Source: Sphingorhabdus sp. YGSMI21 (GTDB lineage: Bacteria; Pseudomonadota; Alphaproteobacteria; Sphingomonadales; Sphingomonadaceae). Taken from it: a stretch of DNA of 64,000 nucleotides. The notes under the pieces are model-generated. The model ran no database searches. It saw only the letters and a program-made list of their open reading frames with translations, and had not been told where the DNA came from. Below, one piece after another: positions 1-64,000 of this stretch. Location: positions 124,001-188,000 of the forward strand of contig NZ_CP022549.1 of assembly GCF_002776575.1 (NCBI RefSeq). Reading direction: 5' to 3'. Within the stretch, counting starts at the first letter, position 1; the number at the start of each line of letters is the position of its first letter. The translations under genes were made by a program, and so were the position numbers.

Positions 1-1
1 C

Positions 2-808
2 ACGATCACCATCAACGCAAAACCACCAAAGCCCCTGGAGGTGCGTCCGAACGAACGGATCAGGCTCAGGTTGGTGAACGCCGCCAATGCGCGGATCTTC
101 GGACTCGATTTCTCAGACATCGAGCCCGTTATTATAGCGCTCGATGGACAGCCCGTCAAACCACACACGCCGTCCGGACCGCTGTTGCTGGGGCCAGCGA
201 TGCGCGTTGATCTAATCCTCGACCTTACCGAAGCATCTGCTACCCGGCATGAAATCCGCGATGTTTTCTACTCGGGTCTGGAATACAGCCTCAACGAGCT
301 TGTTTATACGGGCACCTCGATACGCAGCGCGCCCTTGCAACACGCAGTCTCGCTGTCACCGAACCCACTCGCTGAACCCAATCTCGCCAATTCAGATCGT
401 CACGAGATCCGATTTGGTGGCGGGATGATGGGTATGATGAGTGGGCGGAAAAGCGGTTCGAGAATGATGTCGGGAGGCATGATGGGCTGGACGGTCAATG
501 GTGTTTCGGCAACTGGCCATGTCCATGACCCCATTATAACGACCCCGCAGGGCCGGACCCTCGTTCTTGACATGATAAACGACACCGCATGGTGGCACCC
601 GATTCACCTGCATGGCCACAGCTTCCGGGTATTGTCCCGCAATGGCAATCCCACGCAATATCGCGAGTGGCAGGATACCGTGCTGATGTCTCCGCAGGAA
701 CGCGTCGAGATCGCATTTGTCGCCGACAATCCGGGCGATTGGATGTTCCATTGCCACATCCTCGAGCATCAGGCTGCTGGGATGATGGCCACAATTCGGG
801 TAAATTAA
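2..808 (+). CDS. multicopper oxidase, C-terminal part (5' end outside window)
   Basis: The frame is open from the first bases (TITINAKPPK...), so this is the tail of a gene that starts upstream. The C-terminal copper ligands of multicopper oxidases are visible: HPIHLHGHSF and, near the end, WMFHCHILEHQAAGMM, which hold the type 1 and trinuclear copper centres. A Met/Gly-rich stretch (GGGMMGMMSG ... MMSGGMMG) precedes them, as in CueO/CopA-type oxidases that oxidise periplasmic Cu(I). The DUF411 gene follows within 20 bp, so they probably share a transcript. It is distinct from the second, full-length oxidase at 20136. An internal GTG at 41 could be mistaken for the start, but the reading frame and homology-like sequence continue upstream of it. 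Confidence 0.93.
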   Translation, partial: TITINAKPPKPLEVRPNERIRLRLVNAANARIFGLDFSDIEPVIIALDGQPVKPHTPSGPLLLGPAMRVDLILDLTEASATRHEIRDVFYSGLEYSLNELVYTGTSIRSAPLQHAVSLSPNPLAEPNLANSDRHEIRFGGGMMGMMSGRKSGSRMMSGGMMGWTVNGVSATGHVHDPIITTPQGRTLVLDMINDTAWWHPIHLHGHSFRVLSRNGNPTQYREWQDTVLMSPQERVEIAFVADNPGDWMFHCHILEHQAAGMMATIRVN

Positions 809-824
809 TATGAAAGGAAATTTG

Positions 825-1271
825 ATGAACTTACTTCTCAAGATTACTGCAGTTCTGGCTGCGTTTATGGCAATTCCCACACTCGCATCGGCCCAAGAGG
901 CAAAGCCGCTCGCCACGATTTTCAAAAACCCGCAATGCAGCTGCTGCGAGAGTTACGGAGCCTATCTCGAGGCCAACGGATATCCGGTTAAAATGGTGGC
1001 GACCCATGACCTCGCCCTCATCAAGGAACGCCAAGGCGTACCGGCCGGGCTCGAAGGCTGCCACACGATGCTCATCGGGGGATATTTTGTGGACGGGCAT
1101 GTCCCTGTCGCAAGCGTCGACCGTCTTTTGAAAGAACGCCCCGATATTTTGGGGATCACGCTGCCAGGAATGCCTACCGGTTCGCCGGGAATGGGCGGTC
1201 CGAAATCCGGTACTTGGACAATTACGGCTGTCGCTCCGGACGGCGCCAAAAGCGTCTACAAGCGCTATTGA
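825..1271 (+). CDS. DUF411 periplasmic metal-binding protein
   Basis: About 148 residues with an N-terminal signal peptide (LLLKITAVLAAFMAIPTLASAQ). The mature part has the DUF411 pattern: FKNPQCSCCESYGAYL with a CxCC cluster, the conserved GCHTM, the GHVP motif and GMPTGSPGM. DUF411 proteins occur in copper and other heavy-metal clusters and are thought to bind metal through these Cys and Met residues; their exact role is not established. I chose the ATG at 825 because AAAGGAAA lies just upstream; an in-frame ATG at 810 would add MKGNL before the signal peptide. A second DUF411 gene lies at 16832-17299. Confidence 0.88.
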   Translation: MNLLLKITAVLAAFMAIPTLASAQEAKPLATIFKNPQCSCCESYGAYLEANGYPVKMVATHDLALIKERQGVPAGLEGCHTMLIGGYFVDGHVPVASVDRLLKERPDILGITLPGMPTGSPGMGGPKSGTWTITAVAPDGAKSVYKRY

Positions 1272-1286
1272 CTGCCGCAAACGATC

Positions 1287-1745
1287 CTAGCAGATACGCT
1301 CGTATCCAAATTTGTGACCGACATTCTTAGAACGGGTAGAAGTGGCATCACTGGCCAGGCCCTTGAGAATGGGACAGTCGGGACGATCATCGTTTGTACA
1401 CCCTTCGAGGAGATGCTCAAGAGCATCGATCATCGAGTGAATTTCCGCCGCCTTGTTCCGCAGAGCGACTAGATGGCTGTCGGCAACGTGTCGAACATCC
1501 TTGCTGGCCCGCTTCTCATCCTGCCAAAGACCGAGCAACTCTTTGATTTCGTCAATCGAAAAGCCCAGATTGCGGGCTCGGCGGATAAAGCGCAGCTTAT
1601 GGATATCGGCAGGATCGTAGAGCCGATAACCGGCGCCGGTTCGTTCCGCGGGCATGATAAGCCTGATCTTCTCATAGTGGCGGATCATCTTGGCCGAAAC
1701 GCCGGTCGTTCCAGCAGCCTCGCCGATCGTGTGGTAATGTCTCAT
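1287..1745 (-). CDS. cueR: CueR-type MerR family copper-responsive regulator
   Basis: A 152-residue MerR protein. The N-terminal winged helix-turn-helix reads YHTIGEAAGTTGVSAKMIRHYE and is followed by the dimerisation helix. The metal loop near the C-terminus, CTNDDRPDCPIL, has the two cysteines spaced as in Cu(I)/Ag(I)-sensing CueR. It lies convergent with the DUF411 gene and divergent from the small membrane protein gene. The start at 1745 gives a normal MerR N-terminus; the frame stays open to 1814, but that would run back through its own promoter-like box. There is no clear ribosome binding site before 1745. It probably controls the boxes at 1762-1776 and 1828-1842. Confidence 0.9.
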   Translation of the reverse strand: MRHYHTIGEAAGTTGVSAKMIRHYEKIRLIMPAERTGAGYRLYDPADIHKLRFIRRARNLGFSIDEIKELLGLWQDEKRASKDVRHVADSHLVALRNKAAEIHSMIDALEHLLEGCTNDDRPDCPILKGLASDATSTRSKNVGHKFGYERIC

Positions 1746-1752
1746 GACCGCA

Positions 1753-1781
1753 CTCATAAGCTTCCCATGATGGGAATGCAA
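1753..1781 (-). promoter_or_regulatory. promoter with CueR-like palindrome upstream of cueR
   Basis: On the minus strand a TTGCAT -35 (1776-1781) and TATGAG -10 (1753-1758) flank the perfect 7-1-7 palindrome TTCCCAT-C-ATGGGAA (1762-1776). The same palindrome occurs at 1828-1842. This suggests autoregulation of cueR. The predicted transcript start falls at or next to the ATG at 1745, which would make the mRNA leaderless; that is inference from spacing. Confidence 0.6.
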
Positions 1782-1821
1782 ATCCGTTGAGGGGATAGTC
1801 ACAATAAAGTTCACAAAGCTC

Positions 1822-1852
1822 TTGACCTTCCCATCATGGGAACCCTTATATT
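1822..1852 (+). promoter_or_regulatory. CueR-type activated promoter
   Basis: TTGACC (-35, 1822-1827) and TATATT (-10, 1847-1852) are separated by 19 bp, the over-long spacer typical of MerR-family activated promoters. The spacer holds the perfect palindrome TTCCCAT-C-ATGGGAA (1828-1842). It faces the small membrane protein and Met-rich protein genes and is likely switched on by the divergent CueR. Confidence 0.8.
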
Positions 1853-1863
1853 TCGGTCATTGA

Positions 1864-2154
1864 TTGATTCGGAGAATAGAGAAGCGATGGATACTAACTC
1901 GTCCCGAGCATTGGTGCACGCACCCTTCGGCTGGTCAAGCGGCCAGGACAGAAACGAGTGGAACTTGCGCCACAGCCTTCGGCAAGCGCCGCAAGTGGCT
2001 GCTCGCCCTTGTTGCGGTCTTGACAGCAGCCGGTCTCATACTGGGCTCGATGTGGCTGGGATTCGCCGCGATACTTCCCTTTCTCTATGTACTGCCTTGC
2101 CTGCTCATGCTCGCGATCTGCATGCGCAAGGGCAATTCTTCACAGGGATCATGA
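1864..2154 (+). CDS. small membrane protein, CueR-controlled; start uncertain
   Basis: The frame ends in a convincing double membrane segment (WLLALVAVLTAAGLILGSMW and FAAILPFLYVLPCLLMLAIC) followed by MRKG. Small hydrophobic proteins with this kind of tail are common in copper and mercury clusters; I cannot assign a function. The N-terminal 40 residues look less natural than those of the overlapping frame starting at 1886 (MDTNSSRALVHAPFG), which has a better ribosome binding site (GGAG). A frameshift near 1970-1985 joining the two frames is possible. It is the first gene after the CueR-type promoter. Confidence 0.5.
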   Translation: MIRRIEKRWILTRPEHWCTHPSAGQAARTETSGTCATAFGKRRKWLLALVAVLTAAGLILGSMWLGFAAILPFLYVLPCLLMLAICMRKGNSSQGS

Positions 2155-2237
2155 ACAAACAGCCCGTGTGTGCTCTCTAACGGCGTGCAATATAACGTGA
2201 GACCAACCCCTACCAATCAAACGAAAGGATATTTGTA

Positions 2238-2528
2238 ATGAACAATCTAAAATTAGCTGCCCTCGGCACCCTGGCAACGGCCGGTCTTGCCACAGCAGCG
2301 ATTGCACAGCCCAAGGTTGAACACCGTCCCAGCGCGAAAGAGAATTCGCAAAACCGGGAGCGTGGTGCCATGCAGGGTGACATGCCCGGCATGAAAGGAG
2401 ATATGTCCGGCATGATGGCCATGATGAATGATCCTGAAATGCGCGCGCAAATGATGGATATGATGCGCAACTGCAAAGAGATGATGAAGAAAAAGCAGGA
2501 TCAGATGTCTAGCCCGGAAGCAGGCTAA
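2238..2528 (+). CDS. Met-rich periplasmic copper-binding-like protein
   Basis: A 96-residue exported protein: signal peptide NNLKLAALGTLATAGLATAA, then a charged linker and a Met-rich core (GDMPGMKGDMSGMMAMM ... MMDMMRNCKEMMKKK). Methionine clusters and the single Cys suit binding of Cu(I) or Ag(I) in the periplasm. It is preceded by AAAGGA at good spacing and followed by a strong hairpin at 2575. No named family is recognised. It probably belongs to the CueR transcript that begins near 1859. Confidence 0.75.
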   Translation: MNNLKLAALGTLATAGLATAAIAQPKVEHRPSAKENSQNRERGAMQGDMPGMKGDMSGMMAMMNDPEMRAQMMDMMRNCKEMMKKKQDQMSSPEAG

Positions 2529-2574
2529 GGCTTCGCATTATAACGACAAGCTCCCAAATTGGCCCGTCCCTCTA

Positions 2575-2603
2575 CCTGCCCCGCAGTAACACTGCGGGGC
2601 AGG
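2575..2603. terminator. strong hairpin, probable terminator
   Basis: A perfect 13-bp stem, CCTGCCCCGCAGT (2575-2587) and ACTGCGGGGCAGG (2591-2603), with a 3-nt loop, lies 46 bp after the Met-rich gene. The following tract is only moderately T-rich (CTCTATATCTATT), so it may be a weak intrinsic terminator or an mRNA-stabilising end. Confidence 0.6.
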
Positions 2604-2667
2604 ACCTCTATATCTATTGCGACTGGTGGCTTGCACCGCCCTCATTGACCATAGGAGTCCACTGAGA

Positions 2668-2736
2668 ATGTTGAATTTTAAAAGGATAATGCCAAGGGGC
2701 TTGTCAGAGCCCGGTCAGGCGCATAAGACGGCGTAA
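2668..2736 (+). CDS. possible 22-residue leader ORF
   Basis: A short frame MLNFKRIMPRGLSEPGQAHKTA is preceded by AGGAG at 2652 and ends in TAATG, so its stop overlaps the start of the next gene. That arrangement suits translational coupling. The peptide itself resembles nothing I know, and it may be chance. Confidence 0.3.
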   Translation: MLNFKRIMPRGLSEPGQAHKTA

Positions 2737-3092
2737 TGCATATTCTGCGCTCCTTTGGACTCATCCTGATCGCCTGCGGGCTCCTCGTGCAGTCGGCAGC
2801 CTATGCCTCTGCGCGCCCCCAGGTCGCTGCGATGATCGACGGTCCATGTGATGAGATGCGCATGAAAAACTCATCGACCACTTCTTCAGATGACCAACAA
2901 GGGCCGTGCAAGAACCTGCGCATGGATTGTTTGGTGGCGCTCGGCTGTATCCCCCCACTGGCCATGGCCGCTGATGCGTCTGCCGAATATTTAGATACAG
3001 CCATGCCGTCGCAGTTTGGCGAGTTCACCGAGTTCTCGCTGGCTGTCAATCGACTAGGACCTGAACCTCCGCCTCCGCAAACGCAGCTCTGA
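2736..3092 (+). CDS. exported Cys-containing protein of unknown function
   Basis: A 118-residue protein with an N-terminal signal peptide (LRSFGLILIACGLLVQSAAYA). The mature part contains four cysteines (GPCDEM, GPCKN, MDCLVALGC) and a Pro-rich C-terminus. Proteins of similar size and layout sit directly upstream of cus/czc-type efflux operons in alphaproteobacteria and are usually left as hypothetical. It starts within the stop of the short upstream frame (TAATG) and lies 112 bp before the outer-membrane efflux gene. A small hairpin (3099-3116) separates them. A periplasmic metal-related role is inferred from context only. Confidence 0.65.
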   Translation: MHILRSFGLILIACGLLVQSAAYASARPQVAAMIDGPCDEMRMKNSSTTSSDDQQGPCKNLRMDCLVALGCIPPLAMAADASAEYLDTAMPSQFGEFTEFSLAVNRLGPEPPPPQTQL

Positions 3093-3204
3093 ATATAGGC
3101 AGGGGGAAAACCCTGCAAGCCTGAAGCTAAGCGAATCGCTCTGCGCATCTCGCGCCGTTCGTTCGTTCTGCCCATGCCCCGTCCTTTAGCGGAAAATACA
3201 AATT

Positions 3205-4440
3205 ATGAAATGTGCATTTTGGACTGCGCTTCCGGTCTTGCTGGCTCTCGCACCAGCAAGCTACGCCCAATCGGTTGGATACGAAGAAGCCTTAAGATCG
3301 GCCGTCAGCGATCAACCACAAGTACGGGCGCGCGAATTGCAGCTTGACGCCCGCCGCCAGGTTGCCGATGCCGCAGACGAACTTCCCGACCCCAGACTAC
3401 GTGCAGGAGTCCAGAACCTGCCGGTCAGCGGGCCTGCAGCGTTCCAGCTGGATCGTCAGCTCCCCACTCAGATCCAGGTCGGGGTCGAGCAGGAAATTCC
3501 CAACCTTGCTAAGCGGCACGCCCGGACGGGAATCGCTGCCGCAGACATCGACCTTGCCGCAGCGAAATTGAGCCAAATACAGTATATGGCGCGTCTCGGC
3601 GCAGGAAAAGCCTGGATTTCGCTCGCTTATTCCCAACAAGCCCTGAAGGTTGCTGATGAAGCGCTTGGACAGATTGAAACGCTCGTTCCCTTAGCCCGAA
3701 GCGCTGTCGCTTCCGGTTCGGCCCGTCCGGGCGAAAGCTTGGAGATCCGTCGAGCAGTGCTGGATGTCGAGGATGTGCGGACGCGCCTCGAAGCCGACCG
3801 TGAAGCGGCACAAGCGATGCTGGCGCGCTATATCACTGTTGAAAACGCGACCGCCTCGGGGTCCGTTCCTCCAACCGATGTCGATGTAGAGCGTCTCCGG
3901 GCGACCCTGAAACATAATCCGGAAATCATCCTCGCGATCGCACAGGTCCGTCAAGCCGAGGCGAGGACTGATCTCGCCCGATCGGAAAAGCGCCCTGATT
4001 TCGGAGTCAACGTGAGCTATGGGCGGCGCGATCCTGCCTTCGGCGATGTCGTATCGGTCATGGGCTCGATAACGCTTCCCATTTTCTCCGGTAAAAGACA
4101 AAATCCGAGGATTGCCGCCGCAGAAGCCGATGCCTTTGCAGCGCAATCTATCCAAGCGGATCGCCTGCGCGAGCTGGAGGCCCAATTTGAGGGCGACCTT
4201 GCCGCCTGGCGCAGCGCACACCGCCAGTGGCAACGTGCCACTGAAGAATTGCTACCTCTGGCACGTAGCCGGGCCGAGCTCGAAAGGGCCAGCTTTGCAG
4301 CGGGCCGCGCCGAGCTTCTGGATGTCATCGAGGCGATCAAGGCCTTGGCCCTTCTCCAGATCGAAATACTCAAGCGCGAGGAAGCGACCGTGGAAGCGGC
4401 TGCCAATTTACGACTTACTTACAGGGAGCACGACCTATGA
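3205..4440 (+). CDS. cusC: TolC-family outer membrane efflux protein (CusC/CzcC type)
   Basis: A 411-residue outer-membrane channel subunit with signal peptide (LPVLLALAPASYA). The usual TolC repeat layout is visible: an N-terminal EEALRSAVSDQPQVRA helix and the ELPDPRLRAGVQNLPV segment typical of heavy-metal CzcC/CusC proteins, then a second half beginning near VERLRATLKHNPEI with SEKRPDFGVNVSYG. It forms the exit duct of the tripartite RND pump and overlaps the adaptor gene by 4 bp (ATGA), so the genes are translationally coupled. Copper/silver rather than zinc/cobalt is inferred from the adjoining adaptor with its CusF domain. Confidence 0.92.
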   Translation: MKCAFWTALPVLLALAPASYAQSVGYEEALRSAVSDQPQVRARELQLDARRQVADAADELPDPRLRAGVQNLPVSGPAAFQLDRQLPTQIQVGVEQEIPNLAKRHARTGIAAADIDLAAAKLSQIQYMARLGAGKAWISLAYSQQALKVADEALGQIETLVPLARSAVASGSARPGESLEIRRAVLDVEDVRTRLEADREAAQAMLARYITVENATASGSVPPTDVDVERLRATLKHNPEIILAIAQVRQAEARTDLARSEKRPDFGVNVSYGRRDPAFGDVVSVMGSITLPIFSGKRQNPRIAAAEADAFAAQSIQADRLRELEAQFEGDLAAWRSAHRQWQRATEELLPLARSRAELERASFAAGRAELLDVIEAIKALALLQIEILKREEATVEAAANLRLTYREHDL

Positions 4441-5969
4441 GAGCCGCAATGGGAGCCGCATGGGATAAACTGTCGCCGCGCCAGAAATCCTGGACGATGG
4501 CGGCAACGGTAGCACTAATCAGCGCAATCGCTGGCTACGGGCTTTCACAACTCGGGCAAGGTGGGAACGAAACCAATAGCAATGGCGGTGCCTCCAGTGC
4601 CGAGTGCGAAAATGTCCTCTACTGGTACGATCCGATGGTGCCGGGCCAGCGCTTCGATGAGCCTGGCAAATCGCCGTTCATGGACATGCAACTGATTGCG
4701 AAATGTGCGGGCGAGGAAGCCGGAGCGAGCAGCGGGGTCAGTATCGATCCGACGCTCGTCCAGAATTTCGGAATCAAAACCGCTGAAGCCGAATATGGCG
4801 TCCTCGAACCGGAAGTGACCGTCACCGGCGTTCTCGCCTACAACGGGCGGGACGTCGCGATCGTCCAGCCCAGGGCGGGCGGCTTTGTCCAACGAACCTA
4901 TGGCCGCGCGCCCGACGATGTTGTCGGTCGCGGCGCACCGCTGGTCGACATTCTGGTACCGGAATGGGGCGGCGCGCAGCAGGAATATCTGGCGGTGCTG
5001 AACAGCGGCGACGAAGCGCTCGCTCGCGCCATGCGTGAACGCATGCGCCTGCTCGGCATGTCGCCCGGCCTGATCTCCTCAGTCGGGCGAAGTCGGCGGG
5101 CGCAATCGACGATCACCGTCACCGCGCCGATCGGCGGTGCCATCACATCGCTCGGCGTTCGTCCCGGCATGACCGTGATGGCCGGGCAGATGTTGGCGGA
5201 AATTACCGGTTTCTCGCCGATCTGGCTCGAGGCGGCGGTCCCGGAAACACAGATTGCCAATGTCCGTGTCGGTCAGCCCGTCAACGCAATGCTTACGGCA
5301 TACCCTGAGGAACGGTTTGTCGGTCGCATCATTGCGGTGCTGCCGAGCGCGCAGGATGCGAGCCGCACGGTGACCGTGCGGGCGCAGCTGCCCAATCCTG
5401 GAGGTAAGCTCAAGCCGGGTATGTTCGCGCGGGTTTCGCTCACTCCCGACACGCGGCGCGCGCTGCTGGTCCCCTCCGAAGCCGTCATTCGCACGGGGCG
5501 CAGAACGATCGTGATGCTCAGGCAGGACAAGGGAGGCTTCACGCCCGCCGAGGTCCGCATCGGGCGCGAGGCAGCCGGCCGAACCGAGGTCCTTGCGGGC
5601 CTTGCGCCGGGCGACAAGGTCGTGACCTCTGGCCAGTTTCTGATCGATTCCGAAGCCAGTCTTTCCGGTCTCGACGTCCGGTCTATTGAGGAGGCTCCGG
5701 GCAAAGATGCTGGCGCGCAGCAAGGAGCTGATGACAAAAAGCCCGCCACTTTCAGCGCCACCGGCACAATCGAAAAGATCGCCGCGAGATCTGTCACGCT
5801 GAAGCACGGACCCGTTCCGCAGCTCGACTGGCCCGCGATGACAATGGCCTTCTCCACCAGCAGCGCTGCGCAGCTACGCGGGTTCAAGCGCGGAGACCGG
5901 GTAAAATTCACCTTCATACAAAACGATTCTGGGGCCCAAATCGTGTCGATCCGGAAGAGCGGCCAATGA
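4437..5969 (+). CDS. cusB: RND efflux periplasmic adaptor with C-terminal CusF domain (CusB type)
   Basis: A 510-residue membrane-fusion protein. In order: one N-terminal membrane anchor (about 20-38); a heavy-metal-binding segment [14 protein letters not shown] ... [10 protein letters not shown]; the lipoyl/barrel-sandwich and beta-barrel core ([36 protein letters not shown]); and an extra C-terminal domain (from about 435) with the CusF signature GTIEKI ... [20 protein letters not shown]. CusF binds Cu(I)/Ag(I) through Trp and Met residues, so this adaptor carries its own metallochaperone. It overlaps cusC and cusA by ATGA junctions. Confidence 0.93.
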
Positions 5970-8900
5970 TCGCGCGCATTATCGATGGTTCTATCGCCAA
6001 TCGCTTTTTCGTCGTGCTGGCCGCGCTCGTCCTCTCTCTGGCAGGCTACTGGGCCGTGCGGACCACGCCGGTCGATGCAATACCCGACCTTTCGGATGTA
6101 CAGGTGGTCATCCGATCCAACTATCCAGGGCAAGCGCCGCGCCTGGTTGAGGATCAGGTCACTTATCCGCTGGCGACGACCATGTTGTCGGTCCCCGGTG
6201 CCAAGACTGTCCGCGGTTATTCATTTTTTGGGGATAGCTATGTCTATGTGATCTTCGAAGACGGGACCGATCTTTACTGGGCGCGCTCGCGCGTTCTTGA
6301 ATATCTCAATCAGGTGCAGGGGCAACTACCCGAAGGGGTTTCAAGCGCGCTCGGCCCGGATGCGACCGGAGTCGGCTGGATCTACGAATACGCATTGGTT
6401 GATCGCACCGGCGGAAACGATCTTGCCGGCCTGCGAAGCCTTCAGGACTGGTTTTTACGTTATGAGTTAAAAACGGTCCCGGGGATTGCAGAGGTCGCCA
6501 GCATCGGCGGCATGGTCAAGCAATATCAGGTCGTGCTCGACCCCTACCGTATGGCTTCACTTGGCGTCACCCACGCCGAAATAGTCAAGGCGGTCCGCGC
6601 ATCCAATAGGGAATCTGGAGGATCGATCGTCGAGATGGGCGAGGCCGAATATATGGTTCGCTCCTCAGGCTATCTCAGCAAATTGGCCGACTTTCGCAGC
6701 ATTCCCCTGAGCGTCGCCGGTGCGGGCGTTCCCGTGACTCTCGGAGACGTTGCCACCATTCAAATTGGTCCCGAACTTAGGCGCGGCATCGCCGAACTCA
6801 ATGGCGAAGGCGAGGTCGCGGGCGGTGTGGTGATCCTTCGCCAAGGCGCCGATGCGCGCAGCGCGATCACAGCGGTCGAAGCCAAGCTCAAGCAGCTTCA
6901 GGCGAGCCTGCCAAAAGGGGTTGAGGTCGTCACGACTTACAACCGTGCCCAGCTGATTGACGCTTCGGTGGAAAACCTGACAACTAAGCTAATCGAGGAA
7001 TTCATCGTTGTCGGCCTGGTTTGCGCGCTGTTCCTCTGGCATGTACGTTCTGCTCTGGTAGCTATCGTCACGCTGCCACTGGGCGTCCTCGCCGCCTTCA
7101 TCATTATGCGCTTCCAAGGCGTGAACGCCAATATCATGTCGCTCGGCGGAATTGCCATTGCTGTGGGAGCGATGGTGGATGCCGCGATTGTGATGGTCGA
7201 GAATGCGCACAAACATCTGGAACGATGGGCGCACGACCATCCCGACCGCAAACTGGTCGGTCAGGAGCGGTGGAAGGTAATAGCGGACGCCGCGAAGGAA
7301 GTGGGCCCGGCACTGTTTTTCAGTCTTCTGATCATTACCTTTTCCTTCATCCCCGTGTTCACCTTGCAGGCGCAGGAAGGACGGCTGTTCGCGCCGCTTG
7401 CTTTCACCAAGACATACGCAATGGCAGGGGCGGCGATTTTATCGGTTACACTTGTGCCGGTACTGATGGGCTGGCTGATCCGCGGAAAAATACCGTCCGA
7501 AGACAAAAACCCAATCAATCGCGGGCTGACGTGGGCCTACCGACCGGGGCTCGACTGGGTCATGCGGTGGCCGAAAGCCACATTGGCCATCGCAGGTGCG
7601 ATCTTTCTCACGACCCTCATACCCTTGTCTCAACTGGGCGGGGAATTCTTGCCCCCATTGGACGAGGGCGATCTGCTCTATATGCCGAGTGCCCTGCCCG
7701 GCCTTTCGCCGGGCCAGGCATCTGCGCTACTTCAGCGTACCGACCGCCTAATCAAATCGGTTCCCGAAGTGGAGACCGTGTTCGGCAAGGCCGGGCGAGC
7801 GGATACCGCGACCGATCCCGCGCCGCTGACGATGTTCGAGACAACCATCCGGTTCAAACCGCGCGAGGAATGGCGCGAAGGAATGACTCCCGATAAATTG
7901 GTTGAGGAACTCGACCGCACCGTGAGGGTGCCGGGACTAGCGAATATCTGGGTCCCGCCGATCCGCAACCGGATCGACATGCTCGCAACAGGAATAAAAA
8001 GTCCGATCGGAGTAAAGGTCTTCGGTGAGAGCTTGGCTGATATCGACAAGGTGGCTCAAGGTATCGAGAGGGTGGCCAAAACCGTGCCCGGTGTAAGTTC
8101 CGCACTGGCAGAACGTCTGACAGGTGGCCGTTACATTGATGTCGACATTGACCGCCTCGCTGCCGCGCGATACGGACTCACTATAGACGATGTGCAGATA
8201 ATTGTGTCGGGCGCAATCGGCGGCGCGAATGTAGCGCGAACCGTCGAAGGACTGGCGCGTTATCCGGTCAATGTGCGTTACCCCCGTGAAATACGGGACA
8301 GCGTTGGCGAATTGCGCGCGCTTCCCGTCCTGACGCCTTCTGGCCAGCAGATTACGCTTGGCACCGTAGCGCAGATCAAGGTCAGCAGCGGGCCGCCGAT
8401 GCTCAAAAGCGAGCAGGGCCGGCCTACCAGCTACGTCTATGTCGATGTTCGCGACCGTGATCTGACGTCGGTTGTGAGCGATCTACAAGATGCGATTGCC
8501 GCCGACGTCAACCTTCCACCTGGCGTCAGCCTTTCTTACGCTGGACAGTTCGAATATCTTAGCCGCGCAGCGGAACGCATGAAAATCGTCATCCCGGCGA
8601 CTTTGGCCACTATCTTTCTGTTGCTCTATCTGATCTTCCGCCGCTTCGACGAAGCGCTGTTAATCATGGGGACGTTGCCTTTCGCCCTGACCGGCGGCTT
8701 CTGGCTGCTCTACTGGCTCGGATACAACCAGTCAGTCGCCACGGCGGTGGGTTTCATTGCTCTTGCCGGTGTTTCTGCCGAGTTCGGCGTGATCATGCTG
8801 ATCTATCTGAAGGCGGCGCTCGAACAGCGTACCGATCCGGATGCGGAGCAAGTCGACCAGGCAATCCGTGAAGGCGCGCTCCTGCGCGTTCGGCCAAAGG

Positions 8901-9130
8901 CAATGACTGTTGCCGTAATCCTGGCAGGCCTGTTCCCGATTCTCATTGGCACCGGCGCGGGTTCGGAAGTAATGAGCCGAATTGCTGCGCCGATGATCGG
9001 CGGGATGATCACTGCCCCGCTGCTGTCCATGTTCGTATTACCCGCCGCATATTTTTTGTTGCGGCGACCCCGTCCGGAAAAACCGGCAAAACCTGAAGGA
9101 GATGAAAAATGCGTACTACAAACTACCTGA
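5966..9130 (+). CDS. cusA: CusA/CzcA-family heavy-metal RND transporter
   Basis: A 1054-residue inner-membrane proton-driven pump, the usual length for heavy-metal efflux RND proteins. Features include the N-terminal membrane helix, the periplasmic porter motif ([19 protein letters not shown]), the conserved [20 protein letters not shown] helix with its proton-relay Asp, [19 protein letters not shown], and the second-half helices near [16 protein letters not shown]. The methionine-bearing porter region and the CusF-linked adaptor favour Cu(I)/Ag(I) as substrate; CzcA-like specificity cannot be excluded by eye. It overlaps cusB by 4 bp and the next gene by 22 bp. Confidence 0.94.
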
Positions 9131-9507
9131 CCCTGTTGGCCGCTCCGCTCGCACTTGCGGCGTGCAGTAATGACCAAGAAACGTCCGAGCCAGCTGGAAC
9201 GATGATGACTGACAATATGGCGGATGTCGACAACATGCCTATGTCCGATGACATGCCGATGATGGAGTCCCCTGCGGCAGGACAGGCTGGAAGCGGCGAA
9301 GGCTCGGTCACCGAGATCGACGAGGCAGACGGCAAGATCACGATCGACCACGGACCGATCGCTGCAGTCGGCTGGCCTGCGATGACGATGGCATTTTCTG
9401 CAGATGACGAGAGCATGCGGAAGGTGGCGGTCGGCGACCGCGTCACCTTTGAATTTCGCACGACAGAAGGCGGGGGCGGCGAACTGACCGCGATCGCCAA
9501 GCAGTGA
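9109..9507 (+). CDS. CusF-like copper-binding lipoprotein
   Basis: A 132-residue protein with a lipoprotein signal ([10 protein letters not shown], lipobox Cys at 19). A Met-rich linker ([18 protein letters not shown]) follows, then a CusF domain with [20 protein letters not shown] and [14 protein letters not shown], including the Trp-Met pair that binds Cu(I) or Ag(I). It starts inside the end of cusA (22-bp overlap), so it is coupled to the pump. It is thus the second CusF domain of the operon, this one membrane-anchored and separate from the adaptor. Confidence 0.88.
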
Positions 9508-9588
9508 CGGGCGCCTCGCGTCGTGCCGCAAGGCAGTGCGGCGCGAGCTCCCAATTCTTTAATCCCGAGCACATAATTTATAAAGGAG

Positions 9589-9714
9589 ATGATGACTTGC
9601 GATGGGATAATGGGTAGCCCCATGATTATGATAGGAATGGGCGTATTTTGGATAGGGTCAATTGGGCTCATAATACTTGGTATCTTCGCGCTCATAAAAT
9701 ATCTGAAGTCATAA
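9589..9714 (+). CDS. 41-residue membrane peptide
   Basis: A short frame with an AAAGGAG site immediately upstream encodes MMTCDGIMGSPMIM, then a single hydrophobic helix (FWIGSIGLIILGIFALIKYL) and a basic end. Small one-helix peptides with Met/Cys-rich N-termini are frequent in copper islands. The strong ribosome binding site and well-formed helix favour a real gene; its role is unknown. The double ATG (9589, 9592) leaves the exact start open. Confidence 0.6.
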   Translation: MMTCDGIMGSPMIMIGMGVFWIGSIGLIILGIFALIKYLKS

Positions 9715-9831
9715 CAAAATCTGTCTGCCGTAGCCGGAAAAGGCTTAACGAGCTTTGTTATATTGGTGCCGCATATCGCTTTGGATCCCTGTATAGTAAC
9801 TCGAAGGAGTGCTCGTAATGAGTGAATCGAG

Positions 9832-10031
9832 ATGGCCGACAACCTCATCGATTATACCGGCAAAACCAGTCCAAGCGAAACCGCCACCGATCCCGTCTGC
9901 GGGATGAGCACTGCGACCGCAGATACGTACGTGAGCACCACGGCTTAATACATTATTTCTGCTCTTCACGCTGCTTTGATAAGTTTCGGGCAAACCCAGT
10001 ATTTCATCATTCAAAAGATGCGGATACCTAA
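9832..10031 (+). pseudogene. frameshifted YHS-domain protein
   Basis: The frame from 9832 reads MADNLIDYTGKTSPS ... TDPVCGMSTATADTYVST and then stops, while the next frame carries the rest of a YHS domain, HGLIHYFCSSRCFDKF. Removing one base in the GAGCACCACGG stretch near 9943 joins both halves into DPVCGM ... YFCSSRCFDKF, the metal-binding pattern seen in copper ATPases and small YHS proteins. A good ribosome binding site (AAGGAG, 9804-9809) instead fits an ATG at 9818 in yet another frame, suggesting a second lesion. It is either a decayed gene or a sequencing error. Confidence 0.65.
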
Positions 10032-10287
10032 GTCTTGCACAATCCTGGGGTCGATTATCACGCCTGCGCTCCGGCATTTTCATCACCAGCTTCATCAGCA
10101 TACTTTAGAAGAAGCTGCATGTCCATGAACGGAGACTTGGCTAGCTTTTCCAATTTTTGCTGGGAGAACATTGGATCACAATAAAAAAGGACCTCAACCT
10201 TACTTCCGCATTCTCCATTTCACTGCTATCGTCTGCCTCGCCCCTGCCGAGCCAGTATCCGCTGCCGCCTGCGGCCAGACTTGCAAT

Positions 10288-10441
10288 TCACCGATCCAAA
10301 ATATCAACGCTGAGTTTCGGATCGCAAAGTGGCTTGGCGGCAGTTGCAGCTCTTTGCTTCGCTTCAACTATGAGCGATTGGGCTTCAAACGCAGGCGTGG
10401 CTAGCTCGACTGCTTTTGCCATCGTGAGTTGTCCGGCTTGA
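10288..10441 (-). pseudogene. possible relic of a TolC/CusC-type gene
   Basis: On the minus strand the frame reads QAGQLTMAKAVELATPAFEA ... VEAKQRAATAA and KPLCDPKLSVDILDR before a stop. This matches the start of heavy-metal TolC proteins (compare EEALRSAVSDQPQVRA and ELPDPRLRAG in the intact gene at 3205). Nothing upstream or downstream completes it. I read it as a fragment of a second efflux operon; the match is short. Confidence 0.4.
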
Positions 10442-10587
10442 AGTGCAAAAAAACGGCGCATATAGGGCTAACGCCGTTAGAGCCAACAAAGGAAGCCGCC
10501 GTTTAATCCGGCTGGTTATCGTGGAAATTTTACCATGCCTTTTTGAATCATACAAAAGCGCTTGTTCACCGAGCTTTGTTTCAACTA

Positions 10588-11010
10588 TTATGCCGGACTA
10601 GTCTCGGTTTCGGTCATCAATATGAAAATCAGTGAGGCGGAACAGCTTATTAGCAAAAAGCCGTTCAAAGATTCTATACCCGCCAAAAATCGCAAATGAC
10701 CGGTTGGAAAAATATCACCAAGACCAAGGGAGGTATAATTCACCAATGAGAAATAGAAAATTTCCATTGATGAGATATCCGTCGGCTTAAAGCCTCCAAG
10801 ACCAGCACTAGATCCAGCTACAAATGCAATAGCGTAAAGGCCAGCTTCCGAAATATGGGCGATGGCTGCAGCATAAAGTCCAATCACCAGTTTACGGGTT
10901 TTACCGAAACTTGTTGATTTAAGCCATTGATGGGTTCGGTGAATAACCTGAAAGTGGATAAATCCAGTTATGCCAAACATCAGTAAACCAAGAAAAATTA
11001 CCAAGCTCAA
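10588..11010 (-). CDS. two-helix ion channel family protein
   Basis: A 140-residue membrane protein with four hydrophobic stretches. The last half has the pore layout of the Ion_trans_2 family: a pore helix and a filter-like TSLGLGDIFPTG (a variant of the potassium channel TxGYGD), followed by a final helix (LNGFLLISCSASLIFILM). The variant filter makes ion selectivity uncertain. Its start overlaps the end of the permease gene by ATGA, so it is the last gene of the reverse operon headed by the DUF5676 and copper ATPase genes. Confidence 0.72.
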   Translation of the reverse strand: MSLVIFLGLLMFGITGFIHFQVIHRTHQWLKSTSFGKTRKLVIGLYAAAIAHISEAGLYAIAFVAGSSAGLGGFKPTDISSMEIFYFSLVNYTSLGLGDIFPTGHLRFLAGIESLNGFLLISCSASLIFILMTETETSPA

Positions 11011-12344
11011 TGCGAATGCCCCTCCATGCCGGTGTCCGTCTCGTTGCCACTCCGGCGGCTAGACAAATAATATCTCTCGAAAACGAAAAACCCGGCAATG
11101 CCAACGAAAGAAATTGCAATGATCATTGGATCACTAGTTGCTTTCATGGTCAGGAATGCTCCCAGTACGATCAAATCCAGAATGATCGCGCCAAGTAAAA
11201 TCCATGCTTTTGCGCCGACATCATCCCTGAGATAGCGATACACGCCCCAATGAATCACTATGTCCATGACCAGATAAAATATCGCCCCCAGGGATGCTAT
11301 CCGACTAAGATCAAAAAATGCAGCCAATAGACCTGCGGCGATAACAGTGAAGACAAGCGTGTGCTTTTGAATGTCACCTGGCATGCCAAAATGGCGGTGC
11401 GGGATGAGGTTCATGTCTGTGAGCATTGCGAGCATGCGTGATACGGCGAAGACACTGGCAAGGAGACCCGATGCGGTTGCAATGATCGCCACGGCAACGG
11501 TGAACCACACGCCATAGTCACCAAAAGCAGGACGCGCCGCCTCTGCCAGTGCATAATCTTTGGCAGCGGCAATTTCACTTATGCTCAACGTCGATCCGAC
11601 CGCGAGCGCCACCGTCATATAGACGAGCAAACAGATCCCCAGCGAGATCATGATAGCGCGGCCGACATTTTTCTTGGGATCCACGACCTCACCGCCGCTA
11701 TTCGTGATCGTAGTGAATCCCTTGAACGCTAATATTGCCAGTGCAATACCGGCAATAAAGCCAGTCGGCGAAGTTGCTTCGCTTGGCGTGTTTTGCGAAA
11801 ACTCAAATGTGAAGCCGGCTGCCCAAAGAATGGTGAGAGAAAAAATCAATATTCCGCCGATTTTTAGAATCGCGGTGATCCCAGATATCGCGCCGATAAT
11901 CCTGTTACCGGCGATGTTGACGATAAATGCGAAGACAATCAGTCCTATTGCCAATATCGAAACCAGCACGGAATCACGGCCTATATCGAACAATTGAAGC
12001 GTATAAGTCCCGAAAGTTCTCGCAACCAGGCTTTCGTTGATGATCATCGAAAATGCCATCATCAAAGCCGCAGCACCCGTGACGGTGGATGGTCCATAGG
12101 ATTTCTTGAGAATCATCGCGATACCGCCCGCTGACGGATATTTATTGGATACTTTGATATAGGTATAGGCGCTGAACCCGCTGATTATAGCGCCAATAAG
12201 GAAGGCAAGCGGGAAGAGCGGCCCGGATAGTTCGGCAATCTGACCCGTCAGTGCAAAAATTCCTGCACCGATCATGACGCCGGTACCCATGGCTACCGTT
12301 CCCGCCAGCGTCAGACTATTTTTGTTATACGAACTGTTTTGCAT
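11007..12344 (-). CDS. APC-superfamily amino acid/amine permease
   Basis: A 445-residue transporter with about 12 hydrophobic helices. The N-terminal TVAMGTGVMIGAGIFALTGQ is the glycine-rich helix 1 of the APC family, where substrate binds, and FKGFTTITNSGGEVVDPKKN is the helix 6 region and following loop. The substrate cannot be read from sequence. Homologous permeases do turn up beside copper ATPases in some metal islands. It lies 27 bp after the unknown membrane protein gene and overlaps the ion channel gene. Confidence 0.88.
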   Translation of the reverse strand: MQNSSYNKNSLTLAGTVAMGTGVMIGAGIFALTGQIAELSGPLFPLAFLIGAIISGFSAYTYIKVSNKYPSAGGIAMILKKSYGPSTVTGAAALMMAFSMIINESLVARTFGTYTLQLFDIGRDSVLVSILAIGLIVFAFIVNIAGNRIIGAISGITAILKIGGILIFSLTILWAAGFTFEFSQNTPSEATSPTGFIAGIALAILAFKGFTTITNSGGEVVDPKKNVGRAIMISLGICLLVYMTVALAVGSTLSISEIAAAKDYALAEAARPAFGDYGVWFTVAVAIIATASGLLASVFAVSRMLAMLTDMNLIPHRHFGMPGDIQKHTLVFTVIAAGLLAAFFDLSRIASLGAIFYLVMDIVIHWGVYRYLRDDVGAKAWILLGAIILDLIVLGAFLTMKATSDPMIIAISFVGIAGFFVFERYYLSSRRSGNETDTGMEGHSH

Positions 12345-12371
12345 TTATTTCGCCTTTGAGATGTGCGGAAG

Positions 12372-12812
12372 TCATGGCTGCGGTTGACGCCTTGCAAACC
12401 AAAGCGTGATCAATGGAACGAATATCCACATAAGGATGGGAACGAGGCCTATGTTCGTGCCGGGCACCACAGGCATGAGTTCGCTATATCGCCAGCCCCA
12501 ATCCCATTCACGCGGCACGCTGGTGGCCATAGCTTCAATAATCACCGTAATTCCCAGCCCAGTCAGCAGATAGATACCGATCATCCAATACTTTGGATAA
12601 TGCATCCAGTGGCGGTTCCGCGCTAATATTGAAACTACCGTGTAGGCGAGCAACAATATCCCAACGTCTCCAAATGTTGCCCGGGTACAGCCCAGCGTTC
12701 TTTCCCAATAACCTGCCGATCCCATATCAAAGAATGGCATTTGCAGGATTTCCCAAATGAAGGATGTGAAAAATCCGAAGGTAGCGATATGAACCTCGGT
12801 GTCAAATTTCAT
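12372..12812 (-). CDS. unknown integral membrane protein
   Basis: A 146-residue protein with four predicted helices (around 8-27, 48-64, 77-98, 120-140) and a striking aromatic loop (PREWDWGWRYSELMP). I do not recognise the family. It overlaps the methyltransferase gene by ATGA upstream and is followed closely by the permease, so it belongs to the copper ATPase operon. Confidence 0.7.
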   Translation of the reverse strand: MKFDTEVHIATFGFFTSFIWEILQMPFFDMGSAGYWERTLGCTRATFGDVGILLLAYTVVSILARNRHWMHYPKYWMIGIYLLTGLGITVIIEAMATSVPREWDWGWRYSELMPVVPGTNIGLVPILMWIFVPLITLWFARRQPQP

Positions 12813-13462
12813 GAAGCGACAAACTCGGCTTTAAATAATGAAATGGAACCCGTTGCTGTCGCGAAACTTTGTGTTTTTTCCGTCAAATATCCAGGTGCCA
12901 CCAATATTCTTTCCAATATACCCTCAGCATTGTGCCTCGTATCTTCGACACCATCCAACTGCTGGACCGTCATTCGAAAGGCAGCGCGCATCAGTAGTGA
13001 CTTCTGCATTGCATAATCTGCAATGTGGAGTTCTCCGCCGGGCATGAGCAGGCTGCGCATGATTTCGGCTATCTCGTTCTTTTTTTCGAGCGCCACCTGA
13101 TGAAACATCAAACTGGATGTTATCTTTGTAGGCTGCCAGCCTTTGGGCAAAGCTTCTTTAGATAAAAACCCCGGGATCAATCGAACATTAGGACTATGTA
13201 ATTTTTTGGATGCGCGTTTGAGCGCGTCGATATCTGGGTCAAGCCCGATGAAATCCGCTTCTGGGCACTGCTCCGCCAAAACAGCTAGCAAGCTTCCTGT
13301 CCCGCATCCCACATCCAATACCCTGTCGCCTGGGAGCGGATTGATCTGCTTCACCAGCGCGGCACGCCATGCGCTTTCCCGCGTCAAATATCGGATCACG
13401 AGATCATAGAGGGGAGTGAGAATTTTGTAGCCCAATGGCGGGGTGTAGGTTTCGGTTACCAT
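12809..13462 (-). CDS. class I SAM-dependent methyltransferase
   Basis: A 217-residue UbiE-like enzyme. The SAM-binding motif I is clear (DRVLDVGCGTGSLLAV, near residues 45-60), motif II lies at DFIGLDPDIDALKRA, and MFHQV and LHIADYAM correspond to later motifs. The substrate is unknown. It sits 6 bp after the copper ATPase gene and overlaps the next gene by 4 bp. Methyltransferases of this type are recurrent passengers in alphaproteobacterial copper ATPase operons, but a direct role in copper handling is not established. Confidence 0.86.
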   Translation of the reverse strand: MVTETYTPPLGYKILTPLYDLVIRYLTRESAWRAALVKQINPLPGDRVLDVGCGTGSLLAVLAEQCPEADFIGLDPDIDALKRASKKLHSPNVRLIPGFLSKEALPKGWQPTKITSSLMFHQVALEKKNEIAEIMRSLLMPGGELHIADYAMQKSLLMRAAFRMTVQQLDGVEDTRHNAEGILERILVAPGYLTEKTQSFATATGSISLFKAEFVAS

Positions 13463-13468
13463 CTCAGG

Positions 13469-15832
13469 TCACAAAACTTTATTGCGCAAACGAAGTGCGT
13501 TGCCGATCACTGAAACGGACGAAAAGCTCATGGCCGCGGCTGCGATCATTGGGCTCAGCAATATTCCGAACCAGGGATAGAGGACACCAGCAGCAACTGG
13601 CACACCAAGACCATTATAGATGAAGGCAAAGAACAGGTTCTGCCGAATATTGCCCATCGTCAACTTGCTGAGATGGCGCGCCTTGGCGATGCCGCCCAGA
13701 TCACCCTTGACCAGCGTGATCCCGGCGCTTTCCATCGCGACGTCCGTTCCGGTACCCATCGCAATGCCTACATCGGCCTTGGCGAGCGCAGGAGCGTCGT
13801 TGATCCCATCTCCTGCCATCGCGACCCTTTTACCTGCAGCCTGCAATTCGCTGATCACGCGATGTTTGTCTTCAGGCGAGACATTGGCGTGAATTTCATC
13901 GATACCAATCATCTTGCCAACGGCTTGCGCAGTGGCTTCGGCATCGCCAGTCAGCATCACGACGCGAATATTGGCTCTATGCAGCGCTTTGATTGCCTCT
14001 GTCGTGGTCGGTTTGATCGGATCGGCGACACCAATCAGGCCAGCTGGCTTGCCGTCAACGGCCACAAACATCACCGTTTGTCCCTGCGATCGGCCGTCCT
14101 GCGCCTTGGCAATCAGGTCCGCGCTAGTGGCACCAAGCCGGTCCATCATTTTTTCATTGCCGATGGCGACGCGCTTGTCTTCAACGATGGCTTCAACGCC
14201 TTCTCCTGTCACTGACTGAAAATCACTTGCAGCCTGGAACGACAAGCCCTTTTCCTTGGCGCCACTTATAATCGCAGCTGCCAGCGGGTGTTCACTCGCC
14301 ATTTCGATTGCGGCCACAAGCGCCAACATTTCATCGCCATCAAAACCTTTCTCCGGTTCGACCGAGACCAGTTTGGGCTTGCCCTCGGTCAGTGTGCCGG
14401 TTTTGTCGACCACGATTGTGTCTATCTTTTCCAGGGTTTCCAGCGCTTCTGCGTTCTTGATCAAGATGCCATTTTGCGCGCCTTTGCCGGTGCCAACCAT
14501 GATCGACATCGGAGTGGCAAGGCCAAGTGCACAAGGGCAAGCGATGATGAGGACTGCGACCGCATTGACCAAGCCGTAAGCCAGCGCGGGATGAGGGCCC
14601 CAGATGGACCATATGATGAATGTGGCAATAGCAATCAGAACCACAGCGGGCACGAACAGGCCCGCGACCGTATCAGCGAGTTTCTGGATGGGCGCGCGGC
14701 TGCGCTGCGCTTCGGCAACCATCTGGACGATCTTGGCAAGCAGCGTGTCTTTACCCACGCGCTCTGCGGTCATGACAAAGCTGCCAGTCTGGTTGACTGT
14801 GCCGCCGGTGACATCATCGCCTTCGGCTTTGGCAACCGGGATTGGTTCGCCCGTGATCATAGATTGATCAATCGTGCTCGATCCTTTGGCGATGGTGCCA
14901 TCGACGGGTATTTTGTCGCCCGGACGGACGCGAAGGCTGTCGCCAGACTGCACTTGATCGAGAGATATTTCTTCTTCCGAGCCATCCGCGCTAACGCGCA
15001 GTGCAATTGGCGGTGCCAGTTCCAGCAGTGCGCGCAACGCACTTGATGTCTGTCCGCGTGCTTTCAGTTCCAGCACTTGCCCCAATAGGACCAAAGTCGT
15101 GATGACTGCTGCGGCTTCGTAATAGACAGCAACGCCGCCATCGTGCCCGCGAAACGCGTCGGGGAAGATATTAGGCAAAAAGGTTGCGACTACGCTGAAT
15201 ATATAGGCAACAGCTACCCCCAGACCGATCAGCGTAAACATGTTGAGGTTCATGGTTTTGACTGACTGGACACCGCGAACGAAGAAAGGCCATGCTCCCC
15301 AGAGGACTACCGGCGTTGCCAGCAAAAACTGCAACCACTGAGCCATCCTCGGTTCAAACAAACCCTCAAACGGTCTGCCCGGAATGAGATCGCCCATCGC
15401 GTATATGAAGAGGGGAATGGAAAATATCGCGCTGACCCAAAAGCGCCGGCGCATATCAATATATTCAGGATCAGGCCCGCTTTCGAGGCTAAATGTCTCC
15501 GGTTCCAATGCCATCCCGCAAATCGGACAGGAACCGGGACCCTCTTGCCGGATTTCCGGATGCATCGGGCAGGTGTAGATTGTGCCTGCTGGCACGTCGT
15601 CCTGCGCTTCGCGATGCTGTCCGGTCAGATAGTGCTCGGGGTCGGCGACAAATTTGGTTTTGCATCCTGCAGAACAGAAATGATAATCCCGAGCATCATG
15701 ACGTGCATGATGCTCGGTTTTATCCGGCTCTACAGTCATGCCGCAGACGGGGTCGGTGACATGATCTGTAGAGCCGTCATGGCTGTGGTCATGGCCTTCA
15801 AGGCCATCAGGGGAGGGAGGAGCCACAGCCAC
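13469..15832 (-). CDS. copA: copper-translocating P1B-type ATPase
   Basis: A 787-residue Cu(I) export ATPase. The N-terminus is His-rich, then carries a YHS domain ([10 protein letters not shown] ... [16 protein letters not shown]) and a heavy-metal-binding segment ([20 protein letters not shown]) instead of the classical GMxCxxC domains. The transmembrane metal site is CPC in [13 protein letters not shown], the phosphorylated Asp is in DKTGTLTEG, and the hinge is [20 protein letters not shown]. The start is a GTG that overlaps the stop of the DUF5676 gene (TAGTG), with CAGGAA upstream. It pumps cytoplasmic Cu(I) outward and is the second gene of the reverse operon controlled from the CsoR-like operator. 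Confidence 0.95.
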
Positions 15833-16110
15833 TATTCCTGTATCAACTTGCTAGCGATCCATTTTTTGATCGGAATCACCAAAATTGCAATATACCAACC
15901 ATAGGCAAAGCTTCCGACTGCGCCTGCTATAAAGCCGGGCCAGCTTAGCCATTCAAATCCTGGAAGCAAAGGCGCCCAAGCCTCATGCATATGCGCCCAC
16001 TGTGGGGCTAGCACGCCAAAGCCGATACAAATCAGATAGCTGACAAGCAAGAACAGACTCAGCGTCCATCCCCAAATGAAAATTTGCTTACCCGTTGAGA
16101 TATTGGACAT
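15832..16110 (-). CDS. DUF5676 family small membrane protein
   Basis: A 92-residue protein ([19 protein letters not shown]...) with two hydrophobic segments around a loop [20 protein letters not shown], the layout of DUF5676 proteins found beside copper ATPases. The ATG at 16110 has an excellent GGAGG six bases upstream; the longer frame to 16308 crosses the operator and is not coding. It is the first gene of the six-gene reverse operon and shares a base with the ATPase start. Function unknown. Confidence 0.86.
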
Positions 16111-16140
16111 TTTAACCTCCATCTTTCTATTGATAATAAT

Positions 16141-16158
16141 ACTATAGTGGGGTATAGT
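16141..16158. promoter_or_regulatory. CsoR/RcnR-type operator between csoR and DUF5676-copA operon
   Basis: The 31-bp space upstream of the DUF5676 gene contains the perfect inverted repeat ACTATA-GTGGGG-TATAGT. CsoR/RcnR-family operators have an A/T-rich inverted repeat around a G-tract, which this matches. It lies where promoters of both divergent genes must be, so binding would repress both until copper binds the repressor. Confidence 0.7.
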
Positions 16159-16237
16159 GTATAAGTCAATCCCAGATATTGAAATTTGCGAAGAGCCTTT
16201 TGATTGCAAGCATACTAAAATGAGGCATAAGAAAAAT

Positions 16238-16510
16238 ATGACAGAGAAATTCACTAAAGAAATTAGCCGGATGCACCGCATTGAGGGGCAAGTCCGCGGA
16301 ATTGCCAAAATGATGGAGAATGATCGTTACTGTATTGACATTCTTCAGCAATTTTCTGCTGTGGAGGCCGCATTGCGTGCCACCAAAATGAAAATACTGG
16401 AAACTCATACCAATCATTGCGTGCAAGATGCCCTCACCTCTGGCGACAAGGCTGATCAAAAGCAGAAAATCGCCGAGCTTATCAGCTTGTTCGGCAAAAT
16501 GGGAAAATAG
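16238..16510 (+). CDS. csoR: CsoR/FrmR-family metal-responsive repressor
   Basis: A 90-residue all-helical repressor (MTEKFTKEISRMHRIEGQVRGI...). The family's metal ligands are present: Cys in DRYCIDILQQ, and His and Cys in the ETHTNHCVQ segment, the Cys-His-Cys set of Cu(I)-type CsoR. An upstream in-frame ATG at 16220 would add six residues; I prefer 16238 on length and the GAGG ahead of it. It diverges from the DUF5676-copA operon across a palindromic operator. Other family members sense nickel or formaldehyde, but the context and ligand set favour copper. Confidence 0.88.
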   Translation: MTEKFTKEISRMHRIEGQVRGIAKMMENDRYCIDILQQFSAVEAALRATKMKILETHTNHCVQDALTSGDKADQKQKIAELISLFGKMGK

Positions 16511-16515
16511 AAACA

Positions 16516-16542
16516 GGTCCGGAGCCCATGAGGCTCCGGACC
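16516..16542. terminator. bidirectional hairpin terminator
   Basis: A perfect 11-bp stem GGTCCGGAGCC / GGCTCCGGACC with a 5-nt loop lies exactly between the converging ends of csoR and the Met/His-rich gene. No long T-tract follows on either side, so its efficiency is uncertain. Confidence 0.65.
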
Positions 16543-16554
16543 CGCCCTGCGACC

Positions 16555-16806
16555 CTACTCTGGTTTAGCTTTGCTGGTGTCCATCTTGCTATGGTCTATT
16601 TTTGAGTGGTCCATTTTCGAATGATCCATCATCTGGCAGGTCATTTTGCCATCGGCATCCTTCATCATCATGCCGTCCATCGCCTTGCCGTCCTTCATCA
16701 TTCGGCATTTCTGATCAGAGGACGCGTCGGCTTTATGCTCATGAGCGAGTGCAGATCCTCCATAAAGGAGAACGAGGGCTCCGAGTGCAGTTGCCATTTT
16801 TCTCAT
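16555..16806 (-). CDS. Met/His-rich periplasmic protein
   Basis: An 83-residue exported protein. The signal peptide (MATALGALVLLYGGSALA) is followed by HEHK, a Met/Cys segment (CRMMKDGKAMDGMMMKD ... MTCQMM) and a repeated DHSKM tail (four near-identical units). Such repeats bind Cu(I)/Ag(I) through Met and His. The ATG at 16806 has AAGGAAA upstream; the longer frame to 16944 lies inside the next gene. It ends the copC reverse operon. The same DHSxM repeat occurs in the PcoA and PcoB proteins of this island. Confidence 0.78.
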   Translation of the reverse strand: MRKMATALGALVLLYGGSALAHEHKADASSDQKCRMMKDGKAMDGMMMKDADGKMTCQMMDHSKMDHSKIDHSKMDTSKAKPE

Positions 16807-16831
16807 GATATTTCCTTTCTTGTTAAAAACC

Positions 16832-17299
16832 CTAGTTGTAAGAGGCAAAAACAGTTGGGCCATTGCTTCCAAAAGCAATAACCTGATAAGGCTGCGTTTG
16901 ATTCTGATATTCCATCCCCGGTGAACCGACCGGCATTCCAGCAACTGCTAGGCCTCTGATATTCTCCGGCTTCTCGCGGAGCAATCGCGCGATTTCCTTC
17001 GCCGGAACATGCCCTTCGATCACATAGCCTTCGACAATCATAGTGTGGCAGGACCGCAAGGCTTGCGGAATCACGTTCGTATCTTTCACGGCGGCCATAT
17101 TCTGAGTATTTCGCGTTTCAACGTCCTGCCGCATATTGGTCTCAATATGTTCCGCCCACTTCTCGCAGCAGCCGCAGCCAGGGTCACGGAACATAACAAG
17201 CGGCGAGGCTTGTGCAGCCGTCGTACAGGCAGCGAGGAAGGAAAGCAGCGCCGACGCCAAGAGTGGCTTTGTTTTCAGTTTGCGGAAATAATTGGACAT
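16832..17299 (-). CDS. DUF411 metal-binding protein (second copy)
   Basis: A 155-residue DUF411 protein with signal peptide (LLASALLSFLAACTTAAQA; the Cys could also be a lipobox). The family pattern is complete: MFRDPGCGCCEKWAEHI, CHTMIVEGYVIEGHVP and GMPVGSPGM. It differs clearly from the copy at 825, so this is not a recent duplication. It lies between the DUF2231-like and Met/His-rich genes in the copC operon. Confidence 0.87.
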   Translation of the reverse strand: MSNYFRKLKTKPLLASALLSFLAACTTAAQASPLVMFRDPGCGCCEKWAEHIETNMRQDVETRNTQNMAAVKDTNVIPQALRSCHTMIVEGYVIEGHVPAKEIARLLREKPENIRGLAVAGMPVGSPGMEYQNQTQPYQVIAFGSNGPTVFASYN

Positions 17300-17353
17300 T
17301 TTTTCATTCCTTTAATGGTTAATTTGCCACCGCTCCAAGAGAGCTTGGTGCAT

Positions 17354-18112
17354 TCAAAAGTTCATATGGCTGAGACCGCCATGCATAAATGTGCCACCCA
17401 AAAACGCTTGTACGAGCACACCGATCGTCAAGAGCCCCAGCAATCCAGCAAATATTTTTTCCTCGCTAACATTATGGTCGAAACGCCGTAGTCCGGCCCA
17501 TGCCAGTAGCACTGCTCCGATTGCGACGGTCATACCGAGATAGCGATGCGTGGTGAGGATAAGGTTGCGGTCATAAAGATAGAAGCCGCCTGCGAACCAG
17601 CCCAAAAAGGCGGCTGCAACCGCTCCCAGCGCCCCGATCACGAGCATGATCCGCGCTGCTGAACGCCAGTCAGGCTTATTCCGCGCAACACCAAACGCTT
17701 CGGCTGCAAACGCGGCGACGATCATGGCGATTGGAAAATGGATCACCACGATATGCAATTTGCCAAGCCAGATGAACAAACGCTCGCCAAAGCTCTTATT
17801 GCTATTATCTTCTGCTTCGTCATGCTCCATCATGCCGCCATGATCATCACTCATCCCGCCCATATGGTCACTTTCGGGCGCGGCAGGAGCGGAGCCATCG
17901 GGCATCATCGGCATGGTTCCCTCATCCATCATGCCCTGCATTTCGGCACTTTGTGCGACGTCGCTTCCCATTGCTTCCTTATGATGCTGGTCGCTCGTTC
18001 CGGGGCCAGCGCCCATTTCGGTCGGATCACCATGTGCAAGTACTGGCCCGCTAAACGAGGCTAGTGCGAAAGCAATGCACAGCGTTAAAGTACGAAATCT
18101 CTGTGTCAGCAT
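17354..18112 (-). CDS. His/Met-rich DUF2231-like membrane protein
   Basis: A 252-residue protein: signal peptide, then a long acidic His/Met-rich periplasmic stretch (residues about 27-100, with MQGMMDEGTMPMMPDG and HMGGMSDDHGGMMEHDE), then four membrane helices with conserved histidines (KLHIVVIHFPIAMI, THRYLGM). The helical part resembles DUF2231 membrane proteins. The combination suggests a periplasmic metal-collecting domain tethered to a membrane module; transport is not shown. It follows copC after a strong hairpin. Confidence 0.72.
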   Translation of the reverse strand: MLTQRFRTLTLCIAFALASFSGPVLAHGDPTEMGAGPGTSDQHHKEAMGSDVAQSAEMQGMMDEGTMPMMPDGSAPAAPESDHMGGMSDDHGGMMEHDEAEDNSNKSFGERLFIWLGKLHIVVIHFPIAMIVAAFAAEAFGVARNKPDWRSAARIMLVIGALGAVAAAFLGWFAGGFYLYDRNLILTTHRYLGMTVAIGAVLLAWAGLRRFDHNVSEEKIFAGLLGLLTIGVLVQAFLGGTFMHGGLSHMNF

Positions 18113-18192
18113 CTCAACCCTCCTGGTCCAAAATCGATTATTTTTGTTGCTAATAATAGTGGCAATCTTGCGATGCCGTTTCCAACCATAGT

Positions 18193-18225
18193 CTCCGGGT
18201 GCGCTCAGGGGGCGCGCACCCGGAG
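18193..18225. terminator. hairpin between copC and the DUF2231-like gene
   Basis: A perfect 12-bp stem CTCCGGGTGCGC / GCGCACCCGGAG with a 9-nt loop follows the copC stop. It lacks a T-tract on the minus strand and could attenuate rather than end transcription, lowering expression of downstream genes. Confidence 0.55.
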
Positions 18226-18242
18226 TATCGGTTGCGACCCGA

Positions 18243-18626
18243 TCACTTTACCTTGAATGCATATTTGCCGCTGACGACTTCCTTGTCGTCGCCCGATGCC
18301 ATCCAGCGCAGCTCATAGCCGCCGGTCGTAAGAGGTTTCTTCATCATCACCATCACCGACTTGCCGTCCTTGCCCATCATCACCGACATTGGCATCTTCA
18401 TCGGGGCGTGCCCGGCCATACCGGGCATTGATGTCATCATTAGTTGCATGCGGGTGTTTGCAGGCATGATCTTCTCATCAAAGACCAGATCAATTTTATT
18501 TGTTGGTGCTACTGTCGCATTGGCCGCTGGCTTGGCTGTAACCAGACTCGGGTGCGCAAAAAGCGGTGTTGCCGCGAGCGTTGCGGCGGCGGCGAGGGTC
18601 AAACGAAAAAATTTGGTCCTGGGCAT
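18243..18626 (-). CDS. copC: copper resistance protein CopC
   Basis: A 127-residue periplasmic beta-barrel copper chaperone. The signal peptide ends at LFA-HP, so His1 of the mature protein is the N-terminal Cu(II) ligand typical of CopC. The Cu(I) site corresponds to the Met-rich loop MMTSMPGMAGHAPMKMPMS, and the family ending GGYELRWMASGDD ... GKYAFKV is present. AAGGAAC lies ahead of the ATG. No copD follows; instead a His/Met-rich membrane protein does. Its promoter shares the motif seen before the sigma cassette and pcoA. Confidence 0.93.
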   Translation of the reverse strand: MPRTKFFRLTLAAAATLAATPLFAHPSLVTAKPAANATVAPTNKIDLVFDEKIMPANTRMQLMMTSMPGMAGHAPMKMPMSVMMGKDGKSVMVMMKKPLTTGGYELRWMASGDDKEVVSGKYAFKVK

Positions 18627-18653
18627 TTTTTGGTTCCTTGCTTGTGACTAACC

Positions 18654-18684
18654 ACTAATACGCAGTTATATTGCCCAACCCTCA
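18654..18684 (-). promoter_or_regulatory. putative ECF-sigma promoter of copC
   Basis: On the minus strand TGAGGG (18679-18684) and CGTAT (18658-18662) are separated by 16 bp. Both elements recur before the divergent sigma cassette and before pcoA. CGTAT-like -10 elements are common in ECF promoters. Confidence 0.65.
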
Positions 18685-18694
18685 AAAATAATTT

Positions 18695-18726
18695 TGAGGG
18701 CAAAGCGGTGCAGCTTGCGTATTAGT
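18695..18726 (+). promoter_or_regulatory. putative ECF-sigma promoter of the CnrYXH-like cassette
   Basis: TGAGGG (18695-18700) and CGTAT (18718-18722) with a 17-bp spacer, mirrored by the copC promoter. The two -35 elements form the palindrome CCCTCAAAA-ATAA-TTTTGAGGG, and both -10 regions lie in TGCGTATTAGT. The arrangement implies autoregulation of the sigma factor. Confidence 0.65.
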
Positions 18727-18755
18727 AGTCAGATCACTCAAACAGGAGCATGTTT

Positions 18756-19052
18756 ATGCCGCTATCTGACAACAAACTAGATGAGATGCTTGCCAGCCTG
18801 AACTCTGCTTTGCCTCACGCAGCATTGGCCATCGACGATGGATTTGACAATAATGTCTGGCTACGCATTGGTGAAATGAATAGTCGCCGACTTTCGCGCC
18901 AGAAAAGTCTGTTGGCGGCAGTGATGGTCGTGACCGCGCTCGGAGCGGGAATTGGAACGGGCGAACAGACCGCAATGGCCAACATCAATAGCAATCCATT
19001 GCTTGGCGGCGCAGATTACTCGCCGGCAAGCCTTCTCCACGTGTCACAATGA
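18756..19052 (+). CDS. CnrY-like membrane anti-sigma factor
   Basis: A 98-residue protein with a cytoplasmic N-terminus (PLSDNKLDEMLASLNSALPH), one membrane helix (LLAAVMVVTALGAGIGTG) and a short periplasmic tail. Size, topology and position ahead of a periplasmic sensor and an ECF sigma gene match CnrY/NccY, which hold the sigma factor at the membrane. I chose ATG 18756 since AGGAG lies 7 bp upstream; ATG 18750 is too close. Sequence similarity itself is weak, so the assignment rests largely on gene order. Confidence 0.65.
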   Translation: MPLSDNKLDEMLASLNSALPHAALAIDDGFDNNVWLRIGEMNSRRLSRQKSLLAAVMVVTALGAGIGTGEQTAMANINSNPLLGGADYSPASLLHVSQ

Positions 19053-19065
19053 TATTGGCAAATTC

Positions 19066-19503
19066 ATGAAAATCGGACCCGTACAAATCATCCTGCTTAT
19101 CCTGCTGGCGCTCGGTGCAGGCTGGATAGGCTCATTAGGCGCGAAACATTGGAGCCAGAGCGGCGGTCAAAATTCTGGCATGCACAGCTTTGTTCACGAG
19201 GAGCTTGATCTCGATAGCGCACAGCAAGCGCAGTTAGAAATTCTCGAAAATGATTTTGCGATCAGAAGACAAACTTTGGAGCTGGCACTCAGATCTTCAA
19301 ATGCCGACCTTGCAGCCGCCATCGAAGAAGAACATCAATATGGCCCTAAAGTTGCAGCGGCGATTGAGGCTGTGCATAAGCAAATGGGTCTTTTGCAAAA
19401 GGCTACTGTTGAGCATCTATTCGCGATGCGAATGCTGTTGAAACCCGGTCAACAAAAGGCCTTTGACAAGCGGGTATCAACTTCGCTCACCGCCGGGTCT
19501 TGA
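19066..19503 (+). CDS. CnrX-like periplasmic heavy-metal sensor
   Basis: A 145-residue protein: a signal anchor (IILLILLALGAGWIGSLGA), then a helical periplasmic domain beginning HSFVHEELDLDSAQQAQLE and ending with MRMLLKPGQQKAFDKRV. This helical-hairpin layout with a HxxxE-type N-terminus and LxxxQ...F segment is that of the heavy-metal resistance/CnrX/Spy-like family. In CnrYXH, metal binding to the sensor frees the sigma factor from the anti-sigma. It starts 13 bp after the anti-sigma gene, and its stop abuts the sigma gene start (TGAGTG). Which metal is sensed is unknown; copper is inferred from the regulon. Confidence 0.78.
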   Translation: MKIGPVQIILLILLALGAGWIGSLGAKHWSQSGGQNSGMHSFVHEELDLDSAQQAQLEILENDFAIRRQTLELALRSSNADLAAAIEEEHQYGPKVAAAIEAVHKQMGLLQKATVEHLFAMRMLLKPGQQKAFDKRVSTSLTAGS

Positions 19504-20082
19504 GTGCAGAAATCACACCCTGACCCGCAAGTTCCGGATATTGTGCTCATCGCAGAGGCTGCAAAAGGCAGCAAAGCAGCCTTCAATACTGTTATGATCC
19601 AGCAGGCCCCCCGGCTCCACAACGTCGCGCTCAGGTTGATGGGCAACAGCTCCGATGCAGAGGACGCTGTCCAGGAGGCACTGGCAGCTGCCTGGTTCAA
19701 GCTGGCCAGTTTCGATCAGTCGCGGCCGATCAATCCATGGCTCACGCGCATCATCGTCAACAAATGCCGCGACATTCTCCGCAAACGCCGGATCAGGCAG
19801 TTTTTCGAGTTTGATGGCAGCGATGATATAGAATTGACGATAGCCGACACTGCACCAGACCCAATTGCCAATTTGCACGCACGACAAGCGCTAGAAGTCA
19901 TGCAACGAGAGATCACACGCCTGCCAGCGAAATTGCGCGAGCCTTTTGTACTGGTGGCCTTTGGCGATAACAGCCAGGCCCAAGCAGCCCACATTCTCGG
20001 AATATCAGAAAAGGCCGTCGAAATGCGGATTTACCGCGCGAGAACCAAATTACGCGAAGTTTATAAAAACTTTGAGGGGTGA
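19504..20082 (+). CDS. ECF-family RNA polymerase sigma factor (CnrH-like)
   Basis: A 192-residue ECF sigma factor. Region 2 is seen in LMGNSSDAEDAVQEALAAAW and PINPWLTRIIVNKCRDILRKR; region 4 in LPAKLREPFVLVAFGDNSQA and the HTH ILGISEKAVEMRIYRARTKL. The start is a GTG immediately after the sensor stop (TGAGTG) with no clear ribosome binding site, so translation is likely coupled. It probably recognises the TGAGGG/CGTAT promoters before copC, its own cassette and pcoA. The last of these promoters overlaps the final codons of this gene. Confidence 0.92.
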   Translation: MQKSHPDPQVPDIVLIAEAAKGSKAAFNTVMIQQAPRLHNVALRLMGNSSDAEDAVQEALAAAWFKLASFDQSRPINPWLTRIIVNKCRDILRKRRIRQFFEFDGSDDIELTIADTAPDPIANLHARQALEVMQREITRLPAKLREPFVLVAFGDNSQAQAAHILGISEKAVEMRIYRARTKLREVYKNFEG

Positions 20083-20104
20083 AGGCAGTCTCGTCGTATA
20101 GTAG
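20073..20104 (+). promoter_or_regulatory. putative ECF-sigma promoter of pcoAB
   Basis: TGAGGG (20073-20078), 16-bp spacer, CGTAT (20095-20099) then AGTAG, matching the two promoters at 18654-18726 including the bases after the -10. It lies 31 bp before the pcoA start and begins within the sigma gene. Confidence 0.65.
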
Positions 20105-20135
20105 GGAGATATCGCTTTTATATTAAGGATTATAC

Positions 20136-21950
20136 ATGCTTTCTATTCCCCGCCGACGCTTCTTATCGTCCGCTTTGATTGCTGGCGGCGCTGTCGGATT
20201 TTCTTCTGCCATGCCTGCATGGGCGCGCGGCGCGATGTCAGGTTCGGTGCGTAAGGGCATTGATGAAGTTTCCGGCTCCAGCATTGATCTCGCTATCGGA
20301 CGCGGCCAGTTTTCCACCGGCGGACGCAGCGGCGGTGCCATCGCGGTAAATGGCACTGTACCGGGGCCGCTGGTAAGATTACGAGAAGGGCAGGATGTAC
20401 GGCTCAACGTAACCAATAATCTTGATGAAGACAGCTCGATTCATTGGCACGGCATCCTTCTGCCCTTCCAGTTCGATGGCGTGCCGGGGGTCAGCTTCCC
20501 CGGCATCAAACCCGGCGAGACATTTACTGCGCCGTTCAAGGTTCGGCAGAGCGGCACCTATTGGTGGCACAGCCATTCCGGGCTGCAGGAACAGGCAGGG
20601 CATTATGGCCCGATCATTGTCGATCCGGCTGGTGCAGACCCGGTAGCATTTGACCGCGAATATATCGTCCTTCTTAGCGAATTTACGCCGATGCACCCGC
20701 ATGTCATCATGAAAAAACTGAAACAACAGGGCGGCGGCTATTTCAATTATCAGCAGGGAACCGCAACCGATGACTATCCGCTGTCCGGCAAGGAACGCCG
20801 GATGTGGAGCAAGATGCGGATGATGGCGACCGACATTCTTGATGTTACCGCTTCCACCTACACTTATCTCATCAATGGACATGGTCCCGCCGATAATCTG
20901 GAACTGCTGTATAATCCCGGCGAACGGGTGCGGCTGCGGATTATCAACGGCAGCGCGATGACGTTCTTTAACCTGCGGATTCCAGGCCTGCCGATGACAG
21001 TCGTTCAGGCTGATGGGCAGAATGTAGTGCCGGTGGAAACAGATGAATTGCAGATCGGCGTTGCGGAAACCTATGACGTTGTTGTGCAGCCCACTGCCGA
21101 CAAGGCATTCACTTTTGTAGCAGAATCTATGGACCGCTCGGGAATGGGCGTTGCTACGCTTGCTCCCCGCGCAGGAATGCGCGCCGAGGTTCCGGCACTG
21201 CGCGATCCGCCAATCCTGACGATGGCTGACATGGGGATGGCAGGTATGGATCATGGTTCGCCAGACGGTGCGACGGACCACTCGCAAATGGATCACAGCA
21301 AAATGAGCGCCGAAGACATGGCCAAGATGGACATGCCCAGCATGGATGTGAACGGCGGTGATAATATGGCCGGCATGGACATGAGCGGCATGAAGATGCG
21401 CGATACCTCGATGCTGCCGCCCGATGTAAAGGTCGGTCCAGGGCTCGACATGGTATCAATGGCCGCGCCTGACCGCATGGGATATCCCGGGCTTGGCCTG
21501 GATAATGTCGAACACCGGGTTCTCAACTACCAGCAGCTAGCGGCGCTGACGCCCGGCAAAGAAAAGCGCACAGCATCGCGCAAGATGGAAATTCATCTCA
21601 CGGGCAACATGGAGCGCTATATGTGGTCGTTTGACGGTAAGAAATTTTCTGCCGTCTCCGACGATCCAATCCGCTTTGCCTATAATGAGCGCGTTCGTGT
21701 CAAATTGGTCAACGACACGATGATGGCGCACCCAATCCACTTGCATGGCCATTTCTTCGAATTGGTCAACGGACAGGACAACCAGCCATTGAAACATACC
21801 GTGATCGTTCAACCAGGAAGCAGTGCAACCTTTGACCTCACCGCTGACGAGGTAGGAGACTGGGCATTTCACTGCCATTTGCTCTATCATATGCATTCCG
21901 GAATGTTCCAGATCGTTACCGTGGCATCGCCGTTAGGAGCGCAGTCATGA
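20136..21950 (+). CDS. pcoA: CopA/PcoA-type multicopper oxidase
   Basis: A 604-residue periplasmic copper oxidase exported by the Tat pathway (PRRRFLSSALIAGGAVGF). All four copper-ligand blocks are present: HWHGILLPFQFDGVPG, WWHSHSGLQEQAGHYG, HPIHLHGHFFELV and HCHLLYHMHSGMF. Between residues about 370 and 430 lies a Met-rich insertion with DHSQMDHSKMSAEDM and MAGMDMSGMKM, likely extra Cu(I) sites. It oxidises Cu(I) and sequesters copper in the periplasm. AAGGA precedes the ATG; the stop overlaps pcoB (ATGA). Confidence 0.96.
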   Translation: MLSIPRRRFLSSALIAGGAVGFSSAMPAWARGAMSGSVRKGIDEVSGSSIDLAIGRGQFSTGGRSGGAIAVNGTVPGPLVRLREGQDVRLNVTNNLDEDSSIHWHGILLPFQFDGVPGVSFPGIKPGETFTAPFKVRQSGTYWWHSHSGLQEQAGHYGPIIVDPAGADPVAFDREYIVLLSEFTPMHPHVIMKKLKQQGGGYFNYQQGTATDDYPLSGKERRMWSKMRMMATDILDVTASTYTYLINGHGPADNLELLYNPGERVRLRIINGSAMTFFNLRIPGLPMTVVQADGQNVVPVETDELQIGVAETYDVVVQPTADKAFTFVAESMDRSGMGVATLAPRAGMRAEVPALRDPPILTMADMGMAGMDHGSPDGATDHSQMDHSKMSAEDMAKMDMPSMDVNGGDNMAGMDMSGMKMRDTSMLPPDVKVGPGLDMVSMAAPDRMGYPGLGLDNVEHRVLNYQQLAALTPGKEKRTASRKMEIHLTGNMERYMWSFDGKKFSAVSDDPIRFAYNERVRVKLVNDTMMAHPIHLHGHFFELVNGQDNQPLKHTVIVQPGSSATFDLTADEVGDWAFHCHLLYHMHSGMFQIVTVASPLGAQS

Positions 21951-23146
21951 AGCGGATGATGGTTCTTCTGTTGCTGGGATTTAGCCAGCCAGCCTTCGCG
22001 CAGACCATGGATCCAAACATGAAAATGCCGATACCAGCGAAACCTGCGGCAAAACCAAAGCCGCAAGCCAAGCCAGCGCCGATTTCTGCAAAAAAGACCG
22101 CGCCACCAATAAAAAAATCACCCGTAAAAGCACCTCCAAAACCTACGGCTCCAACTTCCATGCAAATGGGTCCAGTATCAATCAAGGATGCCCCCCCAGA
22201 GAATATTGGCGAGACTATGGACCATTCCGGCATGGACCATGGCAATATGGCTACGCCTGCCGACCAAATGGAAGCAATGGATCATAGCGGCATGGACGGA
22301 ATGTCTATGGATGATGGGACATCTCCTCCTGACGAGATGGATCACAGTTCAATGGATATGTCCGGCGGAGATACGGAAGGCATGGATATGGCAATGCCGA
22401 TGGCCGACGAACCGCCACCACCCGAAGCAGGGAGCGGACCTGCCCGCGCCGCCGAAGCAATTTGGGGCGTCGATATAATGCGGGCTTCTAGAGAGCAACT
22501 GGCGAAAGAAAACGGCGGCATGACAACGCTTTGGGTGATGGCTGACCGCGCTGAATACCGCGTGCGGGACGGAAAGAACGGCTATTTGTGGGACGGTCAG
22601 GGCTATTATGGCGGCGATATCGACAAATTCTGGTTCAAGAGCGAGGGCGAAGGCAATTTCGGTGAAAAGATCGAAAGTGCAGAGGTGCAGGCGCTATGGA
22701 GTCACGCCATTGCGCCATTTTTCGATCTGCAAGCGGGCGTCAGGCAGGATTTTGCACCGCGTGACCGAACCTATGCAGTTATTGGCATACAAGGTCTTGC
22801 TCCTTACCTGTTCGAGATCGATGGGGCAGCATTTTTGTCTGACCGGGGCGATTTGACCGCGCGCATCGAGGCAGAGTACGAACAGCGGATCACACAGCGT
22901 CTGATTTTGCAACCACGCGCAGAACTCAATCTTGCAGCGCAGGATGTTCCCGAACTCGGTATCGGTGCGGGGCTCGACACTGCCGAAATGGGAATACGAT
23001 TGCGATATGAATTTGCCCGCGAGTTTGCGCCCTATATCGGCGTCGAACAGGAATGGAAAGTTGGACAAAGCGCCAGATACGCGCGGGCGGCGGGAGAAGA
23101 TCCCAGCGTCACCAATTATGTTATCGGGATGAGATTCTGGTTTTAA
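21947..23146 (+). CDS. pcoB: CopB/PcoB outer-membrane copper resistance protein
   Basis: A 399-residue protein with signal peptide (MMVLLLLGFSQPAFA), a Lys/Pro/Ala-rich then Met/His/Asp-rich low-complexity domain (residues about 20-165; repeats of DHSGMDHG type), and a C-terminal CopB beta-barrel beginning near WGVDIMRASREQLAKENGG and ending in the outer-membrane signature GMRFWF. The extended N-terminal metal-binding domain is longer than in many CopB proteins. Overlaps pcoA by 4 bp. Confidence 0.93.
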   Translation: MKRMMVLLLLGFSQPAFAQTMDPNMKMPIPAKPAAKPKPQAKPAPISAKKTAPPIKKSPVKAPPKPTAPTSMQMGPVSIKDAPPENIGETMDHSGMDHGNMATPADQMEAMDHSGMDGMSMDDGTSPPDEMDHSSMDMSGGDTEGMDMAMPMADEPPPPEAGSGPARAAEAIWGVDIMRASREQLAKENGGMTTLWVMADRAEYRVRDGKNGYLWDGQGYYGGDIDKFWFKSEGEGNFGEKIESAEVQALWSHAIAPFFDLQAGVRQDFAPRDRTYAVIGIQGLAPYLFEIDGAAFLSDRGDLTARIEAEYEQRITQRLILQPRAELNLAAQDVPELGIGAGLDTAEMGIRLRYEFAREFAPYIGVEQEWKVGQSARYARAAGEDPSVTNYVIGMRFWF

Positions 23147-23164
23147 TATAAAGAGGGAAAAACT

Positions 23165-23638
23165 ATGAAATATATTGGTTTAGCGTTGATTCTCGCGCTT
23201 TCTACGGTTTCTTACCAGGCTGTGGCGCACGATAAAGATGCAGAGGCTGCATCTATCATGGAGACACCTGAAAACACCCTTGAAGCCTATAGGAGCGCTA
23301 TAGAAAGTCTCGATGATACAAATATGCCGCGCCTCTTCACTCAAGATGCGCTGGTGTTTGAAAATGGAAAAGCGGAGGGCAGCTTCGGAAATTATCTTGC
23401 CCATCATCTCGGCCCTGAACTCAAAGAGTTTGAGAGCTTTACATTCAGTAATGAGACGATCGATATATCTGTGATAGGTGAAACGGCAATTGCCTCGGAA
23501 ACCTATACATATACGATAGTGCTGAAGGATGGCCGGACCATCGAGAGGCTAGGCGTTACCACTGCGGTTCTCGTAAAACGAGACGAAAGCTGGAAAATTG
23601 CGCAATATCATTCATCTTCCCGCACGCCTAAGAAATAG
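23165..23638 (+). CDS. exported NTF2/SnoaL-like protein
   Basis: A 157-residue protein with a signal peptide (LALILALSTVSYQAVA) and an NTF2-like fold pattern: NTLEAYRSAIESLDDTNMPRLF, FENGKAEGSF, IASETYTYTIVLKDGR, WKIAQYHSSSR. Such domains bind small ligands or act as simple enzymes; the role here is unknown. It follows pcoB by 18 bp with a ribosome binding site (AGAGGG), so it is likely the third gene of the pcoAB operon. Confidence 0.78.
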   Translation: MKYIGLALILALSTVSYQAVAHDKDAEAASIMETPENTLEAYRSAIESLDDTNMPRLFTQDALVFENGKAEGSFGNYLAHHLGPELKEFESFTFSNETIDISVIGETAIASETYTYTIVLKDGRTIERLGVTTAVLVKRDESWKIAQYHSSSRTPKK

Positions 23639-23734
23639 CTTGGCTTCGGCGAAGGTGTAGGCCCAGAACCCGCATGGTTCGAAAGCATAATAGATTTGAC
23701 TTCGAATTTCCGACACAAGCAAGGAGAAGCTAAA

Positions 23735-24265
23735 ATGAGCAGCTATACGCGCCTTATCGCTATGATTTTGACATCAACTCTGGCGATGTTTGGACTGATG
23801 TATCTCAACACATACGCGCTTGAGCATGTCTATTTCAGCGAGACACGCACGTGGATGGCTCTTTATATGGGCGCAGCAATGGCAATCATAATGCTGATCT
23901 TCATGCTTGGAATGTATCAGGATAAGCGCAGGAATTTCCTGATCCTAGGCGGCGCAGCTCTAATTTTTACCGGTTCGTTATTTCTCGTTAGGTCGCAGGA
24001 TACGATTTCCGATCAGGCGTGGCAAAAAGCGATGATCCCCCATCATAGTATTGCCATATTGACGAGTGAGCGTGCCAATATCGAGGACAAGCGGGTGCGC
24101 GAGTTGGCCGATGGCATTATCAAGGCGCAGCGCAAGGAGATCAAAGAAATGGAATGGTTGATCAAGGATATTGATCAAAATGGCAAGGCAACGACAGATG
24201 CAGAAGCTGCGGCGCGGCCCGTTCCAAAATTCGAAGGTGCACTCAATCTGGGTGACAAACGTTAA
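23735..24265 (+). CDS. DUF305-family membrane protein
   Basis: A 176-residue protein with three N-terminal helices (MILTSTLAMFGLMYLNTYAL; ALYMGAAMAIIMLIFMLGMY; FLILGGAALIFTGSLFLV) and a C-terminal DUF305-like helical region (WQKAMIPHHSIAILTSERAN, IKAQRKEIKEMEWLI). The paired His in PHHS is the family's probable metal site. Start chosen at ATG 23735 because AAGGAG sits 9 bp upstream; the frame opens earlier at 23696 without one. DUF305 genes are typical of copper islands. Confidence 0.85.
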   Translation: MSSYTRLIAMILTSTLAMFGLMYLNTYALEHVYFSETRTWMALYMGAAMAIIMLIFMLGMYQDKRRNFLILGGAALIFTGSLFLVRSQDTISDQAWQKAMIPHHSIAILTSERANIEDKRVRELADGIIKAQRKEIKEMEWLIKDIDQNGKATTDAEAAARPVPKFEGALNLGDKR

Positions 24266-24371
24266 CGCTTGAGTATGCGGAAGACCCGCTCCTTTTGAAT
24301 CTCTCACCAAAATCGAGCGAATCGTGCTCGTCGAGATGCGGTTGCTAATAGTCTGGAAGCCCCATTAAATC

Positions 24372-26327
24372 ATGCGCCAATGTGCCAGAATATATTCTAT
24401 CCTTTTATCCGTTCTGGCTTTGGTCACCATTTGCTCACCGATCGCCGCGCAGACGAAGAAGGCTGAAGTTGAAACGCTGTGGCGATTGCTGGATTATATT
24501 GCGGTCGATTATCCCGGCGCAGTCGATAAAGGCAAAGTGATAAACGAAGCAGAGTATTCCGAAATGGAGGAGTTTTCGGGAACTGTCGTTGACGGTTTCG
24601 CAAAGCTGGCGCAAAATCCAAACCGAGCCGACCTGATTGCAAAAGGTAACGAGCTCAATACAGCCATTGACAGCAAAGCTTCTCCGGATGCGGTGGCGCG
24701 GCAGGCACGCTCGCTGGCAACGGATTTGCTCCGCAGCTATCCTGTTCCGCTTGCCCCCAAAGCTGCACCGAATATGCAAAACGGCAAACAGCTATACGCT
24801 CAAAATTGTGCCAGTTGCCACGGCACGTCCGGTAATGGACAAGGGCCGGATGCAGGACAGCTCAACCCCGCTCCAATAGCTTTTACTGATGTTGAGAGAG
24901 CAAGAGAACGCAGCCTGTTCGCACTTTATCAGGTTATTGGTCAGGGACTTGACGGGACGGCAATGCAGAGTTTTGCCGATTTGCCTGCCCAGGACCGTTG
25001 GGATATGGCTGCATATGCGGGCAGCTTTGCATTCAAAGAGGCATCCAAGGGGCAAGGGCTTTGGAAAAACGATGCGTCAATTCGCGCTCTTTTTCCCGAT
25101 CTCGCAGCTCTGGTAAGCATGACTTCAGCCAATCTTGGAAAGCAGATCGGACCAGAAAGAGCAGACGCTGTGATGGCATTCCTGCGGAACCACCCGGAAG
25201 CCGTTGGGACTGCCTCCAGCGGTTCGTTGGCGTTATCGCGGACCAAACTGAAGGAAAGTCTTGCTGCCTATCAGGCAGGCAGAAAAGACGAAGCAGAAGC
25301 GTTCGCACTATCGGCCTATCTAGACGGTTTTGAGCCTCTTGAACCTGCACTGGCCTCTCGCGACCCCTCTTTGCTAAAAGCAATTGAGCGCGCGATGGCC
25401 CGCGTCCGCGCTGCTATCGGTGATGACCTTCCTGTAGCAGAGGTGGAGAGCCGGATCGGCGCTCTTGATGGGCTGTTCTCGGAGGCGGAGACCGCTCTGG
25501 ACGCCGATCAGGCTAGCCAAGCATCTGCTTTCGTCGGAGCCTTTACAATATTGCTTCGCGAAGGGCTGGAGGCGCTACTGATTGTGGTGGCTATGATTGC
25601 GTTTCTGCGCAAGGCCGAGCGACCCGAAGTCATGCCATATGTGCATGGAGGTTGGATTACGGCGCTTCTAGCGGGCGGTATTACATGGTTCGCTGCCACC
25701 TATCTCATAGGTATCAGCGGCGCGAGCCGTGAACTAACCGAGGGCTTTGGTTCGCTATTTGCAGCGGTCATCTTGCTATTTGTAGGTTTGTGGATGCACG
25801 GCAAGTCGCGCGCCGATGAGTGGCAACGCTATATTCGTGAGACAATGAGCAAAGCATTGTCGCGGGGATCTGCATGGTTTCTCTTTGGGCTGGCATTCAT
25901 TGTCGTTTACCGGGAAGTCTTTGAGACCATATTGTTTTTTGCCGCGCTCTGGACTGCTGACAATGGTATGACCATTTTAGCTGGTTCGGGAGTCGCGATA
26001 CTTTTGCTCTCGGTCATTGCCTGGGCCATGTTACGATACAGCCAGAAGTTACCGATAGGTAAGTTCTTCGCTTACAGCTCAGCGTTGATGATCGTTCTTA
26101 CTGTGATTCTCACCGGCAAGGGGATTGCGGCGTTGCAGGAGGCTGGCCTGATGAGCGTGACCCCGCTTTCTGATTTTCCGCAAATTGCCATGTTGGGAAT
26201 TTTCCCTGCGGTTCAGTCTCTTATCGCTCAAGTTTTGGTAATTGCAGTCATAGCAGCGGGGTATTGGTACAATGTCCGTTTAAAATACATCCAGGATTAC
26301 AGTATATCTGATCAAAATGAATTTTGA
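24372..26327 (+). CDS. cytochrome c/FTR1-family iron permease fusion
   Basis: A 651-residue fusion. After a signal peptide comes a periplasmic half with one c-type haem site (NCASCHGTSGNGQGPDAG, Cys146-Cys149-His150), then a helical linker, then an FTR1 permease with seven or so helices. The FTR1 iron-binding motifs are present: REGLEALLIVVAMIAF (about 395) and YREVFETILFFAALW (about 513), both REXXE-like. FTR1 proteins import Fe(III) coupled to ferroxidase action; here the multicopper oxidase and the attached haem domain could supply redox steps. Placement inside a copper island suggests copper-iron cross-talk. Confidence 0.9.
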   Translation: MRQCARIYSILLSVLALVTICSPIAAQTKKAEVETLWRLLDYIAVDYPGAVDKGKVINEAEYSEMEEFSGTVVDGFAKLAQNPNRADLIAKGNELNTAIDSKASPDAVARQARSLATDLLRSYPVPLAPKAAPNMQNGKQLYAQNCASCHGTSGNGQGPDAGQLNPAPIAFTDVERARERSLFALYQVIGQGLDGTAMQSFADLPAQDRWDMAAYAGSFAFKEASKGQGLWKNDASIRALFPDLAALVSMTSANLGKQIGPERADAVMAFLRNHPEAVGTASSGSLALSRTKLKESLAAYQAGRKDEAEAFALSAYLDGFEPLEPALASRDPSLLKAIERAMARVRAAIGDDLPVAEVESRIGALDGLFSEAETALDADQASQASAFVGAFTILLREGLEALLIVVAMIAFLRKAERPEVMPYVHGGWITALLAGGITWFAATYLIGISGASRELTEGFGSLFAAVILLFVGLWMHGKSRADEWQRYIRETMSKALSRGSAWFLFGLAFIVVYREVFETILFFAALWTADNGMTILAGSGVAILLLSVIAWAMLRYSQKLPIGKFFAYSSALMIVLTVILTGKGIAALQEAGLMSVTPLSDFPQIAMLGIFPAVQSLIAQVLVIAVIAAGYWYNVRLKYIQDYSISDQNEF

Positions 26328-26335
26328 TAAACGAA

Positions 26336-26428
26336 ATGGAGCTTCCAGACCCCTATATAGCCCGTATCTGCGCCGAGCTTGGCGGGGTTGTTCTGGCGGC
26401 TTACCTGTTTTTACCTTACCAACCATGA
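26336..26428 (+). CDS. 30-residue hydrophobic ORF
   Basis: MELPDPYIARICAELGGVVL followed by AAYLFLPYQP, starting 8 bp after the FTR1 stop and overlapping the next short frame by ATGA. It could be a genuine tiny membrane peptide or a piece of a decayed gene. Low certainty. Confidence 0.3.
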   Translation: MELPDPYIARICAELGGVVLAAYLFLPYQP

Positions 26429-26520
26429 CGTCACAGACTTACGGGCTGATTGGCGGCCTTGCCGTTGGCTGGATTTTGGGTCAGGTTATTGAATTCCTAT
26501 TGATCCGCTTCCGTAGGTAA
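26425..26520 (+). CDS. 31-residue hydrophobic ORF
   Basis: MTSQTYGLIGGLAVGWILGQ then VIEFLLIRFRR: one Gly-rich helix with a basic end, coupled by ATGA to the preceding frame. Together the two may be a split small membrane protein; function unknown. Confidence 0.35.
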   Translation: MTSQTYGLIGGLAVGWILGQVIEFLLIRFRR

Positions 26521-26573
26521 CCTTTCTGTCGGCATATAGTCGGGGATTAGCAAGACACGGAGACGGTCCAAAA

Positions 26574-26942
26574 ATGATAAAGAAACTGCAACAGCGAATT
26601 CCAGGATTAGTTCACCTCCTGATTGGTGCGCTCGTGGGCATAGTTATTTTACACCCGCTGGTTACTCTAATATTCTGGCTTGAGTTCAATCAATTGCTGG
26701 CGGTTCCTTCAGATTCTGTAGCTGATTTCCTGTGAAAGCGGATTAGCGGGGCAACCATCGTCGAAATAGGACCTATGACACTTGTTTTTGCTGGACTTGG
26801 GATCGTTTCAGCTATGGTCTTTAAGCTAATCCAAGATTTATCTGAGGATAGTAGAAAAAAATCAGCCGTTCTACAAAGGCAAATGAACGATCAACTTCCT
26901 TTGCTCATTGCGGCGGGAGAGAGTGAGATTACTGGATTTTAA
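26574..26942 (+). pseudogene. membrane protein gene with in-frame stop
   Basis: One frame runs for 122 codons from ATG 26574 with a single TGA at codon 54 (26733-26735). Before it: MIKKLQQRIPGLVHLLIGAL and a second helix; after it: VEIGPMTLVFAGLGIVSAMV then KLIQDLSEDSRKKSAVLQRQ. The sense of both halves in the same frame indicates one gene of unknown function broken by a nonsense mutation. Two separate small genes are possible, since an ATG lies at 26772. Confidence 0.55.
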
Positions 26943-27019
26943 GAAACTATGCGATGGGATGTAAAAGAAAATAGAGTAAATAAGGTGACGGTCCCCCGGT
27001 TTTGTGTCCAGGTTCAATG

Positions 27020-27840
27020 TTAGCCTCCCGCCTTCATCGGTCGGGGGTTAACCCCGACCGATGAAGCAAATTCAGCTGGTGTCATCCAGCCAAGCGAGGT
27101 GTGAGGACGACACTCATTATAGTCCCGTCGCCACGCTTCGATCTTGCTCCTTGCACCGTCCAATGACAAGAACCAATGTGTATTCAGGCATTGTCGGTGG
27201 GCTTGCCAGGGCGCGAGAAGTCCAGTTTCACTTTATTCTCATAGGCCCAGCGATCCAGCACTTTCGAGATGAACTCCGGGCCATTGTCCACTCTAATAGC
27301 GCGAGGGGTTCCTCGGATCGTCGCGATCCGTGTCATCGCCTCTACAACTTGCTCTCCCTTGATACCCTGGGCAACATCAATTGCGAGCGCTTCTCGGGTA
27401 AAAGCATCGACGAGGGTCAACGCCCGAAGTCGACGACCGTCGAATAGCGCGTCGTACACGAAGTCCATCGCCCAAATATCATTGGCAGCCGTTGCCGCAG
27501 GCTGGCGCTCCCGCTGGACTGCGCTGATGTGCCTGGGGGGCCTCTTGAGCCGCAGACTCAAGCCATCCTCACGGTATAGCCGGTAAACCCGCTTATGGTT
27601 TACGACCCAGCCCTCCCGTCGCAATAAGATATAAATCCTGAAATAGCCGTATCGCATCCGGGTCTGCGCGATGTCCCGGATGCGCATGAGTAGAGGCGTC
27701 TGATCAGCTCTGACTGACCGGTATCTTATGCTCCGCCGGTCGAAGGTCAGTATGGCGCAGCTCCGGCGCTCACTGACCACATGACTCGACTGGACGTACC
27801 GGGCGATCTCGCGCTGCCGATCAGGCCTCAGACTTTTTTT
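27020..27840 (-). pseudogene. IS3 transposase orfB, catalytic segment deleted
   Basis: The DDE integrase-like protein shows HKRVYRLYREDGLSLRLKRP, the first Asp in DIWAMDFVYD and the second in IRVDNGPEFISK, then GKPTDNA and a stop (27181-27183). The expected stretch with the catalytic Glu and the FRDE part is missing; the next frame resumes with ECLNTHWFLSLDGARSKIEA and PHTSLGWMTPAEFA. The join reads GACAATGCCTGAA, so a deletion between AATGCC repeats probably removed about 30-40 bp and shifted the frame. Non-functional. Confidence 0.85.
27032..27066. repeat. perfect 15-bp palindrome inside IS3 end
   Basis: CTTCATCGGTCGGGG and CCCCGACCGATGAAG separated by GTTAA. It lies within the last codons of orfB and may act as a terminator or protect the element from outside transcription. 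Confidence 0.6.
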
Positions 27841-28079
27841 GACAGAACATCCTGCAAAATGTGCTTGTCCAGGCTGAGATCAGCAACCAATCGTTTGAGC
27901 CACCGCAACTCTCCAACACCCAGCCCGCCATAAAGCTTCTTCCAGCGGTAAAACGTCTGCTCCGAAATCCCCATCCGACGGATTACCTCCGCCACCGGCG
28001 TTCCCGTCTCCGCCTGCTTCATCGCGTAGGCAATCTGTTCCTCAGTATATCGACTCTTCTTCACGGCACACTCCTTCAT
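27828..28079 (-). CDS. IS3 transposase orfA (HTH subunit)
   Basis: An 83-residue protein with the IS3 OrfA pattern: KKSRYTEEQIAYAMKQAETG, the HTH VIRRMGISEQTFYRWKKLYG and a leucine-rich helix ending in LSLDKHILQDVLSKKV. Its last codons contain TCAAAAAAAG, where a -1 shift would fuse it to orfB as OrfAB. Intact itself, but orfB is broken. Confidence 0.88.
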   Translation of the reverse strand: MKECAVKKSRYTEEQIAYAMKQAETGTPVAEVIRRMGISEQTFYRWKKLYGGLGVGELRWLKRLVADLSLDKHILQDVLSKKV

Positions 28080-28280
28080 AATCAGGGTTACAATACCGGA
28101 AAACTCCCATTCAAACTGGAGGAAAAAACAGGGAGGACGTCAATATTGGCGAGCTTTAATTAAAATTCTAATGGAATTTGATTGAGGAATTGCGGCTTTA
28201 TAAATAGTAGAATATCTTGCACATGTCCATAAATATGGCTATATAAGAACCATAAGTATCGACACAAATAAGGACGCCGC

Positions 28281-28712
28281 ATGGCTCATACACATAAAGA
28301 CGCACGGAAAAAAACTGGTAAAACAGGTGGTTGGGCGACGCGCTCCCAAAGCAGCGGCAAGTTTATGGCTAGTTTTGTCACTAATGGTGGCAAAGTTGAT
28401 ATTGAGCAGGTCAGCCGCACTTTCAAAATGTCTAAAGTTCAGTTAGCCGAAACTGCCGGTCTGGGTAAAACTACGGTAACAAAGGTGGAAAGGCGCGATA
28501 GCCCGAAAGCGCAATCCCGAATGACAGAAATGCTAGAAATTTTGGCACGTGTGCGCGATTGGGCAGGTAGCGAAGCACAGGCTATGGCATGGTATCGCGC
28601 AGAGCCCATTCCAGCCTTAGATGGAAGAACCGCCGAGGCTTTGGTTAAATCCGGCCAGGCAAATGCGGTTCGGGAATATCTCGATCATCTCGCTCTGGGT
28701 GGTTTTGCTTGA
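28281..28712 (+). CDS. Xre/MbcA/ParS-type antitoxin (first module)
   Basis: A 143-residue protein with a basic N-terminal tail (about 1-30), a helix-turn-helix (VSRTFKMSKVQLAETAGLGK) and the toxin-binding C-terminal domain (MTEMLEILARVRDWAGSEAQ AMAWYRAEPIPALDG RTAEALV). The C-terminal layout is the MbcA/ParS/Xre antitoxin family that pairs with RES toxins. The RES gene follows with a 4-bp overlap. Upstream, at 28225-28260, short repeats of CCATAA/TATGG around a TATATAA box may be its operator. The leader AAGGACGCCGC before the ATG nearly matches that of the second module. Confidence 0.85.
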   Translation: MAHTHKDARKKTGKTGGWATRSQSSGKFMASFVTNGGKVDIEQVSRTFKMSKVQLAETAGLGKTTVTKVERRDSPKAQSRMTEMLEILARVRDWAGSEAQAMAWYRAEPIPALDGRTAEALVKSGQANAVREYLDHLALGGFA

Positions 28713-29227
28713 ATTTTGTAGGACGGTGTTACCGTGCCCATGATCCATTTTGGTCTTTCAAGCCAATATCGGGAGACGGCGCTGCTATGCGTGGCGGCCG
28801 ATTTAATAGGAAAGGTCAGCCGGCGCTTTATTTGGCCCTCGATTCTGTAACCGCACTGATTGAATGTTCCCAGGGATTTTCTGGACGATTATCGCCCATC
28901 ACTTTGTGTGAATATGATGTTGAATGCGAAAATATCGCGGACCTTAGAACCACCAAAGACCAAAAAGCGCTGTCTGTAGATTTTGCAGATCTGGATTGCG
29001 CTTGGCTAACTATCCAGCTTGCTGGAAAAACCGCGCCGTCACAAAAGATCGCGAATGATATGGCAGCAGCCGGTTATGACGGCATGCTTGTTCCAAGCTT
29101 TGCACCTGATGCAAAAAAGGATAGTTCAAATTTGATCTTGTGGAACTGGGGACCGAAATTGCCACATAAAGTTGAAGTTTACGATCCTTCTGGAAGATTA
29201 CCGAAAAACCAACTTTCGTGGGATTAG
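28709..29227 (+). CDS. RES-domain toxin (NAD+ phosphorylase type, first module)
   Basis: A 172-residue RES domain protein. Conserved features: CYRAHDPFW near the start, MRGGRFNRKGQPALYLALDS with the key Arg and Gly, ALIECSQGF with the Glu, and SNLILWNWG with the Ser/Asn near the end. Studied RES toxins (MbcT, ParT, Res) degrade NAD+ or modify a metabolic enzyme and are neutralised by the upstream Xre partner. Translation starts at TTG overlapping the antitoxin stop (TTGA). Confidence 0.88.
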   Translation: MNFVGRCYRAHDPFWSFKPISGDGAAMRGGRFNRKGQPALYLALDSVTALIECSQGFSGRLSPITLCEYDVECENIADLRTTKDQKALSVDFADLDCAWLTIQLAGKTAPSQKIANDMAAAGYDGMLVPSFAPDAKKDSSNLILWNWGPKLPHKVEVYDPSGRLPKNQLSWD

Positions 29228-29325
29228 GGTTATTCTCGCTCGATATACCAAAATCCAATAAAACTTAACATAATCTTTGCTATCACCTGCCCTTTAGGTG
29301 CAAATCGCGACGTTAAATGACCCGG

Positions 29326-29559
29326 TCAATGTGCCAGCCTCGCAACAAGTTCGAATGGCTCTCCATCTGATGGTTCGCCCGTCTCGATCGGTATGCCGAA
29401 AGATTCGTCATCGTCAGGCTCAACGCCGATCTCATTTTCCAGAAAATCCCGATATCTGGCGCGGTGCGTATCATTCATGATCCAGACCAGTCGTTCGCGC
29501 GGGACATCTGGTGCCTCCACAACGGCATCGGTCATTGCCCGGTGATAGTCATACATCAT
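29326..29559 (-). CDS. hypothetical protein between toxin modules
   Basis: A 77-residue acidic protein (MMYDYHRAMTDAVVEAPDVP ... RARYRDFLENEIGVEPDDDE) with GGAGG 4 bp before the ATG at 29559. The family is not recognised and there is no signal peptide or membrane helix. It is read opposite to both flanking toxin-antitoxin modules. Confidence 0.6.
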   Translation of the reverse strand: MMYDYHRAMTDAVVEAPDVPRERLVWIMNDTHRARYRDFLENEIGVEPDDDESFGIPIETGEPSDGEPFELVARLAH

Positions 29560-29736
29560 ACTGCCTCCGTTAGGACCGCGTCTATCATCGCGCCAATTCG
29601 GTGGAAAGCAAATACTTCGAAGGGGCGTCAAACTATGCTTTACTGCAGATTGCTCTATCTCGTTTGCGTACGCTCTAATATTAAAGGGTGTGGACAAATG
29701 TCCATTTTTTGGTAAAAGAGGTCAAAAGGACGCGGC

Positions 29737-30156
29737 ATGCTTAACATTATTCCCTCTGGAACGTCAAAAAAACCCGCACCTATGGGCGGCGATTATGGCC
29801 CGGCCGAAATTGAAGCCATGCAGCGTGCCATCATTAATCTATTTTCGAAGTGGGCCGTCAAAGATGCTGACGCCGCGATCATTCTGGGCGGCATATCAAA
29901 AAAGACCTTACGGCGCTGGAGAGATGGCGACTATGGCAGGGTAAACCGGGATATGGCTGACCGGATGTCAAACCTTCTTGGTATTCATAAAGCTCTACGG
30001 GTTATATTTTCCGACCCTCAGCACGGCTATAGCTGGATTAACAACCCGAATAAGGCTTTCGGCGACCAGTCTGCGCTAGATGTTCTGCGGCTCGGCGGTA
30101 TGGAAGATGTTGTCCGCATCAGACGCTATTTGGATTCTGTTCGCGGCGGATGGTAG
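29737..30156 (+). CDS. Xre/MbcA/ParS-type antitoxin (second module)
   Basis: A 139-residue antitoxin. The helix-turn-helix is around AIILGGISKKTLRRWRDGDY, and the toxin-binding C-terminal part reads MSNLLGIHKALRVIFSDPQH and GDQSALDVLRLGGMEDVVRI, the classic MbcA/ParS pattern. Upstream is the palindrome TGGACAAATGTCCA (29692-29705), a likely operator. It overlaps the RES toxin start by 7 bp. Confidence 0.88.
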   Translation: MLNIIPSGTSKKPAPMGGDYGPAEIEAMQRAIINLFSKWAVKDADAAIILGGISKKTLRRWRDGDYGRVNRDMADRMSNLLGIHKALRVIFSDPQHGYSWINNPNKAFGDQSALDVLRLGGMEDVVRIRRYLDSVRGGW

Positions 30157-30857
30157 ACGCCGCAATCGCGCATATCTCATGGCCGAAGACACACTGCTTG
30201 GTGATGTCTCAATTCCCTCCCATCGATTTGTTCGACGATATTGCTGACCCACGAGATTGGGAAACATTGGCGAGTGCACAATCGCGAACCAATCCACGTA
30301 TCTATGAGGAAATTGGTGATCTGTCTCTAGTGCCGGTTGATCGCAGATTGGCTGGCGATGGTGCGTCCTGGGTCATGGCCGCATTTACACATATATCACC
30401 TGACCGGACTTCACGGTTCAGCGACGGAACTTTTGGAGTATATTATGCTGGCGACTGTCTCGAAACGGCTTTGCGCGAACACACGTTTCATGTGGAGCGA
30501 TTTTATAGAGATGCGGTGATGGAACCTGGTTGGATTTCAAAAGTCCGCCAGCTTGTAGGAACCGTCGATACTGATCTTGTAGACCTCCGCGATCCGGGTA
30601 ATGAGCATCTGCTCAACCCGGATATTGCTACTTATCCAATCTCTCAAACATTTGCTAAAGAACAGAAGTTGTTGGAGCGCGATGGTCTTGTTTACCCTAG
30701 TTTGCGTCACGATGGCGGACAGTGCATCGCAATTTTCTTTCCCGACGCTGTAACCCCACCAGTTCAGGCGGAGCATTTTCGATATCATTGGAACGGCACA
30801 CGCGTTGATTTCGTTCAGGCTCTTTCTGGGGACCGGGAAATTCTGGAATTGGTCTAA
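30150..30857 (+). CDS. RES-domain toxin (second module)
   Basis: A 235-residue RES protein, longer than the first toxin. Core motifs: SRFSDGTFGVYYAGDCLETA with the conserved Arg and the Glu of LETALREH, and a C-terminal DGGQCIAIFFPDAV. It follows its antitoxin with an overlap (GGATGGTAG). Sequence divergence from the first RES protein shows the modules are old paralogues or separate arrivals, not a fresh duplication. Confidence 0.87.
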   Translation: MVDAAIAHISWPKTHCLVMSQFPPIDLFDDIADPRDWETLASAQSRTNPRIYEEIGDLSLVPVDRRLAGDGASWVMAAFTHISPDRTSRFSDGTFGVYYAGDCLETALREHTFHVERFYRDAVMEPGWISKVRQLVGTVDTDLVDLRDPGNEHLLNPDIATYPISQTFAKEQKLLERDGLVYPSLRHDGGQCIAIFFPDAVTPPVQAEHFRYHWNGTRVDFVQALSGDREILELV

Positions 30858-31413
30858 TATATCTCAAATCCAGAAAATCTCCGCTATGGCCTATAACCGT
30901 GACCAAATGCAGTAAAAAAAATTCAGAGGTTTTTCGGGTCACAAAATGATTAGGATAATGAACGATCAATCAGGGTAGGATTAAAAGAGTGGACGAAGAA
31001 AATACGGAAGCAGTTGAGTTATATCATCCACCCTTTGTAGTCCGTGCTCTCGACTGGATAGAAGGTATATCCTCCGAACAGCTTATTGCCGCTGCGCAGA
31101 TCAAGGATCAAAATAAGAGTGGCTTCATTCCCCCAGCTGCGCTGGTTCGAATTATTCGTCGATTTAGAACTGACGGTAAGCTGGAGCTCAGTGATCGTCT
31201 CGTAGCAATACTGATCACGAATGCTTATGATTATGTCAGGAGGGTTTCAGCGGGGTTTGATGTTGGAGATAGAGAGGACGTGATCCAGGAAACCATGCAA
31301 ACGTTTCTTACCGAACTGGCCGAGAATGACGGTATTGATTGGTGGGAGGTGACATTTCACCGGGAGTTGCGACGCCGCGCCAGCGATGCCTATGCACGTT
31401 TAATTGGCCGTCA

Positions 31414-31421
31414 CCGCAAGC
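31414..31421. repeat. target-site duplication, left copy
   Basis: CCGCAAGC directly before the left end of the IS256-family element; the identical octamer follows the right end at 32744-32751. Confidence 0.9.
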
Positions 31422-32743
31422 GGGAGTGTCATAAATTCCGTGTGTCGTGGGGCTGTTAGACATTATGCCGCCATGGCTTTGATGAAGCGTTCGCCGAAGA
31501 TAACTGCGAACTGGGCCTTTGCCATGGTCCACTCACGTGGTGGCATTCTCCACTCTTTTTCTGATCTGTTCAAGACCAGATAGAGCAATTTCGTTGCCGC
31601 CTCGTCATTGGGGAAGTGCCCTCTGGCCCTGACTGCCCGTCTGAGCTTTGAGTTCAGGGCTTCGATAGCATTCGTCGTGTAGATGATTTTGCGTACCGCC
31701 TCGGGAAAGGCGAAGAATGGAATAACTTCATTCCATGCCCGCCGCCAGCTCTGGGCGATGGCGGCATAACGCAGACCCCATTCGCTGGCTTCAAAAGCAG
31801 TCAGCGCGTCCTCGGCAGCCTTGGCATCAACAGCGCGGTAAATGGCCTTGAGGGCTGCCGCCAGCGGCTTGCGATCTTTCCATGCCACAAAATCCATGCT
31901 GTTACGTAGCAGATGGACGATGCATGTCTGGACGACAGCTTCAGGGAACACCGCTGTTATCGCATCAGGAAATCCCTTGAGACCGTCAACAACGGCCAGC
32001 ATGATGTCCTCGGTGCCGCGGTTTTTAAGCTCATTCATGACCCGCAGCCAGAATTTGGCACCTTCATTTTGTTCGATCCACAGGCCGAGAACCTCTTTGC
32101 GGCCATCGGCGCGGACGCCAAGAGCGATATGGATAGCTTTGCTGCGGACCATGCCTTCATCGCGGATCTTAACGCGAATGGCGTCAAAAAATACCAGCGG
32201 ATAGGCCGGATCAAGCGGGCGCTGCTGCCAGGCGGTAACTTCCTCCAAAACACCGTCGGTGACGGTCGAGATCAGGTCAGGCGATACGTCGATGCCGTAT
32301 AGCTCACGCAAATGCCCGGTTATCTCCCGCGTGCTCATCCCGCGCGCATACATGGAGATAATTTTATCATCAAAACCGGGAAACCGGCGCTGGTATTTAG
32401 CGATCAACTGCGGATTAAAGCTACCAGCGCGATCGCGCGGCACCTCGATCTCGATCTTGCTGCTATCGGTGATGACACGCTTGCGGCCATAGCCGTTGCG
32501 GCTGTTACCAGCCTGTTCGTCGCCGCCCAGATGATAATCCATCTCGGCATTCAGCGCCCGTTCGGCGAGCGCCTTCTTCAGCGAATCCAGCAATCCTCCC
32601 TGATCCAGCGCAGAAGCTGCATCGGTGCCTGCTAAAAGTTGATCCAGTAAACCTGCCGGGATCGTCGGCTCTTTGCGTCGTGACATAGTGGGACTCCTTT
32701 TTACCCATTATGCCCCACGACACACGGAATTTATGACACTCCC
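31422..32743 (-). mobile_element. IS256-family insertion sequence
   Basis: A 1322-bp element with perfect inverted ends beginning GGGAGTGTCATAAATTCCGT and continuing GTGTCGTGGGGC (32 bp), one transposase gene, and a perfect 8-bp target duplication. Identical ends and duplication indicate a recent insertion. Transcribed opposite to the interrupted gene. Confidence 0.95.
31463..32686 (-). CDS. IS256-family transposase
   Basis: A 407-residue mutator-type DDE transposase. The catalytic Asp residues lie in PLVFFDAIRVKIRDEG and IMLAVVDGLKGFPDAI, and the Glu in YTTNAIEALNSKLRRAVRAR; the CIVHLLRNSMDFVAWKDR motif is typical. Length and ends are complete, so the element may be active. Confidence 0.95.
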   Translation of the reverse strand: MSRRKEPTIPAGLLDQLLAGTDAASALDQGGLLDSLKKALAERALNAEMDYHLGGDEQAGNSRNGYGRKRVITDSSKIEIEVPRDRAGSFNPQLIAKYQRRFPGFDDKIISMYARGMSTREITGHLRELYGIDVSPDLISTVTDGVLEEVTAWQQRPLDPAYPLVFFDAIRVKIRDEGMVRSKAIHIALGVRADGRKEVLGLWIEQNEGAKFWLRVMNELKNRGTEDIMLAVVDGLKGFPDAITAVFPEAVVQTCIVHLLRNSMDFVAWKDRKPLAAALKAIYRAVDAKAAEDALTAFEASEWGLRYAAIAQSWRRAWNEVIPFFAFPEAVRKIIYTTNAIEALNSKLRRAVRARGHFPNDEAATKLLYLVLNRSEKEWRMPPREWTMAKAQFAVIFGERFIKAMAA

Positions 32744-32751
32744 CCGCAAGC
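32744..32751. repeat. target-site duplication, right copy
   Basis: CCGCAAGC directly after the right end of the IS256-family element, identical to 31414-31421. Confidence 0.9.
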
Positions 32752-33031
32752 GATCAGCTGAACTTACTGATGATCATGAGTTCAGTGATGATGGTGAGGC
32801 AGCGGCTGCTCTTCAAATACGCGCTACGCTTGTAGCATTTGCGGACAAAAAGCTTAAAACAGAAGAGCACCGCCGACTTTTCCTTCTGTTGATGTTGGGC
32901 GACCTCCCGATAGATGCACCTGAAGCGCCCAATGATCTGGTTCGCCTCACAGGTAAACCGCGTAGTACACTTGCAAATCTCAAAACAGATTTTACGCGCA
33001 TGCTCAAAGCAGCGCTTGTGGAGAAAGCGTC

Positions 33032-33616
33032 ATGAATCCAACCTTATCAAACCCTAATAAGCTTGCAGAAGATTTCATTTCCTACGGTATCTGGGACTCA
33101 GCAGCTGTCGACCAACTGAGTTCAACCGAATTGGACGAGCTGTTCGATCACCTAGTTGCCCGCTCAATTGTCGAAACTGCGGCATCGAGTATCAGCCCAA
33201 ATCCGGAAGTCCTTGATTCTGATGCGCAGACAGCTGTGTTGAGTCTGCAAAGCTTCTATCTTGGTGCGCTGAACCGCTCGCGAGCGTCTAGACCTGACCC
33301 ATCTTCCAAATTACCCAAAGCGGCTACATGGTTAGCAATCGAACCTGTCCTCAGAGATCGCGACTTTCTGATCCGGTTGGCGCAGCGCCGTCTTAGCGGA
33401 TTGGGAGCACGCTGCGCGCGCGACTTGGCCGATCTGCTCGGTGTACCCAAACAAGTACTCGAGGACTATTTTGCAGGACAGGCCGGAGAAAACGTTGCCT
33501 TTGTTGAAAACCGAAATGTTGGCAAGCCGCAGGACGGCGGAGTAGAGGACTTCGCCACAGCTCTGGCTCGCTCAGATGTCCCTGACGCGTTCAAACGGAG
33601 GTGGCTGGAAGCATAG
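33032..33616 (+). CDS. helical protein with HTH-like segment, partner of the helicase fusion
   Basis: A 194-residue cytoplasmic protein of no recognised family. Residues about 125-150 (RLSGLGARCARDLADLLGVP KQVLEDYFAG) look like a helix-turn-helix. It starts in the stop of the sigma-like gene (ATGA) and ends 3 bp before the ImmA/IrrE-helicase gene. HTH proteins often sit upstream of ImmA/IrrE peptidases, which cleave them; by analogy this could be the peptidase's regulatory substrate. Confidence 0.65.
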   Translation: MNPTLSNPNKLAEDFISYGIWDSAAVDQLSSTELDELFDHLVARSIVETAASSISPNPEVLDSDAQTAVLSLQSFYLGALNRSRASRPDPSSKLPKAATWLAIEPVLRDRDFLIRLAQRRLSGLGARCARDLADLLGVPKQVLEDYFAGQAGENVAFVENRNVGKPQDGGVEDFATALARSDVPDAFKRRWLEA

Positions 33617-33619
33617 AAA

Positions 33620-36600
33620 ATGGCCGCTTTCGACCTTGCCCGAATTGCCGCACGTAAACTCCGCGAAGGACATAGCGCTGAGCGCGCCCAAGGATATGAA
33701 GCTGTTGCTGCAGCCGCGGCGGGACTAGGTTTTGTCATTAAATTGGTCCAGCCCGGCGATCCAGTTCTTGGTACGAGTGATGCCAAACTCCTTAGAGACT
33801 GGTTGTCGATCTACGTGCGCAACGACGTGTCGTCCGATCAAGCTGCAGCTTATGCGGCACACGAGCTCGGTCATCTGGAACTGCACCAACCACAAGAACT
33901 CTGCTCTGGATCAGACCCAGACGCCGGCGCGTCACGCGCGCTTTCGAGGGTCGAAGCCTATGGGCCGCGGGAACGGCGGGAACTGCAAGCCAATGTATTC
34001 GCCCGTGAATTTCTGTTACCGCGCTCGCTGGCCCGGCAGCTATTTCTCGTAGAGTGCAAGAGCGCGGCCGATATTGCTCAGACCCTCAAACTTCCTTACC
34101 CTTTGGTGCGAAGCCAGCTGTTGGACAGCCTCCTCGGCCCAGACATCGCGGAACAGTCGGTCGATATGGTCGCGCCGCAGCAGAAGCGAGATGAGAGCCA
34201 ATGGGCGGCCGCCACCTTTGAAGGATCGGCTCTGCTGCTCGAGGCCGGCCCGGGTTCTGGTAAAACCCGCACTCTTGTGATGCGAATTGAACACCTTTTG
34301 GCGCAGCCGACTGTGACTGCGAGAGATATACTTGCTCTAACATTTTCAAATAAGGCTGCAGGCGATCTTGCCGACCGCATTGCTAAAGCTCACCCAAATG
34401 CTGCCGCAGAAATGTGGACGGGAACCTTTCACGCCTTCGGGCTCGATCTAATTCGTCGTTATTATGATAAGCTTGGCCTTCCCAACAATGTCCAGTTAAT
34501 TGATAAGGCACAGGCGATAGAACTGCTTGAAGATCGGTTACCGCTGATGGGACTGAAACATTATCACGATCTACGCAACCCGGATCAGGGTTTAGTGAAG
34601 ATACTTTCAGCGATCTCGCGCGCCAAAGACGAACTCGTAGATCATGAAGACTTTGGTCGCCGCGCAAGCGCTGCTCTCGAAGTGGCCACCGGCGAGAAGG
34701 AAATCATTGCCGCAGAGCGTTCCTGCGAAGCGGCAACGGTATATAGGGTCTACACCGAGACTCTTCGTGAAGCTGGAGCAGTCGATTTTGGTGACCTCGT
34801 GATGCTGCCTGCACTCCTGATCGGCCGTAACGACGCGGTTCGCGAACAGGTGGCCCAGCGCCATTCTCACGTGCTGGTGGATGAGTATCAAGACGTAAAT
34901 AGAGCAAGTGCACGTCTTTTGATTGAGCTTTATCGCGCAGGGTCAAGGCTTTGGGTTGTAGGCGATGCCCGACAATCCCTGTATCGCTGGAGGGGCGCAT
35001 CATCAGCAAATATGGCAGGGTTCGAAGCCGATTTCGCTGGCGGTCAGCGCCTCCCTCTCGGTCATAATTACCGTTCGACTGATCATATCGTCAGTTTGAG
35101 CCGCCGCTTCGCTGCTGACATGCGAGCGGGCAAGAATGGTCTTGCATATAAGGCAGCCGCACAGCGATCTGAGGGAGGAAGCACCACGAAGCTGCTAGTT
35201 GGACGAAATGATGACTGCGAAGGCGAACTTCTCGCAGCAGAGATCAAGCGTCTTGTGGAAGCTGGCGTACCACTGGCTGCCCAAGCGGTCCTTGCACCCA
35301 CAAATGGCAGGTTGGACATTATGGCAGCGGCACTCGCCCGACAGGAGATAGCAACAACACATCTCGGCAGCTTTTTTGAGCGCGACGAAGTGCGCGATCT
35401 TTTGTCCATCCTCGCCCTACTTGCGGAAGCGAACGGCGGCGCTCTGGTCCGCGTCGCGGCGCTCCGAGAAATCAGGGTTGGGCCACAAGATATCGGGACA
35501 ATCGTCAGCGCGGCTCATAAAGACCGCATCCCGCTCAACGCCTTGCTTGAACGAGCATCAACCTTGCCGGGGATGACCTCCGCAGGTGGCCAAGCGTTGG
35601 AACGACTGGGAATGCAACTGAAGGGATTAGAATCTCATATGTCTGCGTTCGAAGTGGCGGCAAGTTGGCTACTTGATCGGTCGGATTATTTGCGGGATAT
35701 TGCGAGTGAGCCGGGTCCGGAGGGCTCACTCGCACGCGCTGCGCTACAAGCCCTTCTTGGCTTTCTCGATCAACGCGAGCTTGATGGACGGCTGTTGACG
35801 CCAGCACGCGCGATCAAACGTGTGCGCAGTGCTGTGCTATTGGCTGACGATCGTGACCTTAGAGACGCGGCTCTTGGGGCTGACGCGGCCGCTGTTCGAA
35901 TGATGACGATTCACGGTGCCAAAGGCTTAGAGTTTTCTGCAGTCCATGTGGTCGGCCTGCATGATCAGTGCTTACCCGGACGATTTCGACGCGATGACAG
36001 TCCCCTGCCGCCAGGATTGGTGGAGCCAGAAACACGGGAGATGCACCTCGAGGAGGAAGAATGCCTGTTTTTCGTCGCCATTTCGCGAGCGGAAGATCAT
36101 CTTCGCCTCTATCATAACGAAATAGCAAACGTCCGATCTCGAAAGCCGTCTCCCTTTCTGGCGCGCCTCGGTAACCTTAGTCGCCGCGAGCTCGCTGTTG
36201 CCACCGCCCCTTCCAACAGTCCTATTGTCCAGCACAAGCCTGTAAAAACCGTCCAAATCAACATATTTGATATTCGGGACTATGCAAGCTGCGCCTTGCG
36301 CATCGCATACCGGAGATATTTCGGGATTCATGGACGGCGCCACGAGTCTCCGTACCTTCAAACATCTGGCGTTCTCTATACTTTGGTGGATAGGATTACC
36401 GAAGTTGCCGGCCCGAATGTTAACTCAAATATGCAGGCTGTATTGGAAGAGGTTTGGGAAACACGTGGACCTGTTGGAAGCGGACTAGCAGCCGATTACT
36501 TTGCCCACGCCAGCGGAAGGGTTTCGACTCTTGCACAGCTAGCCAGCGGGTTTGAGTCGCCGGGTTTTGCACATATTGAATTACCCATAAACGGTGGGAC

Positions 36601-36958
36601 ATTGACTGTCGGCGCGCCGTTAGTGCGTTCAACACCGAAAGGTACTGAAATCCGCTTCTTCGACGCAGGTCCTGTGCGCTCCAAAACCGGCAATGATCAA
36701 TCAGCTGGTATTCTTCTTTCCGCCGCTAGGCATGCCTTTGGCCGCCAAGCAGACGCCACGACCGCACATATGACTGATGGTGGCGTAGTCGGCTTTAAGA
36801 GGAGTGAGGAAAAGGTAGCAGACGATCTTGAGGAAGCAGGTCAGATTTTGTCAGCGATCAACAGCGGTACGCTGCCACCAAATCCCAGCATGCGTATATG
36901 CGGACGTTGCCCCCACTTTGTTTCCTGCCCATCGGTCGGAGCCATCGAGCCGATCTAA
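33620..36958 (+). CDS. ImmA/IrrE peptidase - UvrD-type helicase - Cys-clustered nuclease fusion
   Basis: A 1112-residue fusion. Residues 1-170: ImmA/IrrE metallopeptidase with zinc site HELGH (81-85) and the third ligand Glu around RRELQANVFAREFLLP. Residues about 190-830: SF1A helicase of the UvrD/Rep type, with Walker A EAGPGSGKTRTL, motif Ia FSNKAAGDL, Walker B LVDEYQDVNRAS, VGDARQSLYRWRGAS, and the late motifs TIHGAKGLEFSAVHVVGLHD and FVAISRAEDHLRLYH. Residues about 860-1112: a C-terminal domain with one Cys in YASCALRIAYRRY and three in CGRCPHFVSCPS, the spacing of iron-sulphur-bound PD-(D/E)XK nucleases such as AddB or Cas4. The nuclease assignment is by this Cys pattern. A ubiquitin-like gene follows by 87 bp. 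Confidence 0.85.
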   Translation: MAAFDLARIAARKLREGHSAERAQGYEAVAAAAAGLGFVIKLVQPGDPVLGTSDAKLLRDWLSIYVRNDVSSDQAAAYAAHELGHLELHQPQELCSGSDPDAGASRALSRVEAYGPRERRELQANVFAREFLLPRSLARQLFLVECKSAADIAQTLKLPYPLVRSQLLDSLLGPDIAEQSVDMVAPQQKRDESQWAAATFEGSALLLEAGPGSGKTRTLVMRIEHLLAQPTVTARDILALTFSNKAAGDLADRIAKAHPNAAAEMWTGTFHAFGLDLIRRYYDKLGLPNNVQLIDKAQAIELLEDRLPLMGLKHYHDLRNPDQGLVKILSAISRAKDELVDHEDFGRRASAALEVATGEKEIIAAERSCEAATVYRVYTETLREAGAVDFGDLVMLPALLIGRNDAVREQVAQRHSHVLVDEYQDVNRASARLLIELYRAGSRLWVVGDARQSLYRWRGASSANMAGFEADFAGGQRLPLGHNYRSTDHIVSLSRRFAADMRAGKNGLAYKAAAQRSEGGSTTKLLVGRNDDCEGELLAAEIKRLVEAGVPLAAQAVLAPTNGRLDIMAAALARQEIATTHLGSFFERDEVRDLLSILALLAEANGGALVRVAALREIRVGPQDIGTIVSAAHKDRIPLNALLERASTLPGMTSAGGQALERLGMQLKGLESHMSAFEVAASWLLDRSDYLRDIASEPGPEGSLARAALQALLGFLDQRELDGRLLTPARAIKRVRSAVLLADDRDLRDAALGADAAAVRMMTIHGAKGLEFSAVHVVGLHDQCLPGRFRRDDSPLPPGLVEPETREMHLEEEECLFFVAISRAEDHLRLYHNEIANVRSRKPSPFLARLGNLSRRELAVATAPSNSPIVQHKPVKTVQINIFDIRDYASCALRIAYRRYFGIHGRRHESPYLQTSGVLYTLVDRITEVAGPNVNSNMQAVLEEVWETRGPVGSGLAADYFAHASGRVSTLAQLASGFESPGFAHIELPINGGTLTVGAPLVRSTPKGTEIRFFDAGPVRSKTGNDQSAGILLSAARHAFGRQADATTAHMTDGGVVGFKRSEEKVADDLEEAGQILSAINSGTLPPNPSMRICGRCPHFVSCPSVGAIEPI

Positions 36959-37045
36959 TTTTTTATTCAGACGAATTCCGTCTCTGAAAGGGATGACTCT
37001 AGTGAACCCGGCATTCCCGCATGGGCCACAATCGGAGTATTATCC

Positions 37046-37507
37046 ATGTCAATCGACATTTTTATCAAGCGGGGTGGTTGCCTCGACGTCGTCCACCGCA
37101 AAGTCAATAAGCTCGACCTCAAGAAACTCAAGCAAGAACTGGACACAGAGTTTGGCCCCGGCGAACTCTTTGCCGAAGACAAGGACGATCCTGTCACTCA
37201 TGATCATCAGTTCAAACCAGGCAGCATTTTCCTTCACCATAGCTGCTGCAAGCGGATCGACTTGATTGTCCGCTACGCTGGCAAGACTTACGAGAATCGC
37301 TTCGCACCGAGCGTGACACTAAAAAAGGTCAAACGGCGCGCCGAAAAGAAACTCAATATCGACCCTGCCGACGCGGTCGAATTATCACTGCAGATCGCAG
37401 ACAGTTCTGACCGTCCGGACGAGGCGACACATGTTGGCTCGCTTGCCAATCCACCAACATGCTCAGTTATCTTCGACCTTGTTCCCTCAGACCGCATCAA
37501 CGGCTAA
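37046..37507 (+). CDS. ubiquitin-like protein with C-terminal glycine (BilA-like)
   Basis: A 153-residue protein. Residues about 70-153 read as a beta-grasp ubiquitin fold: KRIDLIVRYAGKTYENRFAP, then helix SVTLKKVKRRAEKKLNID, then VELSLQIADSS and CSVIFDLVPSDRING. Residues 1-65 (SIDIFIKRGGCLDVVHRKVN KLDLKKLKQEL) could be a first, divergent beta-grasp unit, giving an ISG15-like tandem as in BilA. The chain ends in a free glycine, ready for adenylation without trimming. Neighbours encode E2-, JAMM- and E1-like proteins in that order. Six-base GGAG site lies upstream of the ATG. Confidence 0.75.
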   Translation: MSIDIFIKRGGCLDVVHRKVNKLDLKKLKQELDTEFGPGELFAEDKDDPVTHDHQFKPGSIFLHHSCCKRIDLIVRYAGKTYENRFAPSVTLKKVKRRAEKKLNIDPADAVELSLQIADSSDRPDEATHVGSLANPPTCSVIFDLVPSDRING

Positions 37508-37510
37508 TCG

Positions 37511-37969
37511 ATGACTCCTGACCAAGCTATTTGGGAACGCGATATTGGCGCGGCGTCTTTTCTGGAAGGCGTCGCGCGCAATCGGTGGTCAATCGTCTCA
37601 CTCGATTGGCCTTTTGCGCTGTTCGGTATAACAGCCCGTGATGGTCGAATCTTCTATCTGAGGCTAAACTTTGCAGGCTATCCAGCCGCGCCGCCAACAG
37701 GCGGTCTCTGGGATCCTGAAACTGAAACAGTGCCTGCCCTCAACCAGTGGCCGACCGGTGATGCCGTGTTCGTTAGCGTTTTCAACCGCGGTTGGCAAAA
37801 CGGACTAGCATTATATATGCCGCTCGATCGGGTATCCCTTAATGGGCATCATGATTGGCCGGCTCAATATCCCCATCTTATGTGGCAACCTGACCGGGGT
37901 CTCGTGCAGTATATTGGTGAAGTTCACAGGCTTTTAAACGCGCGAGGCTATCATGGCATCACCGGATAA
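37511..37969 (+). CDS. E2-like (UBC/UEV-type) protein lacking any cysteine
   Basis: A 152-residue protein with the bacterial E2 layout: an N-terminal helix, strands WPFALFGITARDGRIFYLRL, the NFAGYPAAPPTGGLWDPE segment equivalent to the YPxxPP motif of E2 enzymes, then LYMPLDRVSLNGHHDWPAQY and a final helix GLVQYIGEVHRLLNARGYHG. In related E2 proteins the catalytic Cys precedes a conserved PG ... H...W stretch; here that place reads LALYMPLD and the entire protein has no Cys. It is thus E2-like without transthiolation ability, as in UEV proteins. It starts 3 bp after the ubiquitin-like gene and overlaps the JAMM gene by 17 bp. Confidence 0.68.
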   Translation: MTPDQAIWERDIGAASFLEGVARNRWSIVSLDWPFALFGITARDGRIFYLRLNFAGYPAAPPTGGLWDPETETVPALNQWPTGDAVFVSVFNRGWQNGLALYMPLDRVSLNGHHDWPAQYPHLMWQPDRGLVQYIGEVHRLLNARGYHGITG

Positions 37970-38432
37970 TCGTTTACGAATCTCATGGTATAAGTGGTGG
38001 CGGCTTATGCGACAACTGCGTCTTCGCGGTGCGGGCATCAGAGAAAGTGGTGCTTTTCTGCTCGGGTCCCGCACAGTCACCTGTGGCTGGGTCACGGATT
38101 TTGTCTTTTATGACGACATCGACCCCTACGCCCTTGCCCAAGGACATGTTCATCTAGCGGGCGCCGCTCTTAATCGAGTTTGGGACCGCTGTTCAGCAAC
38201 TGGCTTGGAGGTTATTGCCGATGTTCACACTCATCCTGGCAGCTCCGGTCAGAGCCTTTCGGATCAGAACCATCCCATGATTGCAATTAGAGGTCACACA
38301 GCGCTCATCGTTCCCAATTTCGCTTCTTCTGTTTTGAATCTGCGCGGTATTGGCATCTATCGTCATCTTGGCGCACGCAAATGGATTTCTTTACCGTCTC
38401 CTCGTGCCGGTTTGCGAGGGCTAAAATTGTGA
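37953..38432 (+). CDS. JAB/JAMM-family metallopeptidase
   Basis: A 159-residue Mov34/MPN-type isopeptidase. Zinc and catalytic residues: Glu31 in IRESGAFLLGS, His92 and His94 in VIADVHTHPGSSGQSLSDQ and Asp104. This family removes ubiquitin-like modifiers from targets or trims precursors. It overlaps the E2-like gene by 17 bp, and the E1-like gene follows after 12 bp, showing tight coupling. Confidence 0.87.
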   Translation: MASPDNRLRISWYKWWRLMRQLRLRGAGIRESGAFLLGSRTVTCGWVTDFVFYDDIDPYALAQGHVHLAGAALNRVWDRCSATGLEVIADVHTHPGSSGQSLSDQNHPMIAIRGHTALIVPNFASSVLNLRGIGIYRHLGARKWISLPSPRAGLRGLKL

Positions 38433-38444
38433 AAGGATTTATCT

Positions 38445-39806
38445 ATGCAGCATGCTGACTTCAATCAGTTCGTCGATGGCTTCAACCGCCTAGCCAAACT
38501 TGATCTCGACATCGGCGAAGCGGTCGATCCAGATGCTGCAATGGCGCGGTTGATGAGCTATTCCGCACATGTCGCAGTAGGCCCAGAAATTGTCCAGAGT
38601 GTGGCTCACCAAATTGCACTGCTCACTTTTGTAAATATTGCTTCGCGCTTCGCATTAGGCGGTGTGACTGTATCCGGGCTCGGCGATGTACCACTACTCG
38701 CACCATGGCTTGGAAAAGATTTGAAATCAGCAGTCATCGCACTGGGCGGCAATGTTGGATCAAAAGCATCTGAAGCACCGGTTGTGATCATCGGCAGTAT
38801 CCTGTCGACGCCCCCAGAGCGAGGTTGTCAGCTCACTTTCGAAGGCTGGCGCGGCGGTGTCGTGCCGCTAGGGCATCAACGTCTTAGCGAATGTGATGTG
38901 ACAGCACCGGCAGCTGTGCTTTCGGGCGCATTTGCGGCAGCCGAAGTCTTCACAATATTGCGCGGTGAAGCCGGTGCGGGCTTACGTCCTCAAGGGCTTT
39001 CGGTTTGGCGACCTGACGGAGACGCAGACTGGTTCTCCTCTATGAATGACGGGCCAACGCTTTCGCAGTTGCCAAATCATCTATGGGTGCTCGGTCTGGG
39101 ACATCTAGGGCAAGCATTTCTATGGGTATTGGCGATGTGTCCTTATCAAGATAGGTCAGCCGTAAAACTGGTACTTCAAGATACCGATATAGTGACGGGT
39201 TCAACATCGAGCACATCAATCTTGACGATTGACGGTAGTACTGGACGCAAAACCCGCACAGTAGCAACGCTTTTTGAATCGCTCGGGTTCATGACGAGCT
39301 TAGTCGAGCGGCCATTTGATGATGGATTTTGCAGGCGTGCCGACGATCCGTCAATTCTCGTCTGTGGCGTCGATAACGCCTTAGCCCGTAGCCAGGTAGA
39401 AGCGCCCGGTTTCCCGCTTGTGATTGAAGCCGGAATCGGCAGAACTGCGGATGACTTTAGGTCTGTTCGCCTGCACAGTTTCCCTGCACAACGGAAGGCG
39501 TCGGCACTCTGGAAAGCTGGTGCTATTGAGCCGGACATCTCAATAGGAAAGACTCCAGGGTATAATCGCCTCAAAGAGCAGGGCGTTGACGACTGCGGGC
39601 TTACGCGTCTTGCAGGCACAGCGGTCGGTGCGCCCTTCGTTGGGGGCATCGCCGGGGTTCTTATGCTCGGACAAATATTGAGACTGTTGCACGGCGACAC
39701 ACTTGATGCAGTTATTGATTTTGATCTACGCGCATTAGATGCACGGCGTGCCGTAGGTAATTCGGTGTTAACTAAGCTCAATCCTGGGTTTCAATCATGT
39801 ATTTAG
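38445..39806 (+). CDS. E1-like ThiF-family activating enzyme
   Basis: A 453-residue protein. Residues 1-200 form an unrecognised alpha/beta domain. Residues about 210-420 are a ThiF/UBA adenylation domain: nucleotide motif VLGLGHLGQAF (GxGxxG at 217-222), Asp248 in VLQDTDIVTG, VCGVDNALARSQ (the DNxxAR motif) and a late GVDDCGLTRLAGTAVGAPFV whose Cys384 sits where related bacterial E1 proteins keep the thioester Cys. It would adenylate the C-terminal Gly of the ubiquitin-like protein. AAAGGA lies before the ATG. It is the last gene of the Ubl-E2-JAMM-E1 set. Confidence 0.85.
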   Translation: MQHADFNQFVDGFNRLAKLDLDIGEAVDPDAAMARLMSYSAHVAVGPEIVQSVAHQIALLTFVNIASRFALGGVTVSGLGDVPLLAPWLGKDLKSAVIALGGNVGSKASEAPVVIIGSILSTPPERGCQLTFEGWRGGVVPLGHQRLSECDVTAPAAVLSGAFAAAEVFTILRGEAGAGLRPQGLSVWRPDGDADWFSSMNDGPTLSQLPNHLWVLGLGHLGQAFLWVLAMCPYQDRSAVKLVLQDTDIVTGSTSSTSILTIDGSTGRKTRTVATLFESLGFMTSLVERPFDDGFCRRADDPSILVCGVDNALARSQVEAPGFPLVIEAGIGRTADDFRSVRLHSFPAQRKASALWKAGAIEPDISIGKTPGYNRLKEQGVDDCGLTRLAGTAVGAPFVGGIAGVLMLGQILRLLHGDTLDAVIDFDLRALDARRAVGNSVLTKLNPGFQSCI

Positions 39807-40053
39807 GCGAACCACCGTGAGATTCAGACGTTACATATTGTTTCAAAACGGAACCCTAGTTGAGCAGCATGGCCTGATTGATTTCATTAGTAGAAAGAAG
39901 TTGTCAGTGTGATAATTCTAGCGTCAGCTAGCAAGGAAATTTTGGGGGTATCGAAAATATGCAAATGTATCATATTCAGATCAAAACATTTTGGCGGCCA
40001 ACAGGAATGATTTCCTGAGTCCGCCTTCCTATCAAAGAAAAGTCAAACACCTC
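39807..40053. other. noncoding gap between E1-like and Mre11-like genes
   Basis: 247 bp with lower GC than its surroundings and no convincing ORF. It may hold a second promoter for the nuclease/ATPase pair; TTG-initiated extension of the nuclease frame to 39991 lacks a ribosome binding site. Confidence 0.4.
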
Positions 40054-41307
40054 ATGAACTTTACATTTCTTCACGCAGCCGATCTTCATCTTGATAGCCC
40101 TCTCCTCGGTTTGGCGAGCAAGTCAGCCGATTATGCCGAACGCGTTGACCGCGCCTCACGTGACGCTTTCGAAAAGCTAATAGAACTAGCCATTGAAGAG
40201 GGCTGCAGCTTCATCGTATTGGCAGGTGACATTTTTGATGGAGACCTTCGCAATTTTGAGACCGGTCTTTTCTTCGTCAACCAGATGCGGCGTCTTGAAG
40301 AGGAAGGGATACAGGCCTTCTTGATCCTCGGTAATCATGATGCAGAAAATCGTTTCGCGGCCAAGCTCTCAATGTCGGCTAATGTTCATCTGTTCGCCAG
40401 TAAGGCAGCCGAGGCGATTGCCATCGAAGCGCTAAAAGTCTCTGTCCATGGCCGCAGCTACCCTCAACGTGACGTGACCGAAAATATCGCACGGGATTAT
40501 CCACCTGCAGTCGCTGGCCATTTCAATATTGGTGTGCTGCATACAGCATGCCAAGGAAGCGAAAGTTATCACGCGCCTTACGCTCCGTGTAGCGTCGAAC
40601 AGCTAGTCAATCATGGCTATGACTATTGGGCGTTGGGCCATGTCCATGCACGCTCAGTGCTAAACGAACATCCTCATATCGTTTATCCCGGTAACTTGCA
40701 GGGACGTAGTCCCCGGGAAACCGGGGCTAAAGGTGCAACAATCGTGACAGTAAGCAACGGTGAGGTTGCGCATCTCGAACATCACGACCTCGACGTCGTT
40801 CGCTGGTTCGTCGTCACAGTAGATGTTGCTGACACAGAAGACCGCAGCGCGCTGCTCGATCAAATCCGTGCCGCAATTGATGATGCCTGCACTGACGCTG
40901 GTGATCGTGCTCTAGCAATACGCTTACGGCTCGTTGGCGAAACCAACCAACACCAACAACTTCTAATTGAACAACAGATTTTGCGCGAGGACATCGCCGT
41001 GCTTCTGGCGACACTGGCGCAAGACATCTGGCTAGAAAAGATTGTGATAGCGACAACGGCCCCTCCCCTGCCAAGTTCGCTCGACCCGACGGTTTCGGGC
41101 CAGCTGGCAGCCGAGATTATAGCGGAAAGCGCTGATTTCATAAACGAGCTGATCGAGGAACGAATTGCAGAGGTTCGTGCAAAAATGCCTGCTGCTGCGC
41201 ATGCTGACGCCTTTTTCGAAATGCTACGGGAAGATGCGCCAAAGCGCGCGCGCATATTGGCGCTCTCGCTGGTAAACGAAACGGAGGCCGGCGATGCAGC
41301 TAACTGA
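40054..41307 (+). CDS. Mre11/SbcD-like DNA repair nuclease (YhaO type)
   Basis: A 417-residue calcineurin-like phosphoesterase. Metal motifs appear in order: AADLHLDSPL, VLAGDIFDGD, LILGNHDAEN and YWALGHVHARS, followed by YPGNLQGRSPRETGAKG. The C-terminal part is helical. The start at 40054 puts the first strand (MNFTFLHAADLH) at the N-terminus as is normal. It overlaps the Rad50-like gene by 14 bp. The pair most resembles YhaO-YhaN, a bacterial Mre11-Rad50 variant acting on DNA ends. Confidence 0.9.
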   Translation: MNFTFLHAADLHLDSPLLGLASKSADYAERVDRASRDAFEKLIELAIEEGCSFIVLAGDIFDGDLRNFETGLFFVNQMRRLEEEGIQAFLILGNHDAENRFAAKLSMSANVHLFASKAAEAIAIEALKVSVHGRSYPQRDVTENIARDYPPAVAGHFNIGVLHTACQGSESYHAPYAPCSVEQLVNHGYDYWALGHVHARSVLNEHPHIVYPGNLQGRSPRETGAKGATIVTVSNGEVAHLEHHDLDVVRWFVVTVDVADTEDRSALLDQIRAAIDDACTDAGDRALAIRLRLVGETNQHQQLLIEQQILREDIAVLLATLAQDIWLEKIVIATTAPPLPSSLDPTVSGQLAAEIIAESADFINELIEERIAEVRAKMPAAAHADAFFEMLREDAPKRARILALSLVNETEAGDAAN

Positions 41308-44300
41308 ATTGACGCTTGAGCGTTACGGGGCTTTTTCCGAACGCATCCTCCCAATTCCAACCAATGCGGGTCTCACAATTATATACGGCCCCAATGAAGC
41401 CGGCAAAAGCACATGCCTAGCAGCAATAAGCGACATCCTGTTTGGCATTCCAGAAAGGACCCCTCATGCGAGCCTATTTGGTTATGATGGAATGAGAGTG
41501 AGCGCTGAGTTGGTCGATGCTGACGGAACTGCATTGACATTGCGCAGACGTCGTGGCCGTGTTCGCACCCTATCCGATGCGGCAGGCACACCCCTTGATG
41601 ACTCAATCCTAAATGCGATGCTCGGCGCTACCACCCGCGAGCGTTTTGCGACATTGTTTGGGCTCAACCATGAGACGCTCCGCTCAGGCGGATCGAGCCT
41701 GCTCGCGGCAGAAGGTGATATAGGTCGTTTGATAGTTGAAGCAGGCGGAGGTCTACGGTCGCTTATGGCGCGGCTAGATTCCATTGATGAAGAAGCGGAC
41801 AAACTCTTTGCGCCGCGCAAATCAAGCGAGCGAGCTTATTACAAAGCGCTGGAGGCTTTCGATACCGCTGAGCGCGAGGTTAAGCTCCACATGGTGACAC
41901 GCGATGCCTATGAGAAAAGCCGAAAGGCCGCAGATGCTGCGACCAAAAAACTGGATGATACACGGGCAGAACGGCAAAATGTCAGTACCGAAATTTCTGT
42001 TCTGGAGCGATTAGTTCGGGCGGTCCCGCATATACTCACGCTCGATCGGTTGTCCACGGCATTGAGCGAATATGAGGATATCAGCGCGCTAGAGCCAAAC
42101 TTTGACAAACAGATTAATGCGGCACTTAAGCTGCGTGAAGAAACCGTATCAGCGCTAACCAAGGGACGTATAAATCGGGACAGGCTCTCACTGCGGTTTG
42201 ATGCCCTGGAGGTTTCAGAAGCGTTTATTGGAGCAGAGGCGGCAGTTCGCGATATCACCGAACAAGCTATCCATGTACGCAAAGCTAGGGCTGACCGACC
42301 AAACCGGCTCAAAGAGATCGAAAGCGACGAAGCTCGACTTACCACGCTACGCCGTATGTTACACTTGCCTGCCGATGCCGATCTAACAACACGTTTGCCG
42401 AGCCAAGAAGTTTTGGATGAGGTGCAAAAAATGGCAACACAAGCAATCGAGCGCGGGACCGCTCTGGTTGCCGCTCGGGAACGCAAAGCCGACATCACCG
42501 ACCGTCTTGAGGTATCAAAGCATCGGCTCGATGTAGCTATCGCTGCCGGCTACCAAACGCCGGTAGAGTTTAGCCCGGTACAATTTGCAAATTTGTCCGC
42601 GCAAGTAGGCACGATTGAAACGACGCGAGGTCAGGCGGTCGAAGCAATGACGAAGGTGAAGGACACGATTACTTCCCTTGGTTTCCAAACTTCCGAAGAG
42701 CTAGCTTCTTTCGATTGTCCTTCCTCGGAAGCCATCCGCACTGAACAAGTAGCGTGCTCAGAACTCGAAAAGTCCCTTGCGGACCAGCTTGAACAAAGGA
42801 TCGGTGCCGAAAAAAGGGCAAAGACGGCAACCAATGCCATTGCACAGGCTGAAGCAACAGGCCCAGTGGCATCAGACAGTGCGCTAGCCGATGCGCGCAA
42901 CACACGGAGCGATGCCTGGTCGCCTTTGCGTTCCGCTTATCTTGATGACGACATCCCCGCAGACACGGTAGTCCGGCGCACCGGAATCGAAGTCTATGAA
43001 CGTCAAATCCGAGATACCGATGATTTGGCAGATCGGCGCGCGGCAGAAGCGAAGCATGCGGCCAATCTTGCCGTCGCCCGTCAGCAGCTTGAAATCAGCA
43101 ATATTGAGATCGAAGGTTGCACTGCGCTAATTGAAGATATTGGCCAACGACTCAACAATAGAACCAGCGCCTTCGCCTCCGCCTTTCCAAGTGCAACCGA
43201 ACAATACCCCCAGCTTTCAGGCCTGCTCGAATTTGCCGAGCGCCGGGAACTGGCTCTGGCCGCGCTCGCCGCTGCACGCGCGCTCCAAGTTGATGTTGAT
43301 CGCCAAGAAGCCGACCTAGAACCGGTTTGCGCGCTATTCGAGACCGCACAAGGTGTAATGAAGGTTACTCCCACGGAGGGGCAAACATTTTCTTCCCAAG
43401 TACACGCATTATGCGCGGCACTCAGCAAACATGAAAGTGGGAATGCGGACTATCGGCGCAATCTGCATGATTACGAGGAGCTGGAGCCAAAAGCGAACCG
43501 CGCCGAGCAGGATCTTTCAGACATGTTAGCGGCGGAAAAGATCTGGGATCAACAATGGAGCGCGGCGTTGGTCAAACTCGGGCTCGATTCCAGTCTTGCC
43601 CCTCAAAACGCAGGCACGCTGGTCAGCGAATGGTCGGGCGCCCGTGCGACGCTAGGAACGATAGCACAATCCCAAACGCGGCTTACCCGTATGGATGAAG
43701 ATGAAGCTGCGTTGCAGGCGGCAGTTGACGCTTTGGGTGAAAGTCTCCAGCTCGCATTGCCCACGGACCTTCTTGCGGCTACCGACCAGATCGCGGCGCG
43801 GTGGCAAGAGCATGATGCAATTCGAGTGCAGCGCGTTGCGCTCGCACCCGATGTCGAGGAAATCAAGGCTGATTGTGCTTTGTTGGAGACTGCCGATCGC
43901 AGCTCCCAGAAAGCGCTGGAAGCACTTGCCGAGCGCGCTGGTGTTCCGGCTGAAGATGCTCCTTTGCGTGACATTGAGAGGCGATGTGCTGCCCGGTCTC
44001 AGCTTATGGAAGAGAAAGTGCAAGCGGAGCGGTCGATAGCGGATGTGAGCGATGGTCTCTCCGTTACCGCCTTGCGTGATCAGTGGGCAGAACGCGATTT
44101 AGATGCGCTTCGAGGCGCCCTGAGTGCTGCTCAGGAGCAATCAAAACAGTTTGAAGCCGAACTCGAGGCTACGATACTTGAACAAAAGACTGCACAGGAT
44201 GCTCTCGACCAATTTGCAGCGGAATCAGGTGTAAATCATGCCATCGCTGAGCGCGAAAGCGCGGCCGCTGCCATGCAGATCGCTATCGAACGCTATGTCG

Positions 44301-44779
44301 AACTCACTGTAGCGCGCGCGCTGATTACTAAGGCAATCGAGAAGGTTCGCAACGAGCAGCAGGATCCGCTAGTTAGCCGTGCAGGTGAACTTTTTGCGTT
44401 CACGACGCGCGGGGAATTTGCGGGAATCGACACCGATATTGATGACAAAGGCCAGCCTGTTGTGGTTGGTCGGCGAAAAACGGGTTCTGCGGTTTCGGTT
44501 GCAAACATGAGCGATGGAACACGTGATCAGCTGTTCCTAGCGTTCAGGCTGGCAAGTCTCGAGCATTATGCCGCTTCGACCGAGCCGTTACCGTTCATTG
44601 CCGATGATATCTTGGTGCATTTCGATGATGAGCGCAGCGCAGCTACGCTGGATCTGCTCGCAGAGTTTGCAAAAACCAACCAGGTATTGCTATTCACTCA
44701 TCATAGCCGAGTGCGTGACGATGCTAACCGATTAGAAGCTAAGGGGTTAGCAAAGATCGTCGAGATTGAACGCGTCTAG
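41294..44779 (+). CDS. Rad50/SbcC-like coiled-coil ATPase (YhaN type)
   Basis: A 1161-residue SMC-like ATPase. Walker A YGPNEAGKST at 31-40 in the YhaN-style N-terminus (ELTLERYGAFSERILPIP). A long Ala/Glu/Arg-rich coiled coil spans roughly residues 180-1010. The signature motif VANMSDGTRDQLFLAFRLAS, Walker B LPFIADDILVHFDD and the His switch LFTHHSR lie near the end. No zinc-hook CxxC is obvious, as in YhaN. It should form a complex with the overlapping nuclease gene's product. Confidence 0.9.
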   Translation: MQLTELTLERYGAFSERILPIPTNAGLTIIYGPNEAGKSTCLAAISDILFGIPERTPHASLFGYDGMRVSAELVDADGTALTLRRRRGRVRTLSDAAGTPLDDSILNAMLGATTRERFATLFGLNHETLRSGGSSLLAAEGDIGRLIVEAGGGLRSLMARLDSIDEEADKLFAPRKSSERAYYKALEAFDTAEREVKLHMVTRDAYEKSRKAADAATKKLDDTRAERQNVSTEISVLERLVRAVPHILTLDRLSTALSEYEDISALEPNFDKQINAALKLREETVSALTKGRINRDRLSLRFDALEVSEAFIGAEAAVRDITEQAIHVRKARADRPNRLKEIESDEARLTTLRRMLHLPADADLTTRLPSQEVLDEVQKMATQAIERGTALVAARERKADITDRLEVSKHRLDVAIAAGYQTPVEFSPVQFANLSAQVGTIETTRGQAVEAMTKVKDTITSLGFQTSEELASFDCPSSEAIRTEQVACSELEKSLADQLEQRIGAEKRAKTATNAIAQAEATGPVASDSALADARNTRSDAWSPLRSAYLDDDIPADTVVRRTGIEVYERQIRDTDDLADRRAAEAKHAANLAVARQQLEISNIEIEGCTALIEDIGQRLNNRTSAFASAFPSATEQYPQLSGLLEFAERRELALAALAAARALQVDVDRQEADLEPVCALFETAQGVMKVTPTEGQTFSSQVHALCAALSKHESGNADYRRNLHDYEELEPKANRAEQDLSDMLAAEKIWDQQWSAALVKLGLDSSLAPQNAGTLVSEWSGARATLGTIAQSQTRLTRMDEDEAALQAAVDALGESLQLALPTDLLAATDQIAARWQEHDAIRVQRVALAPDVEEIKADCALLETADRSSQKALEALAERAGVPAEDAPLRDIERRCAARSQLMEEKVQAERSIADVSDGLSVTALRDQWAERDLDALRGALSAAQEQSKQFEAELEATILEQKTAQDALDQFAAESGVNHAIAERESAAAAMQIAIERYVELTVARALITKAIEKVRNEQQDPLVSRAGELFAFTTRGEFAGIDTDIDDKGQPVVVGRRKTGSAVSVANMSDGTRDQLFLAFRLASLEHYAASTEPLPFIADDILVHFDDERSAATLDLLAEFAKTNQVLLFTHHSRVRDDANRLEAKGLAKIVEIERV

Positions 44780-45078
44780 ATATCTGCGTTTGCTAAAACT
44801 AAGAAACCATCCGCAATTGAGCCCACCTCTGCTGAACGTCGCTGTGATGGTTCGACTAAAACCATCTCGCCAACATTGTCGCATCGGCCACGCATCGCCA
44901 GCTCGACAGCCAATTCTCAGTTTCCGCACACAATTGACTGCTGCAACATTGCACTGATAAGATTATCCAAACCTTCGTCACTTCGAAAACGATCAAGAAA
45001 TTACTCAATTAACGATCTCTAATTATACGGGGAATAGATTTTCATCGCCTTTTATATCAATCATATGCTGATAAATCA
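44780..45078. other. convergent intergenic region
   Basis: 299 bp between the end of the Rad50-like gene and the end of the STAND-like gene. I see no credible gene or strong hairpin; the region is A/T-richer than the flanks. Confidence 0.4.
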
Positions 45079-47352
45079 CTAGGCTCTAAGACTGGTAAAC
45101 AGAGCGTTCAACGCCCCGTCGTCGAACTTTTCATCCTCCGCGGAGGATGAGGTTGGAATTGTTGACGGGCTGGCAACCGGCACAGAATTTTCTTCAATAT
45201 GCCCGATACGCTCATCAATTGTCATCAACGCTGAGTCGAGACGGTAACCCGATACGTTCGCTCTGGGTGCCAATTTCTTGATTGCTTCAGAATAATCAGA
45301 CAGAGTAGATTCAGATTCTTCCTGCTCGCACGTGTCGCCAATGTTATCAATTGTATCGATAATGGCATTCGTCACAGCCGTCTTGATATCAGGGTTGATG
45401 TTTGTATTTTTTTCTACCGCATCAGACAGATTCACCAGTTCATCGGCCCATATGCCGTCGTTTATCAATTTTATTACCGCCCTTTCCAATTCTTCTTTCA
45501 AGGTGATAATTTGTGGTCCCGATTGAACATAATCGTCGTCGTCAATATGCGCGATAATCTCTAGCAATGATGTCGCATCTTTCCAGGCACTAAATCGTTG
45601 CGGAGGGGATTTGGTGAGCTCAATTGCCGCGGTCACAAACTCTTCGTCAGATGTAGTGCTCCACCATTCGAGTAAGAGTTCAATCCGACGGGAATTGCTG
45701 AGATCGGCGTATACCCAAGTGTTATCCGGGCCATCTTTCCAATGGGCCGCTGTTTTTAACGTGGAAATCAATCCTTTGAATTGTAGCGCGATGGCCGCCT
45801 GCACATCCGGCGCTAGAAGTTTCTCAGAAACGAATTTCCAAAGGGCTGATGCCATATCTCCAGTCGTCGCACTCAGGGCAACGGATTGGAGCAGCGAACC
45901 ATCTATGAGATAATCTGCCAGATAGTCCCTGAGCGACGGATTGATAAAATCAACCGTTCCATCATCAATTCTGACAAACCCACCTTCCAGTGTTCTGAGC
46001 GATTCCTCATAATCCTTAAAACCCTGTGGAATGCCGTTTTGCTTGCATAAATGGTCGTGTAAGATTTTGAAACTATCGCGCAGGCCATCGGTATTTTCGC
46101 CAAATCGACCAGAAAAGAACAAGGAGATAAGCAAGTGCCGACAAGCTGGGGAAATATGACTCTGGAACGCGGCATCCCAAAGTTTTTTTGGGTTTTTTAA
46201 CATGGACAGGAATGTTTTAGGATAATCTTCGGCGTTAATTTCACCTAATCGTATGACGTCCGTCATCCATTCAATTACGCGGGGGTTGTAGTTATCGTGG
46301 TCAACAATTTTCGATATTTTGCCGCTATCCAAAAGTGCATTTATGTGGGTCTGCGGTGTATTGCCGACCAATAGATGATTGTAGAGGATACGGGCGCGAA
46401 TACCGCGCGTGTAGGATCCCATATCGAGAACATAGGTGCTAATATCCACGCGACTGTCAGCCAAGCGATCAGATGCCCCCTGCGCTTCATTCAATATGTA
46501 GGCGCGAGTGGTCAGAACAAAACGGGCATTGGGACTGTTTCGTATGCGATTCATGAAGGTCGCGAGAACAGAATCCGTTGATGCTAATGCCTGCCGATCC
46601 AATGCAATCGACCCGAGAAAATCGTCGAAAAAGAAAATTTGTTTTTGTGAATCATCAATATGCGTGAAACGGTCATCCAGATTGCGAATGGCAATCAGAT
46701 CCCATTCTTCGCTAATATGAGCAAAGGCCAGCATTTCCGCGAGCGTCGTTTTCCCGACACCGGGGGGGCCAGAAACAATCAATACATGGTGTTTCTCAAG
46801 AATTTTTTGTGCATCGGCCAGGCTTGAATTTTGGGCATAAACGCGAACTTTCGCCGCAATTTCCTGCTTTGTCGTCGCCGTAAAGGCGTGTGATGAGGCA
46901 TTTAAAATCGAGTCCAAAACCGCGCTGCTTGATAGCCATAGCTTGCAGTGCGCCCTAACGACCTTTGGATGATCGTTTAGCAAGGCATTGAGTTCGGATT
47001 GACCTATAATATCAGCTTGCTTTTTTAGGGACGGCCCGATGATCCCGGCCAATTCCTTTTTCCTTGCTGGCGTCAACGGGCAGGACGTAATCAAAATATA
47101 TCGAGATGGGTTAAGCGCGTCTATCGATTGGCGCTCCTTTTTCATCTTTGATTTTAAAGACGGATAGCCGGAATCGACGAGATGTTTGGCTTGCAATATA
47201 ATATCGCCATCAGCAGTCGAGTGACGTCCATCCATTCCATCGTCGGGACCGTTGGCAAATATTTCAAATGGAACATCAAGTGATTTTCCGACTATATCGG
47301 CTGCAAGGTCTTCAAAATCAGCTGGTAGCAGGGAACGAAAATCATAAGGCAT
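45079..47352 (-). CDS. restriction-endonuclease-like/STAND-type NTPase, putative defence protein
   Basis: A 757-residue protein. The N-terminus (about 1-120) looks like an Mrr-type PD-(D/E)XK nuclease: LLPADFEDLAADIVGKSL, then GPDDGMDGRHSTADGDIILQ with Asp and the QAK motif. A P-loop ATPase follows with Walker A VSGPPGVGKTTLAEM (about 196) and Walker B KQIFFFDDFLGS, sensor-like FVLTTRAYIL, typical of nSTAND3-type domains. The last 350 residues are helical and may sense a phage product. Such REase-STAND fusions are antiviral (Avs-like). It starts 3 bp after the Fic gene, so they are co-transcribed. Confidence 0.78.
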   Translation of the reverse strand: MPYDFRSLLPADFEDLAADIVGKSLDVPFEIFANGPDDGMDGRHSTADGDIILQAKHLVDSGYPSLKSKMKKERQSIDALNPSRYILITSCPLTPARKKELAGIIGPSLKKQADIIGQSELNALLNDHPKVVRAHCKLWLSSSAVLDSILNASSHAFTATTKQEIAAKVRVYAQNSSLADAQKILEKHHVLIVSGPPGVGKTTLAEMLAFAHISEEWDLIAIRNLDDRFTHIDDSQKQIFFFDDFLGSIALDRQALASTDSVLATFMNRIRNSPNARFVLTTRAYILNEAQGASDRLADSRVDISTYVLDMGSYTRGIRARILYNHLLVGNTPQTHINALLDSGKISKIVDHDNYNPRVIEWMTDVIRLGEINAEDYPKTFLSMLKNPKKLWDAAFQSHISPACRHLLISLFFSGRFGENTDGLRDSFKILHDHLCKQNGIPQGFKDYEESLRTLEGGFVRIDDGTVDFINPSLRDYLADYLIDGSLLQSVALSATTGDMASALWKFVSEKLLAPDVQAAIALQFKGLISTLKTAAHWKDGPDNTWVYADLSNSRRIELLLEWWSTTSDEEFVTAAIELTKSPPQRFSAWKDATSLLEIIAHIDDDDYVQSGPQIITLKEELERAVIKLINDGIWADELVNLSDAVEKNTNINPDIKTAVTNAIIDTIDNIGDTCEQEESESTLSDYSEAIKKLAPRANVSGYRLDSALMTIDERIGHIEENSVPVASPSTIPTSSSAEDEKFDDGALNALFTSLRA

Positions 47353-47355
47353 AGT

Positions 47356-48843
47356 TTAATCTTCCACTGCCGCTTGCGACCAATCGAGCTTAGCATGTTC
47401 ACCTTCTTCAAAAGCGTTCGTTGCATCAAGCATGGCTCGTGCCTGTGCGAATGAATTCCAATCAATCGAACGGGTGTAATTTTGTGCAACGTCTAAAGTT
47501 CGTATGGTTGGGGTCGTGTGGTTATTGTGAGAAAGAGCTTTCAATGAACTGAGATAATCCGTGCGATATGCCGTTGGAATGATAATTCGTTCCTGATTCC
47601 CGGCGATAAGTTCTGCGTTCATCATAATTCTGGCGATGCGCCCATTTCCATCGGAAAAAGGATGCACCTCGCTTATTAACACCTTAGCAAAAACCGCACG
47701 TTGGAAAGGTTCTGGCAGGGCTTCCAGAAACTCAAAACCCTTTTTCAATGTGCCTTCGACCAAATCCGGTAATACAAATATAGTGTTACCTGCTTGATTG
47801 TTTTTAGCTTTGAAAACGCCAGGATTTTTTTCTGGTCTCGCCGACATAACTGTCGCGTGTCTAGCCCTTAACTTCTCAATGAAATCTTCGAATGATTTGG
47901 GAAGCTGGCGCATTTCTCGCTCGTCAGACACGATGCGGAATGTACCCAAAACATCGTGTGCGTCATTTGGTCTTTCCTCCGGGATACTGCCCTTGAAAAT
48001 GATGTCCTGGGCTTCCTCAACGGTAAACTTGGTTCCCTCAATAAAATTGGAAAAATAGGATTCAAAAAAGGCGACGTTAGCTATCGCCTCATCTGATTCA
48101 GCAACGGGCGGACGACTTTCAGGAACAATTTCGTGGAGTGCAAAAAACAATTTTTCAAAAAGTGATAAACGATCCGTATCGAAAGGTTGGCCTGCGGCTC
48201 TTGCCTTTCCTACAGCACCTTCGATTTTCCCATCTTGTGTTCCAATTAGCGCACCGATCAGATTGTTAAATTGCTCAAACTCATCATCAAGACCAAGCGC
48301 GGGGGCAATGTCGCGTGCCTCGTCCCTTAGGCGATTGATTGCTTGTTCGCCCTGTCGGTTAATATATCTGTCGAGATGATTTTCCATTTCTTCACTGGAA
48401 AGCGTACGAGCAACGCCTCCTGCTCTCGCTCGTGAAAGTTTCATATTCTCCAAATATGCGCGCGCTGGCGATGATAAGCGCGCTCCTCCTGCGAACGGTT
48501 TATCACTTTCAAGTGCCGCGGCTCCTTTGCGTGGCTGGAATGTTAAACCAGGAAGACTGACTTTTCGCATCTTATTGGAAATCAGGAACACTGACCCGTC
48601 TTCTGCAGGTCCGTTTTCTAAGGCAGTGCGATCAGCAATAATTGCGTCTGGATAATAGCCTGTAATTAGATGGTACCAGTTTCGGCGCACTAACCTTTCG
48701 GGATCTTCATTCATTTTTCGAGTATAAAGGCGGGTTCCAATCTTGCGCAGACGGCCTGCCTCGACGGCGTCATAAACAGCCTTCGTGATTTCCGTGTTCG
48801 ATACAAACACTTCTGGCATATTTGCTATGGATAATTCGGGCAT
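47356..48843 (-). CDS. Fic-domain protein with AbiEi-like N-terminus
   Basis: A 495-residue protein. The Fic AMP-transferase motif HPFSDGNGRIARIMMNAEL is complete (around residues 392-410). Preceding residues form the Fic core (EIVPESRPPVAESDEAIANV, FIEGTKFTVEEAQDIIF). The N-terminal 120 residues (EVFVSNTEITKAVYDAVEAG RLRKIGTRLYTRK) resemble AbiEi-type winged-helix antitoxin domains, a combination seen in stand-alone Fic proteins. I chose ATG 48843 because AAAGGAG lies 7 bp upstream. The REase-STAND gene follows within 3 bp. Confidence 0.88.
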   Translation of the reverse strand: MPELSIANMPEVFVSNTEITKAVYDAVEAGRLRKIGTRLYTRKMNEDPERLVRRNWYHLITGYYPDAIIADRTALENGPAEDGSVFLISNKMRKVSLPGLTFQPRKGAAALESDKPFAGGARLSSPARAYLENMKLSRARAGGVARTLSSEEMENHLDRYINRQGEQAINRLRDEARDIAPALGLDDEFEQFNNLIGALIGTQDGKIEGAVGKARAAGQPFDTDRLSLFEKLFFALHEIVPESRPPVAESDEAIANVAFFESYFSNFIEGTKFTVEEAQDIIFKGSIPEERPNDAHDVLGTFRIVSDEREMRQLPKSFEDFIEKLRARHATVMSARPEKNPGVFKAKNNQAGNTIFVLPDLVEGTLKKGFEFLEALPEPFQRAVFAKVLISEVHPFSDGNGRIARIMMNAELIAGNQERIIIPTAYRTDYLSSLKALSHNNHTTPTIRTLDVAQNYTRSIDWNSFAQARAMLDATNAFEEGEHAKLDWSQAAVED

Positions 48844-49015
48844 TAACGTGCTCCTTTTACCCATCATACCGATTTATCGTTATTTAAGAAGCCATTTTTC
48901 CGATTTTTCGCAATTTATGTAGGATTTCGACGAGATTTTGAAAGTGCTTGATGATACTCGCCATCTTGCGACCAAAGGGTTAGCCACTATTGTCAGATCG
49001 CTTATCCAAAATATA

Positions 49016-49056
49016 TGACATATCATGTCTATTGACATTATACACATGATATGTCA
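49016..49056. promoter_or_regulatory. hipBA operator-promoter palindrome
   Basis: Perfect inverted repeats TGACATATCATGT (49016-49028) and ACATGATATGTCA (49044-49056) flank TTGACA (49033-49038), 11 bp before the HipB start. The layout fits autorepression by HipB. Confidence 0.72.
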
Positions 49057-49066
49057 CTTATTTTTA

Positions 49067-49408
49067 ATGCCACGCGCCTCCAGAGTCACATCGGGTCTAC
49101 CCCCACAAAGCAAGCGAGCACTTGTGTCGTTGGGCAAGGACATTACCGTAGCCCGCAAACGGCGCAAGATTAGTCAAAAAATCATGGCCGAGCGTATATT
49201 CGTGTCGGTCCAAACAGTCCAGCGGCTCGAATCTGGTGATCCTACTGTAGGCATTGCAATTCTTGCCAGCGCATTGTTCGTTCTCGGGTTTACCAAGCGA
49301 CTTGCAGAATTGGCAGCTCCAGAAAGCGACCAAGTTGGTATGCGCGAACATCTGGCTCGATTGCCAAAGAAAACACATAGCGAATCCTCTAAAGATTTGG
49401 ATTTCTAG
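49067..49408 (+). CDS. hipB: HipB-like Xre-family antitoxin/repressor
   Basis: A 113-residue DNA-binding protein with the Xre HTH LGKDITVARKRRKISQKIMA ERIFVSVQTVQRLESG (about 25-62). The ATG at 49067 follows directly after the palindromic operator; an upstream frame to 49025 lies inside the operator. The gene ends 6 bp before hipA. It should bind HipA and repress the operon. Confidence 0.86.
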   Translation: MPRASRVTSGLPPQSKRALVSLGKDITVARKRRKISQKIMAERIFVSVQTVQRLESGDPTVGIAILASALFVLGFTKRLAELAAPESDQVGMREHLARLPKKTHSESSKDLDF

Positions 49409-49414
49409 GCGCGT

Positions 49415-50656
49415 ATGGCCGTGATCGAGACCTATGTTTTTGTCCATTTGGCAGAGGGGCCAGTGCCCGCAGGACTTCTGACAATGACAGATGAGCAGCG
49501 GACTCAGTTTTCAACTTTCGCTTATGGCCGCCGCTATCTTGAGCGCCCGGACCGGATTCCCGTCGATCCGGTTGCATTGCCATTGACCAGTGGGTCGGCG
49601 GATCAGATATTTCGTACCGAAGAAGGATTTGCTGTATTTGGCGGCATTCGCGATGCAGCACCTGATGGTTGGGGCCAATATTTAATGTATAAGGCGATGG
49701 GTGACAGAACGCCAACCGAGGCCGACCTCATTTTGGCATCGGGTGATCACCGGGTTGGCGCATTGGCCTTTGGGCCCACGCCGGCAAAGCCGCAGCGCAT
49801 CACTCCGTGGGGCGACGGCGATGCACCAGGCGAACATTTTGACCTAGCCGAACTCGCAGAAGCGGCCGAACGCGCACAAAATGTTGACCTGCTTGATGAA
49901 AACTTGCGCAAATTGCTAACCGCCGGATCATCTCTTGGCGGTGCTCGCCCCAAAGCTGCAACAGAGATCAATGGACAGCCCTGGATCGCAAAGTTTCAAG
50001 CACAAAAAGACACTTTTCCTGAATGCCGGGTTGAACTGGCAACAATGCGTCTGGCAAAAGAATGTGGGCTCGACGTACCAGCTCTTGGATTTGAAAATAT
50101 CCTCGGCCGTGACATATATATGATTGAGCGGTTCGACAGGAGCATGAATAAGCAACATCGCACTCCTTTTGCCTCCGGACTAACGATGCTGGCAGCCCAT
50201 GAAAGTGAAGTTAGCCAGTATAATTATCGCGATCTGGCCGCTGTGTTGCGACAACACGGGACAATGGTGAAAACCGATTTGAATGAGCTTTTTAAGCGGA
50301 TGGTGTTCAACATTCTGGTTACTAACGATGATGATCATCTACGCAATCACGGATTTTTATATGATGGTAATGGCTGGAGGTTGTCACCTTTGTATGACGT
50401 TGTCCCCAAACCGCAAATTGGATTTGAGCGGCGACTGGTCTTGGGAGTTGGCCCACAAGGCCGGGACGCAACCCTAGTCAACGCCATTGCCGGCGCGCCC
50501 GATTTTGATCTTTCGCTTGAAGAAGCAGAGGCTATCACTGTCGAGCTTGCTGGGACTGTTGCCAATGGATGGGAAGAAGCATTCCGGAGCGCTGGTATAA
50601 ACGCGGCGGATATAGCTCGATTTGCGACTTGTTTCAGAGAGGCCCAAGCAAGCTAA
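49415..50656 (+). CDS. hipA: HipA-family serine/threonine kinase toxin
   Basis: A 413-residue HipA-like kinase. Features: N-terminal domain ending FGGIRDAAPDGWGQYL, glycine-rich ATP loop LTAGSSLGGARPKAATEING, DIYMIERFDR, catalytic loop ILVTNDDDHLRNHGFLYDG and metal Asp in LSPLYDVVPKP. HipA kinases phosphorylate glutamyl-tRNA synthetase or related targets and induce persistence; HipB antagonises them. Complete and intact. Confidence 0.93.
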   Translation: MAVIETYVFVHLAEGPVPAGLLTMTDEQRTQFSTFAYGRRYLERPDRIPVDPVALPLTSGSADQIFRTEEGFAVFGGIRDAAPDGWGQYLMYKAMGDRTPTEADLILASGDHRVGALAFGPTPAKPQRITPWGDGDAPGEHFDLAELAEAAERAQNVDLLDENLRKLLTAGSSLGGARPKAATEINGQPWIAKFQAQKDTFPECRVELATMRLAKECGLDVPALGFENILGRDIYMIERFDRSMNKQHRTPFASGLTMLAAHESEVSQYNYRDLAAVLRQHGTMVKTDLNELFKRMVFNILVTNDDDHLRNHGFLYDGNGWRLSPLYDVVPKPQIGFERRLVLGVGPQGRDATLVNAIAGAPDFDLSLEEAEAITVELAGTVANGWEEAFRSAGINAADIARFATCFREAQAS

Positions 50657-50849
50657 CCGGTGGTTGCCAATGTGCAATTTCTCAAACAAATTTTTTTAAA
50701 CCGTCTTTATGCCGACCACCAAGCGAGGCGACGTATCAGCGGTTCTCTAAACCTTCACATCGAAAAAAACCGCAACAGACCTAATACAGATATCCAAAGG
50801 CCCCACAGCGCGAAGGCTAATAGCAACCCAAATTCCAAACGAAGGCGCA

Positions 50850-51053
50850 TCAACTGTTGCAGGCGCAGCCCTCGCCTTTGTGGCAGATCTTATCTCGAGC
50901 TATGCAACTATCCCCACAAGCCTTGCCTTTGCTGCACATCTTGCAGCAAGCGCTGGTCTGCGCAAAGGCGGCCCCGGACGCGCAAGGATTGATTTGCGTA
51001 GGCCCAAGCAAACTAGCGACAAGCGCAAAAGATACAGCAATAGATTTCATCAT
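50850..51053 (-). CDS. small Cys-rich exported plasmid protein
   Basis: A 67-residue protein: signal peptide (MMKSIAVSFALVASLLGPTQ) and a mature domain with eleven or so residues between paired cysteines (ACCKMCSKGKACGDSCIARD KICHKGEGCACNS, nine Cys). Proteins with CCKxCxKGKACGDSCI-type cores accompany SNase-like genes on conjugative plasmids. The GAGGGG before the double ATG supports start 51053. Function unknown. Confidence 0.75.
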   Translation of the reverse strand: MMKSIAVSFALVASLLGPTQINPCASGAAFAQTSACCKMCSKGKACGDSCIARDKICHKGEGCACNS

Positions 51054-51205
51054 AAATGCCCCTCGAAACGGGGATTGCACATAATAAGAAAACTGTCGAA
51101 TCTTTGGATTGATAGTTTCGGCCAGAACGTGGCCTATCTCCCATATTCGGTATTGCGTAAGAGCAACCCCAATTCGGACGAATAGCATTTAAATTTGCGA
51201 TATTC

Positions 51206-51889
51206 CTACTCCCGTTGACTCGACAATTGCGTTAGACTTCCACCGTAATTTTGCTTTTTCCGTGTTTTAGGTTGGACCCACATCCTACCAAACAGGGCGA
51301 ACCATTTCCAAAAGATTGATAACTTTAAGTCTATTAAGGGCGCTTTTTTTCGGTCGCAGACATTTTCCAGGTCATAGGTTTTCCAACGTAATACGGTACC
51401 ACTGGTAATCATCTCGCAAGAAACGTTGCGACCATCAGCAAGCAGACACCATGCGGCTGTTCGATCTCCCTTTCCTGATCCGGCAGAGAGACATTGCATA
51501 GCTGGAGCACTAACAATCACATGGCCCTGCTTGAGACTGCCCTTTGCTCCGCCAAACAGACTGGCAAGCTGGTCACGCGCCTTGGTGCCGCTTGTCATTG
51601 GACATGGTGAGCCCGGTCTGCACGAGCCATCAATTTCACGCGCGGCGATGCCTGCAAGCCGAATTTTCATGCCCTCCCTGCACCAAATCGGCCCATCGCC
51701 ATCCCAGACAGCGATGGGCGTGCATTGAAACTGCTGCCCTGCTGCTATAATAGGTGCCCCAGCATCTACCGAACAGGAATTGAGCAGAAAAGCGACTGCA
51801 ACCAGCTGCCCAATTATTCGGCTGAACACGGCATTTGTCCCGAGTTCAGCACCATCTGCAAATTCTGTGCGGCACAGATAGTTATTCAC
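51206..51889 (-). CDS. SNase-like thermonuclease family protein
   Basis: A 227-residue exported protein with N-terminal hydrophobic segment (LVAVAFLLNSCSVDAG, possible lipobox) and SNase-like core FQCTPIAVWDGDGPIWCREG MKIRLAGIAAREIDG. Catalytic Arg/Glu/Arg arrangement of true staphylococcal nuclease is only partly visible. The C-terminus after DLENVCDRKKAP looks unlike family members and may be frameshifted. Start is a GTG overlapping the previous stop (GTGA). Confidence 0.72.
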   Translation of the reverse strand: MNNYLCRTEFADGAELGTNAVFSRIIGQLVAVAFLLNSCSVDAGAPIIAAGQQFQCTPIAVWDGDGPIWCREGMKIRLAGIAAREIDGSCRPGSPCPMTSGTKARDQLASLFGGAKGSLKQGHVIVSAPAMQCLSAGSGKGDRTAAWCLLADGRNVSCEMITSGTVLRWKTYDLENVCDRKKAPLIDLKLSIFWKWFALFGRMWVQPKTRKKQNYGGSLTQLSSQRE

Positions 51890-52095
51890 CGGAAGCCGCT
51901 GCCCCGATCAAAACCACCAAATATGTGGTTGTTTGATTTGTCATAGGCGCTTTCGCGTACCTCGGCCTCTACGCTTCCATCACGTCCCCTTCGGGTTTTA
52001 AGATCGCTTAGGCTGACACGGTTTTGGCGCGCCCAAAGGTCGACCTCTGCTTCGCTATTGAATGAACCAATTTTCCTGAAATGCCAATTACTCAT
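51886..52095 (-). CDS. small hypothetical transfer-region protein
   Basis: A 69-residue protein (SNWHFRKIGSFNSEAEVDLW ARQNRVSLSDLKTRRGRDGS...) with AGGAGA before the ATG. Overlaps the SNase-like gene and follows traI by 66 bp. No family recognised; no membrane segment. Confidence 0.65.
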   Translation of the reverse strand: MSNWHFRKIGSFNSEAEVDLWARQNRVSLSDLKTRRGRDGSVEAEVRESAYDKSNNHIFGGFDRGSGFR

Positions 52096-52161
52096 CTAAT
52101 TTCTCCTTGTTTGGGTAGTGGTTGTAGTCAGTTGTAAATCTTCGAACGACATCGCTCGCGC

Positions 52162-55100
52162 TCATAGTTCCATTCCCTTGCTTTTTTCAGGCAATGATAG
52201 GGGCTGCACGGCCTTTTCATCATTTCCTTGCTTGGCAGGTGTCTGCTGCCTCGGCGGCTCCGGTTTGGATTCAGAAGGCGGACCGGCGCGCAGCTTGTCG
52301 TCGGCCAGGCCAAGTCCCTCAAGGCTGCCGGGATCAAAGGGTTTGTCCGGATCGCGGGCGGCAATTTTATGCTTATCGACATCAAGCCTGCCAGCTTCTT
52401 CAAGGGCAGAATATTTATCGCCTGTGGTGCGGTTGAGCTGACGGCCGAGTTTTTCCTTATCGTCGGTAATGACCTTCACATCGTCGCGGACACGGGTCAC
52501 AGCGACATTGAACAGGCGCTGGTTGGACAGATAGCGCTCTTCCGATCCCATCACTACCAAACCCTTGTCGGTGGTAATACCCTGCGCCATGTGCATATTG
52601 AGCGCATATGCCAGATCAATGCGTTTCAGCATCGGATCGTCCATACCAAGCCGCACAACACTCTTGTCGCCCCGCTCGACCATCACGCCGCTTCCATCGA
52701 TCCCCACGACACGGCCAATAGAGCTGTTCAGCAAATCGCGCGTTTTGTCATTCGCGGTCCAGCGTATCTTGTCGCCCTCGTGGACTTCAATTTCCTTGGT
52801 GGCAGTTAGATTGAGCTTGTCGAGCTTTGCGCCAGACGCCAGCTTTTGCGGGTCGAAAGCCTTGCGCTTTCTATTCCGTTCAACTTCGACCTTGCCGTTC
52901 TGAAACACACGCGAAACCCGGTATTCTCCGCGCTCGAGGCCGACAGACTGGAGGCGGGTCCAGACTTCAAGCCGAAAGCCCGGCTGATAGCTATGCGCAT
53001 AGCGCAGCTCTTCGCGTGTCCGGTCAACCCGGTCGGCCACTGTCAATTTGAGACCGCCGCCTTTCAGTTTTCCCTCGTCTTTGAGGCCGGTCTGAATGTG
53101 TTCATTGAGATTGGCCCGGGTTTCACGCCCACTGGTAAACAGCATGGTTTTGTCGCGCTCATCCTCTGGCAGATTAAGCCAGTATTCGGCTGCCGTTTCC
53201 ACGCGGTCGTTCGTCTCGATCACCCGGTCGCCCAGCAATTTGAGCGCGTTACCGGCGCGCCCAACATTGGTAAGCGCTGCAACAGCGCGCAGTTCCGGCG
53301 TTCGCTGGCGCAAATTCTCATTCATATCTGCGGTGGCAAGCCCGCCTGCCTGCGCTACCGCAAAGGATTTACCGGCATCAATGGACAACAGCTGCTTGCG
53401 GTCGCCAACCAGCACAAGTTTATCCACGCTGGCGACATTGGCGATCTGAGTAAGGGCGTGCATCTGGTTATTGGAAATCATCGATGCTTCGTCGACGATC
53501 AGATAGGCGCCATTGAGCATGTCGCGAGATTTACTGGCCCGCTGCGGATGATCGCCTGTCAGCAGCGCGTCATGCTGCATCAGGAAACTTGCCACCGTCA
53601 TTGCTTCCAGACCGGTTACCTCTTTGAGATCGGCAACCATCTTGTTCTGGAAGGCCAGGCCCAAGGCTGGCTTTTTCTCAAAATCGAGAACATTGGCGAC
53701 GGCACCGAGCATGGTCGATTTACCAGCTCCTGCAAGTCCCTGGACGGCAACAATGCGGTCACTCGAAGCAATGATCGTGCTTGCAGCCGCCATCTGCCCA
53801 TCATTTAGCGGGCGTTCTTTTGAGGCTCCCGAAAGAACCTCTACCGCCCGGTCCGGCCTGACCAGCGGCAGTACGCCGTTCTTGCCGCGCTCAATTTCAC
53901 CGAGGATCCCCGCTTCTGTTTCAAGCGCGTCTCTCGTCGTCACCATCTCGACCACATTGTCTGCGCGTTTATTGTCGCCCGGCACCAACTCGCCGCGGTT
54001 CGTTAGTTCGATCAGACGTTTATCGATCAGCTCCGGCGTCACACCATTTAGTCCAAGATCAACTGCTGTCTTTGTTACCTGATGTACCTCGAACGCGGCC
54101 TCGCGCTGTGAGAGAATGCGGATAGCGCTCGCCGTTGCCAATTGGGTCCGCGCGACCGGCCCTGTCATCATCACGCGTTTCAGCGCGGTATCAACGAGCG
54201 GATCACTTGGTTTTTGCAGTGAATCAAGAACGAATTGGCGCGCGCCCTTTAATCCGTCTTCGATCGCTCCAACCCCGCGCTCCAATAGCCCGGCCTCTTT
54301 ATTAGCTGACACCTTTGCCTGCTCGATCAGCTGCTCCGGTACAAAACCGAGGTCAGCTGCGCGCGCTTTCCACTCCTGTGTCAGCGCGCCTCTATCTTCG
54401 ACAGCAATCTTGTCGTCACGTGTGCGCTTGGTGATTTCACGCAATCCTTGCTTTGTCGCGGTGCCAAGCTCGGTCGCTTTGGCCAGTATATCCGCGCGGC
54501 GTTGGCTGAAGGCTTCGCGCACATTTTTAGGCACACCGGCAATCTCGAACGTGCCATGCTTACCCTGCAGCTGGACTGCATAGCCTAGCTTTTCGAGCGA
54601 GTCTCTAAACGCAGCATGATAGATTGAACTGATCACCGTATTGTTACGCCAGATCTCACCATTATGAAGCGCGCGCCAGTTCCCGTCAGGCATCCGTGTC
54701 ATATTCGCTATCACCGCATGGACATGGCCCTGCGGGTCGAGCGCCCGGCTCGTGTCATGCTGAAACAGAGCATAGACCAGATTTCCCGTCCGCACCGGTA
54801 CAGCGCGGCCATCGATCTTCTGACGACCTTCGGCAAGATTGGCCTCCACCCAACCCATCGCCGTTTTAACCGCGCCCATATGGGCTTGGGTTATGCGTGT
54901 ATCGCCGCCGACGAGCGAGAGCAGTGTGGCCGATTTGGGCATCGAGAATGTGAGGTCCATCCCCACCGCGCGCTTGCCGGGTTCACCAACCTGTGATCCG
55001 TCCGGGAGCTTGCCGTTGAGAATATTTTCGAAAGTTCCTGCGTCAACCTTGCCAGTGGGATTTGATAGCGGCATCTTTTCCAGTTTTTCAGCGCCGGCAG

Positions 55101-55614
55101 AAGTGTCCACGCCGTTTTCTAATCCTCCACCCGGAAGCTCGGGATTAAATGACGCCTCCTCGGCGAGCGGCGGGATTTCTTGTTTTCCCCCGACATTGCC
55201 GCCGATCTGGTCCGGATCAAATACGGCTCCGTCCGCTTCGGCGCGCTCTGGGCTCGCCAAAGCGCCATTCTCAGCGACTCTTCCGGCGGTTTCCTTGCTC
55301 TCCTCGCCCGCGCCCTTTTCACCATGGTCTTTCTCGCCATCGTCTGCCTCTCCGGCACCGTCCTCGCCGCCTGGCGCTTCCGCCTCACCCAGAGCATTTT
55401 CTTCCGGTTCAGCATCGCCGGGAACATTTTGATCTTTTCCCTTCCCTGCCCCCGGTTGAGCTTCCTGGTCTTCACCGGGTGCCAGACCGAGTAACTCCGC
55501 GCCTTCACCGTACCAAATCGATTCCTCGGCCGATTCCTCGATCGTATAGTAATTATCGGCAGCAAAATATTTCGCCGCACCGCCTGCACTGCCAACAGGA
55601 GCCATAGAAATCAT
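52162..55614 (-). CDS. traI: MobF-type conjugative relaxase-helicase TraI
   Basis: An 1150-residue relaxase. The N-terminal catalytic tyrosine region is KYFAADNYYTIEESAEESIW YGEGAELLGLAPG. A 130-residue acidic, Gly/Ala/Glu-rich insertion (about 49-185) then interrupts the family pattern, which resumes at GKVDAGTFENILNGKLPDGS. The HUH histidines lie in ALDPQGHVHAVIANM. A RecD-like helicase follows with Walker A GLAGAGKSTML (about 625) and YLIVDEASMISNNQMHAL. It nicks oriT and unwinds the transferred strand. Its ATG overlaps the coupling-protein stop (TAATG). Confidence 0.93.
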   Translation of the reverse strand: MISMAPVGSAGGAAKYFAADNYYTIEESAEESIWYGEGAELLGLAPGEDQEAQPGAGKGKDQNVPGDAEPEENALGEAEAPGGEDGAGEADDGEKDHGEKGAGEESKETAGRVAENGALASPERAEADGAVFDPDQIGGNVGGKQEIPPLAEEASFNPELPGGGLENGVDTSAGAEKLEKMPLSNPTGKVDAGTFENILNGKLPDGSQVGEPGKRAVGMDLTFSMPKSATLLSLVGGDTRITQAHMGAVKTAMGWVEANLAEGRQKIDGRAVPVRTGNLVYALFQHDTSRALDPQGHVHAVIANMTRMPDGNWRALHNGEIWRNNTVISSIYHAAFRDSLEKLGYAVQLQGKHGTFEIAGVPKNVREAFSQRRADILAKATELGTATKQGLREITKRTRDDKIAVEDRGALTQEWKARAADLGFVPEQLIEQAKVSANKEAGLLERGVGAIEDGLKGARQFVLDSLQKPSDPLVDTALKRVMMTGPVARTQLATASAIRILSQREAAFEVHQVTKTAVDLGLNGVTPELIDKRLIELTNRGELVPGDNKRADNVVEMVTTRDALETEAGILGEIERGKNGVLPLVRPDRAVEVLSGASKERPLNDGQMAAASTIIASSDRIVAVQGLAGAGKSTMLGAVANVLDFEKKPALGLAFQNKMVADLKEVTGLEAMTVASFLMQHDALLTGDHPQRASKSRDMLNGAYLIVDEASMISNNQMHALTQIANVASVDKLVLVGDRKQLLSIDAGKSFAVAQAGGLATADMNENLRQRTPELRAVAALTNVGRAGNALKLLGDRVIETNDRVETAAEYWLNLPEDERDKTMLFTSGRETRANLNEHIQTGLKDEGKLKGGGLKLTVADRVDRTREELRYAHSYQPGFRLEVWTRLQSVGLERGEYRVSRVFQNGKVEVERNRKRKAFDPQKLASGAKLDKLNLTATKEIEVHEGDKIRWTANDKTRDLLNSSIGRVVGIDGSGVMVERGDKSVVRLGMDDPMLKRIDLAYALNMHMAQGITTDKGLVVMGSEERYLSNQRLFNVAVTRVRDDVKVITDDKEKLGRQLNRTTGDKYSALEEAGRLDVDKHKIAARDPDKPFDPGSLEGLGLADDKLRAGPPSESKPEPPRQQTPAKQGNDEKAVQPLSLPEKSKGMEL

Positions 55615-58040
55615 TATTCGATTTCCATACCGTCATCATGACCATGATCGCCATCCACGCCGTAAGCGGTCGCAAGATCTTTGGCGCTCGCCTCGAAGCG
55701 GGGATCACGCTGGCCCTGCATCCCGCGCGCAGCAAGCCCGGGCTTGGCCGCGTCCGCTCTGCTCGTACCGGGCTGTCGCCCTGGATCATCCCCTTCCCGG
55801 GATCCTTCGAGCGCGGCCTCGGCCCGCGTCTGAGCGGCTATCAACACCGCTTCGGCACCTTCATCACCTGCTGGCTTCATGTCCTTCCCCGGCTCGCCCG
55901 GCTTGACATCATTGGCAAGTTCGAGCGCTGCAGCAACTGCGCTCGTCCGGCGAGCAGCCGCTTGCCTGGCGTCCTCTCCCGCTGCGTTGCTGCTTGGTAC
56001 AAGTTGATCGCCCGCCAGCTCGCCCGCTTTGCCGACTGCCTTGTCCTGCGCTTCGCGGCCGCCGGCTTCCCCGTCCCCTTCGACCTCTTCGTCATCCTCT
56101 CCGCCGGGCATTCCCTTGGGCATTTTGGGCGCGGCGCGAGTGGATTTGACAGGCGATACTGCATCATCCCGCGGCTCGAAACCGAGCGCCACCTGCGGGT
56201 AATCCTTGAACTGGAGCACCACTCGCGCCGCCGGGAAGCCATCGGGAAATTTCACGAAACCGTGGAGGGCCGGCAGATTGGTAATGTCATCAGGAATGAC
56301 CAGCGGCGCAATTTCCTTTTTGGGCGTAAGCGTCGAGGCATCACGCAAATTATTATAGCCATAGCTATAGGCTTCATCCATCTGCCGTACCTCACGGTTG
56401 CCAATAAATTCCGCGCAGGTTTCGGCAGTTTTGCGGTCAGCGGTTGCCAGTATCAGTTTCGTTCGCGCCAGGCTGGTCAGGTTTTCGGCGCCCTCGCGTC
56501 CATAGACAGCCTGCAAACGCGCAATCGAATGCAGCCCCAGCACGATCGCCCCGCCAAACCCGCGTGCGGTCTGCAGCCCATTCTCGATAGCAGGAAGCCG
56601 GTGCAATGCGCCAAGCTCGTCAAACAGATACCATGTGCGCAAGGAGCGCGTGCGCGGCAGTGTCATCAGCGTGTTGACCGAAAGATCGAGCCATAAAGTC
56701 AGCAACGCCTTGTAGAGCGGAAGATCGACATGGCGCGCGGAGACGAATAGCAGGCTCCCTGCTTTTTTTTCGCTGCGGACCCATTCGCGTATCGAGAAAA
56801 TTTCACCATCTTCAGGAAGGCATATCAAAGCCTCGGCATTGGTGTTAAACACTGCCCGGATGGACTCAGCCATGCGCGCGGCTTCAGGCGCTGTAATCGG
56901 GTCGGCGGTTGTGTCCTGAAGGATCCGGTGAACACGCTTCAGATCGGCTGTCATCAGATTCTCGGCGAGCGCGCGGTTGGTCGTCTGACCATGTTCGCTG
57001 AGCTTCAAGCACATCTGTACAAACAGCATCCGGGCGGCCAGCACCCAGAACGGATCGGAGCCGCCACCATCATGGGGAACAAGCGCCTGCGCGGCAGCCG
57101 TAAATTCTGCCTGCGTCGAGCATTCATCGAACAGCGACCAGCTGGGGCAACGCGCATCGCCGGGATTGAGAATGATATCAGTTCGCTCGTCGTAAAAGGC
57201 CTCGATAAATGCCCCGGTCAGATCGAAGATAACCGCGCTGCCGCCGCGTGCGCGGACCTCGGCAACGACATTCCTGAGCTGTGTCGTCTTGCCCGCACCG
57301 GTTGTGCCAACCAGGATCGTGTGGCTCGCTTCCAGTCCGTAGGGATAAGGAATTCCGGCCAGACTATAGGGATGATGCAGCCCGGCCTTGATCCGTTCGG
57401 TAAGCGGCAAAGCGATGACCTGCGGGGCGGTCTTGCCGGGAAATAGCTGCGCCGCTGATTTGAAAAATTCGCGTTCATTATGGGCTATGACATCGGCGAG
57501 CAGAATGTCTCGCGACACCAGCATCGCGCCCCGCTCATGCCGTTCCTGGAGGATTGACGATCCGCGCCCCTGTGCCAGGGTTATAAACCACCAGATGACC
57601 GGCAACGCAAATAATGTCGCGGCGCATAGCGCGCCAAACAATGCGCGGATCGCCTTGGCCCATGCAACCTGGACATCCGGGACAAACGGAATATAGCCGA
57701 TCGGCACCTGCCGCAGCGCGTCATTGGACAGCACGATGTTCATTGGCTTCATGGCATCGAACTCCATCCAGCCCGATATGGCCGACCAGATACGCCACAC
57801 GCAAAGCTGAATTTCATGTTCGCCCATGACCGAATAAAGCATGATCCAGTACACCGCGATGAAGCAGGCCAGCCAGATCAGAAGTGGCACTCGCGCCCCT
57901 GCCATGAACATGAAAAACTGATGCCCTATCAGCTGCGATCCGCGGGTAAATTCACTGGCGTTTCTGAGCACCCGCCCCCTCGCCGAATGATGCTCCACCG
58001 TAACCGGCGAGCGATCAAATCTAAGCTCACTTCTGGCCAT
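55614..58040 (-). CDS. traD: TraD/TrwB-type IV coupling protein
   Basis: An 808-residue inner-membrane ATPase: two N-terminal helices (FFMFMAGARVPLLIWLACFI; LFGALCAATLFALPVIWWFI), Walker A ILVGTTGAGKTTQLRNV, Walker B TWYLFDELGALHRLPAIENG, and an Ala/Glu/Gly-rich tail (from about 660). It links the relaxosome to the type IV secretion channel. Start 58040 overlaps the ribbon-helix-helix gene by 14 bp; longer frame lacks support. Confidence 0.93.
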   Translation of the reverse strand: MARSELRFDRSPVTVEHHSARGRVLRNASEFTRGSQLIGHQFFMFMAGARVPLLIWLACFIAVYWIMLYSVMGEHEIQLCVWRIWSAISGWMEFDAMKPMNIVLSNDALRQVPIGYIPFVPDVQVAWAKAIRALFGALCAATLFALPVIWWFITLAQGRGSSILQERHERGAMLVSRDILLADVIAHNEREFFKSAAQLFPGKTAPQVIALPLTERIKAGLHHPYSLAGIPYPYGLEASHTILVGTTGAGKTTQLRNVVAEVRARGGSAVIFDLTGAFIEAFYDERTDIILNPGDARCPSWSLFDECSTQAEFTAAAQALVPHDGGGSDPFWVLAARMLFVQMCLKLSEHGQTTNRALAENLMTADLKRVHRILQDTTADPITAPEAARMAESIRAVFNTNAEALICLPEDGEIFSIREWVRSEKKAGSLLFVSARHVDLPLYKALLTLWLDLSVNTLMTLPRTRSLRTWYLFDELGALHRLPAIENGLQTARGFGGAIVLGLHSIARLQAVYGREGAENLTSLARTKLILATADRKTAETCAEFIGNREVRQMDEAYSYGYNNLRDASTLTPKKEIAPLVIPDDITNLPALHGFVKFPDGFPAARVVLQFKDYPQVALGFEPRDDAVSPVKSTRAAPKMPKGMPGGEDDEEVEGDGEAGGREAQDKAVGKAGELAGDQLVPSSNAAGEDARQAAARRTSAVAAALELANDVKPGEPGKDMKPAGDEGAEAVLIAAQTRAEAALEGSREGDDPGRQPGTSRADAAKPGLAARGMQGQRDPRFEASAKDLATAYGVDGDHGHDDGMEIE

Positions 58041-58329
58041 GAAATTGCTCCATTCGCTGCTCCACGGTGCGGATGACTTCATCGCGTTTATGGTCGGGAA
58101 GCTGGCGCAGCAAAACATCCACCCCGGCCTGCGCAAATTCTGTAATGAGGGCGAGACGCTGGAGGTTTATGCCGGCGCTCTCGCGGTCGGTTTCAACGCG
58201 CCGAAGATATTCCTCGACCGCGCTGCGAACGACATCAACGCCGGAGATCCCGCGCGCACGCGCCAGGGTTTCTATTTGCTGTTGGATGGATGACGGCAAT
58301 CGAACCGTCGTGCGAATAGTGTCTGTCAA
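58027..58329 (-). CDS. ribbon-helix-helix relaxosome accessory protein (TrwA-like position)
   Basis: A 100-residue protein with an RHH DNA-binding N-terminus (IRTTVRLPSSIQQQIETLAR ARGISGVDVVRSAVEEYLRR) and a helical C-terminus. It is the first gene of the RHH-TraD-TraI run, the same order as trwA-trwB-trwC of R388, where TrwA binds oriT and represses the operon. It likely binds the 12-bp repeats just upstream. Confidence 0.85.
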   Translation of the reverse strand: MTDTIRTTVRLPSSIQQQIETLARARGISGVDVVRSAVEEYLRRVETDRESAGINLQRLALITEFAQAGVDVLLRQLPDHKRDEVIRTVEQRMEQFHGQK

Positions 58330-58419
58330 TTTACCAACTTCCGTTTGGACAACGGCGCTGGTGAGACCTACGCAAAGCAGATAGCGATATGCGCCCTGCC
58401 CTGCCGGGTGTCAACTCAC

Positions 58420-58640
58420 CTTGGTGGTGCCTGTGGTGACGCCTGTGGTGGTGCCTGTCAAAACGGCGGCAGTCTGACTCAAAACAGAACGCCGGTCGCT
58501 CTTGCTAAGCCCCTGATAATCCATAATTAAATGATAAATCGCCGGTACCGCTCGCAAATGCGTCATTCTGACGCACAGGACCTGCCGTGTAACTATTTGT
58601 ATTTACACCATAAAACCCGCACGGCAGTGCATACGGTGTG
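58420..58640. other. candidate origin of transfer (oriT)
   Basis: Upstream of the relaxosome operon lie three 12-bp direct repeats with GCCTGT at 58429, 58441 and 58453; the hairpin GCGTCA/TGACGC (58560-58574); and nested arms CTGCCGTG/CACGGCAG (58582-58627) enclosing GTGTAA/TTACAC. Direct repeats beside hairpins next to an RHH gene and MobF relaxase are the usual oriT layout. No nic site is assigned. Confidence 0.55.
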
Positions 58641-58838
58641 CCCCTTTTCCCCCGATGATCGCTTGGTTGTTTCTGATCATCTGACAATATTAGTCCTGCG
58701 ATTTCGGGATTTTCCGGTGAGGCAAAACGGGACTGGTTTGCAATGCCTGGGCCTGTCAGCAATGCCTTGCCGCGCCTTTGCTTGATCAAAGGATGGGCCG
58801 CGCCTGGCATATCGTAGTGACCGGGATGCGGTCAGCTT

Positions 58839-59090
58839 ATGGAGAGATTTGCCATAACGAAAACGCAAACAGCGACTGGAAAACAGGACCGAATCGAGTG
58901 GGACATATTGTCAGAAACGGATAACAATCAAGCGGCAAAAATGCTTATGGCGAGACCTGATAGCAGCGACTGGCTCAAGATGATCATCGCGACGGGATGC
59001 GGCCGCGATCCGCTCGATGTGATCAACGATCTGGAGTCTGCGCTAGAGGTTTTCAATGCGCGTTTCGCGAGCCTCGTTGCAGCCCATTAG
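58839..59090 (+). CDS. hypothetical protein
   Basis: An 83-residue soluble protein (KTQTATGKQDRIEWDILSET ... DPLDVINDLESALEVFNARF). It is read away from the transfer operon. The ribosome binding site is weak and no family is recognised, but its composition is protein-like. Confidence 0.5.
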   Translation: MERFAITKTQTATGKQDRIEWDILSETDNNQAAKMLMARPDSSDWLKMIIATGCGRDPLDVINDLESALEVFNARFASLVAAH

Positions 59091-59195
59091 CCAGCCTGTT
59101 TCACGGCTCTTTTTCCGGCCCATTTTTTACCGAATTTTTCCACAACCGTAGACACCCGTTTCGAGCATGAAAGAAGGGGGCGCTGCCCTCTTCGT

Positions 59196-59468
59196 TCAAT
59201 AGGGCAGTTCCGGTTCTTCGCTAAAGCTGAACCAGTCATGCTGGCGCGCCGGGGTAAGGCATGGCCCTGTCTTTAGATCCAAGCATGCTTTGCCGGTGAC
59301 GCTGTGGATGACCTGGTCGACCAGCCATTGCGGCATGTCTCCATCACCCTCGTCGATCACCACAAACTCGCCGGTAAAGTTCTGAATGACATGCTGGTCA
59401 AAGTCGGTATGCTTTGCTCGTTCCTTGGCCCGTGCGATTGCGGTGTAAAATTTCGTTTGGCTAGCCAT
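59196..59468 (-). CDS. hypothetical plasmid protein
   Basis: A 90-residue protein (SQTKFYTAIARAKERAKHTD ... MPQWLVDQVIHSVTGKACLD) with AAAGGAG 8 bp before the ATG at 59468. Typical conserved unknown of transfer regions; no domain recognised. Confidence 0.65.
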   Translation of the reverse strand: MASQTKFYTAIARAKERAKHTDFDQHVIQNFTGEFVVIDEGDGDMPQWLVDQVIHSVTGKACLDLKTGPCLTPARQHDWFSFSEEPELPY

Positions 59469-59787
59469 GATCTGGCTCCTTTCAACCTTTTTTTGAAGAG
59501 GCTATAAATCCGGGAGGGGAGCGGTTCACTGTCAGGGACAGCGCCAGAGGCGCTGCCGCAAAGCGGGGTGTGGGGGAGCCGATTATTTTGCGAGAGCGAG
59601 CGTAGCGAGCGAAGCAAAAAATTGGGGGCACCGCACATCCTTCACAGCGGACCGCTCCCCTCTCACAATCGGTCACTCTGCGAGAAGATTTCTCTCCCCC
59701 TTTTCTCCAGCATCGCGCGCGGTCGGCGCTAACTGTGCAGTCAGCGCGCCTTGCCTCCAAAGCGCGCTGCTGTGTCGCTGCGCTGCA
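59469..59787. other. noncoding spacer
   Basis: 319 bp of GC-rich sequence with short reiterations such as GCGAGCGTAGCGAGCG (about 59598-59616) that form an imperfect palindrome. No credible gene on either strand. Confidence 0.4.
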
Positions 59788-60768
59788 TCATGCGGCGCGG
59801 TTCGTTTCGCTGGCTGGGCTCTGTTTGCGAAACACGGTTACCGGAACGCCGGCGGCGCGCATTTTCTCGGCAAGATTGGCCTGAACGCCTGACCCTTCAC
59901 AAATTATGGCCTCGACGGGGCCCAGCTTGATCAGCAGCTTGTTGCGTTTGAACGGCGCGGCGTTGCCATAGGCGCGATTAAGCCGGAAAGCGATCAGCGG
60001 AACCTCGCGTGATGCCGCCCAAGCGGCAGCGATGGCATCAACGCCTTTGCCCTGCGCGGTGGTTGCCAGTGTCATCGTGGGCGTGCGGGTTTTCAGCAAA
60101 TCCAGCCTATCCCAGATGCGCTGGTGATCTTCCCAAATCTGACCACCGGAAATAACCACAATCGGGCCGGTTGGGGCCAGCTGTTCGCGCTTAATCTTGG
60201 CACGGGCTGCGAGAAATTCGCGGGCGTCGATCTGGCTGGCGGTCAGGATTGACGAAACCCGCGAACCGCGCAGCGCGCTGAACGGGTGCCCGCTGTGGGC
60301 GCGGTAAACCTCGCCAGCATGATCGCGCATGCATTCCAGCGCCTCGCGGGCTTCAGATAGGCTGTGGCACCGCATTTGCGCCTCTTCAACCTCGCTTGCG
60401 AAAACCTCACTCGGGTCGGAGATGCGGGCAAGCTCGCCAAGTTTTAGCGCGGCGCTATCTTCCTCGCCTTCAATCTGGCGGGCGACAACATGGAAGCTGT
60501 TGACAATCCCCCATGCGATACGCTGGGCGATTGGCTCCATGCGGGTATCGTTCATCAAAGCAAAGATTTCGCTCATCATCGCCTTGACGCATTGCTCGGC
60601 CTCGAACGGGCCGGGCATGTCGGCGCTGCTGGGTTCCTCGGCAATGGTTAGTTGTGCTCTGGCAAGGTCGCTGGTGAAAGCGCGGCTATAGGTTGGCGAG
60701 GCGGTCGCCTCTTCATAGGCTTGGCCAAGATCGGCAAAGCTGCTAACGGTTTTCGGGTTCTTGGGCAT
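59788..60768 (-). CDS. DUF2493 domain protein
   Basis: A 326-residue protein whose C-terminal 130 residues carry the DUF2493/YspA-like SLOG-type fold: IVVISGGQIWEDHQRIWDRL, TLATTAQGKGVDAIAAAWAA and CEGSGVQANLAEKMRAAGVP. N-terminal 190 residues are helical and plasmid-specific. The family is thought to bind nucleotide-like ligands. ATG 60768 has AAAGGAACTGAA ahead of it. It recurs with DUF736 genes on alphaproteobacterial plasmids. Confidence 0.85.
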   Translation of the reverse strand: MPKNPKTVSSFADLGQAYEEATASPTYSRAFTSDLARAQLTIAEEPSSADMPGPFEAEQCVKAMMSEIFALMNDTRMEPIAQRIAWGIVNSFHVVARQIEGEEDSAALKLGELARISDPSEVFASEVEEAQMRCHSLSEAREALECMRDHAGEVYRAHSGHPFSALRGSRVSSILTASQIDAREFLAARAKIKREQLAPTGPIVVISGGQIWEDHQRIWDRLDLLKTRTPTMTLATTAQGKGVDAIAAAWAASREVPLIAFRLNRAYGNAAPFKRNKLLIKLGPVEAIICEGSGVQANLAEKMRAAGVPVTVFRKQSPASETNRAA

Positions 60769-60838
60769 TTCAGTTCCTTTGGACAAAAAGAGGGCAGGAA
60801 GCGGCTAAGCCCCGCTCCCTGCCCTTGTTCATTTCAGA

Positions 60839-61318
60839 CTAGCTAACTGAATCGCTGGTGGTTTCGCCAAGGTCAGCGGTCTTGCCGCCCTTCCCCTTCG
60901 CTTTACCCTTCGGTGCGGCGCTGCCGTCAAAGTCCTGATCGCCCTGATCGCTGTCGCCGTTTCCCTGACTGGCAGGGGCTGGAACATCACCGCGCATGCG
61001 GCGCGGTCTGCTCCATGCGATGGCATAGCTGCCATCATCGCGGCGGAAACAGGCGATATAGAGCGGTTTTGCCATTGACGGGTCGTCAATCGAACCTTGC
61101 AAGAATGCCTCGCCGGTTTCGCGTCCCGTCTGTTCCCATAGTGCGCCAACCTTCACCCAAGCCCCTGCTGCGCTGCGCGCGTGGATTTCATAGAAAGGGG
61201 CGTTGTCGTTGGTGCTGTTGACCTCGCGCAAGGCAAGGGTCATGGTCACGGCCAGTGTATCGATCTTGCCGATATAGAAGCCATTGGCGTTTTTTGTCAG
61301 TTCTCCGATATTACTCAT
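60839..61318 (-). CDS. DUF736 domain protein
   Basis: A 159-residue protein: MSNIGELTKNANGFYIGKID TLAVTMTLALREV, APFYEIHARSAAGAWVKVGA LWEQTG and GEAFLQGSIDDPSMAKPLYI cover the DUF736 domain; the tail is Gly/Lys/Asp-rich. The leader AAGGAACTGAAA is almost identical to that of the DUF2493 gene downstream. Small plasmid/ICE-associated family of unknown role. Confidence 0.88.
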   Translation of the reverse strand: MSNIGELTKNANGFYIGKIDTLAVTMTLALREVNSTNDNAPFYEIHARSAAGAWVKVGALWEQTGRETGEAFLQGSIDDPSMAKPLYIACFRRDDGSYAIAWSRPRRMRGDVPAPASQGNGDSDQGDQDFDGSAAPKGKAKGKGGKTADLGETTSDSVS

Positions 61319-61556
61319 TTTCAGTTCCTTAGTTTTTGGCTTGGGATGTTTAGCTGTCCCTCGCCGGTTGATTGTCAAAGCGGCCTCTCCGCCTGACAAA
61401 TACCCTTATAATAGATACCGTGATATTAGCCTATCTCATTGTTTTCTTGACACTTTTCCGATCATAACTGGTGAACCTGAGCCAGCCCGTCGCGTCAGCG
61501 ACAATAAGAAACACAGGGGCGCGCGAAGCGTCCCCTTCCCACCTGGTTGGCCGCGC
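61319..61556. other. upstream region of DUF736 gene
   Basis: About 240 bp with no gene I can support; likely contains the DUF736-DUF2493 promoter on the minus strand, with TTGACA-like TTGACAATC at 61369-61377 reading leftward. Confidence 0.35.
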
Positions 61557-61827
61557 ACACAGATATCGCCGGTGTTCGATCACACCCGGAGCCACCTTCG
61601 CCAGTGGCCGCAAGACGCCCTTCGGGCTCTTGAAGGTCAACAGGCACGGGAGGGCTAGCGAAGTTTGTCAGATGGGGGTCGGCGCTTCTCGCCAGAGAAG
61701 CAAAAGCCGGCGACCCCCATCTGGCTAACGCAGCTTGCCCGACGCAACTCGTTGACCTTTGAAACCGCAAGGGCAATGCAGGGACATCTGGTGAATGTGG
61801 CAGAGGGGGTTATCGAACATCGGTGCG
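61557..61827. repeat. nested inverted repeat with diverged 120-bp arms
   Basis: Perfect inner arms CAGATGGGGGTCG (61669-61681) and CGACCCCCATCTG (61711-61723) enclose a second perfect hairpin GCTTCTC/GAGAAGC (61684-61701). Outward the two sides stay recognisably complementary for about 110 bp, e.g. TTGAAGGTCAAC (left) against GTTGACCTTTGAA (right) and GTGTTCGATCACACC against GGTTATCGAACATC. The arms look like two diverged copies of one sequence placed head to head. Confidence 0.65.
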
Positions 61828-62298
61828 CGTCCGGCGCAATGCCCGCGCCCTAGCGGGCATTGCTCTTCTCTTCCCTCCCCCTTCCCTTCGCGTCAGGGAT
61901 GGAAGCCCGCAGGGACGAGACCTTAAGGGCTCGTTCGGAGCGCAGCGCAGACGACAGCCCGCCCCGGCCTTGCGCCGGGAGACGCCCGCAGCCACGAGAA
62001 TTTGAAGCGTTCATGTCCACGCCCTCCGTTCTCTGGCGCAGCCATGGCGCGCAGATGATCTTGGTGATGACGTGTCAAGTAGCCGGGACCGGGTCAGCGC
62101 TATGGAAAAGACATGGATTTGAGCGCAACCCCGCTGATAGTGGTGATGATGTCGCGCTGAAGGATACCGGCATCGCAAGTCTCTGGACAGAAACCGGGAT
62201 ACCAGCTTTGACACCGACCCTGGGGCAAGGCGCATCGCGCCGCGCTGCCAGCAGGCGAGTCCGGCTCGTCAACAAAGGTGGCACCGGAATGCGAGGAT

Positions 62299-62445
62299 AT
62301 GGAGAAAATGAAGCAGCATATGGAAACAATGCATGAAATGATGGAAAGCCAAGGTGGAAATGGAGCCAGTCTGCGGGGCGACACGTTGATCGCGAAGAAA
62401 CTCTATGGCAGCCGGGAGACGCGCGCGATGCCAAGCATTCAGTGA
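62299..62445 (+). CDS. possible 48-residue Met/His-rich ORF or gene remnant
   Basis: MEKMKQHMETMHEMMESQGG followed by NGASLRGDTLIAKKL. The Met/His pattern resembles tails of copper-binding proteins, but no signal peptide or good ribosome binding site is present. It may be the end of a deleted gene. Confidence 0.25.
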   Translation: MEKMKQHMETMHEMMESQGGNGASLRGDTLIAKKLYGSRETRAMPSIQ

Positions 62446-62860
62446 CCGAAGATTTTTCGCAACAATGAGGATTTCTATCGTGCTGAACTAAGGACGGTAG
62501 TCCAGTAATATGTTGATATTGTGTTATAAATATCTACATTATTTGCCTATGAGGGTACTGTGTAGAAAATTGGGATTTTGCACATATTGTTGTAGTTTAA
62601 ACATGCCTTGCGATGTGCCAGCGAAGGTGGTTTTTCGCCCATCAAGTCGTTGACTGTCAAGAGGCTCATCTTCTCAGCCCTTCCCCATTGTGTTCACGAT
62701 AGGACCGAAGCTCGATGCTATTCAACAAGCCCCGCTGGTTTGCTTTTCCTAGCAGCGCATAGTTGGACACAGCGAGCTATTTGCATGGAATATCATTTTG
62801 AGGGTTGTGGCCTGATTTCTTACTGCTAATGAATTGCAATACCAATCAGGAATCCAGTCT
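62446..62860. other. noncoding region upstream of TonB receptor
   Basis: 415 bp, A/T-rich around 62500-62600. I see no gene. A promoter for the receptor is expected here but no Fur-type box is obvious. Confidence 0.35.
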
Positions 62861-64000
62861 ATGCAATCTCTCGCCTTTCGTACCACAGCATTGTGGACCA
62901 CGTTATTTGCCTTAACATTTGCCGCGCCATTGCACGCCCAAGAAAATCCGGAGGCTGAAGACAGTTCGAACACGCTGCGTACAACGAAAGACGGCAATAC
63001 CATTGTCGTTACCGCCAAAGCATATGTGTCTGACTCAAGCCTATCGGCCAATAAGACCGATATACCCCTTATTCAATCCCCGCAGTCTGTTTCCGTTATA
63101 TCCCGTGATCAGATTGATCTGCTCAACTTTATCGATGTGCAGCAAGCGGTTCGTTATTCAGCGGGCGTAACCGGCGAAAATTATGGCCCGGATTTGCGCT
63201 ATGACTTTCTCACTGTGCGCGGCTTCATTCCCAAGCAATATATCGATGGCTTGGTAGCTCCTTCCACGACAACAATCGCATCGACCGGCGTTGACCTCTA
63301 TGCTTTTGATTCCGTGGAAATCTTGAAAGGACCAGCTTCAACCTTGTACGGAAGCACGCCGCCGGGAGGCATTTACAATCAGACCTCGCGCCGCGCGAAT
63401 GATGAATTTGACGGAGAAATTCGCGGCAAAGTCGGTACGGATGATTATTACGAGCTGGCTGGCACCCTGACCGGACCAATTGTTGACGGTATATCGGCGC
63501 GCTTGACTGGTCTTTACCTGAACCGTGGTTCCGAAAGGGATTTCGTAGATGCAGAGCGCATCATGGTTGCGCCGACTTTCTCATTTGATATCGGGCCTGA
63601 TACTGCGCTGACCGTGAATGGCTATTATCAGAAAGACATAATTGACGGCGAAATGAACGGTTTTTTACCAGTTGCAGGAACGTTGCGACCCAATCCCAAC
63701 GGCGAGTTGCCACGCAGCGTGAATCTGGGTGATCCGAGCAATCGCTTTGAGCGGGAACAATATGCCATCGGCGCATCTTTTCGGCATGATTTCTCGTCCA
63801 ATGTGTCGTTGCTCTCATCCATTCGCTACAACGATTATGACGAAAAAACACCGCAAAATATATACGGCGGCGGCGGTTTCACCAATCCCACCGACCCTAG
63901 CCAGCCGGATTATTTTCGTACCATAGGCCGGTTCAACTTTACCTATACCGAAGAAGTGGAAGCTCTTTCTTCCGATACGCGCATCGACGCCGAGTTTGAA
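62861..64000 (+). CDS. TonB-dependent siderophore receptor, N-terminal part (3' end outside window)
   Basis: The frame is open for 380 codons to the window end. A signal peptide (LWTTLFALTFAAPLHAQ) precedes an NTIVVTAKAY TonB-box-like segment and the plug domain: IPLIQSPQSVSVISRDQIDL, VRGFIPKQYIDGL, FDSVEILKGPASTLYGSTPP and GGIYNQTSRR. Barrel strands with aromatic ends follow (GLYLNRGSERDF, SIRYNDYDEKTPQ). This matches TonB-dependent siderophore receptors (FhuA/FoxA-like) that import ferric chelates. AGGAATCC lies ahead of the ATG. Confidence 0.93.
   Translation, partial: MQSLAFRTTALWTTLFALTFAAPLHAQENPEAEDSSNTLRTTKDGNTIVVTAKAYVSDSSLSANKTDIPLIQSPQSVSVISRDQIDLLNFIDVQQAVRYSAGVTGENYGPDLRYDFLTVRGFIPKQYIDGLVAPSTTTIASTGVDLYAFDSVEILKGPASTLYGSTPPGGIYNQTSRRANDEFDGEIRGKVGTDDYYELAGTLTGPIVDGISARLTGLYLNRGSERDFVDAERIMVAPTFSFDIGPDTALTVNGYYQKDIIDGEMNGFLPVAGTLRPNPNGELPRSVNLGDPSNRFEREQYAIGASFRHDFSSNVSLLSSIRYNDYDEKTPQNIYGGGGFTNPTDPSQPDYFRTIGRFNFTYTEEVEALSSDTRIDAEFE

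Follow-up and report, generated by a model that had tools for sequence, protein, structure and literature searches.

A peptidase–helicase cassette preceding bacterial ubiquitin-like operons as a candidate DNA-responsive switch

A three-gene cassette, in which a sigma-like gene (gene A) and gene B precede a fusion of an ImmA/IrrE peptidase with a UvrD helicase and a nuclease-like domain, stands directly in front of ubiquitin-like (Ubl) genes. The Ubl genes lie immediately 3' of the fusion in 45 of the 49 loci selected by the fusion and in none of the 43 loci of ordinary UvrD helicases. Since the same cassette precedes several different sets of tagging genes, it is likely a tagging switch responding to DNA damage or invasion. 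Judging from the present analysis, we put the probability that the cassette turns Ubl tagging on in response to damaged or foreign DNA, as an enlarged CapH–CapP-like control, at roughly 0.6.

Bacterial Ubl pathways are closely related to eukaryotic ubiquitin signalling. Across several phyla, at least three Ubl architectures follow one and the same cassette, in which a protease of the derepressing type is fused to a DNA helicase. Because these architectures share it, the presumed trigger, either DNA ends or single-stranded DNA, is directly testable. If the proposal is true, bacterial ubiquitin-like tagging would be tied to the sensing of DNA breaks; in eukaryotes, the link between ubiquitin tagging and break sensing is well known. 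No description of this system was found in the searchable papers, the main Bil and Bub papers lying outside them.

Gene Order of the Locus

Coordinates are positions in the window, the 64-kb stretch of DNA that was analysed, and L-numbers denote the loci compared with it. The original prediction placed Ubl, E2-like, JAMM and E1-like genes here in the order bilA–D, with a YhaO/YhaN-like pair downstream. The coordinates, strand, spacing and matches to four PADLOC models agree with the former, and the Metallophos and AAA_27 matches with the latter (Table 1). The bilA and bilB genes are separated by 3 bp, bilB and bilC overlap by 17 bp, and 12 bp lie between bilC and bilD. The sigma-like gene expected upstream is present, but it is split in two by an insertion sequence (IS). 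The flanks of the locus also carry other defence-like genes, whose nSTAND3 and Fic products match candidates in PADLOC.

Table 1. Features of the locus (positions in the 64-kb window).
Feature	Position	Strand	Evidence
Gene A, 5' half (sigma-70 region 4-like regulator; cut by IS)	30989..31421	+	Own gene A HMM, 46 bits; IS boundary, target duplication
IS256-family insertion sequence inside gene A	31422..32743	-	Transposase 31463-32686; inverted ends, 8-bp direct repeat
Gene A, 3' half	32744..33035	+	Open frame 32673-33035; immediately 5' of gene B, as in relatives
Gene B, 194 aa	33032..33616	+	Own HMM, 133 bits
ImmA/IrrE (M78) peptidase–UvrD helicase–PD-(D/E)XK-like fusion, 1112 aa	33620..36958	+	Pfam
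bilA, ubiquitin-like, C-terminal Gly	37046..37507	+	PADLOC BilA, 2.9e-39
bilB, E2-like, zero cysteines	37511..37969	+	PADLOC BilB, 8.8e-50; DUF7665, 2.2e-56
bilC, JAMM/JAB deconjugase-like, intact motif	37953..38432	+	PADLOC BilC, 1.2e-56
bilD, E1-like, nucleotide motif and Cys384 present	38445..39806	+	PADLOC BilD, 1.3e-139
YhaO/Mre11-like nuclease subunit, optional accessory	40054..41307	+	Metallophos PF00149, 5.2e-14
YhaN/Rad50-like ATPase, optional accessory	41294..44779	+	AAA_27 PF13514, 5.7e-69

The element inside gene A, which we take to be of the IS256 family, has perfect terminal inverted repeats and an 8-bp target duplication at 31414-31421 and 32744-32751. Neither half of the window gene A matches Pfam; intact relatives in L005 and L004 match Sigma70_r4_2. 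The profile search with gene B revealed 221 relatives, and at least two among the 120 matches listed bear the source name 'XRE-family HTH'. An HTH in gene B is suggested by these two names only. Gene B has no Pfam match, and its predicted structure, all-helical, is a weak model of low confidence (63.5), none of whose eight matches in the PDB reaches an E-value of 0.001. Gene B is likely an XRE-like repressor or an anti-activator partner of the peptidase.

Linkage of the Cassette to Ubl Modules

The 45 loci with Ubl genes behind the fusion comprise 30 of the 34 contig-scan loci with usable sequence and all 15 further loci from the genome search. For 30/34 against 0/43, the one-sided p is 2e-17; the 43 controls are generic UvrD loci of the same contig scan, some of them on short contigs. 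Ubl genes were called by matches to our own HMMs. No two of the 49 fusion frames are identical, with some near copies among them. L047, L048 and L056 were dropped because their contigs stop within the fusion or shortly after it, and so was L142, which shares its fusion with L021. The plasmid loci (L004-L010 and L020), chosen wholly or partly via BilD, stand outside the 45/49 count, as the loci with a distant BilD (L107, L108, L116) stand outside the follow-up and the upstream genes of L018 outside the scan. Many contig-scan loci are MAG contigs, and their organism names are possibly wrong. Ubl matches are lacking in four fusion-selected loci (L028, L045, L051, L055), three of which are on very long branches.

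In 48 of 53 loci, the fusion is preceded by matches to both gene A and gene B. The gap before the first Ubl gene was estimated at 24-223 bp for 44 of the 45 loci measured. The cassette precedes BilABCD, Bub-type (L014, L016, L017 and others) and multiubiquitin–JAB–ThiF modules; multiubiquitin, DUF6791-ThiF and DUF6527 are presumably the Bub gene set. On a tree of 68 fusions built by a quick method, which excludes frames shorter than 900 aa (L047, L048, L049, L056), the Ubl type switches at least six times. The labels on this tree are score thresholds: L151 scored as Bub via a second operon, L015 as mUbX though annotated as multiubiquitin–ThiF–DUF6527 on the other strand, and L039, whose contig stops after BilB, as none. 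In L162, genes A and B stand before bil and the helicase is missing.

All nine genes occur together in L010 and also in L049, but in the latter the fusion and bilB are broken and the gene A match is weak. The search for the gene order in other genomes found both the fusion and the Mre11–Rad50 pair recurring with Ubl genes, and the view of these parts as a recurrent unit holds, given the position of the fusion directly before the Ubl genes and that of the pair behind them in seven loci besides the window. A chance meeting of the cassette and the Ubl genes in a defence island has a practically negligible probability: the nSTAND3 and Fic proteins in the flanks would suit it, but the recurrence of order, strand and spacing in the fusion-selected loci, against none of the controls, already contradicts it for the cassette and the Ubl genes. 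Fusion and Ubl genes are not brought together by chance.

Peptidase–Helicase Fusion

In Pfam, the fusion matches Peptidase_M78/IrrE (1.2e-8) and UvrD (1.1e-61). The peptidase residues H81, E82 and H85 (HExxH) and E121, the helicase residues K215 and D421–E422, and four Cys of the PD-(D/E)XK-like domain are invariant in all 28 fusions aligned; we assume from the peptidase family that E121 is the third ligand. The structure model has a pLDDT of 84.6, its fold matches are UvrD, AdnB and AddAB, and Foldseek/VIA places the fusion close to the AdnAB/AddAB end-processing machines. Sequence searches of the PDB with the peptidase domain and with the C-terminal domain gave no convincing match.

The C-terminal nuclease-like domain matches PDDEXK_1 in relatives of the fusion. 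When it was aligned by hhalign with a protein annotated as PD-(D/E)XK nuclease family, which we label AddB-like, D...DYKTG fell opposite D...RVRTG with a probability of just 1%. In this alignment, whose register is unproven, most fusions are RVRTG-like at the DYKTG position, Lys being kept in a few, and the first Asp of D...DxK is also absent from the window fusion. The domain appears to lack the catalytic residues and is probably inactive as a nuclease. Of the peptidase–helicase–nuclease fusion originally predicted, the peptidase and the helicase are confirmed by Pfam, but the nuclease motif is apparently replaced.

Bil Genes of the Window Copy

Six of the eight aligned BilA proteins terminate in Gly, two carry a short tail after it, and BilA has no Pfam match. 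The JAMM motif of BilC (E31, H92, H94, S101, D104) is invariant in nine aligned proteins, and the BilC profile matches the solved BilC 8tyx (2.1e-16). In BilD, G217, G219 and G222 of the nucleotide motif and C384 are invariant in eight aligned proteins. By sequence, the solved relatives of BilD are ThiF only, and none was found for BilB at 1e-3.

The E2 catalytic Cys of Bil is that of the CEHH motif, according to an excerpt of PMC11354881. At this site, 21 of 27 BilB loci have Cys, four have Trp, and two have Leu, namely the window and L111 of the same genus, whose BilB is 65% identical to that of the window. There is no Cys among the 152 aa of the window BilB, and the operon is therefore termed Bil-like here, not a proven conjugating Bil system. 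A coupling of the Cys loss to the Mre11–Rad50 pair was considered and rejected: L111 has neither the Cys nor the pair, whereas the Cys is kept in L149 and L020, each with a pair in the vicinity, and in one BilB piece of L049, where a pair follows directly.

Given the split gene A and the BilB without Cys, the window copy is possibly constitutive, altered or broken in part. That the insertion and the lost Cys mark a dying operon is rather doubtful: both would be expected of decay, but Leu for Cys is common to L111, the dN of BilB between the window and L111 (0.242) is not raised over that of BilA, BilC, BilD or the fusion, and the remaining frames of the operon are open. Synonymous sites between the two are saturated or high, and dS is not computable in four of the five genes, hence these have no dN/dS.

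Mre11–Rad50 Pair

The Mre11–Rad50 (YhaO/YhaN) pair is an optional accessory of some copies. In 8 of 71 loci (the window, L010, L012, L035, L049, L053, L144 and L148), it follows the Ubl module directly and in the same orientation. It represents two subfamilies and shows at least six gains or losses on the fusion tree. No pair was seen directly behind in the other 63 loci, several of whose contigs end too early (e.g., L030, L033, L039, L047, L048, L056, L139). Beyond the eight, pairs are located on the opposite strand in L149, further away in L020 and L022, and upstream on the opposite strand in L004. The yhaO start codon (ATG) of the window follows bilD by 247 bp, so that yhaO is less tightly packed than the bil genes; yhaO and yhaN overlap by 14 bp. 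A promoter and terminator scan gave no terminator-like site on the + strand in the bilD–yhaO interval, and the number of matches in the whole scan was about that in shuffled sequence.

The pair may belong to the plasmid or to a defence module of its own and merely adjoin the operon in the window, the system then consisting of the cassette and the Ubl genes only, though we lean against this. Relatives of the window YhaO at 80% and 73% are on other plasmids. The closer one, which with its neighbour is annotated as DNA repair exonuclease and YhaN family protein, follows an AbiE pair and has no Ubl genes with it, and no Ubl gene is near the 59% relative in L152. In one order, 8 of the 11 genomes with a YhaO-type gene have no adjoining cassette or Ubl genes, which, like the 247-bp gap, suits independence. 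However, among 396 genomes, 11 have YhaO, 12 have the fusion and 3 have both (p = 0.003), with the genes within ~7 kb in all three; the repeated occurrence of a same-strand pair right behind the module, with its changes on the tree, likewise argues against independence. These figures are also compatible with a defence-island effect.

According to the original prediction, the fusion and the pair are effectors or targets, and Ubl modification toggles these DNA-end machines. The close association between fusion and Ubl genes, the recurrence of pairs of two subfamilies behind the module and the nearness of the fusion to AdnAB/AddAB would all agree with this, but we consider it quite unlikely. The fusion resembles an exchangeable regulatory front end, since its combination with different Ubl modules is more in keeping with a regulator than with a specific substrate, and its nuclease-like domain is apparently degenerate and non-catalytic. 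The pair is optional, being unseen directly behind most modules (within the limits of the short contigs) and mostly without cassette or Ubl genes in the YhaO genomes of the one order, and the window E2 lacks its Cys. The claim that modification controls nuclease complexes was thus not borne out.

Proposed Switch

Of the six helicase-free Bil loci examined, four have an HTH and a Peptidase_M78 adjoining bilA. These are separate in L114 and L163 and fused in L019 and L115; their strand is that of bilA in L163 and divergent in L114, L019 and L115. Given this arrangement, the cassette is most likely an enlarged CapH–CapP-like switch responding to DNA damage. Excerpts of two papers describe PprI and CapP as ssDNA-activated proteases of repressors (PMC10904395) and 219 of 544 Bub operons as associated with CapW or CapH+CapP (PMC13373217).

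In the proposed switch, contact of the helicase and its nuclease-like domain with single-stranded DNA or DNA ends would activate the fused peptidase. The activated peptidase would cleave or displace gene B, a repressor or anti-activator, and gene A, freed from it, would drive the Ubl genes. The control would be an enlarged CapH–CapP or PprI–DdrO in which the protease carries its own DNA sensor, and the Mre11–Rad50 pair of some copies may process the same DNA ends. We infer all four of its functional elements: DNA sensing, the cleavage target, induction and any antiphage effect. Several points speak against the switch: a translocase of 1112 aa exceeds the needs of a regulator, an effector role fitting equally; gene B, the supposed repressor, lacks a Pfam match and has a low-confidence model; four fusion loci are Ubl-less; L162 does without the helicase; and gene A is broken in the window.

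A further, unlikely reading is a DNA-break checkpoint, in which the translocase–protease would read broken or invading DNA and trigger any Ubl chemistry, Mre11–Rad50 being repeatedly recruited for the ends. The pseudo-E2 of the window would then let the E1 pass the Ubl directly or hold the Ubl non-covalently as a DNA-end scaffold.

Comparison with Known Systems

Bil is the ISG15-like antiphage operon of bacteria, characterised by a BilA with two ubiquitin-like domains and by protection through conjugation of the Ubl to phage proteins. The window shares its four genes and their order, with intact JAMM and E1 motifs; it differs in the added 5' peptidase–helicase cassette and 3' Mre11–Rad50 pair and in the Cys-less BilB. 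The same cassette stands before Bub operons elsewhere, whereas the Ubl module of the window itself is of the Bil type. As in CapH–CapP and PprI(IrrE)–DdrO, an ImmA/IrrE peptidase fronts an immune-type operon beside genes of DNA-binding type; however, the peptidase of the cassette shares one protein with a UvrD helicase and with a nuclease-like domain, and it is partnered by gene B and a sigma-like gene, not by a plain XRE repressor. Unlike AdnAB/AddAB, the window fusion is a single gene with an N-terminal peptidase, and its nuclease catalytic motif is apparently lost. The YhaO–YhaN pair of the window is a plain member of its kind and differs by its place behind a Ubl operon.

Operon Organization in the Window

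The window lies on contig 2 of a 4.06 Mb genome in two contigs and carries TrwC/TrwB-type conjugation genes. On the + strand, gene A, gene B and a 1112-aa fusion (ImmA/IrrE M78 peptidase–UvrD helicase–PD-(D/E)XK-like domain), together called the cassette, are followed by bilA-bilB-bilC-bilD and a YhaO/YhaN (Mre11-Rad50-like) pair. The gaps, from the 3' half of gene A onward, are −4, 3, 87, 3, −17, 12, 247 and −14 bp; the values of 3, −17 and 12 bp between the Ubl, E2-like, JAMM and E1-like genes agree with the 3 bp, overlap and 12 bp originally predicted. The two genes predicted upstream in the same direction, as sigma-like and HTH-like, correspond to genes A and B on the + strand; gene A is split by an IS256-family element, and the window copy itself may be altered. 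Relatives of gene A in two loci of other genomes (L005 and L004) are sigma-70 region 4-like. Neighboring genes are listed in the table.

Coordinates of features in the window and in loci fetched from other genomes
Sequence	Coordinates	Strand	Feature	Remarks
Window	28281–30857		Xre/MbcA/ParS antitoxin and RES toxin pair	Second RES-domain gene ~1 kb on
Window	31422–32743		IS256-family element	Perfect terminal repeats, 8-bp duplication
Window	45079–48867	−	nSTAND3 protein (PDC-S73, 1.1e-139) and Fic-domain protein (PDC-S04/SoFic-like)	PADLOC; adjoin the YhaN gene, opposite strand
Window	49415–50656		HipA-like kinase gene	Small open frame before it
L014	14804–20853		PD-(D/E)XK nuclease gene and second UvrD gene	Behind Bub operon
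L016	8884–21240		Cassette and Bub operon	Adjoins Tn7-like transposition genes
L151 (Rhizobium beringeri plasmid)	1–16000		Two Ubl operons	Back to back
L162 (Cupriavidus sp. EM10 plasmid)	2518–8233		Genes A and B preceding bil	Without helicase

Association of the Cassette with Ubl Operons

Scanning genomes with an alignment of the fusion yielded 564 confirmed stretches, the best 80 of which were kept and split by score and coverage into 37 family members (L021–L057) and 43 generic UvrD loci (L058–L100) used as controls. Plasmid loci, along with the window, supplied the sequences for HMMs of the neighbor genes. Ubl genes were matched directly behind the fusion in 30 of 34 family members whose sequence was usable and in all 15 further loci fetched from the phylum and order searches, in which 6 of 398 and 12 of 396 genomes, respectively, have the fusion (both counts include the window's own genome). 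Combined, this gives 45 of 49 fusion-selected loci, the exceptions being L028 and the divergent L045, L051 and L055, whereas the Ubl, gene A, gene B, Mre11 and Rad50 HMMs matched in 0 of the 43 controls. The gene-neighborhood check proposed with the original prediction thus shows that the fusion co-occurs with Ubl genes elsewhere; the arrangement is real and recurrent. Genes A and B were both matched upstream of the fusion in 48 of 53 loci. Among the record titles of the fusion scan are alpha-, beta- and gammaproteobacteria, Acidobacteria, Chloroflexi, Gemmataceae and Opitutaceae; another record is titled as a cyanobacterial plasmid.

Behind the cassette lies bilABCD, a Bub-type set (multiubiquitin + DUF6791-ThiF + DUF6527), or multiubiquitin accompanied by JAB and ThiF in fused or separate form. 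The Ubl type switches at least six times in a tree that a quick method gave for 68 fusions, two type labels being debatable. In L015, the Ubl genes are upstream, on the opposite strand. The cassette and Bub operon of L016 are possible cargo of a Tn7-like element, and with the two genes in L014 a further DNA-end machine stands after a Ubl operon. One strand of L151 carries the cassette, multiubiquitin-JAB and a further gene; the other carries a Bub operon and YhaO-YhaN.

Substitution of the BilB Cysteine

A PCDR-type site holds Cys in 21 of the 27 BilB loci compared, L049 among them with a broken frame. At this site the window and L111, a Bil locus of the same genus (BilD 62–63% identical), have Leu, and four loci have Trp. 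The site agrees with the C-x5-E-x-H stretch of the motif that PMC11354881 quotes, and the window BilB has zero cysteines in the whole protein, whatever the motif mapping. The change is old and the protein kept, because L111 shares both the genus and the change and the dN of BilB is no higher than that of the other genes (window–L111 0.242 versus 0.242–0.319). According to PMC11354881, polyubiquitin operons include inactive E2-like domains. A second BilB type (L010, L019, L114, L115) has Trp (YRxW) in place of the others' catalytic Cys.

The Mre11-Rad50 Pair

Of 71 loci, 8 (the window, L010, L012, L035, L049, L053, L144 and L148) have the pair, predicted to belong with the Ubl operon, behind the Ubl module and in the same orientation, with at least six gains or losses on the fusion tree, which includes seven of these eight. 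Two YhaO subfamilies are present: identity to the YhaO of the window is ~24% for L010 and L144 and 36–45% for the others. Of the 396 genomes of the order, a YhaO-type gene is present in 11, the fusion in 12 and both in 3 (one-sided p = 0.003), the two lying within ~7 kb of each other in all three. On the other side, 8 of the 11 pairs have no adjoining cassette or Ubl matches (one, G1137, was seen via a plasmid record with the same coordinates). An 80% relative of the window's YhaO stands behind an AbiE pair, and a 73% relative in R. beringeri follows a Bub operon whose back-to-back neighbor is a cassette operon. The pair is thus a module in its own right that recurs behind Ubl genes. Ubl modification of nuclease complexes is possible but unlikely. 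The most likely role of the cassette is that of a DNA-damage or foreign-DNA switch (probability about 0.6).

Comparison with Known Regulators of Ubl Operons

No peptidase–helicase cassette before Ubl operons was found among the papers listed in the literature searches, judged by titles and abstract starts; the main Bil/Bub papers (Hor 2024, Chambers 2024, Gong 2025, Ye 2026), outside that scope, may mention one. The word helicase is absent from the main text of PMC13373217, as are UvrD, helicase, IrrE, nuclease, sigma and Mre11 from that of Iyer 2006 (PMC1779556).

Six helicase-free Bil loci were examined (L019, L115, L114, L163, L162 and L018). An HTH-M78 fusion gene (L019, L115) or a set of M78 and HTH_3 genes (L114) lies on the strand opposite to bilA; in L163, HTH_3 and M78 genes directly precede bilA on the same strand. 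In L162, genes A and B precede bil, and a gene without Pfam match sits between, on the other strand. BilD exceeded 500 bits in three of 385 class genomes (G000, G373, G340), all with the cassette. Four had weaker BilD: G014 and G252, fetched with flanks, are without the cassette, the G326 contig shows no more than a BilD piece, and G074 was seen only as short loci.

PprI and CapP are ssDNA-activated proteases of repressors (PMC10904395), and of 544 Bub operons, 219 are associated with CapW or CapH+CapP and 59 with CapK+CapS, the latter also being upstream of five Bil operons (PMC13373217). The cassette–Ubl operon is a variant of protease-controlled Ubl operons, undescribed in the literature searched. 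By analogy, the cassette fits the slot that such genes take at Ubl operons, its own feature being a putative built-in sensor.
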